Shown here: in pieces, positions 1-64,000 of the stretch
Numbering within the stretch: position 1 is the first letter of the stretch
Layout: each line of letters opens with the position of its first letter
NCBI GenBank assembly: GCA_905221615.1
Contig: CAJNDT010006004.1
Span: 377,001-441,000 of the forward strand
DNA from: Symbiodinium sp. CCMP2592
Taxonomy: Eukaryota; Sar; Dinophyceae; Suessiales; Symbiodiniaceae
Reading direction: 5' to 3'
DNA: 64,000 nucleotides
Made by a program: the position numbers and the translations under genes
Notes under the pieces: model-generated
The model's input: the letters and a program-made list of their open reading frames with translations, nothing else
Database searches by the model: none
Told to the model about the DNA's origin: nothing

Positions 1-707
1 GGGATGGACATTAGACCCCGACGCCTGCATAACTAGAAGAAGGTCGAGGCGTATGAGGCGTATGTTGCAGTATGATGATCTTAGACCTGCAGCGGTGCCT
101 CCGTGATTTTTGAAAGTCTCTCGGGTGAACTTTACAGTTTCAACCTTACTGACGCTTTACGGTCATATAATTATGCCATATTATGCTGTCCCCGCAAACT
201 TTCTTGTCACTATGTAAGCTCCAAAGCCGGACCCATGACATCCCCAGGCAAAGTCACCCAAGGGCGGCAAAGGAGGCAAAGCCGGGAAAGGCGGCAAAGA
301 CGGCAAAGGCGGCAAAGACGGCAAGGGCGGCAAAGGCAAAGTCGTACACAAGGGCCTCCAGGATGTTCGAAGCCCAGCACTTTGATCTTCTTTCGTAACG
401 ACTGATGCTGCTTGTCTATACTCAAGAGCTGCTTAATTTGGCTCTACCGGTTTGTGTGTTGTTGTTCCTTGTATGTTTATAGATACTATCAGCTTGTGCT
501 TACATTGGTTCTTGGTTTTGTCTTGTGATTGCTACAACTTGTCTGAGGGCTCAGGGGGCACTTCACATGTGCAACGGGAATATCTGGGGTATATTATCTG
601 GTCAGTGCATATGCCAAGAGGGAGTAAGTACCTTTCGGGTCAAGTAGGAGTCAGTTCACGGTTGTGGCAGCTTGGTTACTTCATGGAGCTTTGCTTTCGG
701 TGCGATA
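1..707. other. Intergenic sequence with no recognised gene
   Basis: I see no palindromic element or telomere-like tract here. The only structured part is the Gly-Lys repeat at 249-376, listed separately. Confidence 0.5.
249..376 (+). CDS. Possible exon with Lys-Gly-Gly repeats
   Basis: A CAG at 246-248 is followed by a frame reading AKSPKGGKGGKAGKGGKD and then more GGK/GKDGK units, ending at a TGA near 376. The DNA is an imperfect repeat of ggcaaaggcggcaaagac. Other frames of the same stretch read Ala-Lys-rich or Arg-Gln-rich, so the frame is not settled. Basic KG-rich tracts are common in dinoflagellate proteins (ORF1 of the retrotransposon has one too). It could equally be a non-coding minisatellite. 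No upstream exon was found and no function is proposed. Confidence 0.2.
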
Positions 708-800
708 TAGGGGTCTAAATAATTACATTTTTGGGGCTTCCATATTATAAGTTTTTGTATAATGAGCTCCCCAAACCTATTCTAACTATGAACATTGACT
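708..800 (+). mobile_element. Family E palindromic element, diverged
   Basis: Left arm AGGGGTCTAAATAATTAC and right arm AAACCTATTCTAACTAT match the two arms of family E. Typical inner motifs are TTTTGGGG(G)TTCC and GGGCCCCAAAACC. Confidence 0.6.
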
Positions 801-904
801 CTGGCCCTCCAACCAACACCCTTAACCCTCTGACTGATCGTCAGCTCATAGCCCGACTAGTCAAACCACTTCGAACACAAGCCTCGTCGAGGTCTTGTCT
901 GGTG

Positions 905-1016
905 GAGTCCGAGTTGCGAGAGCCTAAACCCTAAACTTTAGGCCCTAAACCCTAAGCCCTAAACCCTAAACCCGAAGCCCCAAGCCCTAAACCCTAAACC
1001 GAAACCCTAAACCTTC
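905..1016. repeat. Interstitial telomere-like tract (CCCTAAA)
   Basis: Degenerate CCCTAAACC units, some changed to CCCTAAGCC or CCGAAGCC. They are directly preceded by the recurring sequence TCCGAGTTGCGAGAG (see findings). Confidence 0.85.
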
Positions 1017-1090
1017 TGATGCATGTCCCGGTGCTCTGATCAACTGCCAGACCCCAAGTTCTCCACGCGACGTCCCTCCCAAGGTCTCGT

Positions 1091-1434
1091 TGCTTGGAGG
1101 TTCATGGGTAGCTACAACTGTTCCTTTAAGGGTCCCTTTAAAGGGATCTATAAGGATTCTATCAGGGTACATGTATTGGGGTTTTGGGTCTACTTGGAGG
1201 TTCATGGGTAGATATAAGTGGGTGCCTAGGGTTAGTTCACGGGTTCTATAGGGTTCAATTAGGGTTCCTTTAAGGGTTCTGTAGGGTTTAGGGATTAGGG
1301 TTTAGGGTAGTCCAGGTGTAAAAAGGGTTTAGGGTAAATACAAGTGGGTGCATAATTAAGGTTTCCATAATTATAACCGATATTAGGGGGACTTATATAA
1401 ACCCACTTATAACTACCCATGAACCTCCAAGTAG
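1091..1434. mobile_element. Broken family A elements with telomere-like spacer
   Basis: Left-arm copies (TTGGAGGTTCATGGGTAG) lie at about 1095 and 1195. A right arm (CTACCCATGAACCTCCAAG) closes the block at about 1413-1431. Between them are AAGGGTTCTATAGGG-type units and short TTTAGGG tracts, one starting with the junction AAAAAGGGTTTAGGG. Confidence 0.7.
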
Positions 1435-1490
1435 ATCCCTTCACCCAAAATCCAAGATCTCCTGCATCCCTAAGCCCCAAACTCTACTGT

Positions 1491-1562
1491 AGGGGCCTAG
1501 ATAATTACCATTACTATGTATTTTGGGGGTTCCTGAGTAAATTTATGGTATAATCATCCCAG
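1491..1562 (+). mobile_element. Family E left half
   Basis: TAGGGGCCTAGATAATTACC followed by TTTTGGGGGTTCCT is the left half of family E. The right half is missing. Confidence 0.6.
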
Positions 1563-1729
1563 TATCGTCTACAGAACCTCGGCTGAAGCGTCCTTCCTTA
1601 GATCAAGCTCCCCGATGCATCGCCTGGGCCTGAGACTGAGACGCCTCGTGTCCTGGTTTGGGAGATTGGGATCCCAGGGTTTATGGTTCAGGTTGAGGGC
1701 CTTGGGCCAGGGGTGACGCTTCGAGTGCC

Positions 1730-1731
<2 letters not shown>

Positions 1732-1793
<62 letters not shown>

Positions 1794-1803
1794 GGGGAGA
1801 GAC
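1732..1803 (+). repeat. (GA)n microsatellite
   Basis: About 70 bases of GA repeats with one GATA interruption, followed by a short TTTAGGG tract. A second, shorter GA run occurs at 1912-1923, again followed by TTTAGGG units. Confidence 0.95.
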
Positions 1804-2905
1804 AGACAGGGTTTTGGGGTTTAGGGTTTAGGGTCTAGTCCGTCCTCGGTTCTGTGCTCAGTGGGGTGCTGGCATTCACCAAGTCAGTCTAGGTTCAAAA
1901 AGTTGTGGGAGAGAGAGAGAGAGGGTTTAGGGTCTAGGGTTTAGGGTTTAAGTTTAGGCTAGGCTTCAGAGCGTCGGCGGACTCGCTGGCTGACACTACG
2001 AGCCCAGCTGCAGGGTTTAGGGTTTAAGGTCTATTGATTCAATCTCCAAGGGTCCTGAGTGAAGGGATATTCTTGACTTCTACAATGCCTTTCTACAACC
2101 CCATCCCTGTGAGACACGACAGCACTGTGCGAGGGCCCACTCCAGAGCCCCTAATATGGGTTATAATTGTGGTTACTCGACTTATACCCCCCACTTAGAA
2201 CTGCCCATGAACCTCCAAGTGTACCTTGCTTGGCTTAGGGCGAGGGGTTCAGAGGCTTAGGCTTTAGATGCGGGCATGCGCACTGTAGCCCCCCTCCTCA
2301 AAAAAAGGGTTTGGTTGGGAGGGTTCGGAACTGTCGGGCCTAGCCATGTCCTGTTGCATTTCCATTCGCAGTTGGACCAGTTGTCGTCAAGTCTTCCCTA
2401 CCAGCTTCTTAACCTTCGGCCCTAAACCCCTGAGCGCAGATGTCCCTGTAGCAAGGCCCGCTCTGACTCTGTGCCTGCTTTCTGAGTTTGCGCTTCGAAC
2501 CAAAGCTCCCGCCACATCGTAGCCATCCCGGAACCCTAGCACTCCATGATTTCGAGCTTGCCAGACTCTTAGGGTTTAGGGTTTCGGGTTTTAGCACAAA
2601 GTCCCACAAGTTTTGCCTCCATACCCGCCGGCAGCTTAAACCTTCGACCCCCAGAACCCCCCCAAAGCATGTCTCGATTTATCGGTCGCACCTAAACCCG
2701 AAGCTCAGATCCGCCAGGCAGCAAGGAAAGGATGCCAAGCGGCAGCGGACGGAAGCCCGCTTGTCGCACTGTGGATGTTGCAGGGTTAGGGGTTTGAGGA
2801 GTTTCTGCTGACACATAATCCAAGCCCATGAAAAAGGGTTTAAGGCTTGTCGGGGTCGTCATGATATACATATATATGTACACATGTATATACGCATGTA
2901 AATAT
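1804..2905. other. Repeat-derived intergenic sequence
   Basis: Short TTTAGGG tracts (near 1820, 1925, 2010, 2565 and 2780) and the right half of a family A element at 2152-2220. No gene is supported. Confidence 0.6.
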
Positions 2906-2907
2906 AA

Positions 2908-2955
<48 letters not shown>
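2906..2955. repeat. (TA)n microsatellite
   Basis: About 45 bases of uninterrupted TA, preceded by a TATATGTACACATG-type transition zone. Confidence 0.95.
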
Positions 2956-2957
<2 letters not shown>

Positions 2958-3032
2958 TCGCCCCCCCCCCAAGATCTACGTCTGCAGGTTTTCGGAGTCT
3001 GGATTTCCTGATTTCCGGCTTTCTGCAGTACG

Positions 3033-3408
3033 TAGGTTTCCAGATTCCAGATTTGCATGCACTATGTTTCCAGAGATTCCAGATTCCAGATTTCCAGATT
3101 TGCACTCTAAGATTCCAGATTCCAGATTTCCAGATTTCCATTCCAGCAGATTTGCACTATGTTTCCAGAGATTCCAGATTCCAGATTTCCAGATTTGCTC
3201 ACCTCAAGGTTTCCAAATTTCCAGAAATCTGGAATCTGGAAACCCTAAGGTTTCCAGAAATCTGGAATCTGGAAACTTAGAGCCTGCAAATCTGGAAATC
3301 TGGAATCTGGAATCTTAGAGCCTGCAAATCTGGAAATCTGGAATCTGGAAATCTGGAAATCTGGAATCTGGAAATTTATCCTGCAAATCTGGAATCTGGA
3401 AACTCTAG
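3033..3408. repeat. Minisatellite arranged as a large inverted repeat
   Basis: The left half (to about 3222) is built of TTCCAGATTCCAGA units on the + strand. The right half is built of the complement, TCTGGAATCTGGAA. The orientation flips once, near 3222, so the two ~190-base halves can fold on each other. Confidence 0.9.
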
Positions 3409-3464
3409 GACGTGTAGAAACATGAGCATCAGCCGTGGCCTCATGAACATCAGTCGGCTTCGGG

Positions 3465-3665
3465 GCTGGTCCTAAAACCAAAACCGCCTAGTCAGAAAGC
3501 GTCTTTGAGATTGATCATGGTTTGCTTAATGCACCACTCAACAACGAGGTCATGGGGTAGCGGCTCCAGTTATTGCACTGCCATGCAACACCGCTGATGC
3601 TCATGATGCGCGTGTCTTGTCCGCCCCCAAACCTGCTGATGCTGGTCCTAAAACCAAAACCGCCT
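3465..3665 (+). repeat. Perfect 25-bp direct repeat flanking a 151-bp segment
   Basis: The sequence that begins GCTGGTCCTAAAACC and ends CCGCCT is identical at 3465-3489 and 3641-3665. The enclosed segment shows no TIR or coding signal. Confidence 0.85.
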
Positions 3666-3846
3666 GGTCCGTCTCGTTCTCCCACAGCCGAAGTCTTGAG
3701 CCAGTGAGTGTTTATGAGAGGGTCTAGTGAAGGGGGACATACGATATGTGATGGGTGCGCAGCTGTGCACAATCAAGTGTGACTCCAAGCCTATTGAAAT
3801 CTTGCCGCACACGAAGCTATGGAAATCCACCCGGACGAGGTGCGGT

Positions 3847-4065
3847 TCAACCGCACAAAACATTGTAATGCTCAATAAAAATCAACTTTTCCAACCATTG
3901 AAACGCACGAAACACTGCTATGCTCAAAAAATTCCAAACTCTTGAGGAATCTGCCCCCGGCCTGGCCATAGATGCCAGAATTTTTGGATTTTTGAGCATT
4001 GCAGTGTTTCGTGAGTTCAGGGTTAGAAATTTTGGAATTTTTTGAGCATTACAGTGTTTTCTGAT
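3847..4065. repeat. Inverted repeats around GAGCATTGCAGTGTTTCG
   Basis: The arm at about 3907-3942 (ACGAAACACTGCTATGCTC) is complementary to arms at 3985-4013 and 4036-4063. A third partial arm lies at 3853-3870. These look like two or more palindromic elements collapsed together. No family relationship to A-J was seen. Confidence 0.7.
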
Positions 4066-5740
4066 GTCCAGGACAGGAGATATTGCATCACAAGATAAGT
4101 GTGTGCTTTCAACCGTTGTCAAGGACTGGAAGTAATGATTTATGTGTCTTCTGGAACAACAACGGTTTTCATTACTCTTGTTTGGTAAGTATAAAAAAGG
4201 CCTAGTCGTTGCATAGCTTATTTCATGTATGTTTTTGGAGGTTGGTAGCTCTATGGCACCAGCAGCAGTGGCTCCAGTACCGGAGCTTTCTCGAAAATGG
4301 GTTTGGCCCTTCTTCGGCAAGCTGCACCGCCTACAGATCCAACACTGTAGCAGTGCAAGCCTATCTAGAACTTAATTCATTTCATATTGGAGACTGCAGG
4401 AAACTGTTTGCCTCTTGCTATCATCAGGAACAATGGAGACTTCGTATTCGGTTTCCTATGAGACATCCTCATACGTACCAAGCAAGAGACATGAAGATTC
4501 CTGCTAACCCAGAAGAAAATTCTACGATGTCACCTGTAGTCTTCGAAGACTGAAGAGAGCTCCTTTTCATGTTGTGATACGAACTATGACAGCGTTTAAA
4601 CCACAGTCACAGACAGAAGGACCGGTATCGCTTTGTCAGGATGTGAGGGAGGTGTAGAAACCGATACAAGTCTTACGCCTCTTGCCCGTTTAATAAAAGA
4701 TACCAATAAGCAAGCTTTTCTTTGTTTGCTGATCACATCTGGGGAGTTTCGCTTGAAGATTGAATAGAGCTACTTTTTTCCGCTACGTTCTATGACAGCA
4801 ATTAGAGAAACAGCCATGGACATAGCGATCGGTATCTTCTCCGGGGCATAGGACAGCATACCGAATGAAAACTCATGGCCCAAATGAGTACCCGCAAAAA
4901 TAGATAGCGATTGCTATGCACATGGCTGCCTTTAATATCGACTCACAACATAAAGAGGAGCTTTCTTCCATGAAGTGCCATCTTACTTTGTTTTACGAGG
5001 TTAAGGAGCCCCTGCCTTGTGATTGATACATATCAATGCAGCCAGTCGTAATTAGTCCTGCTTCATGTTTGGAAGGTTGCAACAAGCTCTCTTACTTCTT
5101 GCTGCAGACGAGCCTTCTTGTGCGCCCGCATATGCACATGAACTTTCCAACTCCAGGGGAATTTTCCCATGTTTTATGAGGCTAAAGAACAACTATTGGA
5201 GTATTGCTTTAAAAACATACGCGCCCGTATATTCGACTTCCTTCATATATAACGGACAGGACATGAAAGGAACTCTTTGTGTTTCGTAACTCATAAATCA
5301 AATGCTAGAGCTATTAGGCCGCATCAGAATCGGACGCTTCACGAGCAGCGGTAAAGAGATGGCCCACGCACACAGACGTCTTCGTAAGAGAGACAATAGT
5401 ATTTTTATTATTAGAGGAATGTCGTCAAATAACACACCATAAAACGCAAAAAAACACGAGGTTTGTTGGTACTACCTGCACAAAAATAGCACGCCCTCCA
5501 GCATTTCAGCTTCTCCAACATATAAACTACCATAAATCTGCTGCCGAGATTCGGCGCCAGATTTTTACACATATCAAACCCGCGACTTGTAGCAGCACGG
5601 TTTGCATGCACATGGAGTAAAGCACGATTGTATCGGAATTTACGGTGTTTTCGGCATATATGAGTAGTCGACCAATGTAGAGAAGCAACCTGTGGAATTG
5701 TGTGGAAGAGGCGGATGTAGATCTTGGGGGGGGGGGGTGA
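4066..5740. other. Intergenic island free of palindromic and telomere-like elements
   Basis: This 1.7-kb stretch lacks CCCTAAA tracts and families A-J, unlike nearly everything around it. A diverged internal repeat is visible: GAAGACTGAAGAGAGCTCC at about 4546 and GAAGATTGAATAGAGCTAC at about 4756, each followed by a tract ending CTATGACAGC. Short frames exist (such as 4209-4553) but have no recognisable domain. I make no gene call. Confidence 0.5.
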
Positions 5741-5845
5741 CCATATTAACAGATAGATAGGTAGATAGATGGATAGATTTATGAGTATAAGCATATATAC
5801 ATATACATATAGACATAAGTACATATATATATATATATATAAGTA
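5741..5845. repeat. Composite AGAT / TA microsatellite
   Basis: Poly-G, then AGATAGATAGGTAGATAGAT, CATATA and (TA)n runs. Confidence 0.9.
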
Positions 5846-5874
5846 TATCTATTAGCAGAGTTCTTCAGGCTCTC

Positions 5875-6303
5875 TTGGATCCGAACCCTGCTGGCAGAGG
5901 GTTGTGGCCTAGGTCTAGGGTTTCGGGTTGTGCGGTTGAAACTCATGCGCACGTCGCAGAAATTTCCGCCGAGGACTTTGCCACGCTCTCCGCCGCTTTT
6001 ACCCAGCAGTTGCAGTCGCTGCAGCCGCAGCCGCAAGCTATGTTTCCAATGTTGATGCCGATGCAGCAGCAAGCCTTGGCGATGCAACAGAACTTCGGGA
6101 TGATGCAGCAACAGACGCAGCTGCAGCAGCAGCAGCAGCAGCAGCAGCCGCAGCAGCTACAGCTTCAGGAGCAGCTGCAGCAGCCGCAGGAGCCAAAAGA
6201 TCTGCCAGGCCCGGCCCAAGACTTTCCCTTTTCTGGCCATGTCGGCTATGTTTGTGCGCACACGAGGGTACCGCATCAGCACGACGCTTCACAAAACGAG
6301 TAG
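5875..6303 (+). CDS. Gln-rich open frame, probable exon
   Basis: An open frame of 142 codons. The part from about residue 25 looks most protein-like: VAEISAEDFATLSAAFTQQL, then Gln-Pro-Met-rich sequence with motifs such as QQQALAMQQNFGMMQQQ, a (CAG)n-coded poly-Gln run, and QEPKDLPGPAQDFPFSG near the end. Stop at 6301-6303. The true 5' boundary is unknown; the first ~25 codons overlap repeat-like sequence, and an AG near 5927 or 5957 could be an acceptor. The composition suggests a low-complexity regulatory or RNA-associated protein, but no domain was recognised. An isolated exon or an expanded CAG repeat in non-coding DNA remain possible. Confidence 0.35.
   Translation: MDPNPAGRGLWPRSRVSGCAVETHAHVAEISAEDFATLSAAFTQQLQSLQPQPQAMFPMLMPMQQQALAMQQNFGMMQQQTQLQQQQQQQQPQQLQLQEQLQQPQEPKDLPGPAQDFPFSGHVGYVCAHTRVPHQHDASQNE
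6121..6160 (+). repeat. (CAG)n trinucleotide tract
   Basis: Nine or so near-perfect CAG units inside the Gln-rich frame, coding for glutamine in that frame. Confidence 0.9.
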
Positions 6304-6372
6304 GTAGCAACACCAAGTGACCAAGTGCAGCACTTAAAGCTGATGCCTAGAATTCGCTTGTTCCATTTCGCT

Positions 6373-6496
6373 TAAATCCAAGGGTAAAAGGAGGGACCCT
6401 TAATAAGGACCCCTGGGTTTTTACCCTTAATATAGCTATTATACACCCATTATATAGCCCATTAGGGGTCCCTCCTTTTCCCCTTTGATTAAACCC
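6373..6496. mobile_element. Palindromic element (single-copy type)
   Basis: Left arm AAGGGTAAAAGGAGGGACCC and right arm GGGTCCCTCCTTTTCCCCTT are near-perfect complements around an AT-rich centre. No second copy was found in the window. Confidence 0.8.
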
Positions 6497-6614
6497 GAAG
6501 AGCGCTGCTAGGACCAAGGCCCCATCCAAGTCTCAGCAGCGGTCAGAGCTGTTAGGGTAATGGTCCCTTTAACGGGATCTATAGGGATTCTATAGGGGTA
6601 TAGGGTTTAGGGCC

Positions 6615-6725
6615 TACTTGGAGGTTCATGGGTAGTTATAAGTAAGGTTATAAGTAGGGAAACCAAAATTAAAACCCTTAGGGGACTTATAACCCCGCTT
6701 ATAACTACCCATGAACCTCCAAGTA
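6615..6725. mobile_element. Family A palindromic element, complete
   Basis: Terminal repeats TACTTGGAGGTTCATGGG and CCCATGAACCTCCAAGTA enclose the family's TTATAAG / CTTATAAC inner palindrome. Confidence 0.9.
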
Positions 6726-6840
6726 CAAGTCACTGCCAAACCCACGCTGCACTCATATCAAAAGCTGAGTAGTGATGCGTAGGCACCCGGCGGTGATGTG
6801 TGTATATGCATATCTTACAGTGTTGGCCGACGAACGCATA

Positions 6841-6945
6841 CCCAGAGAGCCCAATATCCCTTAATTAAGGAATATGGAAATAGGGTTTCATATTATGATT
6901 TAAGCTATATGTATTCCTTAATTGAGGGGTATTGGGCTCTCTGGG
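6841..6945. mobile_element. Family C palindromic element, complete
   Basis: Termini CCCAGAGAGCCCAATATCCC and GGTATTGGGCTCTCTGGG, with TTAATTAAGGAATA just inside each end. Confidence 0.9.
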
Positions 6946-7010
6946 TACCCCCTTCAAGGTCCGCTTGTCTATCCTAGACCCTTAACTCAATATCGGAGCG
7001 ACAGCTGCTT

Positions 7011-7125
7011 CTACTTAAGGGATCAGGGGACTCAATAACTAGGCTTATAATCTGGGTAACTATACTTCTAACCCCAATTAGGGTACTTATAACCTTACTT
7101 ACTAAGTCCCATGACCCTCCAAGTA
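7011..7125. mobile_element. Family B palindromic element, complete
   Basis: CTACTTAAGGGATCAGGGGAC on the left and GTCCCATGACCCTCCAAGTA on the right, with CTTATAACC-type inner repeats. Confidence 0.9.
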
Positions 7126-7185
7126 TTCGAGTTGGGAGTGCCATTGTCGCCTTGAGAACTTGCCCCGACATTTCCGAGTGGTAAT

Positions 7186-7393
7186 GTAGGAACCTGATTC
7201 AGAAACCATGGCCCTATAACCCCCAATATATTACTAGGTGGCAATTTGGGAAACTGTTTATTTTCCCTTATGGTTCCAATAGAGGTACCTATTCATAAAT
7301 ACTTTTCAGAGCCCCAAAACCACAACCCAGATTAGGATTCATATAAGGATCCCTAATAAAGGCCCAAGGTTTCTTAATCAGGTTCCTACATTA
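7186..7393. mobile_element. Family F palindromic element with internal insertion
   Basis: Termini AATGTAGGAACCTGATT and AATCAGGTTCCTACATT. It is twice the length of the 38.7-kb copy because about 95 extra bases sit between about 7230 and 7325. Confidence 0.85.
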
Positions 7394-7499
7394 GTGTCAA
7401 GAAACTCAACATCGAAACTTCTCTCAAAGCCTTGCCGATGCCGACCCCCTCACCCTCATCTGGCTTGCCCTAGTTACACTGATTTTGAGAGTCGAAACC

Positions 7500-7790
7500 T
7501 CTCAACCCCCAAAACAGAAAACACCCTAACCCTAAACCCCCAAAGCCCCAAAACCCCCACCCCAGAACCCGTAAGAACCCCTAAGAACCCCTAAGCCCAT
7601 GAGTCAAGCCTCGAACGCCAGAGCCGGAAGAGAATGGGATTCGGGTGTCGAGTTTCGGTCTTTAGGGTGCGTCGCAGCAGGCAGGGTTTAGGGTTTTGGG
7701 TTTAGGATTTAGGGTTTAGGGTTCAAGTCAAGTGGCAAAAAGGGTTTAAAGAGGGGTTAAGGGGTTTAGGGTTTAGTGCAACACGCTTCG
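7500..7790. repeat. Scattered telomere-like tracts, both orientations
   Basis: CCCTAAACCCC units (about 7523-7545) are followed by TTTAGGG units (7684-7720 and 7755-7775). The second block is reached through the junction AGTGGCAAAAAGGGTTTA at about 7731. Confidence 0.8.
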
Positions 7791-8260
7791 CGTGCTCAGC
7801 CATAAGCGCTGGCGTTTGAAGCTTGGCTCAAGGGATTCAGGGCTTAGTGCACTGCAGTCCCTGCTCAAAGAAAAGGGTTTAGGGTTTCAGGGTTTAGGAT
7901 TTAGAGGTTTCGGTGGTTTAGGGTTTGGAACGGGGTTTTCCGACAAGGACCCCTGTAAAGGTTTTGGGATGATACCGGCTGCCTTTCCGGATTTTTCCAA
8001 TACTCACCCCGCACAATGTGCAGCCGGTGATCCCAACCCCGAAACGCTGGAGCTCTAACAAAGGGGCCAACACTATTCCTGAGTGTTTCTGATTACACCA
8101 GAATAAATTCTAGACTCTTTATGATCTGAAGCAGCGCCCCGAAGCTGGAATCTTCCAGCCGTCTGACAGGCATGATGATGGGCATGCCGGCGCCAGTGCC
8201 GCCTCCTTCGGTGGTGCTCGGTTAGACTGTGTTCCGGTTTTCAGAGCTGATGAGGACATG

Positions 8261-8362
8261 GGTGGTTGTGAAAATTATGGTCCCTTTTTGGGTCCTTATC
8301 ATAATACGGCACCTAATACTTAAGGTACCCAAAAAGGGACCCTAATTCTGACAACTACCCAC
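8261..8362. mobile_element. Palindromic element (single-copy type)
   Basis: TGGGTGGTTGT and ACAACTACCCA form the ends; GGTCCCTTTTTGGGT and ACCCAAAAAGGGACC form an inner pair. Confidence 0.8.
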
Positions 8363-8432
8363 ATGGGTGTTCAATGCTTTTCAGTCTGGACCTCTCGAGG
8401 ATCCTGCTTGCGCTGCGCTGGATCTTTGAGTC

Positions 8433-8515
8433 TACCGGGAGGATCATGAGACTTAGTAAGTAAGGGTACAAGTACCTTAATTGGGGTTTTCAGTATAGTT
8501 ACCCTAATTATGACC
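8433..8515. mobile_element. Family B element, left part, split by the retrotransposon
   Basis: The left two thirds of a family B element (GGAGGATCATGAGACTTAG ... TTACCCTAATTATGACC). The rest resumes at 20655-20700. Confidence 0.92.
8504..8515 (+). repeat. 5' target-site duplication of the LINE
   Basis: CTAATTATGACC, identical to 20655-20666. Confidence 0.93.
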
Positions 8516-8751
8516 AGGGCCCAAATCGCTCCCATCAGCGGGAGAACATTGTAGGCCCCAGTGTCGAAGACACGCTTTCTCGCTAGGAGCGAGTAACACG
8601 AGCCATAGGCAAACCATCCTCGCCAAGCTGGCACAGACGGCAGCGGAAAGTCCGCTCAAAAGCCAGGGCACGTTATCGCTCCGGCGATTTACTATCGAGG
8701 CGGCAGTTCTACGCCCTTCTACGACATCATTCGCAACCATTCCGTCGCGGA
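8516..8751 (+). promoter_or_regulatory. LINE 5' untranslated leader
   Basis: 236 bases between the duplication and the ORF1 ATG. LINEs usually carry an internal promoter here; no specific motif was recognised. Confidence 0.5.
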
Positions 8752-9921
8752 ATGGGCAGAGGACAAGGCCAGGGCCAAGGTCAGGGACAATGGGACGACG
8801 ACTGGCAGCCCTCGGCTGCCTACTGGCGCTACTGGCATGGCTCATGGCCCAACAAGAAGGGCAAGGATACCCCAGGTATTGCCTTTCCGCACTACGATGC
8901 CCATCAAGTGCCAAAAGGGGGCAAGGCCAACAAGGGTCGTGGCAAGGGCAAGGACGCGGAGATGACTTTCGAGGACAGCATCGTCCCCACAGTCCAAGAG
9001 AACTTGAATGCTGTTCGCAAAGCAGAACAAAAGGTCCGTCAATTGACCCAGCAGCGAGAGGAGAAGACGCAACAGTGGAGTCACTACATGGACAAGATGA
9101 AGAAGTCATGGATCCAAGAACAGACACGCCACAGTCGAGATTTGGAGAGGATTTCAGAAGAACTCCAGAAAGCCTTGGTCTTTCAGGATCAGGCCAGGGC
9201 GACACTCCGGAGTATGGCATTGGAAGGTGGAGACGCCAAAATGCCACAAGCCAGACTCGACGACGAGTGGGCTACAATGACAGGCCAATGGGAGAAGGAG
9301 CAAACAGACGAAGATCCCAGGGCAATTTTCATGCGAGCCATGGCGGCAGCACCACAACAGCCCAAGCCTTTGACGGCCCAGTCACCGCTTGGAGATTATG
9401 CTGCATATCATCTAGATCCAAGAGCCAACTACATGATGCCGCCACAGTGGATGATGCAGCCGCCCCCGCAGTGGCTCGATCCCATGCAGGATCCGGCGCA
9501 GCGGTCTATGGCGTCGACGGACATGCCAGGACGGGTTGCGCCTCCTGGCCTGGGCCATACGACACCCTCCGAGGCTGCAGGCATCACGGGCCAGGATCAC
9601 AAATCAGATCGAGGCGAGGAGAAGCAATTCCACAAGCCACCATACCAAGGCTCGCCATTACCGCATACGGCACAGGTGGCATCGCCGATCAACACGGGAG
9701 ACAGAGCCAATCAGGCAATGGCGGCACCATCAGGGACTTCGCCACACATGAAGCATCGAGTGGCACCATATCCGCCCACATCGGTGGCAGCCAAGCTCGA
9801 ACAGCGCCGTGCTGCGGAAGCATTCGATGCTCAACTACATGCTGGACCGCCAAAGGAGCCACCGCCTGGGCAGCCTCCAGGAAAGCCACAGATTCTTTCA
9901 GACGACGAAGAAGGCAGCTAA
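8752..9921 (+). CDS. LINE ORF1: coiled-coil, Gly/Lys-rich nucleic-acid-binding-type protein
   Basis: 389 residues. It begins with a Gly-Gln repeat (GRGQGQGQGQGQ, residues 3-13), then a basic GGKANKGRGKGKD segment (about 56-69). Residues about 80-155 are rich in Glu, Lys, Gln and Arg with heptad-like spacing (NAVRKAEQKVRQLTQQREEK), a likely coiled coil. The middle is Met/Pro/Gln-rich (MMPPQWMMQPPPQW) and the end is acidic (SDDEEGS). By position and composition this is the counterpart of LINE ORF1 proteins, which coat the element RNA, but the usual RRM or CCHC knuckle is not evident. The ATG follows the leader directly and the TAA at 9919-9921 lies 26 bases before the next ATG in the second frame. 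Confidence 0.88.
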   Translation: MGRGQGQGQGQGQWDDDWQPSAAYWRYWHGSWPNKKGKDTPGIAFPHYDAHQVPKGGKANKGRGKGKDAEMTFEDSIVPTVQENLNAVRKAEQKVRQLTQQREEKTQQWSHYMDKMKKSWIQEQTRHSRDLERISEELQKALVFQDQARATLRSMALEGGDAKMPQARLDDEWATMTGQWEKEQTDEDPRAIFMRAMAAAPQQPKPLTAQSPLGDYAAYHLDPRANYMMPPQWMMQPPPQWLDPMQDPAQRSMASTDMPGRVAPPGLGHTTPSEAAGITGQDHKSDRGEEKQFHKPPYQGSPLPHTAQVASPINTGDRANQAMAAPSGTSPHMKHRVAPYPPTSVAAKLEQRRAAEAFDAQLHAGPPKEPPPGQPPGKPQILSDDEEGS

Positions 9922-9947
9922 TACATGGAGAAGGAGGACAACTTTCG

Positions 9948-12900
9948 ATGTCCTTCATCGGTGAACGTCGGAGTACCTTGGTGACCTTCGTAGCTCACCC
10001 TACAGGCGTCTGGTGTGAAATGGCTGGGGTTTCATTTCACACTATAGTGCCCAGTTGGCGAGCTTGCGATGGTTACCATATGCTCCTAGACAGGTCTGTA
10101 CAAACAGTGAGCGGCTTAGGCATTACTGTTTCTGTACAGGTCCTCCTGCCCACTCCATCATTCGTCCCTTCGCGCCAGAGCCAACGGCGACATTGGTCTT
10201 TTGCCGTTCCGATTGGCTCAGGGCATTCGTCTTCCTCGCGGAAGATAGAATACCACTGGGTTTGTGGTACTTCTATTCTCCCCTCGCCGGCCACCCAGGC
10301 CATTACTTATCATCAGCCGAATCACAGCAGTGGTTTTGGGTTCAAGCACTCGTTTGATTCTGTGGGACAATGCGCCAACTTTGGCTGCAGCCCAATTTTG
10401 CAGAAAAATTGTAGTGAATCCTCTTTTGCAGGAATGCTAGCGTCATGCACTCTTGCACCAGACAGGCGCCTAAGAAACACATCGGTGGCGCAGGGGTGTT
10501 CGCCTGTCCCTTTCTTGAATGACGCCCTCCTATGTCTCCTTTGTGAGGGTTTTGCCGGCATTTGTCCGCCAATTTTTGGTTTCCTGACGCTTTGTTTGCT
10601 CAGGACCATGTGTAGGCCACTGCGATTGGCCACAAAGCCTGCCGGATGGATTGTTGCAGGTACTTTTTCAGCAGGAAGGTATGGGCCAGCCATTGCACTA
10701 GGGGCTGCAGGGAGCCCACGATACGCTAGCATGAACTGGAAGCCCAGAGTCAAGCATGTTGTTGCAAGACGTCCTACAAGAATAAGCTGGGGTTCCTCTA
10801 TAGGTGCTCGTCTTTGCTCCCTCCTGCTTGGTTGTCTTTCATGCCCTGCCGGCTGCACGCCTGCAGGACATCAGGGACTGCTAGCTTGCAGTGATTGGGC
10901 GCCATTCCTGCAAGGCCCTGCATTTGTGCTGGAACAGCCAGTTGAAGGTATCAAGCAGTCGCGGATACCTGCCAACCCACAGCATGCACCAGGACAAAGG
11001 CTGCCACACCAGCCAAGTAATCAAGTGCCTTACTACATGCCAGAGCACTTGCCCACGACTGCGACGCCACACATTATGACACCACACCCTGCAGGCCCAG
11101 GCGTTCATGCCAATGCCGAAGAAACCCCTGCTGGGACCAGACCAGATGTCATCCATGCAACATTTGTGGTACTAGCAGTCGATTATGTGCCCGAAGTAGT
11201 CTCCATAGCACTTCGAGCGCCAGCGACTGTCCAAGGGGCACTAGATGGGGTTGCAGAGGCCAGAGATGACATCAAGGAGGCCCTGCTGCCGCAGCTACAT
11301 GTCGTGCAACCGCAGCCTACCACACATTTCGCCACACTGATTGCACTCCCTGTGTGGTGTGATGCGGAGCCTGTAGTGTGCATCGATGCCACTGCCATCG
11401 ATGGCAGGATGTATGCCACACATCTCCCCTTGAGAGCCAACAAGGAACGTATTTGCAGGGCTGTTGGCTTTGTTGTACCGGAGGCTGTCAATGTCTATGC
11501 CTTTGGGCATCCCGCTCCGATAGGCCAGGACGAATGGATAGACATCCAACCCTCCGGATGCATCTTTGTCGTCAACGCGTGGGATCCAGGTCGAATTGGG
11601 GCCATGCTGTCTGTCATGCTTCTCAGCTCCTTTGGGTGGGAGCTAAGCCCTCGACCGCCAGAACCAGCACTTGCAAGGCGTTTTTGTTGCACCGTGCAAG
11701 ATCGAGGCGCTCACCTCCTCTCTTGGCCACGTCGGCCTGCAAGATACTGGAGGGAGGTGCTTGCTGAGGAATACGGTCTCCGGGAGGACCGCATGACGCT
11801 ACAGCCTGCGAATCCTCAAATTGAGGATGTCAGCTTGCACGGCTTTCCATGCACAGCCGTAGTCGGCATCACCGAAGAAATAAGTGTCATACCCATCCCT
11901 CCCGGTAGGCTCATCCCCAGTGTGAAGGCCTACATTGTCGATGCCAGGCCGATTTTACAGGGAATTCATCTTGAACTCGTTGAGGAAGGGATTGTCGAGT
12001 TCAATGATTTCCATCGAGATTTTACATTTTTCATGCCAGAGGGATTCGAACTGCAAGTCGACAATGTGCACATCAGCGAGGGCAGGATGCACGTTTCCCC
12101 TGGCCAGGTGCTCATAGTCAGCTATGTACGGCCCACTTCCAGCGAGGACAGTGAGTCCGATTCTGGTGACTCTGACTCAGAACCCCCAGGAGGCAGAGAC
12201 GGCGATGAATCTGCTGAACCGGGGTCCGATAATGACGAAGCAATGCAACCTGACCAAAGCGACAGTAGTGGCGAACGTCGGTCACCAGAAGATGGAGACC
12301 ATGACGAACATAGACGCGGCAACACTCCTGATAGGAGCCGCACACCACCGCGTCGGCGTTCGGCAGTGCATGATGACATTGCTGTCAAGCTCTTCCCCAG
12401 CGGAGAGTCCATCTCTACAGATTCCCTGACAGCCACCTGGCCGACGCAGCCGACTATTCTGACTGCCAAGCTGCATGCCGAACCTAAGAGTGACGGACCA
12501 GCCGATGAGCAGACTCTCAGCAACCTTGCTAGAGATGCTGCCAACCTAGGAGGTGCATGGCCGACGCTCACTGGAGAAGGTGACGTAAGGCGGCCGCTCT
12601 CTGCCACCAATCCTGATTCAGAGGGTTCTGTCGAAACTGCTGTAGCTTGGGTGTCGGTTGTTATCTCTGTACCAGGCTATATTTCAGAATTCCTGAGGAT
12701 AGCCGCAACACTGCCTGCCACACCCAGCGAAGTCACAGAGATAGTCCGACAAGAAAGGGATCCTGACAAGGCTGCCTCATTTCCTAGCCTTACTGCCGTC
12801 ACCTCCCAAACAATCTCAGGAGCACTTGTATACGTTGCCGGCCCTCAATGGTCAGATCAGGTCATAGTGCTTCTTGACTTCACCCGTGTTGACGGGAGGC

Positions 12901-14153
12901 TCTATGCCGTACCTTTACCTAGGTACATCAATGCTGCCTACGTTGCCTACCTTGCAGGACGTAGCGTGCAGGAACTGAAAATTTATGTTGGGACGGACAC
13001 GGAGCCACTGCCTGAGGCTTCTCAAGTTGACGTCTACACAGGATGCTGCATCTGCGTTGTCCTCGCAGCTGCCATGCCACCGCCCAATCCTGACTTTTCA
13101 TACCTTGTCAGCAATCCTGCCTTCTGGGATCGGCAGCCTCACATCCCAGATCTGACTGATGATCTCACGTACTGCCTCGCACATGAAACGCACCATGTCT
13201 TAGTACAGGCTAGTCGGGGGCAGCCCACCAGGTACAGGACTGACATTGCCAGGGCTCTTGGTATCTCGGTCGCTGAACTTGTACTGCAGCCTGCTCAGCC
13301 ACGCGTTGCTGATACTACTGTCGACGGCTTTCCGTGTCGGACTGTCATTGCCTCTGCTCGAGAGCATCGAAGTATGCGCTGCCCTGATAAGGTTCTGGTT
13401 TTGGTTGACTGTCGCAGGTTCCTTCAAGGTTGGGTCTCTCTATCCGTAACAAGCGGACATCTGCCCGTTGAAGAGACACTTGCAAGCATTCGTACCCTCG
13501 CCCCGGCACACATACAGATAGGTATCCCAGAAATACCAGTCGGGGCGAATGTTTACCCTGTACATGCCGGACAGGTCCTTGTCGCAGATGTGATGTCACA
13601 TGACCAAACCCGTCCAGTGAATCATCTTGCCGAGCCCCAGGAGCCCAGCGGCGCACCCGACGCCCAAGACGAGATTTCCCCTGCCGGAGGATATCCAACC
13701 GCTTCAGGCACAACGACCCACCCAGATTCTGTCATGCCGTCTCCCGCGCAAGAAGCAGCTGGGACTACTCCGTCAAGAAATACCTCCGACGGGCCAGGGC
13801 CAGAGGGTCAAGGGCCCGATATTGCAAATCAGAGATTCCTTCAGGCAAGATTCCTTGTATGCTCGCCCGAGTACCTGCCTGAAGTCGTCGATGTGCGCCT
13901 CCCGACGCCGAGCAGCGTCGACGATGCATTGCATTCTGTTGAGGCCGCCAGGCATCCACAGGCAAGGCAAAGATTTCCCAGGATCGTGCCAGTGCAGCCA
14001 CAAACCGACATCAAGTTTGCATTCGTGCTTGCATTGCCAGCATGGCCATTCGCAGGGGTAGGGGTTTGCTTTGACAGTCGACGGGTCAATAATAGAATCT
14101 TCTGCCTGGACGCACCCCCGTACCTCGACAGCCAGGCTCGCGGAAATCCCTGA
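9948..14153 (+). CDS. LINE ORF2: large protein with repeated ~320-residue domains
   Basis: 1401 codons from the first ATG after ORF1 (the frame is open further upstream, but there it only shadows ORF1). Residues 1 to ~400 are Ser/Cys/Leu-rich with hydrophobic patches and no recognised domain. Two full copies of a ~320-residue domain follow, at about 11155-12135 and 12645-13600, and a third starts at about 13840. Shared landmarks are a start like (Y)xPEVVxIxL, an (I/L)ALPxW segment, VCID-type and DGRMYA-type strands, and a late LQPAxPxxxDxxxxGFPC motif. Copies are joined by acidic Ser/Asp/Glu-rich and Arg/Pro-rich linkers (SSEDSESDSGDSDSEPPGG). The frame ends at 14153 inside the third copy, which continues one frame over. 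Function is unknown; it matches no LINE domain I know by name. Confidence 0.75.
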   Translation: MSFIGERRSTLVTFVAHPTGVWCEMAGVSFHTIVPSWRACDGYHMLLDRSVQTVSGLGITVSVQVLLPTPSFVPSRQSQRRHWSFAVPIGSGHSSSSRKIEYHWVCGTSILPSPATQAITYHQPNHSSGFGFKHSFDSVGQCANFGCSPILQKNCSESSFAGMLASCTLAPDRRLRNTSVAQGCSPVPFLNDALLCLLCEGFAGICPPIFGFLTLCLLRTMCRPLRLATKPAGWIVAGTFSAGRYGPAIALGAAGSPRYASMNWKPRVKHVVARRPTRISWGSSIGARLCSLLLGCLSCPAGCTPAGHQGLLACSDWAPFLQGPAFVLEQPVEGIKQSRIPANPQHAPGQRLPHQPSNQVPYYMPEHLPTTATPHIMTPHPAGPGVHANAEETPAGTRPDVIHATFVVLAVDYVPEVVSIALRAPATVQGALDGVAEARDDIKEALLPQLHVVQPQPTTHFATLIALPVWCDAEPVVCIDATAIDGRMYATHLPLRANKERICRAVGFVVPEAVNVYAFGHPAPIGQDEWIDIQPSGCIFVVNAWDPGRIGAMLSVMLLSSFGWELSPRPPEPALARRFCCTVQDRGAHLLSWPRRPARYWREVLAEEYGLREDRMTLQPANPQIEDVSLHGFPCTAVVGITEEISVIPIPPGRLIPSVKAYIVDARPILQGIHLELVEEGIVEFNDFHRDFTFFMPEGFELQVDNVHISEGRMHVSPGQVLIVSYVRPTSSEDSESDSGDSDSEPPGGRDGDESAEPGSDNDEAMQPDQSDSSGERRSPEDGDHDEHRRGNTPDRSRTPPRRRSAVHDDIAVKLFPSGESISTDSLTATWPTQPTILTAKLHAEPKSDGPADEQTLSNLARDAANLGGAWPTLTGEGDVRRPLSATNPDSEGSVETAVAWVSVVISVPGYISEFLRIAATLPATPSEVTEIVRQERDPDKAASFPSLTAVTSQTISGALVYVAGPQWSDQVIVLLDFTRVDGRLYAVPLPRYINAAYVAYLAGRSVQELKIYVGTDTEPLPEASQVDVYTGCCICVVLAAAMPPPNPDFSYLVSNPAFWDRQPHIPDLTDDLTYCLAHETHHVLVQASRGQPTRYRTDIARALGISVAELVLQPAQPRVADTTVDGFPCRTVIASAREHRSMRCPDKVLVLVDCRRFLQGWVSLSVTSGHLPVEETLASIRTLAPAHIQIGIPEIPVGANVYPVHAGQVLVADVMSHDQTRPVNHLAEPQEPSGAPDAQDEISPAGGYPTASGTTTHPDSVMPSPAQEAAGTTPSRNTSDGPGPEGQGPDIANQRFLQARFLVCSPEYLPEVVDVRLPTPSSVDDALHSVEAARHPQARQRFPRIVPVQPQTDIKFAFVLALPAWPFAGVGVCFDSRRVNNRIFCLDAPPYLDSQARGNP

Positions 14154-17100
14154 CAGTACGCAAGTTGCCGTCTTTGTCGGCTCCAGGGCCCACGCGCTCC
14201 CCCCGCATACTACCGTGAGAGTTCAGGAAGGCGACATGATCCAGATCTTGCCGATTGGGCACGGCTTTGCCACTGTTGCTGAGCTCGGCGACATGCTTGC
14301 ATCTAGTCATGGGTGGAGTCAAAGCGCCGCTTTGCCTGGTGACTTCAGAGACCATATTTGGCTGCTAGCCGACAATGGCCACCAGAAATTTCTAGTCACA
14401 CCTTCCAGGCGAGCGAGACTCCGACAGGAGGTTGCCGGAGTAGTTGGATGTGCAACATCCGAATTTCTGCTTCGGCATGCATTCCCTACCCTGTACAACC
14501 ACATGCATAGAGGTTCCATCACTAAGGCCATCACACTTGCAACAGCCCGCAATCAAGACGACGTTGACAATGCAGGCGACACTACAGTCTGCTTCCTTGA
14601 TTCTCGGCCAGTTTTGCTAGGTTTTTCCTGGTTGTATGCACCACGTGGTCGAGTTGCACACCAGACCATAATCCATCGACACAGGGATCGATGCCCTGCA
14701 GGTCATGTCCTTGGTTTTTCGGTTGATCAACTTGTGCCGCGCCCGCTGCAGGATGACCTTCAAGTAGTCGACTCACAGGTCGTGACACTCTACTACTTGC
14801 CGGTAGCAGACAGTGAACCCGGCCTCTTACCACCAGGCGACAGCTCCCCACATGATGGGGGAGGACCACATGACCCTCCATTCCAAACTGAGCCTGGCCA
14901 CTCAATGCGGCAAAGGGACACTGGAGAGTCCTATGCTTCTCCTTCTGGAGCCTCTCAAGGCACCCCAGATGCTGGCACAGGCAGCTCCGGTTCCTGCAGG
15001 CGTACTGCTGAGAGGCGCTCCAGCCCACATGCCAAACGTACCGGAGCACATCTCCCTGCTGTATACAGTCGAGTAGTCAAGTGGAATCATGATCGCAGAT
15101 GTCATGTGCACACCTCTGTCCTCCTGCAGCAGATTCTGTTTGGGCTTTTGGGTAGCCTCCTTACGCTCATAACGTTTGTTGGCGTCGGGGCCTTTGGAAC
15201 CCTCCTTTGTGTCACACTTTGTCGCAGACACAATCAATATGGGCGGCCTCCTCGAAGTTTCCTCATCCTCGTCGTCTTTGGCTGTCTTTTTCAGCTTGCA
15301 AATGCCACCAAGTCCTCAGGGCGGACGCAAACTGGCACTTGCATCCTCCTGGATGATAGCCACCAGAGCGCTCACCTCTCCATGCAAGACCCTCCTCAGG
15401 TCGGTCTCATGCTTGGTCGAGCCATACCGACACCATGCAGGGGTCGCCGCATGCCGGGCCTTCCGGAGGCGCCTGTTGTCACAGAACCGCTTGACATCGG
15501 AGAGATAGGTCCAACTCTCCTTGAGGACAGTGTCAAGCGTCCAGATTCTCGAGCATACTTCAATGCTTCTACTCTGCTCGCGACACTTGTCGAGCACTTT
15601 CAGGAGCAAGGAGCCATTGCCGCAGACAATGGCCGTGTTCAGAAGCACTGCCATTTGTCTCTGACAGATGCGATACCTGTCAGCTCACACCAGCAAAATG
15701 TGCTGTCCCTGCGGAAGATCTTACCTCTTCCCACGCCTGCAGATGCCAATGATTGGCTCGACAACGACTGGAGAGCTTTGATCCACCCCAGTCTCATCTC
15801 CGCCAAGTTCCTGCACCAGATCCTTGCCATCCCTCTGTGGCATCGCAATCGAGGTGAAGGAGCCATCAAGGAAGTCATGATTTTCACTGATGGCTCGGCC
15901 TCTACCACACCATTTGATATTGCTCCATGCTCATGGGCGTTCACTGTCTGGATATTGACAGAATCCGGACTGCGCTTTTATGGTGCGGCAGCGGGACAAG
16001 CCATGCCCACTGCAGCCCCGTACCATATAGGAGAGGTTGGTAACACTGCCTTGACAGGCGAGTTATTAGCGCTCTCATGGGCCATTGTGTGGGCCATCGA
16101 GTTCGGACAACCATTTGGTGCCCCCATAGCTTTTTACTATGATGCTGAGGCAGCTGGAAAGAGCATTTTTGGGGAATGGCGACCAGTCTCATATCCCCAT
16201 CACGATAGAGGGGTCACGGTTGTAGATTTTGCCTCCTCCCTTAGGCAGTATCTTCAAAGGGTTTGTGACATCCGTCATCGTCATGTGAAAGGGCACTCAG
16301 GAGCTCTCGGTAATGAGGCCACAGATGCTGTTGCCAAGACCGCACGGCGTAAAGCCTATGTCGCCGATGCCACGTGCTTGCCATCGTGGCCTGCAGAGCT
16401 GTTTGCCCACCCACTGCTGAAATGGACATGGATGCTCGCTGCGAATGGCCCGGATGTTCCAACTCTTTTTGCTCTAGAGTCGGAAGCAGTGCGCCTTCGT
16501 GACAGACCCGTACATCCCACAGTTGCACCCAAACTTGGGATAACTCAGGTTACGCCTCCTAAAGGCCGAATTGATTTCAGCCTCACAGTTGTTTCCTTCA
16601 ATGTCCTTACGCTTAAGGATGTCAAAGGTAAGACTGGACCTGTCCCTGCCGGTATGATGCTCATGGGTCGACGGGCAATGCTCAAGCGTGAGTTCGAGCG
16701 ACACAAGCCCCTCTTGATAGGCCTCCAGGAAACACGCCTCCAAGAATCTGTGCTTGCCCCGGACGACCAGTATTACATTTACCAGGCGTCTGCCACTGAT
16801 CGTGGCGTTGGAGGCTGCGCGCTGTGGGTCGCCAAAAAGACCCCTTACGCATGGGCGAGCGGGGAGAAGTTTTATTTCCAAGAACAGCACATTGTCATTG
16901 CCGGACATTCTTCCCGGCATTTGTGCGCTTCCATCATTGCGCCACATCTTCGACTCTTCGTTATCGTTGCCCATGCTCCCTCTTTAGCCAATCACCCACG
17001 TAGTGAAGTCATTGAGTTTTGGCAACAACGGGCTTCCGACATATCTCGTCGCCCGGATGGTACGCAATGCATTCTTCTCGTAGACGCCAACTCACAGGTT

Positions 17101-20100
17101 GGCGATGTCGAGTCAGAGCACATATCCAATCATGATGCAGAGCCGGAAAACGATGCCGGCGTGCTGTTCCATCATTTTCTAGCACAAACATCGCTGTTTC
17201 TTCCTGCGACCTTTGAGGGGGTCCACACCGGGGGCAGCCACACTTGGAGGTCCTGCCTAGGACAGACCCACCGCATAGATTACGTAGGGCTGCCAACTGT
17301 TTGGAAGGAGATGAGCATTCGTACACAGGTTTTGCACGGGTTTGAAGCATTACAGCTGCGAGAGGATCACTCGCCGGCTGTTGCGAGCATCCAATTTTGC
17401 AAGCCGGTTACTGATGCACCATACCTCGACTGTCGGCGCAGATGCGTACGTCCGCACCCGGCCGTTTCTGATGAACAGCAGACTGAGCGTCAGGCTCTAC
17501 TGCAAAGCCTTCCGCACTGCCCATGGCACGCCAGTGTCGATCAGCAGTACGCGCACTTTGTGCAACAATGGACCGAGGCTGGTCGTGGCATGACGCCTCC
17601 GACTAGTTCTCGCCCAGTGCAGTGCTACATACAACAAGGCACAGTCGTTACTGCTAGATGGTGCAAAGCCCTACGCACCTACCTCAATGCCGAACGTCAA
17701 GAGCGCCAGCGTCGCTGGCTTCTAATCGGCTTTGCCGCTTTTCGACTGCTTCGTGACCACGAGGCTTTTGCTAGTCCGGCCCACGAAGCCGCGGACACTT
17801 GGCTGCGCGACATGGACTACAGTGAAGCCATTGCAGTTGCCACTCTGAGGGTGCTATCCAAGGCACTTCGTAGGCGTGTCTCCAATGACAGGATTGCCTA
17901 CCTCAATGGCCTTACTCGTGAGGTCACACTGTGCGACCTCAAACATCCAGCAGATTTATACCGAACAGTTCGGAAGGCATTCCCTACAGCGAAATCATCG
18001 CGTCGCAACGGCCTTAGGCCACTGCCTGCTGTCATGGATCAGGAGGGATGCTTAGTCACCACTCCTGCAGCCAAATCCGAATGCTGGCGTCGACATTTTG
18101 CTGAACAGGAAGCAGGCATGACAATGACGGCGCAGGAATACGTGGAAGCCTTCCCCACCACTGTTGTCGACAAGCCTACTTTTGATCTTCAGTCCGTTCC
18201 ATCGCTGTGTGACCTGGAGTCCATCATTGTGGGATTAAAGGTTCGAAAGGCAGCCGGCCCGGACAACATCTCTGCCGAGTTGCTGAAGATTAGCCCCACA
18301 GTCGCTGCCAGGGCCTTGTTTCCCATTACCTTGAAGACGACTCTGGCTCTTCAAGAGCCAGTTGAGTTCCGCGGAGGGGTTTTATGTTGCCTGGCGAAGA
18401 AGATCGGCTCTTCACTCCAATGTAGCAACTTCAGATCAATCCTCATTTCTTCAATTCCAGCGAAGGTCTATCATAGGCATTTGAGGAACCAACTACTGCC
18501 AGTTCATGCCAGCCACAAGCCGTCACTTCAGATGGGAGCCCTAGGCGGCACAGGCATAGAGGCAGTGGCACTCGCCGCCCGCAGCTTTCAGCTACGTTAC
18601 CATCAGCAACGAAAGCTGTGGGCCCTCGTGTTCGTGGACATTCAGGCAGCCTTCTATAGAATCATTCGCCAGATGCTAGTGCCGCACCGGGACGACGACA
18701 CGCAGCTGCTGGCCCTGTTTCACCGCATGGGTCTACCGTCGGGAGCAATCGACGAACTCCTGGCACAGCTGCATCGGCTTTCGATCTTACCGACATTGGA
18801 TGCGCCGGCACAGCTGACAGCGATGGTTCAGGACATGATGAGAGCGACTTGGTTCAGAGTCGACGCTTACGACGTCCTAACATGGACGGCGTGCGGGTCG
18901 CGCCCCGGCGACCCTGCCGCCGACATTCTATTTGCACTGTCGTTCAGCGCATATCTTCGCACCACGCAGCATGCACTGCAAGATGCGGGCCTAGACCTTG
19001 CAGCCGAAGAAAATGCAGACAGGCATCCATGGGCCAGTGGAGCGGAAGGCGAGACCATTGCCTGCCCTGCCTGGGCAGACGACTTCTTCGTGCCCCAACA
19101 GGGCAACAGTCCAGGCCAGTTAGTTGACAAAGCAGTGCGAGCGACTGGCATTGTCACTTCCAGAGCCACGTCTATCGGCATGCGCTTGACGTTTGCGCCA
19201 ACGAAGACCGCAGTTCTTCTCCCTGCTGGCATTGATTGGTCACAACACTGCGACATATTAGTCCACACTGCCGATGGTCCAGGCCTGACAGTATGGGACT
19301 CCGTCGCACAGGAGGGGCACGTTTTGCCAATCGTACATGCCTACAAGCACCTCGGGGGCATTCTTACTTCGAGCGCGACGCCGAAACCAGACCTTCTGTT
19401 GCGGCGTTCACAGGCCTATGGGGCCGTGCGTTCCTTGAAACGTAAGCTGTTTGGCAATCGCGACATCCCCCTCGCCATCAGGCGAACACTCCTCCATGCT
19501 TTGGCCCTCTCCAGGCTTGTTCACTCTAGTGCGGCTGTCATTTTGCCTGCCGCCATCCATCAGCGTACCTGGGACAGAATGTATGTCGATGCATGGCGGG
19601 CATTGACACCTCGGGTTGCAGAGGACAAATCTGTCCACAGTCTAGAGGTCCTAAGGAAGGCTGCTGCCCCTTCACCGCCACTTGCCCTTGCCAAGGCCAG
19701 AGCTGCCCTCCTACGACAGATAACAACCAATGGACCTGCAGTCCTACGACAATACTTGTTTGATCATTGGTACGGGCACCCTGCCAGCTCTTGGTTCAGA
19801 CAGGTTGAGGCGGACATACACCTTGTCAGCTCCTACCTGCCACAGTTGAAGCCTCTTTTTCAGGGATCGGAGCCCTTACATACCTTGCTTGATGCCCTCG
19901 CTGAGGATGCAACATGGTGGCTCCAGCAGGTAAAAAAGGCACATGGCGTCTTTCAGAAGGGCTTGGCGCAATGGGCCAAAACCGGGTCCATACACTTTGC
20001 GGATGGAGGCGCGGCGGACTCGCAGCAGCTAGAGTCAGCCCCTCGTCCCTACCAGTGTCACCTTTGTCCCGCGGGTTTTCCTTTAAGGAAACACTTAGGG

Positions 20101-20589
20101 ACACACCTCTCCAGACGGCATCAGGTGTGGAGTCCGGCACGTCATTTTGCATTTGGAGACTACTGCTTGGCCTGTCATCGTTGGACAGGCAGCATCCGTC
20201 TGACCCAGATGCACCTGAAGACTAAGGACCGCTGCCTACGGCGAATGTGCAGCATTCTGCCACCTATGTCGACAGAGGAAATTCGTTCTGTCGAGGCTGC
20301 TACCGTCGCCGCTGAGAAATGCCTGCGCAAAGGCCAGTGGCGCAGCTTTCGCGGGGTACAGCAGTCCTCCACACACTTCTTCCCCCTCATCCCTACGGCC
20401 GCAGAGCGTGTACAGGGGTTGGACTTTTATGACGAGGAGGTGACTTTAGACACCTTGAAACCCGTCTACCAGCCCAGGCAGGAGGACATTACATGGATAG
20501 ATTCTCACATTGCCGCTCGCTCAGTCGAAGGTCCGAGGACGACAGCGAAGGCCTTTTGGATGCGGGGTCCATGTGCATGCTCCTTTTGA
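14071..20589 (+). CDS. LINE ORF3 / pol: RNase H, APE-type endonuclease, reverse transcriptase, zinc fingers
   Basis: A 2172-codon frame. The listed start is a TTG; the first in-frame ATG is at 14236, inside a domain, so translation probably enters from ORF2 by a frameshift. Residues ~25-250 finish the third copy of the ORF2 domain. Hydrophobic segments lie at about 350-380 and 396-412. RNase H spans about 602-760, with D607 (TDGSA), E664 (GELLAL), D691 (YYDAEA) and D752 (NEATDAVA). The APE-type endonuclease spans about 840-1105, with N844, E887 (GLQETR), D1005/N1007 (VDAN), D1070 (RIDYVG) and D1099/H1100 (EDHSP). The reverse transcriptase spans about 1385-1720, with D1523 in FVDIQAAFY and the catalytic pair D1670/D1671 in WADDFF instead of the usual YADD. 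A C2H2-like finger begins at C1996 (CHLCPAGFPLRKHLGTHLSRRH) and a second Cys/His cluster follows. All three active sites look intact. Confidence 0.93.
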   Translation: MTVDGSIIESSAWTHPRTSTARLAEIPDSTQVAVFVGSRAHALPPHTTVRVQEGDMIQILPIGHGFATVAELGDMLASSHGWSQSAALPGDFRDHIWLLADNGHQKFLVTPSRRARLRQEVAGVVGCATSEFLLRHAFPTLYNHMHRGSITKAITLATARNQDDVDNAGDTTVCFLDSRPVLLGFSWLYAPRGRVAHQTIIHRHRDRCPAGHVLGFSVDQLVPRPLQDDLQVVDSQVVTLYYLPVADSEPGLLPPGDSSPHDGGGPHDPPFQTEPGHSMRQRDTGESYASPSGASQGTPDAGTGSSGSCRRTAERRSSPHAKRTGAHLPAVYSRVVKWNHDRRCHVHTSVLLQQILFGLLGSLLTLITFVGVGAFGTLLCVTLCRRHNQYGRPPRSFLILVVFGCLFQLANATKSSGRTQTGTCILLDDSHQSAHLSMQDPPQVGLMLGRAIPTPCRGRRMPGLPEAPVVTEPLDIGEIGPTLLEDSVKRPDSRAYFNASTLLATLVEHFQEQGAIAADNGRVQKHCHLSLTDAIPVSSHQQNVLSLRKILPLPTPADANDWLDNDWRALIHPSLISAKFLHQILAIPLWHRNRGEGAIKEVMIFTDGSASTTPFDIAPCSWAFTVWILTESGLRFYGAAAGQAMPTAAPYHIGEVGNTALTGELLALSWAIVWAIEFGQPFGAPIAFYYDAEAAGKSIFGEWRPVSYPHHDRGVTVVDFASSLRQYLQRVCDIRHRHVKGHSGALGNEATDAVAKTARRKAYVADATCLPSWPAELFAHPLLKWTWMLAANGPDVPTLFALESEAVRLRDRPVHPTVAPKLGITQVTPPKGRIDFSLTVVSFNVLTLKDVKGKTGPVPAGMMLMGRRAMLKREFERHKPLLIGLQETRLQESVLAPDDQYYIYQASATDRGVGGCALWVAKKTPYAWASGEKFYFQEQHIVIAGHSSRHLCASIIAPHLRLFVIVAHAPSLANHPRSEVIEFWQQRASDISRRPDGTQCILLVDANSQVGDVESEHISNHDAEPENDAGVLFHHFLAQTSLFLPATFEGVHTGGSHTWRSCLGQTHRIDYVGLPTVWKEMSIRTQVLHGFEALQLREDHSPAVASIQFCKPVTDAPYLDCRRRCVRPHPAVSDEQQTERQALLQSLPHCPWHASVDQQYAHFVQQWTEAGRGMTPPTSSRPVQCYIQQGTVVTARWCKALRTYLNAERQERQRRWLLIGFAAFRLLRDHEAFASPAHEAADTWLRDMDYSEAIAVATLRVLSKALRRRVSNDRIAYLNGLTREVTLCDLKHPADLYRTVRKAFPTAKSSRRNGLRPLPAVMDQEGCLVTTPAAKSECWRRHFAEQEAGMTMTAQEYVEAFPTTVVDKPTFDLQSVPSLCDLESIIVGLKVRKAAGPDNISAELLKISPTVAARALFPITLKTTLALQEPVEFRGGVLCCLAKKIGSSLQCSNFRSILISSIPAKVYHRHLRNQLLPVHASHKPSLQMGALGGTGIEAVALAARSFQLRYHQQRKLWALVFVDIQAAFYRIIRQMLVPHRDDDTQLLALFHRMGLPSGAIDELLAQLHRLSILPTLDAPAQLTAMVQDMMRATWFRVDAYDVLTWTACGSRPGDPAADILFALSFSAYLRTTQHALQDAGLDLAAEENADRHPWASGAEGETIACPAWADDFFVPQQGNSPGQLVDKAVRATGIVTSRATSIGMRLTFAPTKTAVLLPAGIDWSQHCDILVHTADGPGLTVWDSVAQEGHVLPIVHAYKHLGGILTSSATPKPDLLLRRSQAYGAVRSLKRKLFGNRDIPLAIRRTLLHALALSRLVHSSAAVILPAAIHQRTWDRMYVDAWRALTPRVAEDKSVHSLEVLRKAAAPSPPLALAKARAALLRQITTNGPAVLRQYLFDHWYGHPASSWFRQVEADIHLVSSYLPQLKPLFQGSEPLHTLLDALAEDATWWLQQVKKAHGVFQKGLAQWAKTGSIHFADGGAADSQQLESAPRPYQCHLCPAGFPLRKHLGTHLSRRHQVWSPARHFAFGDYCLACHRWTGSIRLTQMHLKTKDRCLRRMCSILPPMSTEEIRSVEAATVAAEKCLRKGQWRSFRGVQQSSTHFFPLIPTAAERVQGLDFYDEEVTLDTLKPVYQPRQEDITWIDSHIAARSVEGPRTTAKAFWMRGPCACSF

Positions 20590-20654
20590 ATTCGCAATTT
20601 TGGGACGCGCCACAAGACGTGGCTCGACGGTCCGAACTCAATCAATCAATCAAT
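20590..20654 (+). other. LINE 3' end with TCAA-repeat tail
   Basis: 65 bases from the stop to the duplication. The last part is about four TCAA units, equivalent to the simple-repeat tails that many LINEs use in place of poly(A). Confidence 0.85.
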
Positions 20655-20700
20655 CTAATTATGACCCTAGTTACTAAGTCCCATGATCCTTTAAGTAGGG
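20655..20700. mobile_element. Family B element, right part, plus 3' duplication of the LINE
   Basis: Begins with the second CTAATTATGACC (20655-20666) and continues as the right arm, CTAGTTACTAAGTCCCATGA, ending in CTTTAAGTAG. Confidence 0.93.
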
Positions 20701-21297
20701 TCCTTTTGTTTCGTAAGCTCCACATGGAGGGTAGGACCACAAATCACCGCACATGTTTATCCGGGGGTGGAGTCGTTTGTCCGACAGCAGGCTTCAGATA
20801 TGAGGGTGTGAAGTTTGGCAGTTCTCATGTTGTTGGGTCTAGGGCAGCAGAACTTGAGCGTAGATTGACGGTTCAGGTTCCCTCAGTGATTCCACCGGCA
20901 CCTGGCAGCACAGCCAAATTGCTTAGCAACAACTTCCCGCATACAGCAAACGTGAGCAACGCCAGAAGGCCGCAGCCCTAAGCCACAAACCCCGAAGGCC
21001 GAAGGGGGTTTATGATTGTTGCCTTCTCACTCAAAACCCTAAACCCTCCGACAGGTGCCGCCACGAAGTGGACATCCGCCTGCGGTGGGCGACATGCAGG
21101 CACGGTTTCCTTCGACCGGCCTCGGAATGTAGTTTAGTGTTTTGTCCCGGGCAAGAGAAGCTTATTGCAAAACGGTTTAGGCTTCAGCGTTTCGGGCTTC
21201 TTGATGAAAGCCCATTACGCCCTACACCATGAACCCTCCCTGAGCCCTGAAGCTTGAATATCCCTCGATTTGTTTAAAGCTCCTGTACTATGGGCCT
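20701..21297. other. Intergenic sequence, no gene recognised
   Basis: Only a short CCCTAAACCC tract near 21037. No palindromic element and no supported frame. Confidence 0.5.
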
Positions 21298-21300
21298 GGA

Positions 21301-21491
21301 TGTACTTAGAGGTTCATGGGTAGTTATAAGTGGGTTTTACGTAGGGTAACCATTATTATAATTAGCCCATTTTGGGGGACGTACAACCCGACATTGTAAC
21401 TCCCCTCAACCCCAATCCCTAAACCCCAGGGAACCCAAAGAACCCTAAAGCCCTCTAGCCCCGCTTATAACTAGCCACGAACCTCCAAGTA
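21301..21491. mobile_element. Family A element, expanded centre
   Basis: Left arm TACTTAGAGGTTCATGGG and right arm CCACGAACCTCCAAGTAC are separated by about 155 bases, including AACCCTAAAGCCC-type sequence absent from the short copies. Confidence 0.75.
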
Positions 21492-21708
21492 CTTAAAGGA
21501 TCATGTGACTTAGTAACTGGTGTTATCATTAGGGTAACTATACTTATAACCCCAATTGAGGTACTTATGACCTTACTTACTAAGTCCCATGATCCTCCAT
21601 TATAGAACCCTTATAGATCCCTTTAAGGATCCCTTTAAGGAGCCCTTTATTATAGACCCCTAGAGGTACCCTTCAAGGAACTACTAAGTCCCATGGTCCT
21701 CCAAGTAG
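21490..21708. mobile_element. Family B element with 3' extension
   Basis: A standard family B palindrome to about 21599 is followed by TATAGATCCCTTTAAGGATC-type units and a second copy of the right arm (CTAAGTCCCATGGTCCTCC). The same extended form occurs at 58.9 and 61.2 kb, so it is a subfamily rather than a local accident. Confidence 0.85.
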
Positions 21709-21771
21709 ATCCTCATCCCATGGTCCCGAGATTCCGACCCCTCAGCACAGGCACCGCCAGGGGGCCAAACA

Positions 21772-21875
21772 GAGTAAGGGTTCCTTTAAAGGGTAGTATA
21801 AGGGTTCCTTAAAAGGGTAGTATAAGGGTTCCTTTAAAGGGTAGTATAAGGGTTCCTTTATAAACGGGATCTATA
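21772..21875 (+). repeat. Short tandem repeat of AGGGTTCCTTTAAAGGGTAGTATA
   Basis: Three to four copies of a ~24-base unit built on AGGGTTCCTTTAAAGGG, the same vocabulary as the spacers of families A and B. Confidence 0.85.
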
Positions 21876-21888
21876 AGGTGTAGGGTAT

Positions 21889-21990
21889 AGGGGCCCTAAT
21901 GATTCCCTACCATTTTGGAGGCTCCTTATTATAATTATAGCTTGACATACTCTCAAACCCTATTCTGGTTATTCAGGCTTCTACATAGGG
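21889..21990 (+). mobile_element. Family E element
   Basis: AGGGGCCCTAATGATTCCC ... TTTTGGAGGCTCCTTATTAT ... AAACCCTATTCTGGTTATT. Confidence 0.75.
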
Positions 21991-22165
21991 TCGGAATAAG
22001 TGCCAATGGTATTCCTTAGCGTTCCTTATGGTATTTGCAGTGTAAGGTCGCCGGAAACCGTATTCCATTAAGGCTTGTATAGTAGTTCCAAAAGCGGTTT
22101 ATGAATTCGGTGGTTTGGTTGGGGAAAGATTTCTGGAGTGGGCAAGCAAAATATGCCTCCGTGAA

Positions 22166-22276
22166 TAATATATATATATATATACATACATATATATATA
22201 TATGTATATATATATACATATATGTATGATGATGATGATAATGATGATGATATATATATATATACATGTATATATA
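22166..22276. repeat. (TA)n and (ATG)n microsatellite
   Basis: TA runs on both sides of TGATGATGATAATGATGATG. Confidence 0.95.
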
Positions 22277-22289
22277 AATTTACATATCC

Positions 22290-23015
22290 TTTTTAGGATA
22301 CTGTCGTCCCTATCTAATCCCACAGGTTAACTTTTCCCCCCTACCAAACTGGACAACTAAGCAAGACCCAAATTTTGTAGTCCTCAATAGGAAACTGGAC
22401 AACAAAGTAAGGCCCCATCTTCAGCAAAATGTGCGAAGCCCCTGCACCATGCAAACGCCGTTTAGGGTAAGCTCAATCCGGCACGCCTGTAGCCGCGTGG
22501 CAGTGCCACAGCCTAAGTCGATAAACACACACAACACAAACACAATCTCATCGATGCCAGTTCATATAGCGCATGTATGTTTGTACAAAGCCCAGTACGC
22601 AGTTTTCAATACAGATGTGCACGGAGACCGTCGAACCGCATACCACCTCCATGCGAACCCTACACGAAGGGTAAGCTGCACATGCTCGCCGAGCGTCCTG
22701 TTTCAAAGGAAGCAGCCGTGAACAACGACACGGGTAACACTATCTACAGGGTCTGCTGTCTGAACTGATCCATGAGGAGCAGTCAGAATAGTACTCACAA
22801 AGGGATCATTTGGCCCATCCCGGAACCCACAACCCCATAAAGCCGTAAACCACTTACATACCCTAAACCCTCAGGCCCCCCAAAGAACCCTACACACCAA
22901 AAGGCCCAAGACCCAAATCCCTAAACGAAGCTGTTGCAGGAGGGGGAACCGGTGCTTGCCATCCAAGACGGGGCACCCTCTGAGACGACGAGGTCGATGC
23001 ATTCGTGGTTTCGGT
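22290..23015. other. Intergenic sequence with a possible old element at its left end
   Basis: GGATACTGTCGTCCCTATCTA at about 22297 resembles GGATAGTATAGTCCCTATCTA at about 56656, so both may derive from one more family. The rest shows no gene; CCCTAAACCC units occur near 22860. Confidence 0.45.
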
Positions 23016-23019
23016 GGTA

Positions 23020-23120
23020 TAAGGGCCTATGCTTAACAATACTATTTTGGGTGTTCCTTATTATAATTGGAGTTCAATGGGCCCCAAAACCTTGTTCTAA
23101 TCATGAAGGCCCCTGAACTA
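23020..23120 (+). mobile_element. Family E element
   Basis: Left arm TATAAGGGCCTATGCTTAAC and right arm TTCTAATCATGAAGGCCCCT around TTTTGGGTGTTCCTTATTAT. Confidence 0.8.
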
Positions 23121-23765
23121 CTTCTTTGGATTTCTTTTCACCCGATTTCTGGGATCTTCTGGGGTTCTGTAGGGCTTTATATTTATAGGGTTGTATATGG
23201 TTCCTATATGGGTTCCTGAGATGTTCTATACAGGTGGCTCTAAGGGTTCATACGGGTTCCTGTCAAGCCCCAAGCTTGTTCCTTAGCTCTTGAGTCTCAA
23301 TTGCTGCCGCCTAAAAAGCAGGATTCGCACTCCGACAGGCCTGGTGACGAGGTGAAAGCGCACCCCTAAATACTGAAAAGCCCTACACCCTAAACTGAGC
23401 CAAGCTTCCATTGCTTGTTTCCAGGGAAGTAGCGTTGGACACAGATCTCTTGAAGACGTCTGCCGGGCGCTGAGTTGAAAGATCGAAAGCATTGGGGCCC
23501 CTTCCCAACAAATCCCCATAATGGAGCCTGACTGCGAAGGTCGTTTCTTGAAGCCTTAGTAGCGGCATTGCAGTTCAGTTTGCCGAACGTTGTATATTTT
23601 CTTGGCGGTTTTTTTAGCGTGACGGATCTTCTGTAATCGGGGTCAAGCTTGAGGTTTTTTAGGCGTGACGGATTTTCTGCAATCGGGGTCAAGATTGATT
23701 GTCATCCATTTCCCTTACCACCATCTCAGGGTCACCTCAGTTGTGTCCTCGAGTTGAGGCCCTCC

Positions 23766-23880
23766 ACCTGGAGGATCATGGGACTTAGTAAGTAAGGCTA
23801 TAAGTACTTTAATTGGGGTTATAAGTATAGATACCCTAATTGTAACCCTAGTTACTAAGTCCCATGATCTTTTAAGTAGA
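23766..23880. mobile_element. Family B element, complete
   Basis: ACCTGGAGGATCATGGGACT ... CTAAGTCCCATGATCTTTTA. Confidence 0.9.
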
Positions 23881-23894
23881 CCCTAAACCCTAAA

Positions 23895-23985
23895 CCCTAT
23901 AGATCCCTTTAAGGAACCCTTATAGATCCCTTTAAGGAACCCTTATAGATCCCTTTAAGGAACCCTTATAGATCCCTTTAAGCAG
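23895..23985 (+). repeat. Tandem repeat, ~23-bp unit x4
   Basis: Four copies of AACCCTTATAGATCCC followed by TTTAAGG. It directly follows a family B element, the same position this motif occupies in the extended B copies. Confidence 0.9.
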
Positions 23986-24057
23986 GGGTGTGTGTGAGTG
24001 CTTCTGTTCTGGCGCTTACGGGCCTTGGGTTCTGATCATTCGGGGTTTTTGGAGATG

Positions 24058-24582
24058 TAGGGTTGAGGGGTTAGGGGTTTAGGGTTTAGGGGTGGAGGGT
24101 TTAGGGGTTTAGGGTTTAGAGGTTTAGGGGTTTAGGGGTCTAGGGTTTAGGGGTGGAGGGGTTAGGGGTTTAGGGGTGGAGGGTTTAGGGGTTTAGGGGT
24201 GGACGGGTTTAGGGGTTAAGGGTTTAGGGGTTAGAGGTTTAGGGGTTTAGGGGTTTAGGGTTTAGAGGTTTAGGGGTTTAGGGTACACAATCCAAGCCCA
24301 TGCTGAAAATTGGTTTAGGGTTTAGAGGTTTAGGGGTTTAGGGGTTTAGGGTTTAGAGGTTTAGGGGTTTAGGGGTTTAGGGTTTAGGGGTTTAGGGGTT
24401 TAGGGGTTTAGGGGTTTAGGGGTTAGGGGTTAAGGGTTTAGGGGTTTAGGGTTTAGGGGTTTAGGGTTTAGAGGTTTAGGGGTTTAGGGGTTTAGGGTTT
24501 AGAGGTTTAGGGGTTTAGGGGTTTAGGGGTTTAGGGTTTAGGGGTTTAGGGGTTTAGGGGTTTAGGGTTTAGGGTTGAGGGG
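24058..24582 (+). repeat. Large interstitial telomere-like array (TTTAGGG / TTTAGGGG)
   Basis: More than 500 bases of TTTAGGG mixed with the 8-mer TTTAGGGG and variants (GTTTAGAGG, GGTGGAGGG). One interruption at about 24287-24310 (ACAATCCAAGCCCATGCTG) recurs near 2817. Confidence 0.95.
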
Positions 24583-24810
24583 TTCGGCAGTCTGGGTTTC
24601 AGTTTTTGCTTTCTGGGTCTTGGGGGCTAAGGGTTTGCTTGGCACCTTGGGTAGTTTGGGGACCCTCCGAGCCGGTCTAACCCCGACCAAAGCTACTGAG
24701 TCCTAGAGTCCTAAACCTTACTTGTTCGCGGGTAGTTATAAGTGGGACTGAGGGGTTCCTTTAAGGGTTCTATAGGGTTTAGGGTGTCTTTAAGGGTTCT
24801 ATACGGTTTC

Positions 24811-24917
24811 GGGTTCATGGGTAGTTGTAAGTGGGGTTATAAGTCCCCGAACATGGGTTATACTTATGGTTGCCCTGCTTATAACCCCACTTATAACTAC
24901 TCATGAACCTCCAAATA
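24811..24917. mobile_element. Family A element, complete
   Basis: GGGTTCATGGGTAGTTGTAAG ends mirrored by CTTATAACTACTCATGAACC. A partial left arm precedes it at about 24725. Confidence 0.85.
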
Positions 24918-25082
24918 CAAGCTCTCCAGCCCGGACATGCCTCAACCCTGAACCCAGGCCTTTTCAAGATTATATGGTCCTAAAGGGAGGGTGGTTCAAG
25001 GGCGGAGGGTACAAGGGATCCTTCAGGAACCTGAGGGGAACCTTAGGGAGCACGAGACCATAGGGATCCTAGAACAAGAGGC

Positions 25083-25315
25083 TTGTGCACTGAAGCCGCG
25101 CGAGCTGGAATAGATTTTGAAATCTCAGAAGGGCACCCGCTTCGCAAAGGCCCAAGCACTAGGTGTCACATGCATGTTTCTCTGATCTGCCACAACGACG
25201 GCGACACTTTCTTTGGAAAGCCACCGCCGGCGCACAGTTCCAGCGCCAACGCGAAAGTGCTTAAGCACAACAAGAAGCCGGTCATTTGGTCATTTGGGGT
25301 GCTTCCCTGCTGATA
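25083..25315 (+). CDS. Possible exon, unrecognised
   Basis: An open frame whose middle reads CHMHVSLICHNDGDTFFGK, then an Ala/Ser/Lys-rich stretch (SSANAKVLKHNKKP) and a stop. TCAG at 25127-25130 could be an acceptor. There is no repeat signature in this stretch, unlike its flanks. No domain recognised; a chance frame cannot be excluded. Confidence 0.2.
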
Positions 25316-25562
25316 GAATGTAGACCTAGTGTTCAGGTTTAGAGTAGAGCATCTGGTAGAGGGTGAAGAGGTTGAACGTTTTGGCTTCAGTGCTTCTCTT
25401 AGATGGTCCTGACGCCCGACAGTCTCATCCTAGATCAGGCTATCATAAAAACGTAAGCCCCAACGCATGAGCAGGACTGTGGATGTGCCAGAGAAAATTC
25501 GACTGGAAGGGTTACTTTGGTTCTCACAAGACTACCCAAGGGTACTGTAAGGTTGCCAATAT

Positions 25563-25705
25563 AGGGGCCTTAATATTATCTACACTACCCTGCTGCGTGT
25601 ATTCAGCCATGCAGGAGGCAACAAGATTTGGGGGTTCCTTATTCTAATTATACTGTAATACACCCCAAACCCTGTTACCAACTATTATTATTGAGGCCTC
25701 TGTAT
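25563..25705 (+). mobile_element. Family E element with internal insertion
   Basis: The arms TAGGGGCCTTAATATTATC and CTATTATTATTGAGGCCTC are interrupted by about 35 foreign bases at about 25592-25626. Confidence 0.75.
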
Positions 25706-25878
25706 TACTCGTACAAGACATGTCGGCAAGGCTGATCTTCTGAAAGAAATGCGGGATCTGCTGGAGGACCGAAAGCCCTGCAAAAGCCGTGCAAACTAAT
25801 CTTCTGTTCCTGAAACCTTGCTCCCCCGGAGCCGGCACTGTTTAATATAAAAGAGGGTCCATATACACCACTATTATC

Positions 25879-25934
25879 ATGGAATTAGGTCCCTAAGGCC
25901 ATAATGAGGATGGTCTTTTGGGACCCAATTCCAT
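25879..25934. mobile_element. Small palindromic element
   Basis: ATGGAATTAGGTCCC and GGGACCCAATTCCAT around a ~26-base centre. It abuts the family D element at 25948. Confidence 0.75.
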
Positions 25935-25947
25935 AAGGGTAGTATTT

Positions 25948-26019
25948 GGGAGTTTCCGAAAATTAGGGGGTGCCTTACTTTGGGGTCCTTATAATAAGGC
26001 CCTTTTTTCGGAAACTCCC
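25948..26019. mobile_element. Family D element, short form
   Basis: GGGAGTTTCCGAAAATTAGG ... TTTTCGGAAACTCCC. The GGATCC centre seen in longer copies is missing. Confidence 0.9.
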
Positions 26020-26022
26020 ATA

Positions 26023-26765
26023 TATTTAACATCGCAAAGATTCTGAAGCTTCGACATGAGATGTCCATGCGGTTGAAAAGCCTTGGGTTTAGGGTTTAGG
26101 GTTGGGTCTGGGATAGACTCTCTGCTTAATGCGAGAAACACTATACCCTAGACTCAAATGCCCGTAACGGCAGTGAGAAAAGGAGCCCACAAAAAACAAC
26201 TTCAATCCCAAAGCCAGCAAAACAGGGGGGGAAACTTTCCTCTACGACATTGGGCGCATTCGTTGATTTCGTTATGTCCATACTGATCGGTGAAAGCTTT
26301 GTTCCAATGGTGCGGCAGCAACGGAGTATTCAGCCACAAAGACTCACATCAACTTAAATTTAAAAATGTCCTACAGATCCCGCAAGTCTTTCTAAGTATC
26401 CCCTTACAAAACAGGCACGTCGTGAGCACCAGCCCCTGTTACCTCGACCCCCTACTACGGCGTGTCTTGAGCCCTCTCTACTTGGAGGTTCAAGGGTAGA
26501 CCCTATAATAGAACCCCTATAGGTCCCCTTTATAAAGGAGCCCTTTAAGGAACCCTAGTTGCTAAAAGTCCCATGATCCTTTAAGTAGACCCTATAAACC
26601 CCTCTTATAGTGGAACCCCTTTAAAGGAGCCCTTTGAGGAACCCTAGTTGCTAAGTCCCATGGTCCTTTAAGTAAGCACCGCGTTCTCTACGCCGGCAAG
26701 GAGGGAGAGAGCCTCCGCCTCGGTCCTGCCGGCGTTCTGTGGGTAAAAAACGGGCATAAGTCGCG
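26023..26765. other. Intergenic sequence with fragments of families A and B
   Basis: A left A arm (CTACTTGGAGGTTCAAGGG) at about 26479 and two right B arms (about 26552-26589 and 26642-26673). No gene seen. Confidence 0.6.
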
Positions 26766-26769
26766 CCGG

Positions 26770-26847
26770 CCCTTATTGAGTTTTAGGGTCCAGGGTTTAG
26801 GGTTTAGGGTTCAGGATTTAGGGTTTAGGGTTTAGGGATGTATGAGC
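26770..26847 (+). repeat. Telomere-like tract (TTTAGGG)
   Basis: GGGTCCAGGGTTTAGGGTTTA-type units. They are followed by three copies of GTTTTAGAAGATCTTAGGCCC-like sequence (about 26868-26947). Confidence 0.85.
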
Positions 26848-26991
26848 TTTAGAAGATCTTAGGCCCTTGCTGAGTTTTTAGAAGATCTTAGGCCCTTACT
26901 TTGTTTTAGAAGTTTTCAGGCCCTTGCTGAGTTTTTTAGAAGATCTTATGTATGAAGATTTTCCGGTACAGAACGCCAACCTAGTTTTGCA

Positions 26992-27110
26992 GGGCTATCT
27001 TAGAAGCTGCCCCCCCACCCTGTAATAGTGCCTATAAGGATTATATGGAGGCCCTATTACATTCCGATTGTACCACTATTGCAGGGTGGGGGCCCCTTCT
27101 AAGGGCTATC
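26992..27110. mobile_element. Family G element with 8-bp target-site duplication
   Basis: GGGCTATC stands at 26992-26999 and 27103-27110. Between them lies a palindrome with ends AGAAGCTGCCCCC and GGGGGCCCCTTCT and the inner pair CACCCTGTAATAGTG / CACTATTGCAGGGTG. Confidence 0.92.
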
Positions 27111-27325
27111 GTAGGTGGCGTTCAGGAACATAAACATCGAAGCTTGGGGCACTTTTCAAACTCCAGGGGCGGTTTAGGGTTTAGGGTGTAGGGCTAGACT
27201 GAAAGGTTCAGCTCCTTGATATATGACCGCTATCACGATTTCAATCCCTCAGAGCTTGCGGTAGAAAATAGCGGTAGTACTGAAACCAGGTTGTGCGTGT
27301 GCAAGAAGATCCCACCGATTTAGGT

Positions 27326-27430
27326 ATGGAAGTTTCTGAAAATTAGGGTTACCTTTTTGGGGTCCTTATAGTAAGGATCCATCCTTCTATGTAGGCTACT
27401 ATATTAGAGTCCCCTATTTTCGGAAGTTGT
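27326..27430. mobile_element. Family D element
   Basis: GGAAGTTTCTGAAAATTAGG ... CCCTATTTTCGGAAGTT with the AAGGATCC centre. Confidence 0.85.
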
Positions 27431-27529
27431 AGCTAGCCGAGCAGCAAGAGTGTCAGCTGGAGTCATAAGTTCCAGCAGCAGCAAACAAGCAGCAACAGCA
27501 GGAAGAGGAGGAGGAATAGTAGTGGTAGT

Positions 27530-27629
27530 AGTCAGCAGCGACAGCTGCTTCATGCATCTGCCGCCGAGATTTGAGCAAGACCTTCGATGAAGCGATCGAA
27601 GAGGAGAAGCAAAAGTGGAGCCGGCCTGA
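27530..27629 (+). CDS. Possible exon ending in a GTAAGG donor
   Basis: A frame reads DLSKTFDEAIEEEKQKWSRP followed by DQ, and stops at a good donor-like GTAAGG at 27630. It begins just downstream of a family D element and a Ser/Gln-coding CAGCAGCAG stretch. The start and the reading frame upstream are uncertain. Confidence 0.25.
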
Positions 27630-28063
27630 TCAAGTAAGGGGTCCGCAAAAATTTGCCTTGGGCTGGAATGTAAGTCAAGCTGAGAGTCAAAGTATGTCGT
27701 TGCGGAAAGAAGGAATCAGTCACATGGGAGTCGTTCTGAATCATGGCACCCAACTATCTTGTTTGCAGTTGCTGGGATGATTTTACCTTTCCCGCCACAA
27801 GAGGGATGTGTGATGCTCTGTTTGATCACTACCAGCCGCCTTCTCGCAGGTCTTAGATGCAGATGTTCTTTTGCGATTTGAATTGCTTCGGTTATTTATG
27901 TGTATGGCGTTTCTGTTTAATATCGCAAGTGTCGCTATGATCTTTCGCTTCAGAAGAACAACCATAAGCACCTGTGTGAACTTCTAAACGGCCTTGCCAG
28001 GCTTTGTCCGAGTGTGAGTGTCAACAAAGCGCCCTTGTAGAGCCTTATCAGAAACCTTACACC

Positions 28064-28153
28064 TGGGAGTTTCCGAAAATAGGGGACGCTAATACAGTAC
28101 CCGGAATAGTAGGATCCTGATTATAAGGACCCCCCAGATAATGTACCCCCCAA
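28064..28153. mobile_element. Family D element flanked by a 14-bp direct repeat
   Basis: TTATCAGAAACCTT occurs at 28045-28058 and 28154-28167. The right copy resembles the element's own right terminus (AATTTTCGGAAAC), so it may be a degraded end rather than a pure duplication. Confidence 0.75.
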
Positions 28154-28167
28154 TTATCAGAAACCTT

Positions 28168-28237
28168 GAACCCTAAACCCTAAACCTTAAACCCTAAACC
28201 CTAAACCCTAAACCCTGAACCCTAAACCCTAAACCTG
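28168..28237 (+). repeat. Telomere-like tract (CCCTAAA)
   Basis: About nine CCCTAAA units, starting immediately after the family D element. Confidence 0.9.
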
Positions 28238-28305
28238 ATGCCGTGGGAATCTTGGAGCCTTGGCCAGGGCAGAGCGCTTGGACGAGCTGAAGCTGGGACT
28301 GCCAT

Positions 28306-28451
28306 AGTGCCATACGGTTGATGATAGACTCCAATATCCCTTAATTAAGGAATATTCCTTAAATTATAAAAGGACCCCTAATATGATTTAAGGAATATTC
28401 CTTAACTAAGGGATATTGGAGTCTCTGGGTAGTGCCATGCGGTTGATGATA
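28306..28451. mobile_element. Family C element with 21-bp direct repeats
   Basis: A 21-bp sequence beginning AGTGCCAT and ending TTGATGATA flanks the element at 28306-28326 and 28431-28451 (20 of 21 identical). The element itself (28327-28430) has GACTCCAATATCCCTTAA and GGGATATTGGAGTC arms. Confidence 0.9.
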
Positions 28452-28552
28452 TAAGTCCTGCATTACCCAAAAGAAGGAATATGCCATAACTCCCATAGTC
28501 TAGGGTCCTTAAGGTCATGCAGGATTTATATCATCAACAGTAGTGCATGCTT
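28431..28552. mobile_element. Palindromic element into which the preceding family C element inserted
   Basis: GTTGATGATATAAGTCCTGC and GCAGGATTTATATCATCAAC are the arms. AGTGCCATGC precedes and AGTGCATGC follows, a likely 9-10 bp duplication. Confidence 0.8.
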
Positions 28553-29096
28553 TGGGGTTTAGGGTTTGAAGGTTCAGTCGACGGGTTGGGGCTTAGAGGT
28601 TTTGTGCTCAGTGTGGTGTTAATGGCTATTTCTGTTGATGTTGCCGCTCGGCTGGAGTCCGCGATAGTGATAGTGATGGTGATGATGATATCGGTTTTGC
28701 TGCTTCGCTTTGCCCTCGCTTAGGAAACAGGCTGATTTTTGTGGGATGCTGCATTCACTTTGTAATTGGCTGTGGTGATTGTTGTATCCAATGGCGCCGC
28801 TGGGCAGCAATGACACCGTCCTTCTGTGATTGACTTCGCTCCCGGTTGCTTCGACAGTGATTGCACGCGCGACTGTTGTTACGGCTATTGCTGTTCTTTC
28901 CATTACCCGCCTTTATTGTCTATGTCTGCATGGTCCCTAAACCCTTCAACGCCAAACTCGCTATGTGCGAGCGTGAGCGTCGAAGCTCGAGAGTCTGTAA
29001 TCTCTAGTATGAGTGCGACATCCGCTGCAATCCTCGTCCTTGCTCTTGCTTGTTATCCTTGCAGGTTCAGGGGTGCGACTTAGACTTGGACGGATC
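28553..29096. other. Intergenic sequence, no gene recognised
   Basis: A short TTTAGGG tract near 28556 and a GTGATAGTGATGGTGATGATG tract near 28667. The recurring GCGAGCGTGAGCGTCGAAG motif lies at about 28967. Confidence 0.5.
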
Positions 29097-29217
29097 CCAG
29101 AGAGCCCAATAGCCCTTAATTAAGGAATATGCCAAAGATTCTAATAATATTCAGCCCCCCCTATAACTCAAGTTACAGCGGTGTATCGTGAAAGTCAGGG
29201 GTATTGAGCTCTCCTGA
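29097..29217. mobile_element. Family C element, diverged centre
   Basis: CCCAGAGAGCCCAATAGCCC ... GGGGTATTGAGCTCTCC. Confidence 0.85.
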
Positions 29218-29454
29218 GATGTTGCTCAAGTGGTGCTAGCATAGCCATCCTCCAGGGTCATGGGTTTGGGAGTTAGGATTAGGGGGACCCTTGGGGATAT
29301 AGACCCTCTCAATAAAGCCCCTTTCAAGAGAGCCAGAAGTAGGGTTCGGAAGGGGTACCCTTTAAGGGGTCTCCCTCATCATGCTACCTGTTCTTGACCG
29401 GGTTATAGGGACTACTCGAAGCGACTTCCGAGGACTAGCATACGGAGCCTAAGT

Positions 29455-29540
29455 AATTACTTAGGTAGTGAACGGGGAACTTTAAACTTTTTGAACATTT
29501 TGGGGCCCGGTTGTTGAAGAAGAGAGCCGAAGAACCGGGG
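29455..29540. mobile_element. Interspersed relative of intron 1 of the Alba-EEP gene
   Basis: GGGGCCCGGTTGTTGAAGAAG at about 29500-29520 matches the 3' end of that intron (GGGCCCGGTTATTGCAGAAG). Both are preceded by TTAAACTTT. Confidence 0.7.
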
Positions 29541-30200
29541 CAGATACGGAAGGTCTTGAGAAGCAAGGTCAGGAACGAAGAGCGCTACGGAGGAGACAGT
29601 CCCGGTCGGAGAAGATGTCAGCAAGTAAATGTTTCGGCTTGGTTGCCAAAAACATGGAACTTAAACCCTAAACCTTAAACCCCCTAAACCCTAAACCCCC
29701 AAACTGTCTGAATGCCTTCGCCTGCGATGCCTAGGAGTCCCGTGAGTGCCCAAGTTTTTCACGGATTCACCCTTGCAGCAGCCTTTCCGTACGATGCATC
29801 CTGTAGGCCTGATGCATGGTCGTCTTTAACCTGTCTGATTCGTAGTTGGGAATGGGGTTCCTTTAAGGAAACCGTCTTGCTTACTATGGACCCCTATTAT
29901 GGTACTTCAAATGAAACCCTAGATCCTAAATCCTAAACCTTAACTTCCGAAACCCTAGTCCTGGTCTTACATGGCTTTACCTTCTGTTCGGTGTGTTTTT
30001 GTCGGGACTTGGGTGACCCCTGGCTGAACAAACGCGAACCAAGAACCTCGTCTGGCTTGTCCGAGTTGCGAGAGCGTAACTTCCTAAACCCTAAACCTTA
30101 ATTCCTGAACCCTAAACCCAGTATTTTCGCCGCCTTAGCTCAGGCATCAGGCTCAGGAGGACCTCTTGGCGCAGACGCAGGAGGACCTCTTCGGCGAAGA
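29541..30200. other. Intergenic sequence with CCCTAAA tracts
   Basis: Tracts at about 29661-29705, 29925-29955 and 30085-30120. The last follows GTCCGAGTTGCGAGAGCG. No gene supported. Confidence 0.55.
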
Positions 30201-30202
30201 CA

Positions 30203-30308
30203 CTTAAGTAGCTGAGTACCATTTTACCGTTTTTTGGGGGGACGTTATAGTTCTGTGTAGAACTGAAAGTTAAACTTTTTTGGGGGCCTATGAACACAGC
30301 AATCAAGG
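30203..30308. mobile_element. Family H element
   Basis: Left arm CTTAAGTAGCTGAGTACC and right arm TATGAACACAGCAATCAAGG, with GAAAGTTAAACTTTTTTGGG inside. Confidence 0.8.
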
Positions 30309-30402
30309 ACAGATTCCCCGCGCTTCCAGCCCCCGGCGATGACTTGGCCACAGAGTCGCCAGAGTTGCAGCTCAGTTTTGGGGTGTCAGTTGGCCGGCAT
30401 AG

Positions 30403-30514
30403 TTGAAGCTTCATGGGCAGTTACAAGTGGGGGTTTTAAGTCCCCTGATATGGGCTGTAGTTATGGTTACCCTACTTATAACCCTCCTTATAACTACCCA
30501 TGAATCTCCAAGCA
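30403..30514. mobile_element. Family A element, complete
   Basis: TTGAAGCTTCATGGGCAG ... TACCCATGAATCTCCAAGC. Confidence 0.85.
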
Positions 30515-30579
30515 GGTGCATCCAGCAGCACAGTTAGTCACAGCCTTGGCAAGAAGGACAGGCGGATTTTGGTTACCAT

Positions 30580-30703
30580 AGGGGCTTAAATGTAAATAAG
30601 TACCAACACTATAACTTTTTTTTGGGGGGACGGGGTCCCTTATTATATCTATGTTACAAGGGGGCCCAAAACCCTTTTCTAATTATTAAGGCCATATTAT
30701 AGT
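30580..30703 (+). mobile_element. Family E element
   Basis: ATAGGGGCTTAAATGTAAAT ... GGGCCCAAAACCCTTTTCTA ... TTATTAAGGCC. Confidence 0.85.
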
Positions 30704-31400
30704 ATCGAAGCTAATGGTTAGTTTGCAGCTCCCGTCGGTCAAGTTAGCAATCGGTGCTGTTGCCCGTGACCGCCACGATGGTCACACCACTACGACGACG
30801 GCGACGACTGCTACTACAGTGGCAAGATGCACGCATATTGACAGCGGCAAATCTTCGGAATTGCACAGACACCGTGAGAGTCGGGACGTCAGTACCAAGC
30901 AGCAGGGGCAATCGGAGGGCTGCCAGGAGAAACAACTGTCACAGCTTCAGTTCTTTACTTGTGCGGTGGCACCGATCGTCTTGCGGTCGCCGATGCTCGT
31001 AGTGTAATTGACCCCCGGGGTGTTTGATGGTTTGGGGCGTTGTGACAGTCCTTATTGATGGTTATGCAATGTTCACGGTGGTGTCGATGCTCATGGTGAT
31101 GGTGATGCGCACGATGGTAGAAATGACGACGACGTCAACCCCGTTCATGTTTCATGTACTATCGTGCTCATGGCAACAATGATGAAGGTAAACTCATACA
31201 GGTCATATAGCTCTGATGCTGGTGACGGCTGCAATACGGATGATTTACCGTTTCCTTCCTGCGCAAGTGTGCTGGTGATGGTGAAGTTGTTCGCCTATGC
31301 CAGCGGCAACATGGCACGACCATGGGTGGATTGTCCATCTTGCTGAAATCCTGTAGCACCCGTAGGCGAGGGATCTAAGGGTGACCTCTGACACTTTTGT
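30704..31400. other. Intergenic sequence, no gene recognised
   Basis: CACGACGG- and GATGGTGATG-type low-complexity stretches near 30780 and 31090. Short overlapping frames have no conserved look. Confidence 0.45.
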
Positions 31401-31410
31401 GCTTTTGCAG

Positions 31411-31803
31411 CTCAGGTTGTCAAAGGAACCGGCCGATGAGAGAAAAGTGATGGAATTGGATCAACCTGTGCAAGACGACAAAGAGGCCGAGAAGGCGGAT
31501 GAGCCTGAGAAGGGAAAGCCCGAGCAAGAGGAACAAGCGGAGGAGCCTGAGAAGGGAAAGTCTCCGCCGGAGGAGCTTGTAGAAGAAAAGAAGCCACAGA
31601 CAGAGGAGCATGAACAAACCACTGCGCAGGAGATGCCCCAAACGGATCAGCTTCAGAAGGAGGAGGACCATCAGGAAGCACCGCAAACGGACAAGGTCGA
31701 GATAGAGGAATCCCAAGCAGAGGAGCACCATAAAGAGGACTCCGATGGCGAGCTTCCAGAAACCAAGACGACTGCGACCGCGACTCTTGACGAGGCCCTG
31801 TGA
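31411..31803 (+). CDS. Glu/Lys-rich exon, probable 3' coding exon
   Basis: A pyrimidine-rich stretch ending TTTTGCAG (31403-31410) is a good acceptor. The exon then reads LRLSKEPADERKVMELDQPV and continues as a highly charged Glu/Lys/Gln/Pro-rich sequence with an imperfect EPEKGKPEQEEQAEEPEKGK repeat, ending TTTATATLDEAL and a TGA at 31801. About 131 codons. Low-complexity acidic proteins of this type occur in cytoskeletal, nuclear and intrinsically disordered classes; none can be chosen. No upstream exon was identified. The clean acceptor and repeat-free composition make it one of the better exon candidates. Confidence 0.45.
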   Translation, partial: LRLSKEPADERKVMELDQPVQDDKEAEKADEPEKGKPEQEEQAEEPEKGKSPPEELVEEKKPQTEEHEQTTAQEMPQTDQLQKEEDHQEAPQTDKVEIEESQAEEHHKEDSDGELPETKTTATATLDEAL

Positions 31804-32150
31804 CAGAAGTTGATGCAGACTGCACGTCAGGTACATCGTTGAGGGGTCTTAAACTGGCTAGACTTGAGTCCAGTGGCAAAAAGGGTTATGTGACGATGGG
31901 CTGTGTGGGGCTGTGCTGAGGACTGAGGTGTAGGCTGGGGAGGCTGCGATTGTGTCGGTGGGCGTGAAAGTTTCGGTCTCACTTCACAATTTCAGTTTCG
32001 GCTCGTCAAAGTTGCGAGTGTGTTCCGGAGTTGCTATTTCCTCAGCTGAAGCCTGTCCCCCTGTTGAATGGGACAAGTTCGGATCGTTGGATTCTGGCTG
32101 TGCAGGGCATCGTATGGGGGCGTCTCTGAAATAAGTCTGCCTTTCAAGCC

Positions 32151-32265
32151 CTACTTGGAGGATCATGGGACTTAGTAAGTAAGGTTAGAAGTACCTTAAA
32201 TGGGCTTATAAGTACAGTTACCCTAATTATAACCCTAGTTACTAAGTCCCATGATCCTTTAAGTA
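32151..32265. mobile_element. Family B element, possibly acting as an intron
   Basis: A complete family B palindrome. Its right end CCTTTAAG directly precedes an open 38-codon segment ending in a strong donor (see next entry). Confidence 0.85.
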
Positions 32266-32377
32266 CAATACCCAAGAATGCCCAATCGCCATCTTCGCAG
32301 AGGCGGAGGCGGCGGAGGCTCTGAATCTGGAGGCCAGGGCGATGTGTCGTCACATGCGGAGGGATTTTTTGGCGAGG
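32264..32377 (+). CDS. Possible 38-codon internal exon after a family B element
   Basis: Exactly 114 bases are open between the AAG at the end of the family B element and GTGAGT at 32378. They read YNTQECPIAIFAEAEAAEAL, then NLEARAMCRHMRRDFLAR. The Ala/Glu-rich, helix-like composition is protein-like. Neighbouring exons were not found, so this is unproven. It follows the pattern seen in the 48.8-51.6 kb gene, where element ends serve as acceptors. Confidence 0.35.
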
Positions 32378-32408
32378 GTGAGTCTCGAAACTCTCAAGCC
32401 CCTAGGAC

Positions 32409-32519
32409 CCCTGAACCCCCCAGAGAGCCCAATACCCCTTAATTAAGGAATATAGCTTAAATCATAATATGAAGGTATATTGCTTAATTAAGGGGTATTG
32501 GGTTCTCTGGGCCCTGAAC
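32409..32519. mobile_element. Family C element with 8-bp target-site duplication
   Basis: CCCTGAAC at 32409-32416 and 32512-32519 encloses a family C palindrome (AGAGAGCCCAATACCCCTTA ... GGGGTATTGGGTTCTCT). Confidence 0.9.
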
Positions 32520-32940
32520 TGCAAACCTTGCCAGGCTTAGTCCGAGAGTGAGTGTCAAAAAAACCCTGAACTCCCTAAACTCCCTAAGCCGGCAAAAACC
32601 CTGAGCCTGAACCTCCTTGTCACACTTCGGGCGCATAGTATCGTACGGTACGGTTTAACAGAGTATGGGATAATATGGTATGGTAGAGTATGGTCATAGT
32701 ACAGTATAGTGAGTTTTATGATCGACACCTGATGTTACCGTACATGTTTGCCGGCAGCAGGTACGGGCTTGACGCCCTATCTAGCAACTTTCGTGCTCTT
32801 AGGAATTATGTGGGAGTTCTCCTACAGCAAACTCCAAAGGGATTATTGAGCACATTATTTGTGTTCGAAGGGCCGCAAGGTATCTGTGGTCTTTCCGATC
32901 GACCGAGCCTGGTAACGTTAGGAGCCTCGAGGCACCAACT

Positions 32941-33057
32941 AATATGGGTTAGAAGGGGCCCCCACCCTGTAATAGTGATATAATAGGAATATAATAGGGC
33001 CCTAATATAATCCTTATAGTCACTATTACAGGGTGGGGGCAGCTTCCAAAATATGGG
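32941..33057. mobile_element. Family G element, opposite orientation, with 8-bp duplication
   Basis: AATATGGG at 32941-32948 and 33050-33057. Inside, AGAAGGGGCCCCCACCCTGT ... GGGTGGGGGCAGCTTCC. Confidence 0.92.
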
Positions 33058-33153
33058 CGTTTCCCAAAAGAGGGTGTACCTTATTTTGGTGTCTTTATAG
33101 CAAGGATCCTACGATTATATTAGGGTCCCCTATTTCGGAAACCCCCATATAGG
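33051..33153. mobile_element. Family D element
   Basis: ATATGGGCGTTTCCCAAAAG ... CCCTATTTCGGAAACCCCC. It shares AATATGGG with the family G element to its left. Confidence 0.85.
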
Positions 33154-33258
33154 GGCCTAAATAATTACCTATACTATTTTGGTGGGTTCCTTATTTTTTT
33201 AGACTAGAGTATAGTGGGCCCCAAGACCTTGTTCCAATTAGTAAGGCCCCTATAGTAA
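33152..33258 (+). mobile_element. Family E element, near-consensus
   Basis: ATAGGGGCCTAAATAATTACC ends mirrored by TTAGTAAGGCCCCTATAG. This is the clearest copy for comparison with intron 3 of the Alba-EEP gene. Confidence 0.9.
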
Positions 33259-33587
33259 AGTGCTCGGGCCGCGCAACTCTCCCCCTCTTGTCTCGAAAAG
33301 TGGGAGGCTTCAAAAAGTGGGATGAAGGTAGGTAGAATCCAGGATCTTTTCTGGAAGGAGCCCTTAGAAGAAGTTTCGCAGCGAGCCGGCTTGTTTCGCG
33401 ATCAGCAGGCCCTCAACCCTAAACCCTAAACCCTAAACCCAATCCCCCTGACCTACACCTCAGGAGCTCCGAGCTTCTTCCATGATGTCATTATATGGGA
33501 GTTTCCGAGCAGTAGGGGCTCCTTTAAAGGGATCCTTTAAGGGTTCCATAAAGGGATCTATAGGGGTTCTACAAAGAGTTTAGGGTT

Positions 33588-33682
33588 TGGGAATTTCCGA
33601 AAATTAGGGGCACCTTATTTTGGGGTCTTTATAATAAGGACCCTAGTACTTAGGGTACTATATTAGAGTACCCTATAGCCGG
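33588..33682. mobile_element. Family D element
   Basis: GGGAATTTCCGAAAATTAGG ... GAGTACCCTATAGCCGGAA. A second left D arm lies just upstream at about 33497. Confidence 0.8.
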
Positions 33683-33699
33683 AAGGAAGCTACCATATT

Positions 33700-34650
33700 A
33701 ATCTGGTGCCGATTGTCATTTTCAGCAACATTCTCATTATCATATGCCATCATTGTTGTGATGAGGTTGGTTACGATGATGGTGATTTTTTTTTATTGTG
33801 AAATGTATGTATGTATGTAATGTTATGTTCGTATGCATGTATGTATACCTATTTGTATGCCGCTCTATCTATCTCTATTCGGCCAAGGAGACCTTCCTGA
33901 CCAAGCCGGCCCCGGCGCCAACTTCTCAGGAAGTGTCCTGCGTCAGGCAGGGTATCCCAGTCAGTACGGCTTTCGAAGACCACCAAAATACACGACTTTC
34001 CTGCACAGTTCTGCCGCTATGCTATAACAGAGCCCTTTGCCGCACTGATGGCCTCAACAGAACACGACACCTCGGAGATTTTTGCCACCGGCAGTGCGGG
34101 CCCTCTTAGATAGGACTGGAGCTTTGATACTGGGAGCTTAGCGCTTGAAGTGGCACTTGCTTGTTGCAAGAATGAGAGCGTGAGGAGGCAGATCCCATTC
34201 ACAGGGGTAAGGTGTTCACTGGTGCCGCAGGGCCTAGACATAGAACTCCCACAGCATGTGTCCTGAACATTTTGGCGATCCAGGTTGCCATCCCTCCACA
34301 CACACCAGTCGTTTCCGAGTTTCTTGGGGAAGATAAACCTGTTATCCCCACCACGGCTGAAATTCACCGAAACGGGCAGGATACCTTGTGGAGTAAACAC
34401 ATGAAGGAACAGTTTAACTAGATAGATGAAGAGATCAATAGATAGATAGCCAGAGAGTAAGGAAATAAACAAACTCGCGGAGACATGGATAGATACACGA
34501 GTAAACATAGGCATAAACATATAAAGGAAGAACAGCAGGAAATACATTGTTAAATACATTTTAAATGCAGAAAGAAACACATAAAGCAATACAGAGGGAA
34601 ATGCAGCTTTCGATCCCGGAACCAAGACCACAAACCCCAAAGCCTACACC
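33700..34650. other. Intergenic sequence; ATGT microsatellite; weak exon-like segment
   Basis: (ATGT)n at about 33801-33845. The stretch 33880-33970 can be read as GDLPDQAGPGANFSGSVLR and continues open, but has no supporting splice sites. No palindromic element was found here. Confidence 0.4.
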
Positions 34651-34990
34651 CTAAACCCGGATAAGGCGCTACCGTAGACTCAACCTGAACTCTTCAAAGG
34701 CTTAGAGGTTGGGCGTTTGGGGCTTTAGGGGTTTGGGGGTTTAGGTTATAGGGTTAGGGCTCTAGGCTTTAGTACTTGGGTGTAGGATGGTGTACCATAT
34801 TCAGGGACTTATAACCCCACTTATAACTACCCTAAAACCCTAAACCCTGTAGAACCCTTAAAAGAACCCTAAAACCTATAGAGCCCTTGAAGGAGCTCCA
34901 AGTAGAGGTTTAGGGTTTGCGTTTGCTGGGAAACCTTGGCCCACTCCACCGATCGGAGTTCCAACCCGGCCCCAGGTTTAGGGTTTGCTT

Positions 34991-35159
34991 GCAGGTTCAT
35001 GGGTAGATATAAGTGGGGTTTAGGGCTCCTTGAAGGGTTCTGTCGGGTTTAAGGTTTTAGGGTAGATATAAGTGGGGCTATAAGTCCCCTAACATGGGCT
35101 ATAATAATGGCTACCTTACTTATAACCCCACCTATAGCTACCCATGAACCTTCAAGTAG
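34991..35159. mobile_element. Family A element with duplicated left arm
   Basis: Left-arm fragments at about 34994 and 35058 (GTAGATATAAGTGGGG) share one right arm, CTACCCATGAACCTTCAAG. Confidence 0.8.
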
Positions 35160-35317
35160 GGTCTAGGCTTCCGCGGGGTCGGAATGTGCCGTGTTATACT
35201 TATACAGAAATATGACCCAAAACGCTATTCTATTTCTGAAGGCCCCTATACTAAAACCTCATTGTGGCCCGTAACGAATCCTGTCATAGGAACCTCTTCT
35301 AGTTGTCAAGACCCGTA

Positions 35318-35522
35318 CCCAAAGAGCCCAATACCCTTAATTAATGAAGATATCTTTAATATTAAAGTCTTAGTAGCTGTGCGTGGATACACTTTAGGCT
35401 TCCTTGGATAAGACTAGCCACTATCAAACTAAAAGTGTACACTTTTGGGGGCTTATGAACTCAGCAACTAAGAAATGACACCCCCTACAGTTTAAGGTAT
35501 TAAGGGGTAGTGGGCTCTCTGA
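35318..35522. mobile_element. Family C element containing a family H element
   Basis: Family C arms AGAGCCCAATACCCTTAATT and AAGGGGTAGTGGGCTCTCT are about 165 bases apart. The interval holds a family H element at 35368-35471 (CTTAGTAGCTGTGCG ... AACTCAGCAACTAAG). Confidence 0.85.
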
Positions 35523-35559
35523 ATATATTGCAATCCTTGTTCCAATTATCAATGCCTGT

Positions 35560-36200
35560 ATGTGCAGTTCCGGAGGTGTCGGGTTCCGATAGGGGGTTGC
35601 AAAGGGATCCATGGGACATCTGAGGGTTCGTAAGGGTGTGCACGAGGATGTTTCTAGGAGTTTGTAAGAGATGTAATTAGTGGCGAAGTTGTGGGGCGCT
35701 TTTCAAGCCTTTGGAGTAGCCAGTCTAGACGTTAGGATGTTGGCCCTGGAGTGTTTCAGACCTTGTGATTTTCAGGGCTTGAGATTTAGACGCGTGTCAC
35801 CGTGTTGTGTTGGGCTTGGTATGCGAGAAGCCATCGCCCGAAAGCCTCATCCATCACAGGTATTATATCGATGGCTTCCAGACGCCCATTCTCAACGGCA
35901 CCTATCAACTCAAGAGTGCATCTTGTCGGCCATTAAGCAAGTCATCCGGCACTAGCCCGCGGATGCAGGACTGATAGCAAGGGGGCTCAGACGATCAACT
36001 TTTGACGGCTTTTCGATGTTTCAATACCCTCTATACGGTGTCATGGTCAGTTGTAGTGGCGTTGATTTTTTTGCTATGTTTTGCTCCGCTGCCGCAGCGG
36101 CAGTCAATTTTCGCAAACTTTCGTGGGACGTAAAGCTCCGCCGGCACGCTGGCAGGACAGAGCCAACCGAAACGAGTGGCGCTAATCAGGGTGTTCAAAG
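35560..36200. other. Intergenic sequence with an unsupported open frame
   Basis: 35680-35955 is open for 91 codons and ends YRWLPDAHSQRHLSTQECIL, but no domain or splice site supports it. Confidence 0.35.
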
Positions 36201-36204
36201 CCCT

Positions 36205-36258
36205 ACTCTAGGGGCCTTACTAGATAAGAATAGGGTTTTGGGGGCCCAATATACTAGG
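36205..36258 (-). mobile_element. Family E half, minus orientation
   Basis: AGGGGCCTTACTAGATAAGAATAGGG is the complement of the family E right arm, followed by TTTTGGGGGCCCA. Confidence 0.75.
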
Positions 36259-36309
36259 GTTTTAGGGTTTTGCAGCCGGCCAGTTGCAAAAGAAAAGAAA
36301 AAGGTGTTG

Positions 36310-36375
36310 GTAAACCCTAAACCCTAAAACCCTAAACCCTAAACCCTAAAACCCTAAAACCCTAAAACCCTAAAC
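36310..36375 (+). repeat. Telomere-like tract (CCCTAAA / CCCTAAAA)
   Basis: 7-mers and 8-mers mixed, ending in poly-C and poly-A. Confidence 0.9.
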
Positions 36376-36500
36376 CCCCCCCCCCTCCCCCCCAAAAAAA
36401 AACATGAAAAAGGCTTTGGCTTAGGATCCCCGGGGCCCGGTCCTCCCTTGTGAGAAAAGAGGGTTGAAGCTTCCGCTTCTCGCCGGATCTCACAGCCCTG

Positions 36501-36720
36501 AGGTTTAGGGTTTAGGGTTTTTAGGGTTTAGGGTTTCTTCAAGAGGCCTGGATGCAAAAGGGTTTAGGGTTTAGGGGTTTAGTTTGGGGTTTAGGGGTTT
36601 AGGGTTCAGAGCTTAGGGCTTAGGGTTTTAGGGTTCAGAGTTTAGGGTTTTAGGGTTGTCTTGACCGAGGCGACTTGAGTCCAGTGGCAAAAAGGGTTTT
36701 AGGGTTTAGGGTTTAGGGTC
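36501..36720 (+). repeat. Telomere-like tracts (TTTAGGG) with junction motifs
   Basis: Three TTTAGGG blocks. Two are entered through GGATGCAAAAGGGTTTAGGG (about 36548) and CCAGTGGCAAAAAGGGTTTT (about 36683). The orientation is opposite to the tract at 36.3 kb. Confidence 0.9.
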
Positions 36721-37010
36721 TGACCCATGTCCCTCCCTGGCCCAAGTCGTCAAGGACAGGCTTCCCCCTAGGATATAAGACCCGAAACCTTTATTAAACC
36801 CGAAACCCCATAAACAAAGCTCTGCTTCCCAAACGCCCAAAACTCCTAGCCCGAAGACCCGAAACCCTAAACCCCATACCCTAAACTGTGAATCCAAAAA
36901 GCCCAAACTCCTATATCCCTAAGACCCGAAGACCCGAAACCGCAAGAATCGTCTGTACCTCGCAGTGGTAAACTTTGGATCTCCGAGTAGCAGAGTAGGC
37001 AACCTTGAAA

Positions 37011-37098
37011 GGAGTTTCCGAAAATAAGGGGTACCTTCTTTTGGGGTCCTTATAACAAGGATCCTACTATTTAGGGTGCTATATTAGGGTCCCCTATG
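37011..37098. mobile_element. Family D element, right end lost
   Basis: AGGAGTTTCCGAAAATAAGG ... ATATTAGGGTCCCCTAT, then unrelated sequence. Confidence 0.85.
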
Positions 37099-37228
37099 TG
37101 TATATAATCCCAGGGGTCACCTTTAGCTCCCTTAGGATTTTGGACAAGTGCGATTTCCTGTGAGGGCAAGTACGTGGGCCATCGGCAGACGTATTGGAAG
37201 ATGTGCAACGCCCGGGCCTCGGGAATCC

Positions 37229-37342
37229 TACTTAAAGGATCATGGGAGTTAGTAACTAGGGTGATAATTAGAGTAAATATACTTATAATCCCAATTAAGG
37301 TACTTATGACCTTACTTACTAAGTCCCATGTTCCTCCAAGTA
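37229..37342. mobile_element. Family B element, complete
   Basis: TACTTAAAGGATCATGGGAG ... AGTCCCATGTTCCTCCAAGTA. Confidence 0.9.
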
Positions 37343-37679
37343 AGCCCTAAACCCTAGGGTGATTCGTGGGCTTACTGGGAGGATCTGCGCACCGTGGTTT
37401 AGGGGTTAAGGTTTAGGGTTTAGGGGTTTAATAGAGGGTTGCAACGTGCTTGGATTGGGGTTGTTAGTAGGTGCATGCCGGGGCAGCAACACATGTAGTG
37501 ACCTAAATCAACTAACGCCCTAGTTGTTGAGTCCCTTCGTCCTTGAGTAGTCGTGAGATATATAGTTGCCTAGACCCTGAAACCTAAACCCTAAACCCTA
37601 ACTTGGAGCCTGCCTGCCTTGTGCGAGTGTGAGCGTCGAAACCTTAACTTGTAACCCTTCTTGGGCTTCTGACTTTCAG

Positions 37680-37820
37680 TGGAAGGCAACTGGCCGTGAA
37701 AGGTTTAAGATGTTTCTTTGTTTTGCTGAAGCTGCCAAATTACTCCTTTTTTCGCCAAGCCCCACCCATGACACCAAAGTCTTTAGCCAGAGACCTTCAC
37801 CAGTTATCCTCCAGACCTAG
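37680..37820 (+). CDS. Possible 3' exon
   Basis: CTTCTGACTTTCAG at 37666-37679 is a fair acceptor. The frame then reads WKATGRERFKMFLCFAEAAK and ends SQRPSPVILQT with a TAG. 46 codons, no recognised domain, no upstream partner. Confidence 0.25.
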   Translation, partial: WKATGRERFKMFLCFAEAAKLLLFSPSPTHDTKVFSQRPSPVILQT

Positions 37821-37927
37821 CTTCCGTCCGCCGCAAACCTTTCTGCTTGGGTTCAGGCTTGATTCCGCTTGAAGCACAACAGGCTTAAGCCCGACACCTC
37901 AACGACAACATCCTGAACCGAAGGGTG

Positions 37928-38041
37928 CTTGGAGGATCATGGGACTTAGTAGGTAAGTCAAAAATGACCTGATTGTGGGGTTATAAGTATAGTTACTCTA
38001 ATCATAAACCCTAGTTACTAAGTCCCATGATCCTTTAAGTG
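37928..38041. mobile_element. Family B element, complete
   Basis: CTTGGAGGATCATGGGACTT ... AAGTCCCATGATCCTTTAAG. Confidence 0.9.
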
Positions 38042-38149
38042 GCGTCCGAACTTACCTGGTTGGGGTGCAGGTTGATTGAGTTGTCCAAGGCGGTTTGACA
38101 GGTCGCACTCTTGATTCTCACACGCACTTGCTAGTAGGACATGGCAAAA

Positions 38150-38420
38150 CAGACCCTGAGCATCCCTAAGCCCAGAACCCCAAACCCTAAAAACCCTGAA
38201 TGCCAAACCCTAAACCCTAAATCCCAAACCCTAAGCCCTGGGATGTACAGTACAAATCGAGAAGCGTCCCGAGGGTGAGTGTCAAAACCGTGGGACTTGT
38301 TTCTCTCCGCCTTTTTATGCGGATCCCTTGTTCCCAACACTTCCCAAAAAACCCACGAAAGGGGCTAAACCCTGAACCCCTGAACTCCTAAACCCTAAAC
38401 CCCTAAACCCTAAACCCGAT
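38150..38420 (+). repeat. Telomere-like tracts (CCCTAAA)
   Basis: Two blocks (about 38165-38240 and 38365-38418) separated by a copy of the recurring GAGGGTGAGTGTCAAAACC motif. Confidence 0.8.
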
Positions 38421-38701
38421 AGCTGGCCATCCTAAGAGCTGTCCACCGCCGAGGGTCGCGAGGACCTTGCTAACTAAGGGCCCTTCCGTGTATTGTGGGG
38501 TTAGGGCTTTTGAGTTTAGGGTTTCGCGCGTTCGCGTTCAGGATGTTACGCCGTGTTTTAGGCCCCAAAGCCCAAACCCTAAAAGCCCTAAGGCCCAACT
38601 GAGAAGCCGTGAACCTTGGCTGCAGGACATGACGCAGGAGGTCTTCATGTTCTTCTACGAGCAAGAGCAGAGGTAGGGATCGGGGTTTATGGTTCTCCAC
38701 T

Positions 38702-38813
38702 AATGTAGAAAATCCTGATTAAGAGACTTTGGGCCTATGACCCAAAAATAATAGGGTTCATGTAAGGAAACCGAATAAAGGCCCTAGGTTTCTTAATCAG
38801 GTTCCTACATTAC
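38702..38813. mobile_element. Family F element, complete
   Basis: AATGTAGAAAATCCTGATTAAG ends mirrored by CTTAATCAGGTTCCTACATTA. CCAC flanks both sides. Confidence 0.9.
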
Positions 38814-39057
38814 CACGCAATCCAATCCAATCCTCTGAGGGTTGGATTCGAGGGTTTCTGGCCACTGAGTCACTGAGCATCTCTATTCATAGATGCCTCG
38901 GAGCTACATTCAGTCCCCTCGAGGTAGTACTTCAGCATGGCCTATGTCGCTGCTGCTTCGGGGTGTGCTGCGTTTGAATCAGTCGCACCGCGTGGTTGTC
39001 ACAATCAGGAAGCTTCGTCGTTTCGGTGTCTACAGTTTTGGGTTCATGAATGTATAT

Positions 39058-39160
39058 TGGGTTTCCGAAAATGGGGGACCCTAATATAGCGCCATAAAAA
39101 GCAGGATCCTTATAAAAAGACCCCAAAATAAGGTAGCCCTAATTTTCGGAAGCTCCCTTA
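39058..39160. mobile_element. Family D element, reverse orientation
   Basis: GGGTTTCCGAAAATGGGGGA ... CCTAATTTTCGGAAGCTCCC. The GGATCC centre runs opposite to the copy at 37.0 kb. Confidence 0.9.
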
Positions 39161-39524
39161 TGAGTGCACTCTAGACCTTGTTTCGGGCTCGACAAAATGG
39201 TTCTCCATGGGTCCCATCCTGTGCGTTCTTAGTTTCGGGGCCCCAACGAAAAAAAAAAAAAACATGTTTCCAAACCTCACTTCAAACCCTAACCTGTTAG
39301 ATGCCTGCTGAGGTGGCAGCTGTGCCCACTGTATGAGGTGCAGCTCTTATACCACATGCACTGGTGCTGTGAGTGAATTAAATCCAGGTCCATGATGCTT
39401 GGCACATGTTGCCGCAATAGAGTGGCCTGAATCATCAGAATCGGGTTTGGGGTTATGTCGCTCTAGCGTTTCATAAGGGGTGCGACAGAGAATAGCACTG
39501 CCAATCATTCAGAGCCCATACTGG

Positions 39525-39713
39525 GAAGTTCATGGGCAGTTATAAGTGGGACTACGCAGGGTGACCATAAAAATACCCCACACTAGGGTACTTCTAGCCA
39601 GACATTATAACTAGCCTAAACCCCAGTCCTTTAATACGCTTAACCCTTTACGAAACGTTAAAGGAACCAAATTCAATAATTAACCCACTTATGACGACCC
39701 ATTTTTCTCCAAG
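39525..39713. mobile_element. Diverged family A element
   Basis: GGGAAGTTCATGGGCAGTTAT on the left and ATGACGACCCATTTTTCTCC on the right. Confidence 0.6.
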
Positions 39714-39896
39714 GACAGCCCTTATAGAGCTTTCAGAGAATCTTTACAGAGCCTTTACGGATCCTTAACAGAACCTTGTAAGGGCCTAATATAAAGAACG
39801 ACCCACTTCTTTATTCCCATGTAGAGACCCTTATAGGAAGCCCCAATAGAAGCCCTGAGAGGAACACTTATAGAGACCCTTTTAGAACCTTTGCTG

Positions 39897-40112
39897 TGAG
39901 TATCATGGGACTTAGTAAGAACGGTTATCAGTACCCTTTTTGGGGTTCTAAATATAGTTGCCCTAATTATAACCCGAGGTACAAAGTCCCATGATCCTTT
40001 AGGTAGACCCTATAAATCCCCTCCTATACAAGAGCCCCTGTAGATCTCTTTATAAAGGAGCCCTTTACAGCATGACGCGAGTTACTAAGTCCCATGACCC
40101 TTTAAGTACGGC
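39897..40112. mobile_element. Family B element with 3' extension
   Basis: TATCATGGGACTTAGTAAG ... CAAAGTCCCATGATCCTTTA, then TATAGATC-type units and a second right arm ending at about 40110. Confidence 0.85.
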
Positions 40113-40240
40113 TCTCCAGAGAGCTGAAGACCCCTTGAATCAGCACGCGAGCCCTAGGAAAGCGTTCATTCAAGGGCCCCCGTCCTTTAAGGGTTTAGGG
40201 TTTTAAGGGTGCAAGGGTTTCTGGCTTCGGGTTTAGGGTT

Positions 40241-40354
40241 TACTTGGAGGTTCATGGGTGTTATAAGTGGGGCTATAAGTCCCCTAATAATATGGGTTGT
40301 AAGTATAGTTACCCTACTCATAACTCTAATTATAACTACCCATGAACCTCCAAG
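40241..40354. mobile_element. Family A element, complete
   Basis: TACTTGGAGGTTCATGGGTG ... CTACCCATGAACCTCCAAG. Confidence 0.9.
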
Positions 40355-40639
40355 CAAGGGTTTTTCACCCCTTAACTATGGAACACACCCTTGCATTATG
40401 TTAAGCCCCCTTACATTCCGTAATTGAGGGTATTAAGCCCGGTATAATTGAAGGAGTACTCCTTAAAGAAGGTTGCTGGACTCTTTGTTTGAGCCTGCTG
40501 CGCAAAGGTGGGGAACTACGATCCGGAACAGAGCATGTTCAAACAAGCGAAAGAGCCACGGCAGCAGGGTCTGGGTATAGGTGTAGTATATGTTTTCTAA
40601 ACGGTCCTATAAGGTTTCTTTAAGGGTTCTTGAGTGCCA

Positions 40640-40740
40640 GAGTCGAACAGCTTTTTGAGCAGATCCGCATTTCATTATCCAATACAAGTTTACACCTTTT
40701 TCTCCCTGGTCCTTAAAAGTCCCGGGGTTGACCTGGCAAA
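40640..40740. mobile_element. Interspersed relative of intron 7 of the Alba-EEP gene
   Basis: TTTTCTCCCTGGTCCTTAAA followed by AGTCCCGGGG matches that intron (TTTTCTCTCCCTGGTTACTT, AAAAGCCCGGAGG). The left part (CGAACAGCTTTTTGAG) is weaker. Confidence 0.65.
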
Positions 40741-40854
40741 AACTCCACATACCCGAGAGTGGAAGGAAACCTGCAAGCATATGTCTCAACGTCGCCTCAA
40801 GCCTTGCGAGCATTGCCTGCTGGTGCGAGTGTGAAAGTCGAAGCCTGGAAACTC

Positions 40855-40970
40855 TACTTAAAGGATCATGGGACTTAGTAACTAGGGTTATAATTAGGGG
40901 AACTATACTTCTAACCCTAATAAAGGTACTTATAACCTTACTTACTAACTCCCATGATCCTCCAAGTAAG
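40855..40970. mobile_element. Family B element, complete
   Basis: CTACTTAAAGGATCATGGGA ... CTCCCATGATCCTCCAAGTA. A recurring GCGAGTGTGAAAGTCGAAGCC motif stands just upstream. Confidence 0.9.
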
Positions 40971-41433
40971 CCCCACCTGAAACTGTAAAACCCCAGAATC
41001 GCCCCGAAGCTTCAAATCCTACAGGTCTGAGTCAAAACCCGCCGACCCTTAACGCAGATCCCCGAGCCCAAAATCCTGTTTCCTAAACTTCACTCGCTTG
41101 GAACTTGTTTGCGAGTTCGGGGATGCGCTATCCCACAACTTGTGCCGGTTTGGTGACTGTGGTTGTGCGTTGTTTCGTCATGTGGAACGGGCTTTTCCTT
41201 TCGAACCCGCACACGCCCGAAATCAGTGTGGTCTCTGCTGTGTGGCCTCGCCGGCTAAGCAGGTATAAACAAAAACTTTACCCACTGCCCGTAAAGCTTA
41301 AGCCCTAAACCCTAAAGCACAACCCCTAAACCCCAAACACCCTTATAGTAACCCTTATAGTAATCCTCATAGATCCCTTCAAAAAGGAACGCTCTAAAGG
41401 AACCTTAAACCCCTAAACCAGAAGAGGCCGGCA

Positions 41434-41569
41434 CTTCGAGGGTCGGGGGACTTAGTAACTGGTTATTTTTAGGGACTTAAAAGTACCATAACCCCAATTA
41501 GGGTCCCTTTTAGGGCACTTATAAGTCTACTTACTACCTACTTACTAAGTCCCCCGAACCTCCAAGTAA
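41434..41569. mobile_element. Family B element, diverged arms
   Basis: TTCGAGGGTCGGGGGACTTA and TAAGTCCCCCGAACCTCCAA. Both arms share the same change (CCCCCGA for CCCATGA), so they changed together or were copied from one another. Confidence 0.85.
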
Positions 41570-41632
41570 GCCCCAAGCCATCGCGCGAAAGCCAAGGATG
41601 GAGAAGGACGAGGCCTACAGGGGAGGGTGTAA

Positions 41633-41748
41633 TATAGGAACCTTAAATCTTTACCTATTACTTTTTTTTTGGGGGGGGGTCCTTATTATAGTTATAGTTT
41701 AGTGGGGTCCCAAAAACTATTCTAATTCTTAAGGCCCCTATGTTACAC
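41633..41748 (+). mobile_element. Family E element, complete
   Basis: TGTAATATAGGAACCTTAAA and TTAAGGCCCCTATGTTACA show the full terminal repeat of the family. Confidence 0.88.
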
Positions 41749-41997
41749 GACCTTCATAACTAGAATGGGGTTTGGGGGAAGGTATGTTTACAATATTCCG
41801 ACCCGACAGGAGGCGTTAGTGCTGACCACTCAAAACCTCGTCGTGGATGAGGGTTTAGAATCCTGGCCAGATGCCTAATAACTTGTGAGCCCGACCAATT
41901 TTGGCCCAAGAAGCTTTAAATCACAAAGCCGAGAATTCTGACAGATATCGGCCCTGAACCCCAAAAGAGGAACACGGAGCAGGAGCGCAAAAGCCGG

Positions 41998-42205
41998 AGC
42001 AGGAAAGGGAGCGGGAGCAGGAGCAGGAGCAGCAGCAGTAGTAGTAGTAGTAGGAGTAGTAGGAGTAGGAGTCGTAGTACTAGTCGTCGTCGTAGTAGTA
42101 GTAGTAGTAGTTGTAGTTGTAGTAAGTGTACGTAGTAATCGTCCTCGTCGTCGTAGTCGTAGTAAGCAGTAGTCGTCGTCGTCGTTGTAGTATGAGTAGC
42201 AGCGG
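41998..42205. repeat. Trinucleotide array (TAG / TCG / CAG)
   Basis: AGGAGCAGGAGCAGCAGCAG passing into TAGTAGTAG and GTCGTCGTCG. It is the complement type of the CTA arrays at 45-48 kb. Confidence 0.9.
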
Positions 42206-42744
42206 TAGGGTGGATGGTTAGCAGTCTTTTGCAGAACTGGGCTTTGTCTCACCGGACAATCTTCCAGGCGGTTTGCTTCTATGTGGTTTAGTAGGGGGTA
42301 GAGAGTCAAAAGATGTCGTGAGATGTAGCGGCTGCACAGATTCAATGTTGAGGTTTTGTTTTTGGGTGTTGGCGCAAGGTGGCTTTCGGCTCGAGGTGTT
42401 CGGTGCAACCCCAAACCTGCAGTCAAGCCTGAGACGCGAAAGCGTCACATCCACAAAGCCATGCCAACGCGCGCTCCGAAGCCATCAGTACAGAAACATC
42501 ATGAACACGCGAATTTCCTGTCCCAGCAAGGGCCGAATTGATCAGATGCACGAACGATGTCTCAAACTGTTGCAGCTGAACCCGAAACCTTAAACCCTAA
42601 TCCCTGATATGCTATATGTCCTTGCGAGGTAGGAGGGAAAAATCCTTGATAAGTCTGACGAGTTCGAGTGTGAGAGAGCAGGCTCTAAACCCTGCTTCCC
42701 TTAAGGATCCGAGCCTGGGTTTCCCGTGTAGAAGTCGACCTAAT

Positions 42745-42868
42745 GTAGGGGTCTTGATAATTAGAACAGGCTTTTGAGGGTTCCTGATTATACCTTCCGA
42801 AGCTTCGGAGCGTTATAATTATGGTTTGATATCCCCCAAAACCCTATTCTGGTTCGTAAGGCCCTTAC
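42745..42868 (+). mobile_element. Family E element with small palindromic insert
   Basis: GTAGGGGTCTTGATAATTAG ... AAACCCTATTCTGGTTCGTA, interrupted near 42800 by TCCGAAGCTTCGGA. Confidence 0.75.
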
Positions 42869-43331
42869 AGAGTCGGAGGCCTGGCCTACAGCACGGCAGA
42901 GGAGCGAGTTTGGAGAGAGTTCGTCAATGGCGCGTGGGTGCTGGCAGAGTTGCATATCAGCCCGGGGCCCAAGAACGATCCCCTCTGCTCCTAAAAAAAA
43001 AGGTGTCAAACCCTTATCCCTAAGACTGTGTGTCACCTAGTGCTGCTAAGCTCCTTGCGTGTTGCACGCCAAGTGCGTCCTCAAGACCAGCCGGACGGGA
43101 GCTAAAAAACCCTAAGTCCTACCAGGGCTTGGGTCCCATCGAAGTGTGTAAGTTTAGGGTTTACGGTCCGTTTTCGTCCGGAAAGCAGCATGCTGGTTCC
43201 CTGCGGCATGCTAAAATGGAGCCAAGCCTGCATCAACCTGAACACAGCAAAGTCAACATTTTCTCTGCATCGAGAAGACATGGACCCTAAACTTTGGGCC
43301 AGCCAGAAGGGACCACAAGGAGACTCAGTTT
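42869..43331. other. Intergenic sequence, no gene recognised
   Basis: Short overlapping frames only; no repeats of families A-J. Confidence 0.45.
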
Positions 43332-43548
43332 ACTATAGAAGCCTAGATAATTGCCAACATTATTCCTTAGGCTTCCTTATTATGCATTGAAAGGAGCCCA
43401 ACGCCCAATTCTAATCATCAAGACCCCCCACACTACTTGGAGGATCATGGGACTTAGTAAGTAAGGTTATAAGCGCCCTACTTGGGGTTATAAGTCTAGT
43501 TACCCTAATTATAACCCTAGGTACTAAGTCCCATGATCCTCTAAGTGG
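43332..43548. mobile_element. Family E element followed directly by a family B element
   Basis: The E copy (TATAGAAGCCTAGATAATTG) ends at about 43433. The B copy starts at 43435 (TACTTGGAGGATCATGGGAC) and ends AGTCCCATGATCCTCTAAG. Confidence 0.85.
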
Positions 43549-43850
43549 ACCCTAAAACCCCTCTTATAATAGCACCCCTATAGATCCCCTTTAAAGGAGC
43601 CCTTTAAAGTATAACCCTAGTTACTAAGTCCCATGATCCTTTAAGTAGGGTTTAGGGGGTCGCAGAGCTTTCTCAGCCTCCAGCTCTCCCCCGCGTCCTT
43701 CCGCTGTCGAACTGCCCCCCCAATCTTTTCCTTGAATTTCGGATTGATACCTCGGCGCTAGTAACTAGGGTTATAGTTAGGGTAACTATACCTATAACCC
43801 CAATTGAGGTACATATAACCTTACTTACTGAGTCCCATGATCCTCCAAGT
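43549..43850. mobile_element. Family B right-arm extension and a second, left-truncated B element
   Basis: TATAGATCCCCTTTAAAGG units and an extra right arm (to about 43648), then an element at 43754-43850 that lacks its left terminus. Confidence 0.8.
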
Positions 43851-44244
43851 CGGGTTCCGCCTTGCTGTGCATTGGGTTTTGGGGGGTGTGGGGTTTCGCA
43901 TCGGCAGAGCCCGACAGAGGCTGCGACCAGGGCAGCGGCAAATTCGATGCCGCACCAGAGCCGCACCAGACTGAGGTGCATCGGCTCCGTCGCTAGCTAG
44001 GGCTTATGGTGCAGGGGTTTAGGGTTTTGGGTTCAACCTTTAACCTTTGTTCCACGTAGATAAGCTCAAGTCTGAAACATGACATGCTGCAAGGTTTCCT
44101 GAACATGCCAGGGTCAGAAAGGCCATGCAACCAGTCGTGCGGAGCTTGCTTACTTCAAGATAGAGCCCATAGCGCTTTAAACCGCGAACTCTGAAAGCCC
44201 TCAAGCTACCCAGGAACCTCTAAGTAAGCTTTAATTTCTAGCAG

Positions 44245-44343
44245 GTGAACCCCTTTGCTCTTTATGCAGCAATGATCTACTTCGGTGCAATGTTGTATGG
44301 GCAGCAGCATGACACCCGCCCTCAACTTAAGCAGTTGGCTTAG
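44245..44343 (+). CDS. Possible 3' exon ending ...QLKQLA
   Basis: After TTTCTAGCAG (44235-44244) the frame reads VNPFALYAAMIYFGAMLYGQ, then QHDTRPQLKQLA and a TAG at 44341. The hydrophobic first half could be a membrane helix. A right-arm remnant of a family A element lies just upstream (about 44206-44227), so the preceding intron would contain an element. An upstream segment (44088-44152, reading FPEHARVRKAMQPVVRSLLT) may be a companion exon, but the junction does not resolve. Confidence 0.35.
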   Translation: MNPFALYAAMIYFGAMLYGQQHDTRPQLKQLA

Positions 44344-44477
44344 GGACTCCAAAAGGACATAAGCATGTATAAGCATTTTATGGATATATCCCTACCTTAT
44401 TGGGCTTGATTATGGGGCTTATGTGTGTGTGTTATCCCCATTTTAAGTTTTGCTTGTGTGCTTTTGGGGGCCCTACA

Positions 44478-44586
44478 AGAGGATCATGGGACTTAGTAAC
44501 TGGGGATATAATTGGGGTAACTATACTTATAACCCCAATTGAGGTAGTTATAACCTTACTTACTAAGTCCCATGATCCTCCAAGTA
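44478..44586. mobile_element. Family B element
   Basis: GAGGATCATGGGACTTAGTAA ... AAGTCCCATGATCCTCCAAGT. Confidence 0.9.
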
Positions 44587-44687
44587 TTGCCGGCCTGCGA
44601 TGCTGCATGGATTGTCGCCTTGGTGGCTCCGAGTGCCCGAAGTTCGGTCAACCGAATGGTCCTGCAGAATTTCTCAGGGAGCCCGGT

Positions 44688-44815
44688 TACCCCTGAAAAA
44701 AGGAATACAGCTCGGAATAAACTTTAAGTCTTGACGTTGAGTTAGAGGGAGCTTAGGATTATGGCTTATGGTATTTCCTTACTTCAGGGGCCTCGCGCTT
44801 TCTGGGCTACGCTTA
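44688..44815. mobile_element. Diverged family C-like element
   Basis: CCCTGAAAAAAGGAATACAG and GGTATTTCCTTACTTCAGGGG face each other over a 100-base span. Confidence 0.5.
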
Positions 44816-44849
44816 AATGTGCCAAACCCCCTAAGAGGAACCCCAAAAC

Positions 44850-44932
44850 CCTAAACCCGAGACCCTAAACCTTAGACCCTAAACCCTGAACTCTAAACCT
44901 TAGACCCTAAACCCTAAACCTTACACTCCGGT
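44850..44932 (+). repeat. Telomere-like tract (CCCTAAACC / TTAGACC)
   Basis: Alternating CCCTAAACC and TTAGACCC units. Confidence 0.85.
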
Positions 44933-45069
44933 TGCTGGAGCAGTTTTTCGAAGTCCACGCCTGGTTCTGCCGAGTTGCAACTGGGGAAGCCCTGAAAAAA
45001 AGGGGCCTCAAACATTACCCAAGGGTTCTTTTAAGGGTACAAATAAGGGATCTATAAGGGTTACTGTAA

Positions 45070-45176
45070 GGGGTGCAGGGGCCGTAATAGTTTCCAATAC
45101 TATTTCGGAGGTTCCTTCTTATAAATATAGTATAGTGGGCCCCAAAACACTATTGTAGTTATTAAGGCCCCAGCAG
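45070..45176 (+). mobile_element. Family E element
   Basis: CAGGGGCCGTAATAGTTTCC ... GTGGGCCCCAAAACACTATT ... TTATTAAGGCCCC. Confidence 0.88.
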
Positions 45177-45585
45177 TAGGGTTTGGGCCTAGGGTTTAGG
45201 CATTAGGGAGCTTTGGGAATTGTGGAAACCCATTGCTTTGGCCGAGTTGCCGAGGCAGAGTTGAACTTGAAGGGCCAAAAGCCTGAAACCTTAAGCCCCA
45301 AGATTTCGAGGGTTTGTGTAGGAGTTCTGTCAGGTCTACATCGAGTTTTACGAGGCTTTTGTACAGTGCTATAAGGGGTCTTTCTATCAGAGCTGTTTCG
45401 GGGTGTTGCCAATGGCTGTTTGTGAACGGCATAGAGGATTGAACATGAGTCAAGTTCTCGTGGCCTGGAGCTGTCTCATGCAGTTCCCGTTCCCCTAAAA
45501 ACCACACGTCGACTTGATTCGACGAGCAGGCGTAACATGTACAGCCGACTGCTTGTGCTCTCGCGTTTCAGCAGGTAGGTAGGGA

Positions 45586-45793
45586 TTACTACTACTGCCA
45601 TTATCACCATTATCGCTTCTACTACTAATACTACCACTACTACTACCACTACTACTACTACTACTACTGCTGCTACTACTACTACTACTACTACTACGAC
45701 TACTACTACGACGACTACTACTACTGCTACTGCTACTACTACTACTACTACTACTACTTCTGCTTTCGCTGCTGCTACTACTGCTACTACTGG

Positions 45794-45837
<44 letters not shown>

Positions 45838-46200
45838 CTACTACTCGTATAACTATTTACTACTAGTACTACTAATTACTACTGCTGCTACTACTACTAC
45901 TACTAATTACTACTGCTGCTACTACTACTACTGCTACTGCTACTGCTGCTGCTGCTGCTGCTACTGCTACTGCTACTGCTACTACTACTGCTACTACTAC
46001 TACTACTACGACTACGACTACGACTACTTCTACTACTACTACTGCTACTTCTACTGCTGCTACTTCTACTTCTACTACTACTGCTACTACTACTGCTGTT
46101 GCTACTACGTACTACGTACTACGTGCTACGTACTACCTACTACCTACTACCTACTACCTACTACGTCTACTACTACTACTAGCCACCCCCCCCCCCGCCC
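45586..46200 (+). repeat. Long (CTA)n-type trinucleotide array, first copy
   Basis: About 600 bases of CTA with CTG and CTT variants, ending in TACCTACTACC units and poly-C. It contains the landmark TACTCGTATAACTATTTACT, which is repeated in the second array. Confidence 0.95.
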
Positions 46201-46229
46201 CTACCAACCGCCTCTTTTACATACTCTTG

Positions 46230-46645
46230 TAACCCACATCCGTTTTACTCGGTATTTACAGCACTTTCGTCATGTAGGAACATCTTATGAAGCTAGAAAT
46301 TTCACCTGCGAGTTTTCAAACTCCAGCATCCGATCCGATTGTGGATTTTTTTGTTGTGGGGGTGCGTGGGTGTGCGGGAAGAATGAAGTCGAGATTGTTA
46401 CGCGGACACCTCGAATTGTTACGCGGACACCTCGAACAACATCTCCGCAAGAGCCATTTTACTTGGTATTTACAGTACTTTCGGGATGTCCGCCATCTTA
46501 TAAAGTTGCCAAGCCTACCTCTGGACTTTTCTACGTTGTCTGTTTGCCTTTGCGAGGGCTTTCAGCGAAAACTCGAAATTGGGTGGGGGAAGGCTTGTTT
46601 TACTCGGTCTTTAAAGTAGTTCATCTGGTATGTTAAATCTTCGTC
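46230..46645 (+). repeat. Imperfect repeats between the CTA arrays
   Basis: TTTTACTCGGTATTTACAGCA (about 46243) recurs as TTTTACTTGGTATTTACAGTA (about 46460) and TTTTACTCGGTCTTTAAAGTA (about 46599). TTGTTACGCGGACACCTCGA is repeated in tandem at about 46395-46437. No gene is supported. Confidence 0.75.
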
Positions 46646-46816
46646 ATCATCATCATCAACAGCGAACATCATCACGACTTGAACAGAACAGAGAGGCATG
46701 CAGATTGCGACTGCACGTGTCTCGCAGGTTTTTTTGGAGCTGGCAGTCATTGCTTGGCGCGTGTCCCTGCAAGGTTTGGTGGGGCTAGCAGTCAATGGTT
46801 GGCGTGGAGGCTTGAG

Positions 46817-47045
46817 CTACTAGGAGCAGTTCCTGTGGATATTCGCTGGCAACTGTTCGAGGCTGCCTGTACGTTATCAGCCCCCCCCCCCCGCCCCACA
46901 CCCCCCCACGCATGCAATCGCATCATGAGCATAGCATACAAAGCATCCTGGAGCATCTGGGCTAGTAGGAGCAGTTCCTGTCGATATTGGGTGGCAACTG
47001 TTCGAGGCTGCCTGTACGTTATCCGCCCCCCCCCCCCCCACCCCA
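46817..47045 (+). repeat. Tandem duplication (~145-bp unit) ending in poly-C
   Basis: TAGGAGCAGTTCCTGT ... CAACTGTTCGAGGCTGCCTG occurs twice, each copy running into CCCCCCCCCC and CACCC. Confidence 0.9.
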
Positions 47046-47093
47046 AGCAACGCATGTAAAAGGGGGTGGTTGGTAGGGGGGGGGGGGGGGCCG

Positions 47094-47136
47094 CCTACTA
47101 CTACTACTACTACTACTGCTACTACTACTACTACTG

Positions 47137-47172
<36 letters not shown>

Positions 47173-47173
47173 T

Positions 47174-47213
<40 letters not shown>

Positions 47214-47671
47214 GCTGTCGCTGCTGCTACTACTGCTACTACTGGTACTACTACTACTACTACTACTACTGCTACTACTACTACTACTATTACTACTGCT
47301 ACTCCTACTACTCGTATAACTATTTGCTACTAGTACTACTAATTACTACTGCTGCTACTACTACTACTACTGCTACTGCTACTGCTGCTGCTGCTGCTGC
47401 TGCTACTGCTACTGCTACCGCTACTCCTACTGCTACTACTACTACTACGACTACGACTGCTTCTACTTATTCTTCTACTACTACTACTGCTACTTCTACT
47501 ACTGCTACGTCTACTTCTACTACTACTGCTACTACTTCTGCTGCTGCTAGTACGTACTACCTACTACCTGCTACCTACTACCTACTACCTACTACCTACT
47601 ACTGCTACTACTACTACGTACTACGTCTACGACGTACTACGTCTACTACTACTACTACTGCTACTACTGCA

Positions 47672-47706
<35 letters not shown>

Positions 47707-47730
47707 GACTACTACTCCTGCTACTACTAT

Positions 47731-47765
<35 letters not shown>

Positions 47766-47871
47766 CTGCTGCTGCTGCTACGACTACTACTACTACTACT
47801 ACTCCTGCTACTACTACTACTTCTACTACTACTACTACTCCTTCTGCTGCTGCTACTACTGCTACTACAGG

Positions 47872-47908
<37 letters not shown>

Positions 47909-48018
47909 GCTACTGCTACTGCTACTGCTACTACTACTACTACTACTACTACTACTCCTGCTGCTGCTACTACTACTACTCCTGCTGCTGCTACTACTGC
48001 TACTACTGGTACTACTAT

Positions 48019-48110
<92 letters not shown>

Positions 48111-48112
48111 GC
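47094..48112 (+). repeat. Long (CTA)n-type trinucleotide array, second copy
   Basis: About 1 kb of CTA with CTG, CTT and TAT variants. The long poly-Thr/Tyr frames it creates are an artefact of the repeat, not genes. Confidence 0.95.
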
Positions 48113-48199
48113 TTGGGGTTTAGAGGTGAGGGCCTCGCAGATCCAGCAACTTCGGCTCTGCTGGGCTATTGTTAAGCAGTTCAGTTTAAATTTCCAATA

Positions 48200-48772
48200 T
48201 AAAGCACCATAACATTTACTATAGAACCGTATTATGGTAACTCAAAACCCCCCAACAATTCTAGAACCCTTATAGGAACCTTAAAGTGAACCCTTAAGGA
48301 TCCCTTAAAGAATTATGGTAACTTAGCATAAAATTCATTAGCAAGAACCCAGTCTATGCAGGTGCCAGGCACTCCGGGCCTACCGCCGATCGGAACGTGG
48401 TCAGGGCAGGGAAACATGCAGCCGCTCCGACGCACTGGTTCAGGGTTTGAGGGGTTGGGGTTTGAGGGTTTAGGGTTTGAAGGTTTGAGTCTTTAGGGTT
48501 TAGTGGACATGCGGCCTCCCCGACGCACTAGTCTACCCGAACCCTTATCTAGACCCTTATAGAAGCCCTTATAGGAACCCTGAAATCCTAAACCCAAGAC
48601 CCCGAATAGAACCACCGGATCCGTGGTCAAGGCCCTAAGCAGTCGTCCATGATGACAGCAACGCTAGCAACAAAAGCCGCAGCCGTAGAACGAACAACAA
48701 GAATAGCACTAGCAACGAGACTCTTTCTTGAGAAACTCCACGAAATCTGTTTGCCAAGCCGTGGTCTTAGCC
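48200..48772. other. Intergenic sequence upstream of the Alba-EEP gene
   Basis: GAACCCTTATAGGAACC units, short TTTAGGG tracts (48450-48510), and an exon-like segment CAGGTGCCAGGCACTCCGGG near 48359. A TTAG just before the ATG (48767-48770) could serve as a trans-splice acceptor, as is general for dinoflagellate mRNAs. Confidence 0.45.
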
Positions 48773-51630
48773 ATGGCGGATTCCGAGAAGCAGATGGAGA
48801 TGAAGGTAAGCCTCAAGAAGAGTGTTGGCTTCTTCATCCGGGCGGCCTCTGTGCCCTGGATAGCCATTGGGGGAATGTTAAACTTTCTGGCCTTATTATC
48901 CTTATTCATTTGCTCTATCTTGAAAGTTTAAGCTTTTTTTGGGCCCGGTTATTGCAGAAGAGAGGTGTTCCTCCAGGGTGCCGACGCCCGCGAGGCTTCC
49001 GACGGCGTCATGGCCCGACCAGCTCGAGAGGCAGTGGAGGAGCTCAAGGTTTCAGGCCTGGGAGATGCCATTTCTGTGGCGATCGCCGTTGCGCAACGCA
49101 TGGAGGCCGACGGCTTGGCAGAAATCATCGGGGTACAGACAGAGTATCTTTGTTCATAGTTGGGTATCATTTTGTTTTTTATGAGTACTTAAACCCTATA
49201 AGGAATAAACATGTGCATGTTTAATCTTATCCCAACCGTGAACTTAGGTATCAGGAGATGTCCGGCATCTTCACGCCACGGATGATCATTCAACTCAGGC
49301 GGCAGTTTCGACCGAGCCTCGGTGAGGAGGGTGAAGTGAGTGTAGCCACGTGGAATCTCGCCGCCATCAACAACAATCCGTTCGAGTATTGGGTCAGCCA
49401 TTCGGACGAATCCTACAAGGAACTGATGGACCAGGTGTTATAGGGGCCTAAATTTACCCATGGTATTTTGGGGGGTTCCTTATTGCAATTATAGTATAAT
49501 ATACCACCAAGCCCTATTCCGTAAGACCAGGTGGAGAGCTTCATCGATGCACCCGGTGCCCGGGATGTCCCAGTGGCCGAGGTCTTCCCTTCATCGCTGT
49601 TTCAGGAGCTGCTGGGTCTCTAGGCATCCAAAAGTGGGCCCTTTTCACTTTTTGTAAGATGTAGGGTTGGGGTCTTTAGGGGTTTGGGGTTTAAGGGTTT
49701 GGGGGTTTAGGCCTGGAAGCAAAAAAAGGTTCCTTATGAGTATAAAGTTCCCCAGTATTCAGTATACCAAAAAGGGAGCCCCTTTTTCTTCCTAGGCTAC
49801 TGGGCATCCGAGGTCTTATGAAGGCTGAAGGCTGGCAAGGTCTTGACAAGGTAACTGCAGTCTGGGAGTCCGACTTCTCAAAGAGGAAGATCATCTCCGG
49901 GGTACTCAAGGAGAAAGAGCTTGGTGCAAAGCGATTGTGCTCCATGCCAGACCGGTTCACCAACACCATCAACATCGCGTCAGGAGGCCCCCAAACCCTA
50001 CTAATTATTGAGGCAGCTACCATATAGAACCCTACTTTAGATCCCTTATAGAACCCTCTAAAGGACCCCTTTACAGGGGACCCTGTTCTATGAAACCCTA
50101 AACCCTAAACCGAAGGCCCGGTCTTCAGACCGACGGTGATCAACCACAGCGCGAACAAGCTCAGTTCTGTGGCTTTGTGGTGGCCCCAATGGGTGGACTT
50201 CATGTTCAAGGGGCCCCTAGAGATGCTTAACTTAAAGGATCATGGGACTTAGTAACTAGGGTTCCTTAAAGGGCTCCTTTATAAAGGGATCTACAGGGGT
50301 TCTATTATAGGGTCTACTTAAAGGATCATGGGACTTAGTAACTCGGGTCATAAATAGGGTAACTCTACTTATAACCACAATTAAGGTACTTATGACCTCT
50401 TGGTAGCTGAGTGGGTACACTTTACACTTTTTGGGATAATATTTCCCACTGTAAAACTGAAAGTGCATAGTTTTTGGGGCTTATGAACTGGGCAACTAAG
50501 GATGCGCACCGGCAACAACGGGGGCACGAAGAGGATACGACCTTGCGAGATGCTCAGCACCATTAAGAAGGCCAAATACCCCGCGATCACCGAAGAGGAG
50601 GAGGCCATCTCCGTCCCACTTCAATGCCTATGCTTAGCAATCTTCGATGCGATCCTGGTCCACATGATGCAGGTGTTGTCTCCAGATGGCCACTGGCTAC
50701 GGATAAAGGAATCGATCTGCAATGCAACCTTCCGCAAGAAGAGTGGCATCACCACCAGAATACTTCAAAGCTACAGCGGATGCGCTGTGATCTGTTTGCA
50801 GGAAGCTTCTGAAGCTTACTTGCAGAGCCTTCGGCAGAGCAGCCTTGCGAAGACGCATCACATCGTGATTCCTGAGAAGGTGGACGGGCAAAGAGATCAG
50901 AATTCGGCGTTGCTGCTAAGTCGGATAGCTTTCCCCATGGGCGCCGAGAAGGAGATCACGGATGACGTTGTCGCAGCGGTTGAAGGAAGCAAGCTGGAGG
51001 TCGGAGATCTCATCGCCGTGCGGGCGACGCACAGCTCGGGACGGCGCCTTCTTGTCGCATCCTTCCACGGTGACACAAACGGTCAGGCAACGGCGCCAGT
51101 GGTTAAGGCACTGCAAGGAGCCCTCTCGGGCGATATGCTGCTTTTTGGCCTGGATGCGAACACCTACCTCAAGGGCAGCACCTCGCTCTACGGTGTGCAG
51201 GACTTTCTCCAAGAGTGCCGAGGGCGTGACTTCCAAGTCTGCTGGCCGGAGGGCGTGGACATGTCCGAGTGCCTAACCACCTGCAATGCACGGACCTTCC
51301 TCCAGCCGCAGCTGAACAAGGCCCTGGGCTTCGGAGTACCATACTTTGTGTACTTTTTTCTTAAAGGAACCATTTTTGAAAGAACAGCTTATGCTTTTCT
51401 CTCCCTGGTTACTTAAAAGCCCGGAGGCCTGTCCCAGCGCAAGGAAGCTGGAGATGGGTGACGTCAACCCAAAGGACCACATCGTCTTCAGTCGTGAAGC
51501 CTTCGAGTCCGTCCGAGTGATCAAGGACAACACGGGCCACGGGGAGTACGTCGAAGGAGTGTGCTTCCCCTCGCTTCGATTTCCAAGTGACCATGGGCTA
51601 GTCGCTGCTGTTCTGCGGCCGAAGCTTTGA
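48773..51630 (+). CDS. Alba-like domain fused to an endonuclease/exonuclease/phosphatase domain (8 exons)
   Basis: Exons: 48773-48850, 48965-49143, 49248-49434, 49531-49607, 49796-49986, 50116-50221, 50501-51320, 51427-51630. They total 1842 bases, giving 613 residues and a TGA with no frame break. Residues ~45-104 look like an Alba nucleic-acid-binding domain (EELKVSGLGDAISVAIAVAQ ... GLAEIIGVQTEYQEM ... PRMIIQLRR). From ~115 an EEP-fold enzyme follows: N122 in VATWNLAAINNN, E374 in CLQEAS, H462 in SFHGDTNG, D491/N493 in GLDANTY, D601/H602 in FPSDHG. These match the metal-binding and catalytic positions of EEP hydrolases, which cleave phosphodiesters or phosphoesters; the substrate is unknown. 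Introns are 96-279 bases with donors GT, GT, GT, GC, GC, GA, GC. Caveats: exon joins were chosen by frame and family likeness, and two adjacent genes (second start at ATGTCCGGC, 49257) cannot be ruled out. Confidence 0.8.
48851..48964 (+). mobile_element. Intron 1, introner-like (GT-AG)
   Basis: 114 bases. GTG begins both the intron and exon 2. The 3' part (GGGCCCGGTTATTGCAGAAG) recurs in an intergenic element at 29.5 kb. Confidence 0.75.
49144..49247 (+). mobile_element. Intron 2, introner-like with terminal inverted repeats (GT-AG)
   Basis: 104 bases. GTATC opens the intron and opens exon 3. Just inside are the arms GTTCATAGTTGGG and CCCAACCGTGAAC, and the acceptor TTAG lies between the right arm and the repeated GTATC. 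No other copy of this family was found. Confidence 0.85.
49435..49530 (+). mobile_element. Intron 3, a family E introner with 8-bp duplication (GT-AG)
   Basis: 96 bases. ACCAGGTG stands at 49430-49437 and 49526-49533. Between the copies lies a family E element (ATAGGGGCCTAAATTTACCC ... TTTTGGGGGGTTCCTTATT ... AAGCCCTATTCCGTAAG). The first copy gives the donor GT, the second the acceptor CAG. Confidence 0.93.
49608..49795 (+). mobile_element. Intron 4, introner-like (GC-AG)
   Basis: 188 bases. GCTGCTGGG at the intron start matches GCTACTGGG at the start of exon 5 (8 of 9). A short TTTAGGG-type tract sits inside. Using this GC donor restores the frame (...QELLGIRGLMK...). Confidence 0.75.
49987..50115 (+). 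mobile_element. Intron 5, with family E right half (GC-AG)
   Basis: 129 bases. GCCC opens both the intron and exon 6. Contains CCCAAACCCTACTAATTATTG (family E right half), ATCCCTTATAGAACC units and CCCTAAACCC at its 3' end. Confidence 0.8.
50222..50500 (+). mobile_element. Intron 6, made of family B and family H elements (GA-AG)
   Basis: 279 bases. GATGC opens both the intron and exon 7. The interior is a family B element, apparently with a duplicated left arm (TTAAAGGATCATGGGACTTA at about 50232 and 50321), whose right end is replaced by a family H element (GGTAGCTGAGTGGGTACAC ... GGGCAACTAAG). The H end supplies the acceptor AAG. Confidence 0.85.
51321..51426 (+). mobile_element. Intron 7, introner-like (GC-AG)
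   Basis: 106 bases. The intron opens GCCCTG and exon 8 opens GCCTGT. The arms AAGGCCCTGGGCTT and AAGCCCGGAGGCC are roughly inverted. The 3' half recurs at 40.7 kb. Confidence 0.75.
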
Positions 51631-52001
51631 CCCGTTCGTTTGCAGTGTATGTATAAAGTATCGATACTCCAGTTTTGCTCAGCAAGTGACCAGCAAAAAT
51701 CGCATGCCTCAGGCACAGGGCAGGGCAGTTACAGGTAGGTTCAAGCCGAAGAACTCCGAGAAGTATTGATTTTGTTTGCACCTCCGGATCTCTAGTTTGA
51801 CGGATGTGGACGTGACTTTTGAAATTCGAGACTAGGACAAGCTCAATGACTTAGTATCGAAACAGTAGACTGCTGTGCTGCAGAAGGCCACATGTGCCCT
51901 CTGTGGCCACCTTGGGACGCTGCACCGTTCATATCTCCCCTATACTTGCTTGGTTCTTCTACTGGAGGTGCTTGTGTCGGTTGTAACGTGTGCTTTGGCC
52001 C
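51631..52001. other. Downstream of the Alba-EEP gene; probable 3' UTR and spacer
   Basis: No polyadenylation signal of the usual AATAAA type is clear. No repeat or other gene seen. Confidence 0.4.
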
Positions 52002-52092
52002 TTCCCTGGGCATCAAAATAGCCCAAAAGCCTTATAGAGTATGGGCTTTGAGCCCAAAAGCCTTAATATATGAGTCCTTAGATGCCCCTCTT
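52002..52092. mobile_element. Family J palindromic element
   Basis: GGGCATCAAAATAGCCC ... ATGAGTCCTTAGATGCCC, with AAAGCCTTATAGAGTATGGG inside. Second copy at 60.8 kb. Confidence 0.88.
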
Positions 52093-52880
52093 GGTGTTAC
52101 AGTAGCAATCTCAGCGGACTTATTGCCTGAAACCATCCCAGCCTGGAGCGAAATGTGTGAATCCGAAGTCGAACTATCGTCTCCTTAGGATTCGTTCTTG
52201 ATTTTTTGTTCATATAAACCTAAGGGAATATTTTAAGATATACTTTGTCACTATGGTTCTAAGGGGGGTATAGAGAACCCCCAAGTCCCATGAATCTCCG
52301 AGGGCACCTCAGACGCCGGCTCTGGCCGCGGCCTCAGCGCAATTTTGGTGAAGTGGGGGGCTTATGGGTTTAGGGATTAGGGTTTTCGGGTTTAGGGTGA
52401 AGGGATGGGGGTGGAGGGTTTAGGGCTCGGTGTTCCTTGAAGGACTTTGTGAGGATTGCACGGTTTCGGGGTTTTAGGGTGCTTGTGACTTTGATGTAGG
52501 GCCATTGGGATAGGCTTTCTCTCAGGGTTCCTTTTTTGTAGGGTTCTATACGGGTTACTGCGAGGGTTTAGTCGAGGCAGGGCCTTCATAACTAGAATAG
52601 GGTTCCTTCAAGAGAAGGGGCTATCAGGTGTGTTTTCAGGGCTTAGCAGAGGGGAATCAACAAGTTAGAGTAGGAGTATGTTGTAGTATAGTTATATTGA
52701 AGAGCCCTCGGGAAGAATATTGGTAGACGAGGTAGGTGTAATTCGTTGTGGTATTGCCTTGTAGGTGCGTGCCTGGCATATGTCGGCATTGCCTGCTGCT
52801 TCAGGGGCGGCTTGCTTTTTGTTTTCATGAGGGGCCTGAAGGGTTTAGCTGCACATGTTGCCTGGCGCTGCTAGACCGTC
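52093..52880. other. Intergenic sequence, no gene recognised
   Basis: TTTAGGG-type tracts near 52367-52425 and a family E fragment (TTCATAACTAGAATAGGG) at about 52586. Confidence 0.45.
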
Positions 52881-52886
52881 TGGATG

Positions 52887-52898
52887 CAATGGCAGAGA

Positions 52899-52958
<60 letters not shown>

Positions 52959-52967
52959 GAGATTGCC
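52887..52967 (+). repeat. (GA)n microsatellite
   Basis: About 75 bases of GA with a single GCGA interruption. Confidence 0.95.
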
Positions 52968-53029
52968 TCGTAGCTCCTATTGCGGTTGTACAACGATATT
53001 TACCCAAGCTTTCTTCCATTAGCCGCATG

Positions 53030-54490
53030 TGCCGTATCTGCCGAGTCGCTGCATGTGTGTGGACAACTTTGTCGTTTCTGTGAAGCGCAGGTGCCGGGTA
53101 CACCTAACCTGCCGCCGCTGCAGCAGCCACTCAGATGCGATTGGTCGATAAAACGCATGGGTTGGATTCATGTGAACTGATGAGCAGTTGCGCAGAAGTG
53201 GCGCAAGAACACCTGATCTGTGATCACGGGATCTCTCGACAAGGTCATGCTGACGCGAGCCTGCTGACAAAACAGACCTGATCAACTGATGCCGGAACTG
53301 ATGAGGTTGCCGCCAACTCCAGCGCAAGCCTTCGCCGATGCCTCATTGTATGATGGTGAGGGCATGCCTGCAGTGAATAGACTCATTGTCATTGCAAGCC
53401 TGAGGCTTGTAGGGTCTTGAAGAATATGTTGTTAGGGTGGTGTGAGTTGTCACATCAACCGTTGTTGACAATGAAAGTTCTGACATATTATCGCCGCTCG
53501 CAGGCGCTTTGTTTGTGGCATGGCCCGGACGTGCAGAGTTTTGACATCTGCTGAGCCCTGCACCAACTCGGTCAATTTTGTCGATTCTGTGCAGGGACAG
53601 GTGCCTGGTACCCCTGGAATGCCGCCAATGCCGCAGCAGCTACTCAGATGTAATTGGTCGACAAAACGCATGAGTTGGATTCATGTGAACTGATGAGCAG
53701 TTGCACAGAAGTGGCACAGGAACACCTGATCGGTGAGCAAGGGGTCTCTCGACAATGTCATGCTGACGCGAGCCTGCTGAGAATGCAGAACAGATCAACC
53801 GATGCCAGAACTGACGAGGTCGCCGCAAACTCCAGCGGCAGCCTTCGCCGATGCCTCATTGTATGATGGTGAGGGCATGCCTGCAGTAAAAAGACTCGTT
53901 GTCATTACAAGCCTGAGGCTTGTAGGGTCTTGAAGAATAGGTCATCAGGGTGAGTGCACATCAACCGGTGGTGACAGTGCAAGTTCTGACATCAACCGGT
54001 GGTGACAGTGAAAGTTCTGACATATCATCGCTGCTTGTTCGCTTTGTTTGTGGCATGGCCCGGACGTGCGGAGTTTCGACATGTGCTGAGCCCTGCACCA
54101 ACTCGGTCAGTTTTGTCGATTCTGTGCAGGGGCAGGTGCCTGGTACCCCTGGAATGCCGCCAATGCCGCAGCAGCTACTCAGATGCGTTTGGTCGACAAA
54201 ACGCATGAGTTGGATTCATGTGAACTGATGAGCAGTTGCACAGAAGTGGCACAGGAACACCTGATCGGTGAGCAAGGGGTCTCTCGACAATGTCATGCTG
54301 ACGCGAGCCTGCTGAGAATGCAGAACAGATCAACCGATGCCAGAACTGACGAGGTCGCCGCAAACTCCAGCGGCAGCCTTCGCCGATGCCTCATTGTATG
54401 ATGGTGAGGGCATGCCTGCAGTAAGAAGACTCGTTGATACTCGTTGTCATTGCAAGCCTGAGGCTTGTAGGGTCTTGAGGAATAGGTCAT
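53030..54490 (+). repeat. Triplicated ~0.52-kb tandem unit
   Basis: Anchors such as ACTCAGATGCGATTGGTCGA recur at about 53130, 53643 and 54178 (spacing about 513 and 535). Copies 2 and 3 are nearly identical; copy 1 is more diverged. Copy 3 carries an extra internal duplication of CATCAACCGGTGGTGACAGT. Each unit contains an open segment reading QVPGTPGMPPMPQQ or a close variant, but no long frame runs through. Confidence 0.93.
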
Positions 54491-54494
54491 CAGT

Positions 54495-54668
54495 GGGGTT
54501 ATAAGTAGAGTAACTATAATTATAACCCATGTTAGGGGACTTATAACCCCACCTATAACTACTCTAAAATCGTAAACCCTATAGAACCCTTAACAGAACC
54601 CTAAACCCTATAGACGCCTTAAAAGGAACCCTAAGCCCCACATTATAATTACCCATGAACCTCCAAGC
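54495..54668. mobile_element. Family A element, rearranged
   Basis: GGGGTTATAAGTAGAGTAACT ... GGGGACTTATAACCCCACC, then CCCTATAGAACCCTTAACAG units and a right arm (TACCCATGAACCTCCAAGC). Confidence 0.75.
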
Positions 54669-54800
54669 AGGCTGCTTAACAAGCTGAAGTATCGGGTTGA
54701 AGTTGCTAATCCAAAGAGCTCGTGATCCTGGGAAGGTCCATGAGCTTTTCGGTAGGCACAAGCAGGCGTATGAGTACCCGGAGGCAGGCTTGAGGCAACT

Positions 54801-54804
54801 TCAG

Positions 54805-54852
<48 letters not shown>

Positions 54853-54883
54853 CTTTATACATATAAAGATAGATAGAGAGTGA

Positions 54884-54929
<46 letters not shown>

Positions 54930-54935
54930 CATAAA
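54801..54935. repeat. (TA)n microsatellite cluster
   Basis: Three TA runs separated by ATACATATAAAGATAGATAG and GTATATGTATATG. Confidence 0.95.
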
Positions 54936-55044
54936 CAATACCTATGGGTCACATAACCCGGCTTACGTTTGTTGATACGTGTCGCCTCGCCATGATGACG
55001 AACCAGCGCACCGATTCGGCACAGCTTTCGGGGATTTTCGGGTT

Positions 55045-55110
55045 TGGGGTCTAGGGTTTAGGGTTTAGGGTTTAGGGGTTTAGGGGTTTAGGGGTTTAAG
55101 GGTTTAGGGC
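55045..55110 (+). repeat. Telomere-like tract (TTTAGGG / TTTAGGGG)
   Basis: 7-mers followed by 8-mers. Another short tract at about 55314 is entered through GCCTGGATGCAAAAGGGTTT. Confidence 0.88.
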
Positions 55111-55341
55111 TTTGACTGCGGACGACATGGTTTCGAATTCCAATCATGTGTCACGTGGGACCATCTGTGTCCTGCAACCGGGCTTGACGTTTCGAATGCC
55201 TGGGAGAGAGAGAGAGGGTTTAGGATTTTTCGGGTTTGGGGTCAATGGTGCTGCAGAATATGCCTGACCTCTTTCTGCAGGGTACCCGGCAGTCGCAATA
55301 GGCCTGGATGCAAAAGGGTTTAGGAAGTTTAGGCATTAAGT

Positions 55342-55459
55342 AAGTAATTAAAGGATTATGGGACTTCGTAACTAGGGTTATAATTAGGGTATTTAGACTT
55401 ATAACCCCAGTTAAGGTACTTATGACCTTACCTACTAAGTCCCATAATTCTTTAAGTAG
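55342..55459. mobile_element. Family B element
   Basis: AATTAAAGGATTATGGGACTT ... AAGTCCCATAATTCTTTAAG. Both arms carry the same ATTATGG / CCATAAT change. Confidence 0.88.
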
Positions 55460-55929
55460 TTGGGGTTTTCAGGCTCGGGGTTGGGGTGGGAACGGTCCTT
55501 TGAACTCCCAGCACTGCATCCAAGCTTCACAACAAATCCAAAAACCCGCTAAACCCTGAGCCCGAGGCGCCTGGCTTCCAGCAGCCGCCTTTCTGCTGAA
55601 AGGGGGTAGTTGAGGGAAGTCACAGGATTTCGGGCGTCATGTTGCGGGGTGTCTCGATGAGTCGTAAGTTGCACTTCCGGGCATCTGTCCCTGCTCCTGT
55701 TTTCTTCACCGGCTCAGGCTGCAGAAAGGCTGTAGAAAAAGCTGTTGTTGGAGGTGGCTAACCAGGATGCAAAGATGTCCCTGGCAGCCCCGTCATTGCC
55801 AAAACGCCTTCTTCTACATTACAATGTTGTTTTGGCTTGGGGATCATGGTGTCATACGTGCAATGCCTTGAATGAAGATTCAGAAAGAAAGAACCCTGGA
55901 TCCGCCCAGCCTAAAGGCCTAAACGAATA
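55460..55929. other. Intergenic sequence with a weak exon-like frame
   Basis: 55745-55930 can be read as VANQDAKMSLAAPSLPKRLL and onward, but splice support is lacking. Confidence 0.3.
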
Positions 55930-56035
55930 ATATGTCAGCCTTGATAATTACCTATACCATGTTGTGGGGGTCCTTAATTATCATCGTATCATAAACCCCA
56001 AAACCCCATTCGAATTATTAAGGCCCCTAGATTAC
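55930..56035 (+). mobile_element. Family E element
   Basis: GCCTTGATAATTACCTATAC ... CCCCAAAACCCCATTCGAAT ... TATTAAGGCCCCTAGATTACA. Confidence 0.87.
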
Positions 56036-56740
56036 ACGGGCCCGTCCCTGCAAGAAGGCAGAAACACACCAAGCCACCAAGCCCCAAAACCCTGCAGTGT
56101 CCAAACCCTAAACTGAGGTTAAGGAGTTTCAATTTCAAGTTACGATGATCGGGATTTGAAATTACCATGATCGGGATCTATAGTAAATCATATGACGATG
56201 TACGTGTGATTCCGTTCAAATTCGAGCCGGATGTTCTCATGTCGGAGCTCTGCCTGCGCTTCGGGCCATAAGGTTGAGGATTTGGTGATTTAGCTTAGGG
56301 GTTCAGGGACTTGCGGTTGAAGCTTGAAGAGTCCGGTTGCCAATCCCTCAGCCTGCAATCTCCCAGAAATCCCAACACCCCTGTAAATGAGGAGCATTAC
56401 CTTAACCACAATCATCAGCTTTTGCCTGAAAGCTCGGTTCCTACACTCTGAAAACTTGAAACCCTGCACCCCCTGAACCCTTTAAGGAGACCCCATAGAC
56501 GCTGAGACCATGCGATCCTGGAGCCTGAACCTAAACCCTGAACCGTACCACGCTGAACCCCAAGCCCTTAACCCTAAGCCCTTACCCCTTAACCCTAACC
56601 CAGCTAACCCTTAACCCCTTACCGAGTAGTAGAGTAGGTAACCTTTAACCTTTTTCGGATAGTATAGTCCCTATCTAATCCCTATATAGCCCAAAAGGTT
56701 GACCTTTAGTTCCCCATGATACCCGACAAGTAGGCTTAAC
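56036..56740. other. Intergenic sequence with CCCTAAACC units
   Basis: CCTTAACCCTAACCC-type degenerate units at about 56540-56625, then a possible element at 56630-56735 related to 22.3 kb. No gene seen. Confidence 0.45.
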
Positions 56741-56746
56741 CGCCTT

Positions 56747-56935
56747 CTACTTGGAGGAGCATGGGACTTAGTAAGTAAGGTTATAAGTACCTTAATTGGG
56801 GTTATAAGTATAGCTACCCTAAACCCTAACCCTAGTTACTAAGTCCCATGATCCTTTAAGTAGACCCTAAAACCCCTCTTATACTAGAACCCTCTATAGA
56901 TCGCCTTCAAAGGACCCCATGATCCTTTAAGTAAA
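56747..56935. mobile_element. Family B element with short 3' extension
   Basis: CTACTTGGAGGAGCATGGGA ... AAGTCCCATGATCCTTTAAG, with CCCTAAACCCTAACCC in its centre, and a further CCCATGATCCTTTAAGTA at 56918. Confidence 0.88.
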
Positions 56936-57014
56936 AAAAGTCCTGGCAACCAAGGGCTCCCGAGACGCCCTTTCAAACACCAGCCGATGCCTCAATTCCG
57001 CCCGGAGCCGCCTA

Positions 57015-57815
57015 TGCCTGTTTGGGGGTCTAAACCCTACACCCTAAACCTATAGGGGTATATAAACCGTAAACCCTATACCTACAGTATAGGGTTTGGG
57101 GTTTACCCAGGGTTTGTAGCGCTGAGAAAATAGAGCTCGTGTAATTTTGGGTTTGCGACTGAGGCGTTGGGTTTAACACCAATTTAAGAGTTACGTGGGT
57201 CCTTCCCGGCCTTCCCAATTCCAGGATTTAGAGATGCAGGGTTGCGCACATGTAGTGGGCATGCTGTACTCATGCTTCCGGGCTGTTCTGAGCAACCTCT
57301 TGGACTTGCGCGAGTGGGGTTCATGGGAGCCTGTGTATGTATGTCTGTGTTTGTCTGTATGTGTATATGTAATGAATGAATGTCCGTACGTGTGCATGTG
57401 AGTATGAAAAAGAAACTAGTGGGTACACATGCAAACTCTGTCTGCCTGCCTGCCTTATCCATGACTGGCTCTTCGTGCCGAGTTTAGGCTCCAGAGGTTT
57501 GTGGTTTATGGGCGCATTTTTAGGTTTAAGGGCTTAACGGTTTAGTTTGTTTGGATCTCCTTACTGCACTTCGTCCATGTATTCAGGCGATTGCACAAGT
57601 CCTGATGCAAAAAGTTAGTTTGGATCTGCGATAGAGCCTGCGATTCCCAAAGCCGCTTAATATCACCATGTGTTTAGGTCACGTCCCCCCACCACCGGCA
57701 GACTTTCTTTAGATTTGCGACGTCGGTCGCTTTTCTTCTGACTCGCTTGCCAGCGAATCGTAGATCCTGAAACCTAAACCCTGCACCCTAAAGCCACAAA
57801 CTCTGAACCCCCAAA
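57015..57815. other. Intergenic sequence, no gene recognised
   Basis: CCCTATACC and TATAGGGTTTG units near 57040-57110 form a loose inverted repeat; (TGTA)/(TGTC) low complexity near 57340. Confidence 0.45.
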
Positions 57816-57819
57816 CCTT

Positions 57820-57926
57820 TAATATAGGAATCTGATAAGGAAACCCTGGGCCTATAACCCCAAAATAGTAGGATTCATAGAAGAAACCCTAAAAAGGCCC
57901 AAAGTTTCTTAATCAGGTTCTGGGAA
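57820..57926. mobile_element. Family F element
   Basis: AATATAGGAATCTGATAAGG ... AAAGTTTCTTAATCAGGTTC. Its right tip is lost. Confidence 0.85.
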
Positions 57927-58575
57927 CCTAAACCCTGAAACCTAAGCCGAAGCCATCATGTGCTGCACGGCTTGGTGGACATACAGTAGACTATGTGGAG
58001 CCTTGCCTGCCTCGTGCGAGTGCGAGCGTCGACACCTTAAAGCCGGAACCCCTAACCCTATAAGAGCTGCCCGAAGCCCCGCCACAAACTTCCACCTAGA
58101 CGCCACTACTACAGTACGACGATTCTTACGACTGATTAGTACTTTTCGTATTAATTTCATGATGCTGGTCATGGTTACCTATTCTTCTTAATAGTGTTAT
58201 CCGTACTGCTATTATCATATTAGTTTTATTGTCATGACTCTGATTGTGACCGTTATTTTGATGGTGGTTTATGATTATTAGAAGTGGTAGTAGCTGCGAA
58301 TACAACCACAAGACAATCTGGCGAGAACCCCAGACGCTACCAACGCAAAGGCAGGGGCCCTAAACCTACAAGCCACAACCCGCTTTTTCATACTCGTCGG
58401 ATTACAATCAGGGAGCATGATTGAAAAGAGTAGTCGCCTAGAATGGGCAATTTTCCGCATCTTCTTCAACGCTCCTTTCGAGGAAGGTAAAAGCTGCACC
58501 CTAAAACTAAGGGAAAACTGGCAAGATGTTCGACAAAAATTCACGCCCTAAACCCAAACCCTGCACGTCTTGAAG
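57927..58575. other. Intergenic sequence, no gene recognised
   Basis: Contains a copy of the recurring motif (TCGTGCGAGTGCGAGCGTCG) at about 58012 and AT-rich sequence near 58130-58280. Confidence 0.45.
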
Positions 58576-58640
58576 CACCCAGGTACCGGGAACTCCCGGA
58601 TTGCCCCACATGGCGCAGCCAGATCCCATGCAGCCCCTGG
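58576..58640 (+). CDS. Possible exon fragment: QVPGTPGLPHMAQPDPMQPL
   Basis: A short Pro-rich segment related to the VPGTP segments near 48.36 and 53.1-54.2 kb. No splice sites were fixed. Confidence 0.2.
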
Positions 58641-58683
58641 GATGCAAACTGTCAAGGATGTATGTATTGAGGTTTAATTTGGG

Positions 58684-58802
58684 TACTTGGAGGTTCATGG
58701 GATGGGTGGGTGCAAGTGGGGTTGTAAGTCCCCTAATGTGGGCTATAATTATGGTTACCCTACATGTAACCCCACTTATATCTACCCATGGACCTCCAAG
58801 TA
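58684..58802. mobile_element. Family A element, complete
   Basis: TACTTGGAGGTTCATGGGAT ... TCTACCCATGGACCTCCAAG. Confidence 0.9.
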
Positions 58803-58941
58803 GTAGACGGTTTGTGGCTCGTAGTCCTTGAGGGCATGTAAAACGGTTCAAGGGTTTAGGGTTGACACAGGGGAGGAGAGTTTAGGGGCTGAGGGTGTGG
58901 AGCCTGGGTGCGGGTGTCTGCGGCCTCGGCAGTTACCCTCT

Positions 58942-59265
58942 ACTTAAAGGATCATGGGACTTAGTAACCAGGGTTACAGTGAGGGTAGCTAGACTTATAG
59001 CCCCAATTACGGTACCTATAACCTTACTTACTAAGTCCCATGATCCTCCATTATAGAACCCTTATGGATTCCGTTAAGGATCCCGTTAAGGAGCCCTTCA
59101 TTATAGACCCCTATAGTACCCTTAAAGGAACATACTAAGTCCCATGATCCTCCAAGTAGTACCCTAAACCCTAAACCCTATAGATCCCTTTAAGGAACCC
59201 TATAGATCCCTTTAAGGAGCCCTTGAAGAACCCTTACTAAGTCCCATGCTCCTCCAAGTATAGTG
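58942..59265. mobile_element. Extended family B element
   Basis: A B palindrome to about 59055, GGATCCCGTTAAGGAGCCC-type units, a second right arm to 59158, then CCCTAAACCC, more TATAGATCCC units and a third right arm (to about 59259). Confidence 0.87.
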
Positions 59266-59327
59266 TTGCAAGCTGCAGTCGTCATCACAGACTCGTGCTG
59301 CTAGTGTTTTTTCAATGGGGAGGTGCC

Positions 59328-59412
59328 TTTTCAAAACTAGAATAGAGTGTTGGGGCCCAGTATACCATAATTGTAATAAGACCCCCCAAAAATAGTATTG
59401 GTATAGGTTGAA
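59328..59412 (-). mobile_element. Family E element, minus orientation
   Basis: ACTAGAATAGAGTGTTGGGG and ACCCCCCAAAAATAGTATTGG are the complements of family E inner motifs. Confidence 0.75.
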
Positions 59413-59765
59413 TAGCAACAAGAAGAGCAAGTTTCGGTGCGTTTGGTTTGGCTCTTCAGTAAGTTGCCAGTGGTGCTTGTAAGAACAGAGCTTAAACTCG
59501 TGGAACCATGTCTGGCTCCTTCACGAACTGCTTCCCGATAAACGGCTTACGGCCAAATCGACGTCTCCGGTGAGGAGCAGTGCTGAGTAGAATGGGTTTC
59601 CAGAAAGCCAGGTATGCCCAGCATTTCGCGGCCTTGCCCTCGGAGGCAGTGCGGTCGGCGATTCACGGCATCGGGTTGGCTGAATCTGGGTTTGGGTTCT
59701 GCTAGCGGGTTGCAGACACATCGCTCGATGTAGGACTTGGTTCAACCCGGTTTTCAACATCCGGG
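59413..59765. other. Intergenic sequence, no gene recognised
   Basis: No repeats of families A-J and no supported frame. Confidence 0.4.
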
Positions 59766-60275
59766 GCTTGCCAGGAAACCCGCACCTACAAAATGCAGCC
59801 TATTACCGGGGTTTCTCGTGGTTGTACTTGCCCCCGGACTGCTCACCCATTCCTGTAAAAAAGGGTTGGTCTTGGATTTTTGTGTGCTCATGGCTTGCAG
59901 GGTCATTCGGAGCAACACGGCCTACGGCAACTACATCCAAATCGTCTTTGCTTAGTAGCTGAGTGGATACACTTCACACTTTTTGGGATAGTATTACCCA
60001 CTATAAAACGGAAAGTGTATACTTTTTGGGGGCTTATGAACTCAGCAACTAAGTTTGTCAAGCACCCTATGCATGCGTGGAGCCGAACTGCAGAAACTTT
60101 GCAGGCTGGAAACCTTAAAGCCCAAACTCTCCTGGACTGTCCGAGTGCGAGTGCCGAAACCCTACAGGAACAGAATCCAGCGCATCACCTGATTCCCGAG
60201 CATGTGCGGCCAAAGCAGCAACGCAGCCGCCGCGACCTGAGCTGGGTGTCGCATTTCAGAAAAGTAAGGTAGAAG
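59766..60275 (+). CDS. Possible exons of an unrecognised gene, with a family H element inside
   Basis: Three protein-like segments occur in order: RGLPGNPHLQNAAYYRGFSW (from about 59766), then after GGCTTGCAG a segment reading VIRSNTAYGNYIQIVF (59902-59949), then after a family H element a segment beginning VKHPMHAWS. A later one reads HLIPEHVRPKQQRSRRDLSW (to about 60262), followed by a GTAAGG donor-like site. TTTG on both sides of the H element (59948-59951 and 60053-60056) is a possible short duplication. Frames across the junctions were not all resolved, so the exon structure is provisional. No family recognised. Confidence 0.25.
59952..60052. mobile_element. Family H element
   Basis: CTTAGTAGCTGAGTGGATAC ... 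TTATGAACTCAGCAACTAAG, with ACTTTTTGGGATAGTATT inside. This is the cleanest H copy. Confidence 0.9.
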
Positions 60276-60499
60276 CCCAGAAAGTTGGAACATCAATATG
60301 CTCATGCCGTCAAGGCAAAGTAGAGGGGATCCCAGCTCCAGTCATCGCCTTAAGAAGATCTTATCTGCTACTTTGCACGCGGTTTCAGACGATTTAAGGT
60401 GCCAACCTAGAGAGTTACGGAGGGAGATACAAGTGATGCAGGTAGTTGGATCCTGATTGCAGGACCCGTTGATCGTCTGACTTTCGAAAACCCTGGGTT

Positions 60500-60705
60500 T
60501 AAAATAGAAGCCTGAATAAATACAAAATATTATTCTTTTGGGTTCCTTACTATAGTTATAAGCATTAAGGAGCCCTAAACCCTAAACCCTATTCTACCTT
60601 AACCCCAAGTAACCTACCTTTTTAAAGGCTTATATAAGAAATCATATTAGGGAACCCTAAAGGTAGGTTCCTTAGGGTCCAGGTAATTATTAAGGCCCCT
60701 ACGTT
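60500..60705 (+). mobile_element. Family E element with a telomere-like or palindromic insert
   Basis: The arms TAGAAGCCTGAATAAATAC and GGTAATTATTAAGGCCCCTAC are about 180 bases apart. The insert carries CCCTAAACCCTAAACCC and a small palindrome (TAACCTACCTTTTTA ... TAAAGGTAGGTTCCTTA). Confidence 0.75.
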
Positions 60706-60828
60706 ACCAGGTTTGGCTTCCCAGGAGCTTTTGTTGAGGCTTCTGAGTGGGAGAGTGCTCCGGATGGGGAATCGTTCGTGGACGCAGATTTTAACTGGGT
60801 TCCGTTTAAGAAATCTATCTTAAATCTA

Positions 60829-60916
60829 ATGCCCTGGGCATCAACATAGCCTGAAAGCCTTATATAGTATGGTCTTTGGGCCCAAAAGCCTTCATATGTG
60901 AGTCCTTAGATGCCTA
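60829..60916. mobile_element. Family J palindromic element
   Basis: GGGCATCAACATAGCCTGAA ... GAGTCCTTAGATGCC. Confidence 0.88.
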
Positions 60917-61156
60917 GGGATAGGGATCTACAGCACATAGCGCGCTTTCCTTATTATGGTGACTTGAATTTAAACTTCTGATCAAGAGCCCAGGTAAGCA
61001 TGCTTCGGAAGGAAGGGAAGACTTATCCTGACATGCACTCCCCACGCCTGGACCCAGACTGTCTGGTTCTTAGTAGGGAATGGAGAGATGGGTTGTTATT
61101 GGAACTACTATTGAGGATTATATAGGGACTAGTATAAGGATCCATTCCCCCATTCC
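60917..61156. other. Spacer with a small palindrome
   Basis: TAGGGAATGGAGAGATGG (about 61074) faces CCATTCCCCCATTCCCTA (about 61142), a probable further element of about 90 bases. Confidence 0.55.
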
Positions 61157-61365
61157 CTACTTAAAGGATCATGGGACTTAGTAACTAGGGTTATAATTAG
61201 GGTAACTATACTTATAACCCCAATTAGGGTACTTATTATAACCTTACTTACTAAGTCACATGACCTCCATTATAGAACCTTTATAGATCCCTTTAAGGAT
61301 CCCTTTATTATAGACCCCTATAGTACCCTTAAAAAACATACTAAGTCCCATGATCCTCCAAGTAC
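61157..61365. mobile_element. Extended family B element
   Basis: CTACTTAAAGGATCATGGGA ... TATAGATCCCTTTAAGGATC ... AAGTCCCATGATCCTCCAAG; same layout as 21.5 and 58.9 kb. Confidence 0.9.
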
Positions 61366-61528
61366 TAAGCACCAGACAGCAGATCGTGAAAACCGCGAGA
61401 TGTGATCCCAGGCCCCAGCACCCGGGCATGGTTTCATCCCTTTCAAGAAGGGTTCGTTTAAGGGTTCCTTTGAGGGTTTTAGGGTTTTAAGGGAGTATGT
61501 AAGAGTTTAGGGCTTCGGGTTTGGGGCT

Positions 61529-61643
61529 TACCTGGAGGTTCATGGGTAGTTATAAGTGGGGCGAAAAGTCCCCCAAATATGGGAAACAAGTATAGCTACC
61601 CTACTTATAGCCCTACTGGAAACTACCCATGAACCTCCAGGTA
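61529..61643. mobile_element. Family A element, complete
   Basis: TACCTGGAGGTTCATGGGTA ... TACCCATGAACCTCCAGGTA. Both tips share CCTGG / CCAGG in place of CTTGG / CCAAG. Confidence 0.9.
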
Positions 61644-61649
61644 GGGTCC

Positions 61650-63085
61650 CTAAACCCTACAACCTAGAATCTTTCCTGCGCAAGGTGAGCCGACATACGC
61701 CCGGCCGAGCTTCCCGGCCCGCGCGGTAATTGTTCAGGGGTTGAGGGTTAAGGGTTTCCCTACGCCCGCCCTTGTGTCCAACTTTCCCGAAACCTCAGAA
61801 CTCGACTAACCTCTACAACCTTTTTTCCTAAGCGCTGCAACCAAACCCTAAACCCTAAACGAACGCAAGGCGTAAACGAAGGCAAGCAGAAGCTTAAACC
61901 CTATCTCCATGGCCTGGGGATGTCTCGGCTTGAGGGTTGAATGCTGGGCTCCGGTTCAGTGGAGATGTAGGGGGTAGGGTTTAGGGATTAGGATGTTAAA
62001 TTGTAGATCCAATGCACTGAGGTTAAGGTAAAGTGAAAGCAGGTGGACCCGAAAGCCAGCGGTATCCCGATCACGTTCAGGTCGAACTACAGCGAAACAC
62101 GGACTAGGAATCAGGGAAACGGCACTAGCTGAAGCTTCCGAGAAGCAGCTTGTCTTTGACTCGTGTTCAAAGTCTGCAATCAGGCGTCTGTACTGATGGG
62201 TAGCTCAACTAGTGAGCAGCAACAGCGCCCTTTGCAAAGCAGTCAGTTTGGTGTCAATCGGCTCCATAAGTACAACTACTTGAGGAGGCAATGGGGCGTG
62301 AACGTTGGTCTGAGGGAACGATTGTACTGCTCAGTTTTGTTTGTGGTCTCCGGGTGATCTTTGAAGACGATATCTTCGACGATTATTTTCTCCATGCAGA
62401 TGTTGCCTGTTTGCCTGTGTGCCTGCCTGCCTGCCTGTCAGTCTCTTTTTGTTTTGTTCTCGCGCTCTTTCTCTCACGTCGCTGGTGTTCAGAGACATGC
62501 AAACATGCAAGCCTTCGTAGCCGCACATGCGCAGACTCCTACAAACACATCGGTCCATTACGCTTTGCTGCATTGGCCACTTGCCTTCCGACTCCGCAGA
62601 GCTCAAAATTGCAATCCTTGAATCGGGGTCGTGCTGTGCACAGAGAATCCAACCCCTGTAGACCTAGAGTCCTATCACTGCAACTCCAAGAACTGCAGTC
62701 ATTCACCCGTATAATAGATACAAACCCTAAACCTTACACTCCTTAACCACTCCAAAGTTCTGTGGTCTTTGTCTGGACGACCGTCCGACCATTTCTCCTC
62801 TCGTGAATCACCGATGCACCCGACGCCGGCCGTCGTCGCGGCGTAGCTGAGGTTGACACGCGCACCAGTGAGTCGCTCCATTCCAAAAAAAGGGTTCCTC
62901 ATGAGGTTCTAGACTTGTCTTGATACTAGTTCACGATTAACACAACTTAGAGTAACCTGTATATCCGCTTGATAGTACTCCATCGTTTATTCAGACAACA
63001 TAGAGTAAACTGCAAGTACATACAACCCCCTAAACCCTAAACCCTCATACAACCCCCCATACTTGTCCTAAAGGTTTGGTGTGTG
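61650..63085. other. Intergenic sequence, no gene recognised
   Basis: CCCTAAACCC tracts near 61845, 62720 and 63030; (TGCC)n near 62415. Several overlapping short frames; none is supported. Confidence 0.4.
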
Positions 63086-63088
63086 CCA

Positions 63089-63319
63089 GACCCCCGGGAG
63101 GATCCAAAAAGTAGATCCCTTAATGGGGGTTCCTATAAGGTACCCTTAGTAGTATAGGGCCCCAAATTAGGGGATCTACTTTCTAGATCCTAAACCCTAA
63201 ACCCCTAAACCCCTAAACCCTGAACCCCTAAACCCTTAAACCGAGTGTGAGCGCCGAAACCCTTAAACCCTAACCCCTAAACCCCATAGACCTTACTTTC
63301 TAGATCCTCCCGGGGGTCT
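63089..63319. mobile_element. Palindromic element interrupted by a telomere-like insert
   Basis: The ends CAGACCCCCGGGAGGATCC and GATCCTCCCGGGGGTCTG are near-perfect complements. The right arm is split by the insert described next. Confidence 0.9.
63177..63307 (+). repeat. Telomere-like insert (63191-63293) with 14-bp direct repeats
   Basis: TACTTTCTAGATCC at 63177-63190 and 63294-63307 flanks 103 bases made of CCCTAAA/CCCCTAAA units around a core CCGAGTGTGAGCGCCGAAAC. Confidence 0.9.
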
Positions 63320-63429
63320 GGGGTGCTGGCCCTCGGAGGTGGGCGGTGCTGACGAGGCGACGGTAGTTCGAGGCGACTGCATTGCGGGCACGAGCATGCA
63401 GAGATAGGGCTTGGAGTCCAGGGAACAGA

Positions 63430-63545
63430 GTTTATACATATATATATATATACATATATCTAAATGTGGTATATGATATGTATATATATATATATGTGAT
63501 ATATCTATCTATATCTGTATATATATATATATGTATGCATATGTG
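63430..63545. repeat. (TA)n microsatellite cluster
   Basis: Three TA runs separated by CATATATCTAAATGTGG and GTGATATATCTATCTATATC. Confidence 0.95.
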
Positions 63546-64000
63546 GATTCGACTTTCCAGCTCTATTTCCAGGCTTTGGCGGGGTTGGAGTCGAAGATGT
63601 TGTGAAGCCAGGGCTGGCCAAGAGGTCAAGCGGCTCATAACATCAGCTTCCCAGGCTCAAGTCCAGGAATTCTCCACCGCATCTTTCGTGTTCATTTTTC
63701 GTAATGATCAGTATTACATACTCTTACATTACTCTTTCCCCTAGTAGTATTGCGAAGAGGAGACGCAACACAAGAAGTGCGCAAGTACATGTTGCATGTT
63801 TTGCTCTGACGACCCCACGTTCGCAGTTGCTTCGACTTCCCGCGACTCGTTGCTGGCAATTCTCGGATAGTAAACCCAACAACCCCACTTGTCAATAAAA
63901 CGTGGTTACGCGATGGCAGGAGTCAACGAATGGGGCAAAGGAGCCGCCACGATCTCGGTAATTGCAGTTTGCCATTCTCGGGTCTCATTAACGGCAAGGT
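63546..64000. other. Terminal stretch of the window, no gene recognised
   Basis: No repeats of families A-J; short frames only. Confidence 0.4.

Follow-up and report, generated by a model that had tools for sequence, protein, structure and literature searches.

A Symbiodinium gene whose introns appear to derive mostly from several families of short transposon-like introners

Gene structure and predicted protein

The window examined here (the whole stretch of 64,000 nucleotides of Symbiodinium sp. CCMP2592 that was analysed) carries, at 48,773 to 51,630 of the forward strand, a predicted gene of eight exons whose joins were placed by protein alignment (Table 1). An eight-exon model had been proposed in an earlier note on this DNA and gave an open frame of 613 amino acids plus a stop codon, but its intron 4 junction was misplaced. 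That junction had been drawn through an imperfect direct repeat, GCTGCTGGG (8/9), and adds the residues GIR, which are missing in all nine aligned relatives. When intron 4 is moved to 49,616–49,812, the spliced protein has 610 amino acids and aligns without gaps to an intronless relative, P0001, with 570 of 610 residues identical; the 610 codons of P0001 are uninterrupted, since its longest contig measures only 1,875 bases. Genome copies of the intron agree with the change: 38 of the 40 outside matches reach positions 193–197 of the corrected 197-nt intron, while the earlier model ended it at position 180. Two other starts were considered for intron 1. One (48,822) was rejected because it breaks the frame, and the other (48,806) keeps the frame open, but the start at 48,851 restores the stretch RAASVFLQ, which is present in the relatives covering that part.

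Table 1. Coordinates of the predicted exons, introns and inserted elements within the window
Feature	Position	Strand	Remarks
Exon 1	48773..48850	+	start codon 48773-48775
Intron 1	48851..48964	+	GT-AG; family I1 element 48855-48964 after left 4-bp flank GTGC
Exon 2	48965..49143	+	
Intron 2	49144..49247	+	GT-AG; family I2 element 49148-49247; duplication GTAT 49144-49147 / 49248-49251
Exon 3	49248..49434	+	
Intron 3	49435..49530	+	GT-AG; family E element, right end missing or diverged
Exon 4	49531..49615	+	3' end corrected
Intron 4	49616..49812	+	corrected; GT-AG; family I4 element 49620-49812; duplication GTCT 49616-49619 / 49813-49816
Exon 5	49813..49986	+	5' end corrected
Intron 5	49987..50115	+	GC-AG; right half of family E-like repeat plus CCCTAAA-type repeats
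Exon 6	50116..50221	+	
Intron 6	50222..50500	+	GA-AG; H element interrupted by nested B; duplication GATG 50222-50225 / 50501-50504
B element	50230..50398	+	nested 4 nt inside H
H element, main part	50399..50500	+	3' splice site is the exact H end
Exon 7	50501..51320	+	
Intron 7	51321..51426	+	GC-AG; family I7 element 51324-51425
Exon 8	51427..51630	+	stop codon 51628-51630

A DNA search of the genome with the whole gene yielded, among the scored candidates, exon matches only to the gene itself. At the N-terminus of the protein, Pfam gave a sub-threshold match to Alba and a weaker one to Rpp20, and no solved structure was matched at E 0.01 by a profile of ten sequences. The listed relatives carry a precomputed PF26695 assignment, and some of them are named endonuclease/exonuclease/phosphatase. 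Among the RNA families scanned against the window, none reached its gathering score, nor did any tRNA turn up there.

Repeat families in the introns and their copies elsewhere

In the 1.1-Gb assembly, relatives occur for every one of the seven introns, with at least 38 other scored matches each. This holds for introns 1, 2, 4 and 7 too, for which a lack of genome-wide relatives had been named in the earlier note as speaking against an introner origin. First-look candidates per genome search ranged from 231 to 1963 for the five families described below. Copies in the window but outside the gene were counted at E<0.01. As previously described, several to many were present for each of introns 3, 5 and 6, and a single place of 29 bp at 29.5 kb for intron 1; intron 4 had one outside place, a GGTTTAGGG-type repeat, and intron 2 had none at this threshold. 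The relative of intron 7 reported at 40.7 kb did not reach E<0.01, but its score of 38 exceeds the maximum of 26 obtained in 200 shuffles. In a local sample of 226 kb (the window plus fetched loci, some of them overlapping), none of the eight exons had an outside match. Repeat content alone is nevertheless weak evidence, because 83 of 150 random intergenic 110-mers also had an outside match in the same sample (60 of them with a match of at least 40 bp), and the argument rests instead on matching edges and duplications.

Five families of elements, each about 100 bp long with CT...AG ends, include introns 1, 2, 4, 6 and 7, and the element edges lie at the splice junctions or a few bases off. At least 39 other genome copies were scored for each of intron 1 (77–83% identity), intron 2 (85–90%), the H element of intron 6 (88–91%) and intron 7 (85–89%), and in all 39 scored copies of intron 1 the 3′ edge falls no more than 2 nt from where the intron ends. 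In the intron 4 copy, only the last 49 bp of the I4 element are well preserved, and identity to the family consensus over the whole length is 62%. Inverted ends are clear in the consensuses of H (102 bp, with ends CTTAGTWGCTGAG), I2, I4 and I7, whereas I1 shows only CT...AG at its extreme ends; those of I2 pair at 12 of 16 positions. The H consensus scored above all 300 shuffles against each of I1, I2, I4 and I7, and the five families are distantly related, probably forming one superfamily that would have been mobilized by one type of transposase. Copies in the gene lie further from the family consensus than the outside copies do (in I1, 81% identity for the gene copy and a median of 98% for the others), indicating that the insertions in the gene are not recent.

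Intron 6 contains a second element. The B stretch that interrupts H has at least 39 matches at 86–93% elsewhere in the genome, plus one at 82%; most of the copies inspected extend past the point that matches 50,398, and relative to the longer copies the element in intron 6 is missing a right end of about 29 bp. The intron probably arose from insertion of H, with B landing inside it later and then losing one end.

Introns 3 and 5 are less clear. Intron 3 is flanked by a 9-bp duplication (GACCAGGTG, 49,429–49,437 and 49,525–49,533), and most of its scored loci elsewhere (at least 39) cover approximately positions 5–85 of 96, so that the repeat edge coincides with the junction on the left side only. 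A scan of 29 copies of family E for duplications of 2–9 bp with shifted ends gave nothing convincing, and with stricter ends an exact 4-bp duplication was seen in one of 19 copies. Intron 5 has a 4-bp repeat, GCCC (49,987–49,990 and 50,116–50,119), and at least 39 other genome loci were scored, most of them inside positions 1–104 of 129; these matches established no element edge at either junction.

Target-site duplications

Duplications were counted in a rescan of all retrieved loci from which the gene itself was masked; copies sharing equal flanks were counted once, as for example L076, which repeats L074. The end patterns were chosen after the copies had been viewed, and the mispaired control uses the same patterns. 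Among outside copies with both ends, 44 of 73 have an exact 4-bp target-site duplication and 29 do not, compared with exact matches in 0.8–2.4% of mispaired flanks. By family, the exact duplication was found in 8 of 11 copies of I1, 5 of 12 of I2, 4 of 7 of I4, 20 of 32 of H and 7 of 11 of I7; other lengths (3 and 5–8) occurred in 0–1 copies per family. A previous count for H had given 17 exact duplications in the 25 loci counted, from 29 loci besides that of the gene, of which L012 was omitted by hand and three had unrefinable ends. A loose pattern for I7 produced 158 hits, mostly false, and was superseded by a stricter one.

Within the gene, the 4-bp flanks are exact for introns 2, 4 (at its corrected junction), 6 and 7 (GTAT, GTCT, GATG and GGCC, respectively), and three of four bases agree for intron 1 (GTGC on the left, GTGT at 48,965–48,968 on the right). 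The 29.5-kb relative of intron 1 lacks a duplication, with one of four flank bases equal. For intron 7, GGCC (51,320–51,323 and 51,426–51,429) requires one extra base at the 3′ end of the element, and the duplication may include the G of the acceptor AG. Once intron 4 is corrected, the exact direct duplications at the junctions of introns 1–7 measure 3, 5, 9, 5, 6, 5 and 5 bases. When donors were paired with the acceptors of other introns, the mean duplication was 2.6, and the observed sum was reached in 4 of 5040 permutations. The direct duplications reported in the earlier note at these junctions are present, but the GCTGCTGGG repeat does not mark the junction of intron 4, and GTATC and GATGC each include as their fifth base the first C of the element, which is not part of the target duplication; this is 4 bp long in these families.

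Origin of the introns and the splice-site pattern

We consider it very likely that this protein-coding gene is an ordinary dinoflagellate one and that most of its introns are introners, that is, short non-autonomous DNA transposons inserted into exons. Families, edges and duplications strongly support such an origin for introns 1, 2, 4, 6 and 7, and intron 3 probably arose in the same way from an old family E element. The earlier reading of all seven introns as introners is therefore not fully borne out, intron 3 being a likely case and intron 5 undecided.

It is improbable that these were old spliceosomal introns invaded afterwards by repeats that have nothing to do with intron origin. The genome is repeat-rich, as the random intergenic sequences illustrate, and repeat edges fail to match both junctions in introns 3 and 5, as they do for the B element of intron 6. 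However, for introns 1, 2, 4, 6 and 7 the matches of most scored copies fill the intron or end within 4 bases of the 3′ splice site, and the flanks show the duplication length of the family; insertion within an existing intron would place the duplication inside the intron. Even less plausible is an explanation of the duplications by the dinoflagellate splice consensus only (G at the intron start and AG|G at the end), with no transposition involved. A G after AG is expected in nearly all introns here: the passage on Table 2 in PMC10666404 puts AGG acceptors at 97.1% for Symbiodinium natans, 96.5% for Durusdinium trenchii and 96.1% for Cladocopium proliferum, and intron 5 shows nothing beyond this consensus. 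Yet the consensus was retained in the permutation control, which still matched the observed sum so rarely, and the outside copies, on which splicing does not select, have the same 4-bp duplications, in which any base can come first (G does so in 11 of 73). Splice consensus as the sole cause is thus contradicted for five introns and stands for intron 5. That the introns spread as RNA copies through reverse splicing, which parts of Gozashti et al. (2022, PMC9860276) report as a proposal for fungal introners, is the most remote of these explanations, considering that both the inverted ends of the H, I2, I4 and I7 consensuses and the varied sequences of the 4-bp duplications around outside copies fit DNA transposition.

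Under an origin by DNA transposition into exons, the terminal AG of the element would act as the 3′ splice site, and a duplicated target of the form GNNN would supply the rest, its left copy giving the 5′ donor (GT, GC or GA) and its right copy the G after AG. Splicing there would take out the element together with one target copy and restore the mRNA, and therefore the insertion could persist. It is conceivable, although we advance this only tentatively, that one CT...AG superfamily with a 4-bp duplication is a principal source of this lineage's introns and that the role of GNNN explains two familiar peculiarities of dinoflagellates, the GT, GC and GA donors and the near-obligatory G after AG. 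If this is true, the second donor base is whatever base the target site held. In this way the gene offers a testable explanation of why the donor rule is loose in dinoflagellates. How introns are gained is a long-standing question, and the gene may also be read as a record of such gain, in which five related families inserted, most of them with a 4-bp footprint that is still visible, the insertions are old enough to have diverged to different degrees from the consensus of their family, and one of them was later hit by another element.

The general process has already been published (Gozashti et al. 2022; Roy et al. 2023), including for dinoflagellates; the present gene displays it with unusual clarity, and its value lies in this detail and in the splice-site idea. 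In Symbiodinium introners, as set out in the pertinent part of Gozashti et al. (2022, PMC9860276), the element carries the 3′ splice site and the duplicated target is co-opted as the 5′ site. The 4-bp duplication, carried 3′ site and co-opted 5′ site of the S. microadriaticum introners are matched here on anatomy only, exactly in introns 2, 4 and 6 and with three of four bases in intron 1. Relative to what that part of the paper describes, one gene here joins five or more families and also holds a nested insertion. Many families within one genome are also summarised for Polarella glacialis, where 15 families each comprise at least 100 introns (Roy et al. 2023, in the summary given within PMC11453091). 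The introner elements of Amoebophrya, in the portion of Farhat et al. (2021, PMC7789003) that concerns them, likewise have inverted repeats and direct repeats of 3–5 nt across exon–intron borders, but their splice sites are mostly non-canonical and variable, whereas those inferred here are GT, GC or GA with AG.

The elements also resemble a familiar class of repeats. Miniature inverted-repeat transposable elements (MITEs) are non-autonomous DNA transposons with inverted ends, and the families described here are similar in their size of about 100 bp and fixed duplication length; four of the five also have inverted ends. Unlike that class, to judge from the predicted exon joins, copies here also appear to form introns where they are located in exons.

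Gene structure and junction repeats

From initial intron bases that recur where the following exon begins, and from interspersed repeats within introns, the earlier note had proposed that all seven introns of the gene are introners, that is, intron-generating transposable elements. This is strongly supported for introns 1, 2, 4, 6 and 7, and the repeats at the junctions are confirmed, but the join of intron 4 had to be moved; of the remaining introns, intron 3 is a likely case and intron 5 a possible one. The reading frame given by the earlier joins was reproduced exactly (1842 nt, 613 codons plus a stop codon, no internal stops). A protein search found 849 relatives among 8000 scored candidates, and the closest among the 120 relatives listed include proteins of Symbiodinium natans, Durusdinium trenchii and Polarella glacialis, which places the source probably among dinoflagellates near Symbiodiniaceae. 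The top relative among those listed (P0001, 610 aa) has a reading frame without interruption, since its longest contig is 1,875 bases, and another (P0002) carries a transcript label.

Junctions were checked by alignment with nine relatives. No gaps were observed at junctions 1 and 2 in the eight relatives covering them or at junctions 3 and 7 in all nine, and a single relative (P0009) has three additional residues near junction 5 and lacks the residue directly after junction 6. The earlier join of intron 4 had put three surplus residues (GIR) into the protein, which are present in none of the nine; with the corrected intron, GIR is gone, the donor changes from GC to GT, and the protein is identical to P0001 at 570 of 610 positions with no gaps. 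By eye, the ends of intron 4 carry two more short direct repeats besides GTCT, GCTGCTGGG/GCTACTGGG and GGCATCC, the former of which misled the earlier reading.

Features of the window and of one retrieved locus
Feature	Position	Remark
Gene (eight exons, seven introns)	48773-51630 (+)	corrected model, 610 aa
Corrected intron 4	49616-49812	
Short direct repeats at intron 4 ends	49608-49812	
Element B within intron 6	50230-50398	
Two long overlapping open frames	8790-20589	1787 and 2172 aa
Strong GC skew, 2-kb block	24001-26000	+0.30
Opposite strong GC skew, 2-kb block	46001-48000	-0.30
Many GGGTTTAGG-type repeats	24.0-24.6 kb	matching intron 4
Partial tandem copies of intron 2 element	L040:61-304	end at AG adjoining possibly coding stretch (by eye)

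In the corrected model, exact duplications at junctions 1-7 measure 3, 5, 9, 5, 6, 5 and 5 nt. When donors were paired with acceptors of other introns, which preserves the splice consensus, the mean was 2.6, and the observed sum of 38 was reached by only 4 of 5040 pairings, the true one included. The fifth base of GTATC and GATGC, previously counted as part of the repeats, is the first C of the element.

Element ends and target duplications

All introns have relatives in the genome (1,098,105,373 bases in 5,383 contigs, the window being C5142:377001-441000), and all copy counts are lower bounds because the best 40 candidates per query were scored. At least 39 other copies were found for intron 1 (77-83%), intron 2 (85-90%), intron 7 (85-89%) and the right part of intron 6, element H (88-91%); introns 3 and 5 each have at least 39 other loci, intron 4 at least 40 other matches, and the left part of intron 6, element B, at least 39 matches at 86-93% plus one at 82%. 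In a 226-kb control sample (the window and retrieved loci, some overlapping), none of the 8 exons had an outside match; the open frames at 8.8-20.5 kb gave one for 2 segments out of 60, and random intergenic 110-mers did so in 83 cases out of 150. Since repeats are this common in non-coding DNA, family membership by itself is weak proof of introner origin.

Support for insertion comes from the end points of the elements rather than from repeat membership. Matches end within 2 bases of the end of intron 1 in all 39 scored outside copies, the end of H is exactly the 3′ splice site, and copies of intron 2 stop near position 101 (of 104), those of intron 7 at positions 101-106 (of 106). For intron 4, 38 of 40 scored matches extend to position 193-197 of 197 and stop there, which supports the corrected junction because the earlier end (position 180) falls within the repeated unit.

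All retrieved loci, some of which overlap (337,650 letters in total), were scanned for copies with both ends and for duplications flanking them, the gene itself being masked. Exact 4-bp duplications flank 44 of 73 copies of the families I1, I2, I4, H and I7, found in introns 1, 2, 4, 6 and 7 (8/11, 5/12, 4/7, 20/32 and 7/11, respectively), and are absent in 29. Mispaired flanks agreed over 4 bp in 0.8-2.4%, and exact agreement at lengths 3 and 5-8 was limited to at most one copy per family. The gene's own flanks are exact in three cases (GTAT/GTAT, GTCT/GTCT and GATG/GATG); GGCC/GGCC matches with one additional base at the element end, and GTGC/GTGT has one mismatch. Speaking against insertion are the 29 copies lacking an exact duplication and the 29.5-kb relative of intron 1, at whose flanks no duplication was found.

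Proposed splice-site origin and element families

In the proposed mechanism, the terminal AG of the element would become the acceptor, followed by a right target copy starting with G, a base near-constant after dinoflagellate acceptors, and the left target copy, G first, would supply the donor, whose second base would be whatever the exon contained. The predicted donors are GT in introns 1-4, GC in introns 5 and 7, and GA in intron 6. According to Table 2 of PMC10666404, the share of AGG acceptors in S. natans, P. glacialis, D. trenchii and Cladocopium proliferum is 97.1%, 96.9%, 96.5% and 96.1%, respectively, with lower values in Prorocentrum cordatum (79.7%) and Amoebophrya ceratii (56.5%), and S. 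natans donors are 23.6% GT, 58% GC and 18.4% GA. Outside copies have G as the first duplication base in 11 of 73 cases and are thus less restricted than the gene, a contrast that is only suggestive because junction placement partly builds G in.

The phenomenon is already known, as introners have been published from other dinoflagellates, and the gene is a new, clear instance. Those of Symbiodinium microadriaticum are described as having 4-bp duplications and inverted ends, carrying the 3′ splice site and drawing the 5′ splice site from the duplication (Gozashti et al. 2022, PMC9860276), and 15 large families are attributed to P. glacialis (Roy et al. 2023, as summarised in PMC11453091).

All five consensuses (99-112 bp) start with CT and end with AG; inverted ends are clear in H, I2, I4 and I7, and in I1 only the outermost bases match. 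H resembles each of the other four above all 300 dinucleotide shuffles, and I1 and I2 show no significant likeness to each other (41 of 300 shuffles), scores in these comparisons being aided by common ends and T runs. The five families probably form one superfamily. Compared with the median of the outside copies, the gene copies are less similar to their consensus (identity 81% vs 98% for I1, 90% vs 98% for I7, 91% vs 96% for H, 88% vs 93% for I2 and 62% vs 93% for I4). The gene's introns therefore look older than many outside copies, with the reservation that the latter were selected mostly for their likeness to the gene.

Intron 6 reads GATG, CTTA, 169 nt of B and then H starting at CTTG, and most of the B copies examined extend further by about 29 nt, an inverted end that intron 6 lacks. 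The simplest history would be insertion of H with the duplication GATG, insertion of B four bases inside H, and loss of the right end of B. B itself (L002-L008 and the window copy) has, by eye, long inverted ends (ACTTAAAGGATCATGGGACTTAGTAA) and an internal segment similar to the end of H, which looks like one element type nested in another. Family E occupies intron 3 from its fourth or fifth base, without its right end, and showed no clear duplication among 29 copies examined; the striking 9-bp duplication of this likely introner, GACCAGGTG, is not explained by family E. Intron 5 opens partway through the right half of an E-like repeat, and CCCTAAA-type repeats form its end, the 4-bp repeat GCCC being its sole sign of insertion.

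Other features of the window

Of the two overlapping long open frames, the second shows matches to RNase H (sub-threshold) and to reverse transcriptase (weak), and the first shows neither; the region is probably a retroelement. Its GC content is 54-56%, compared with 43-52% elsewhere.
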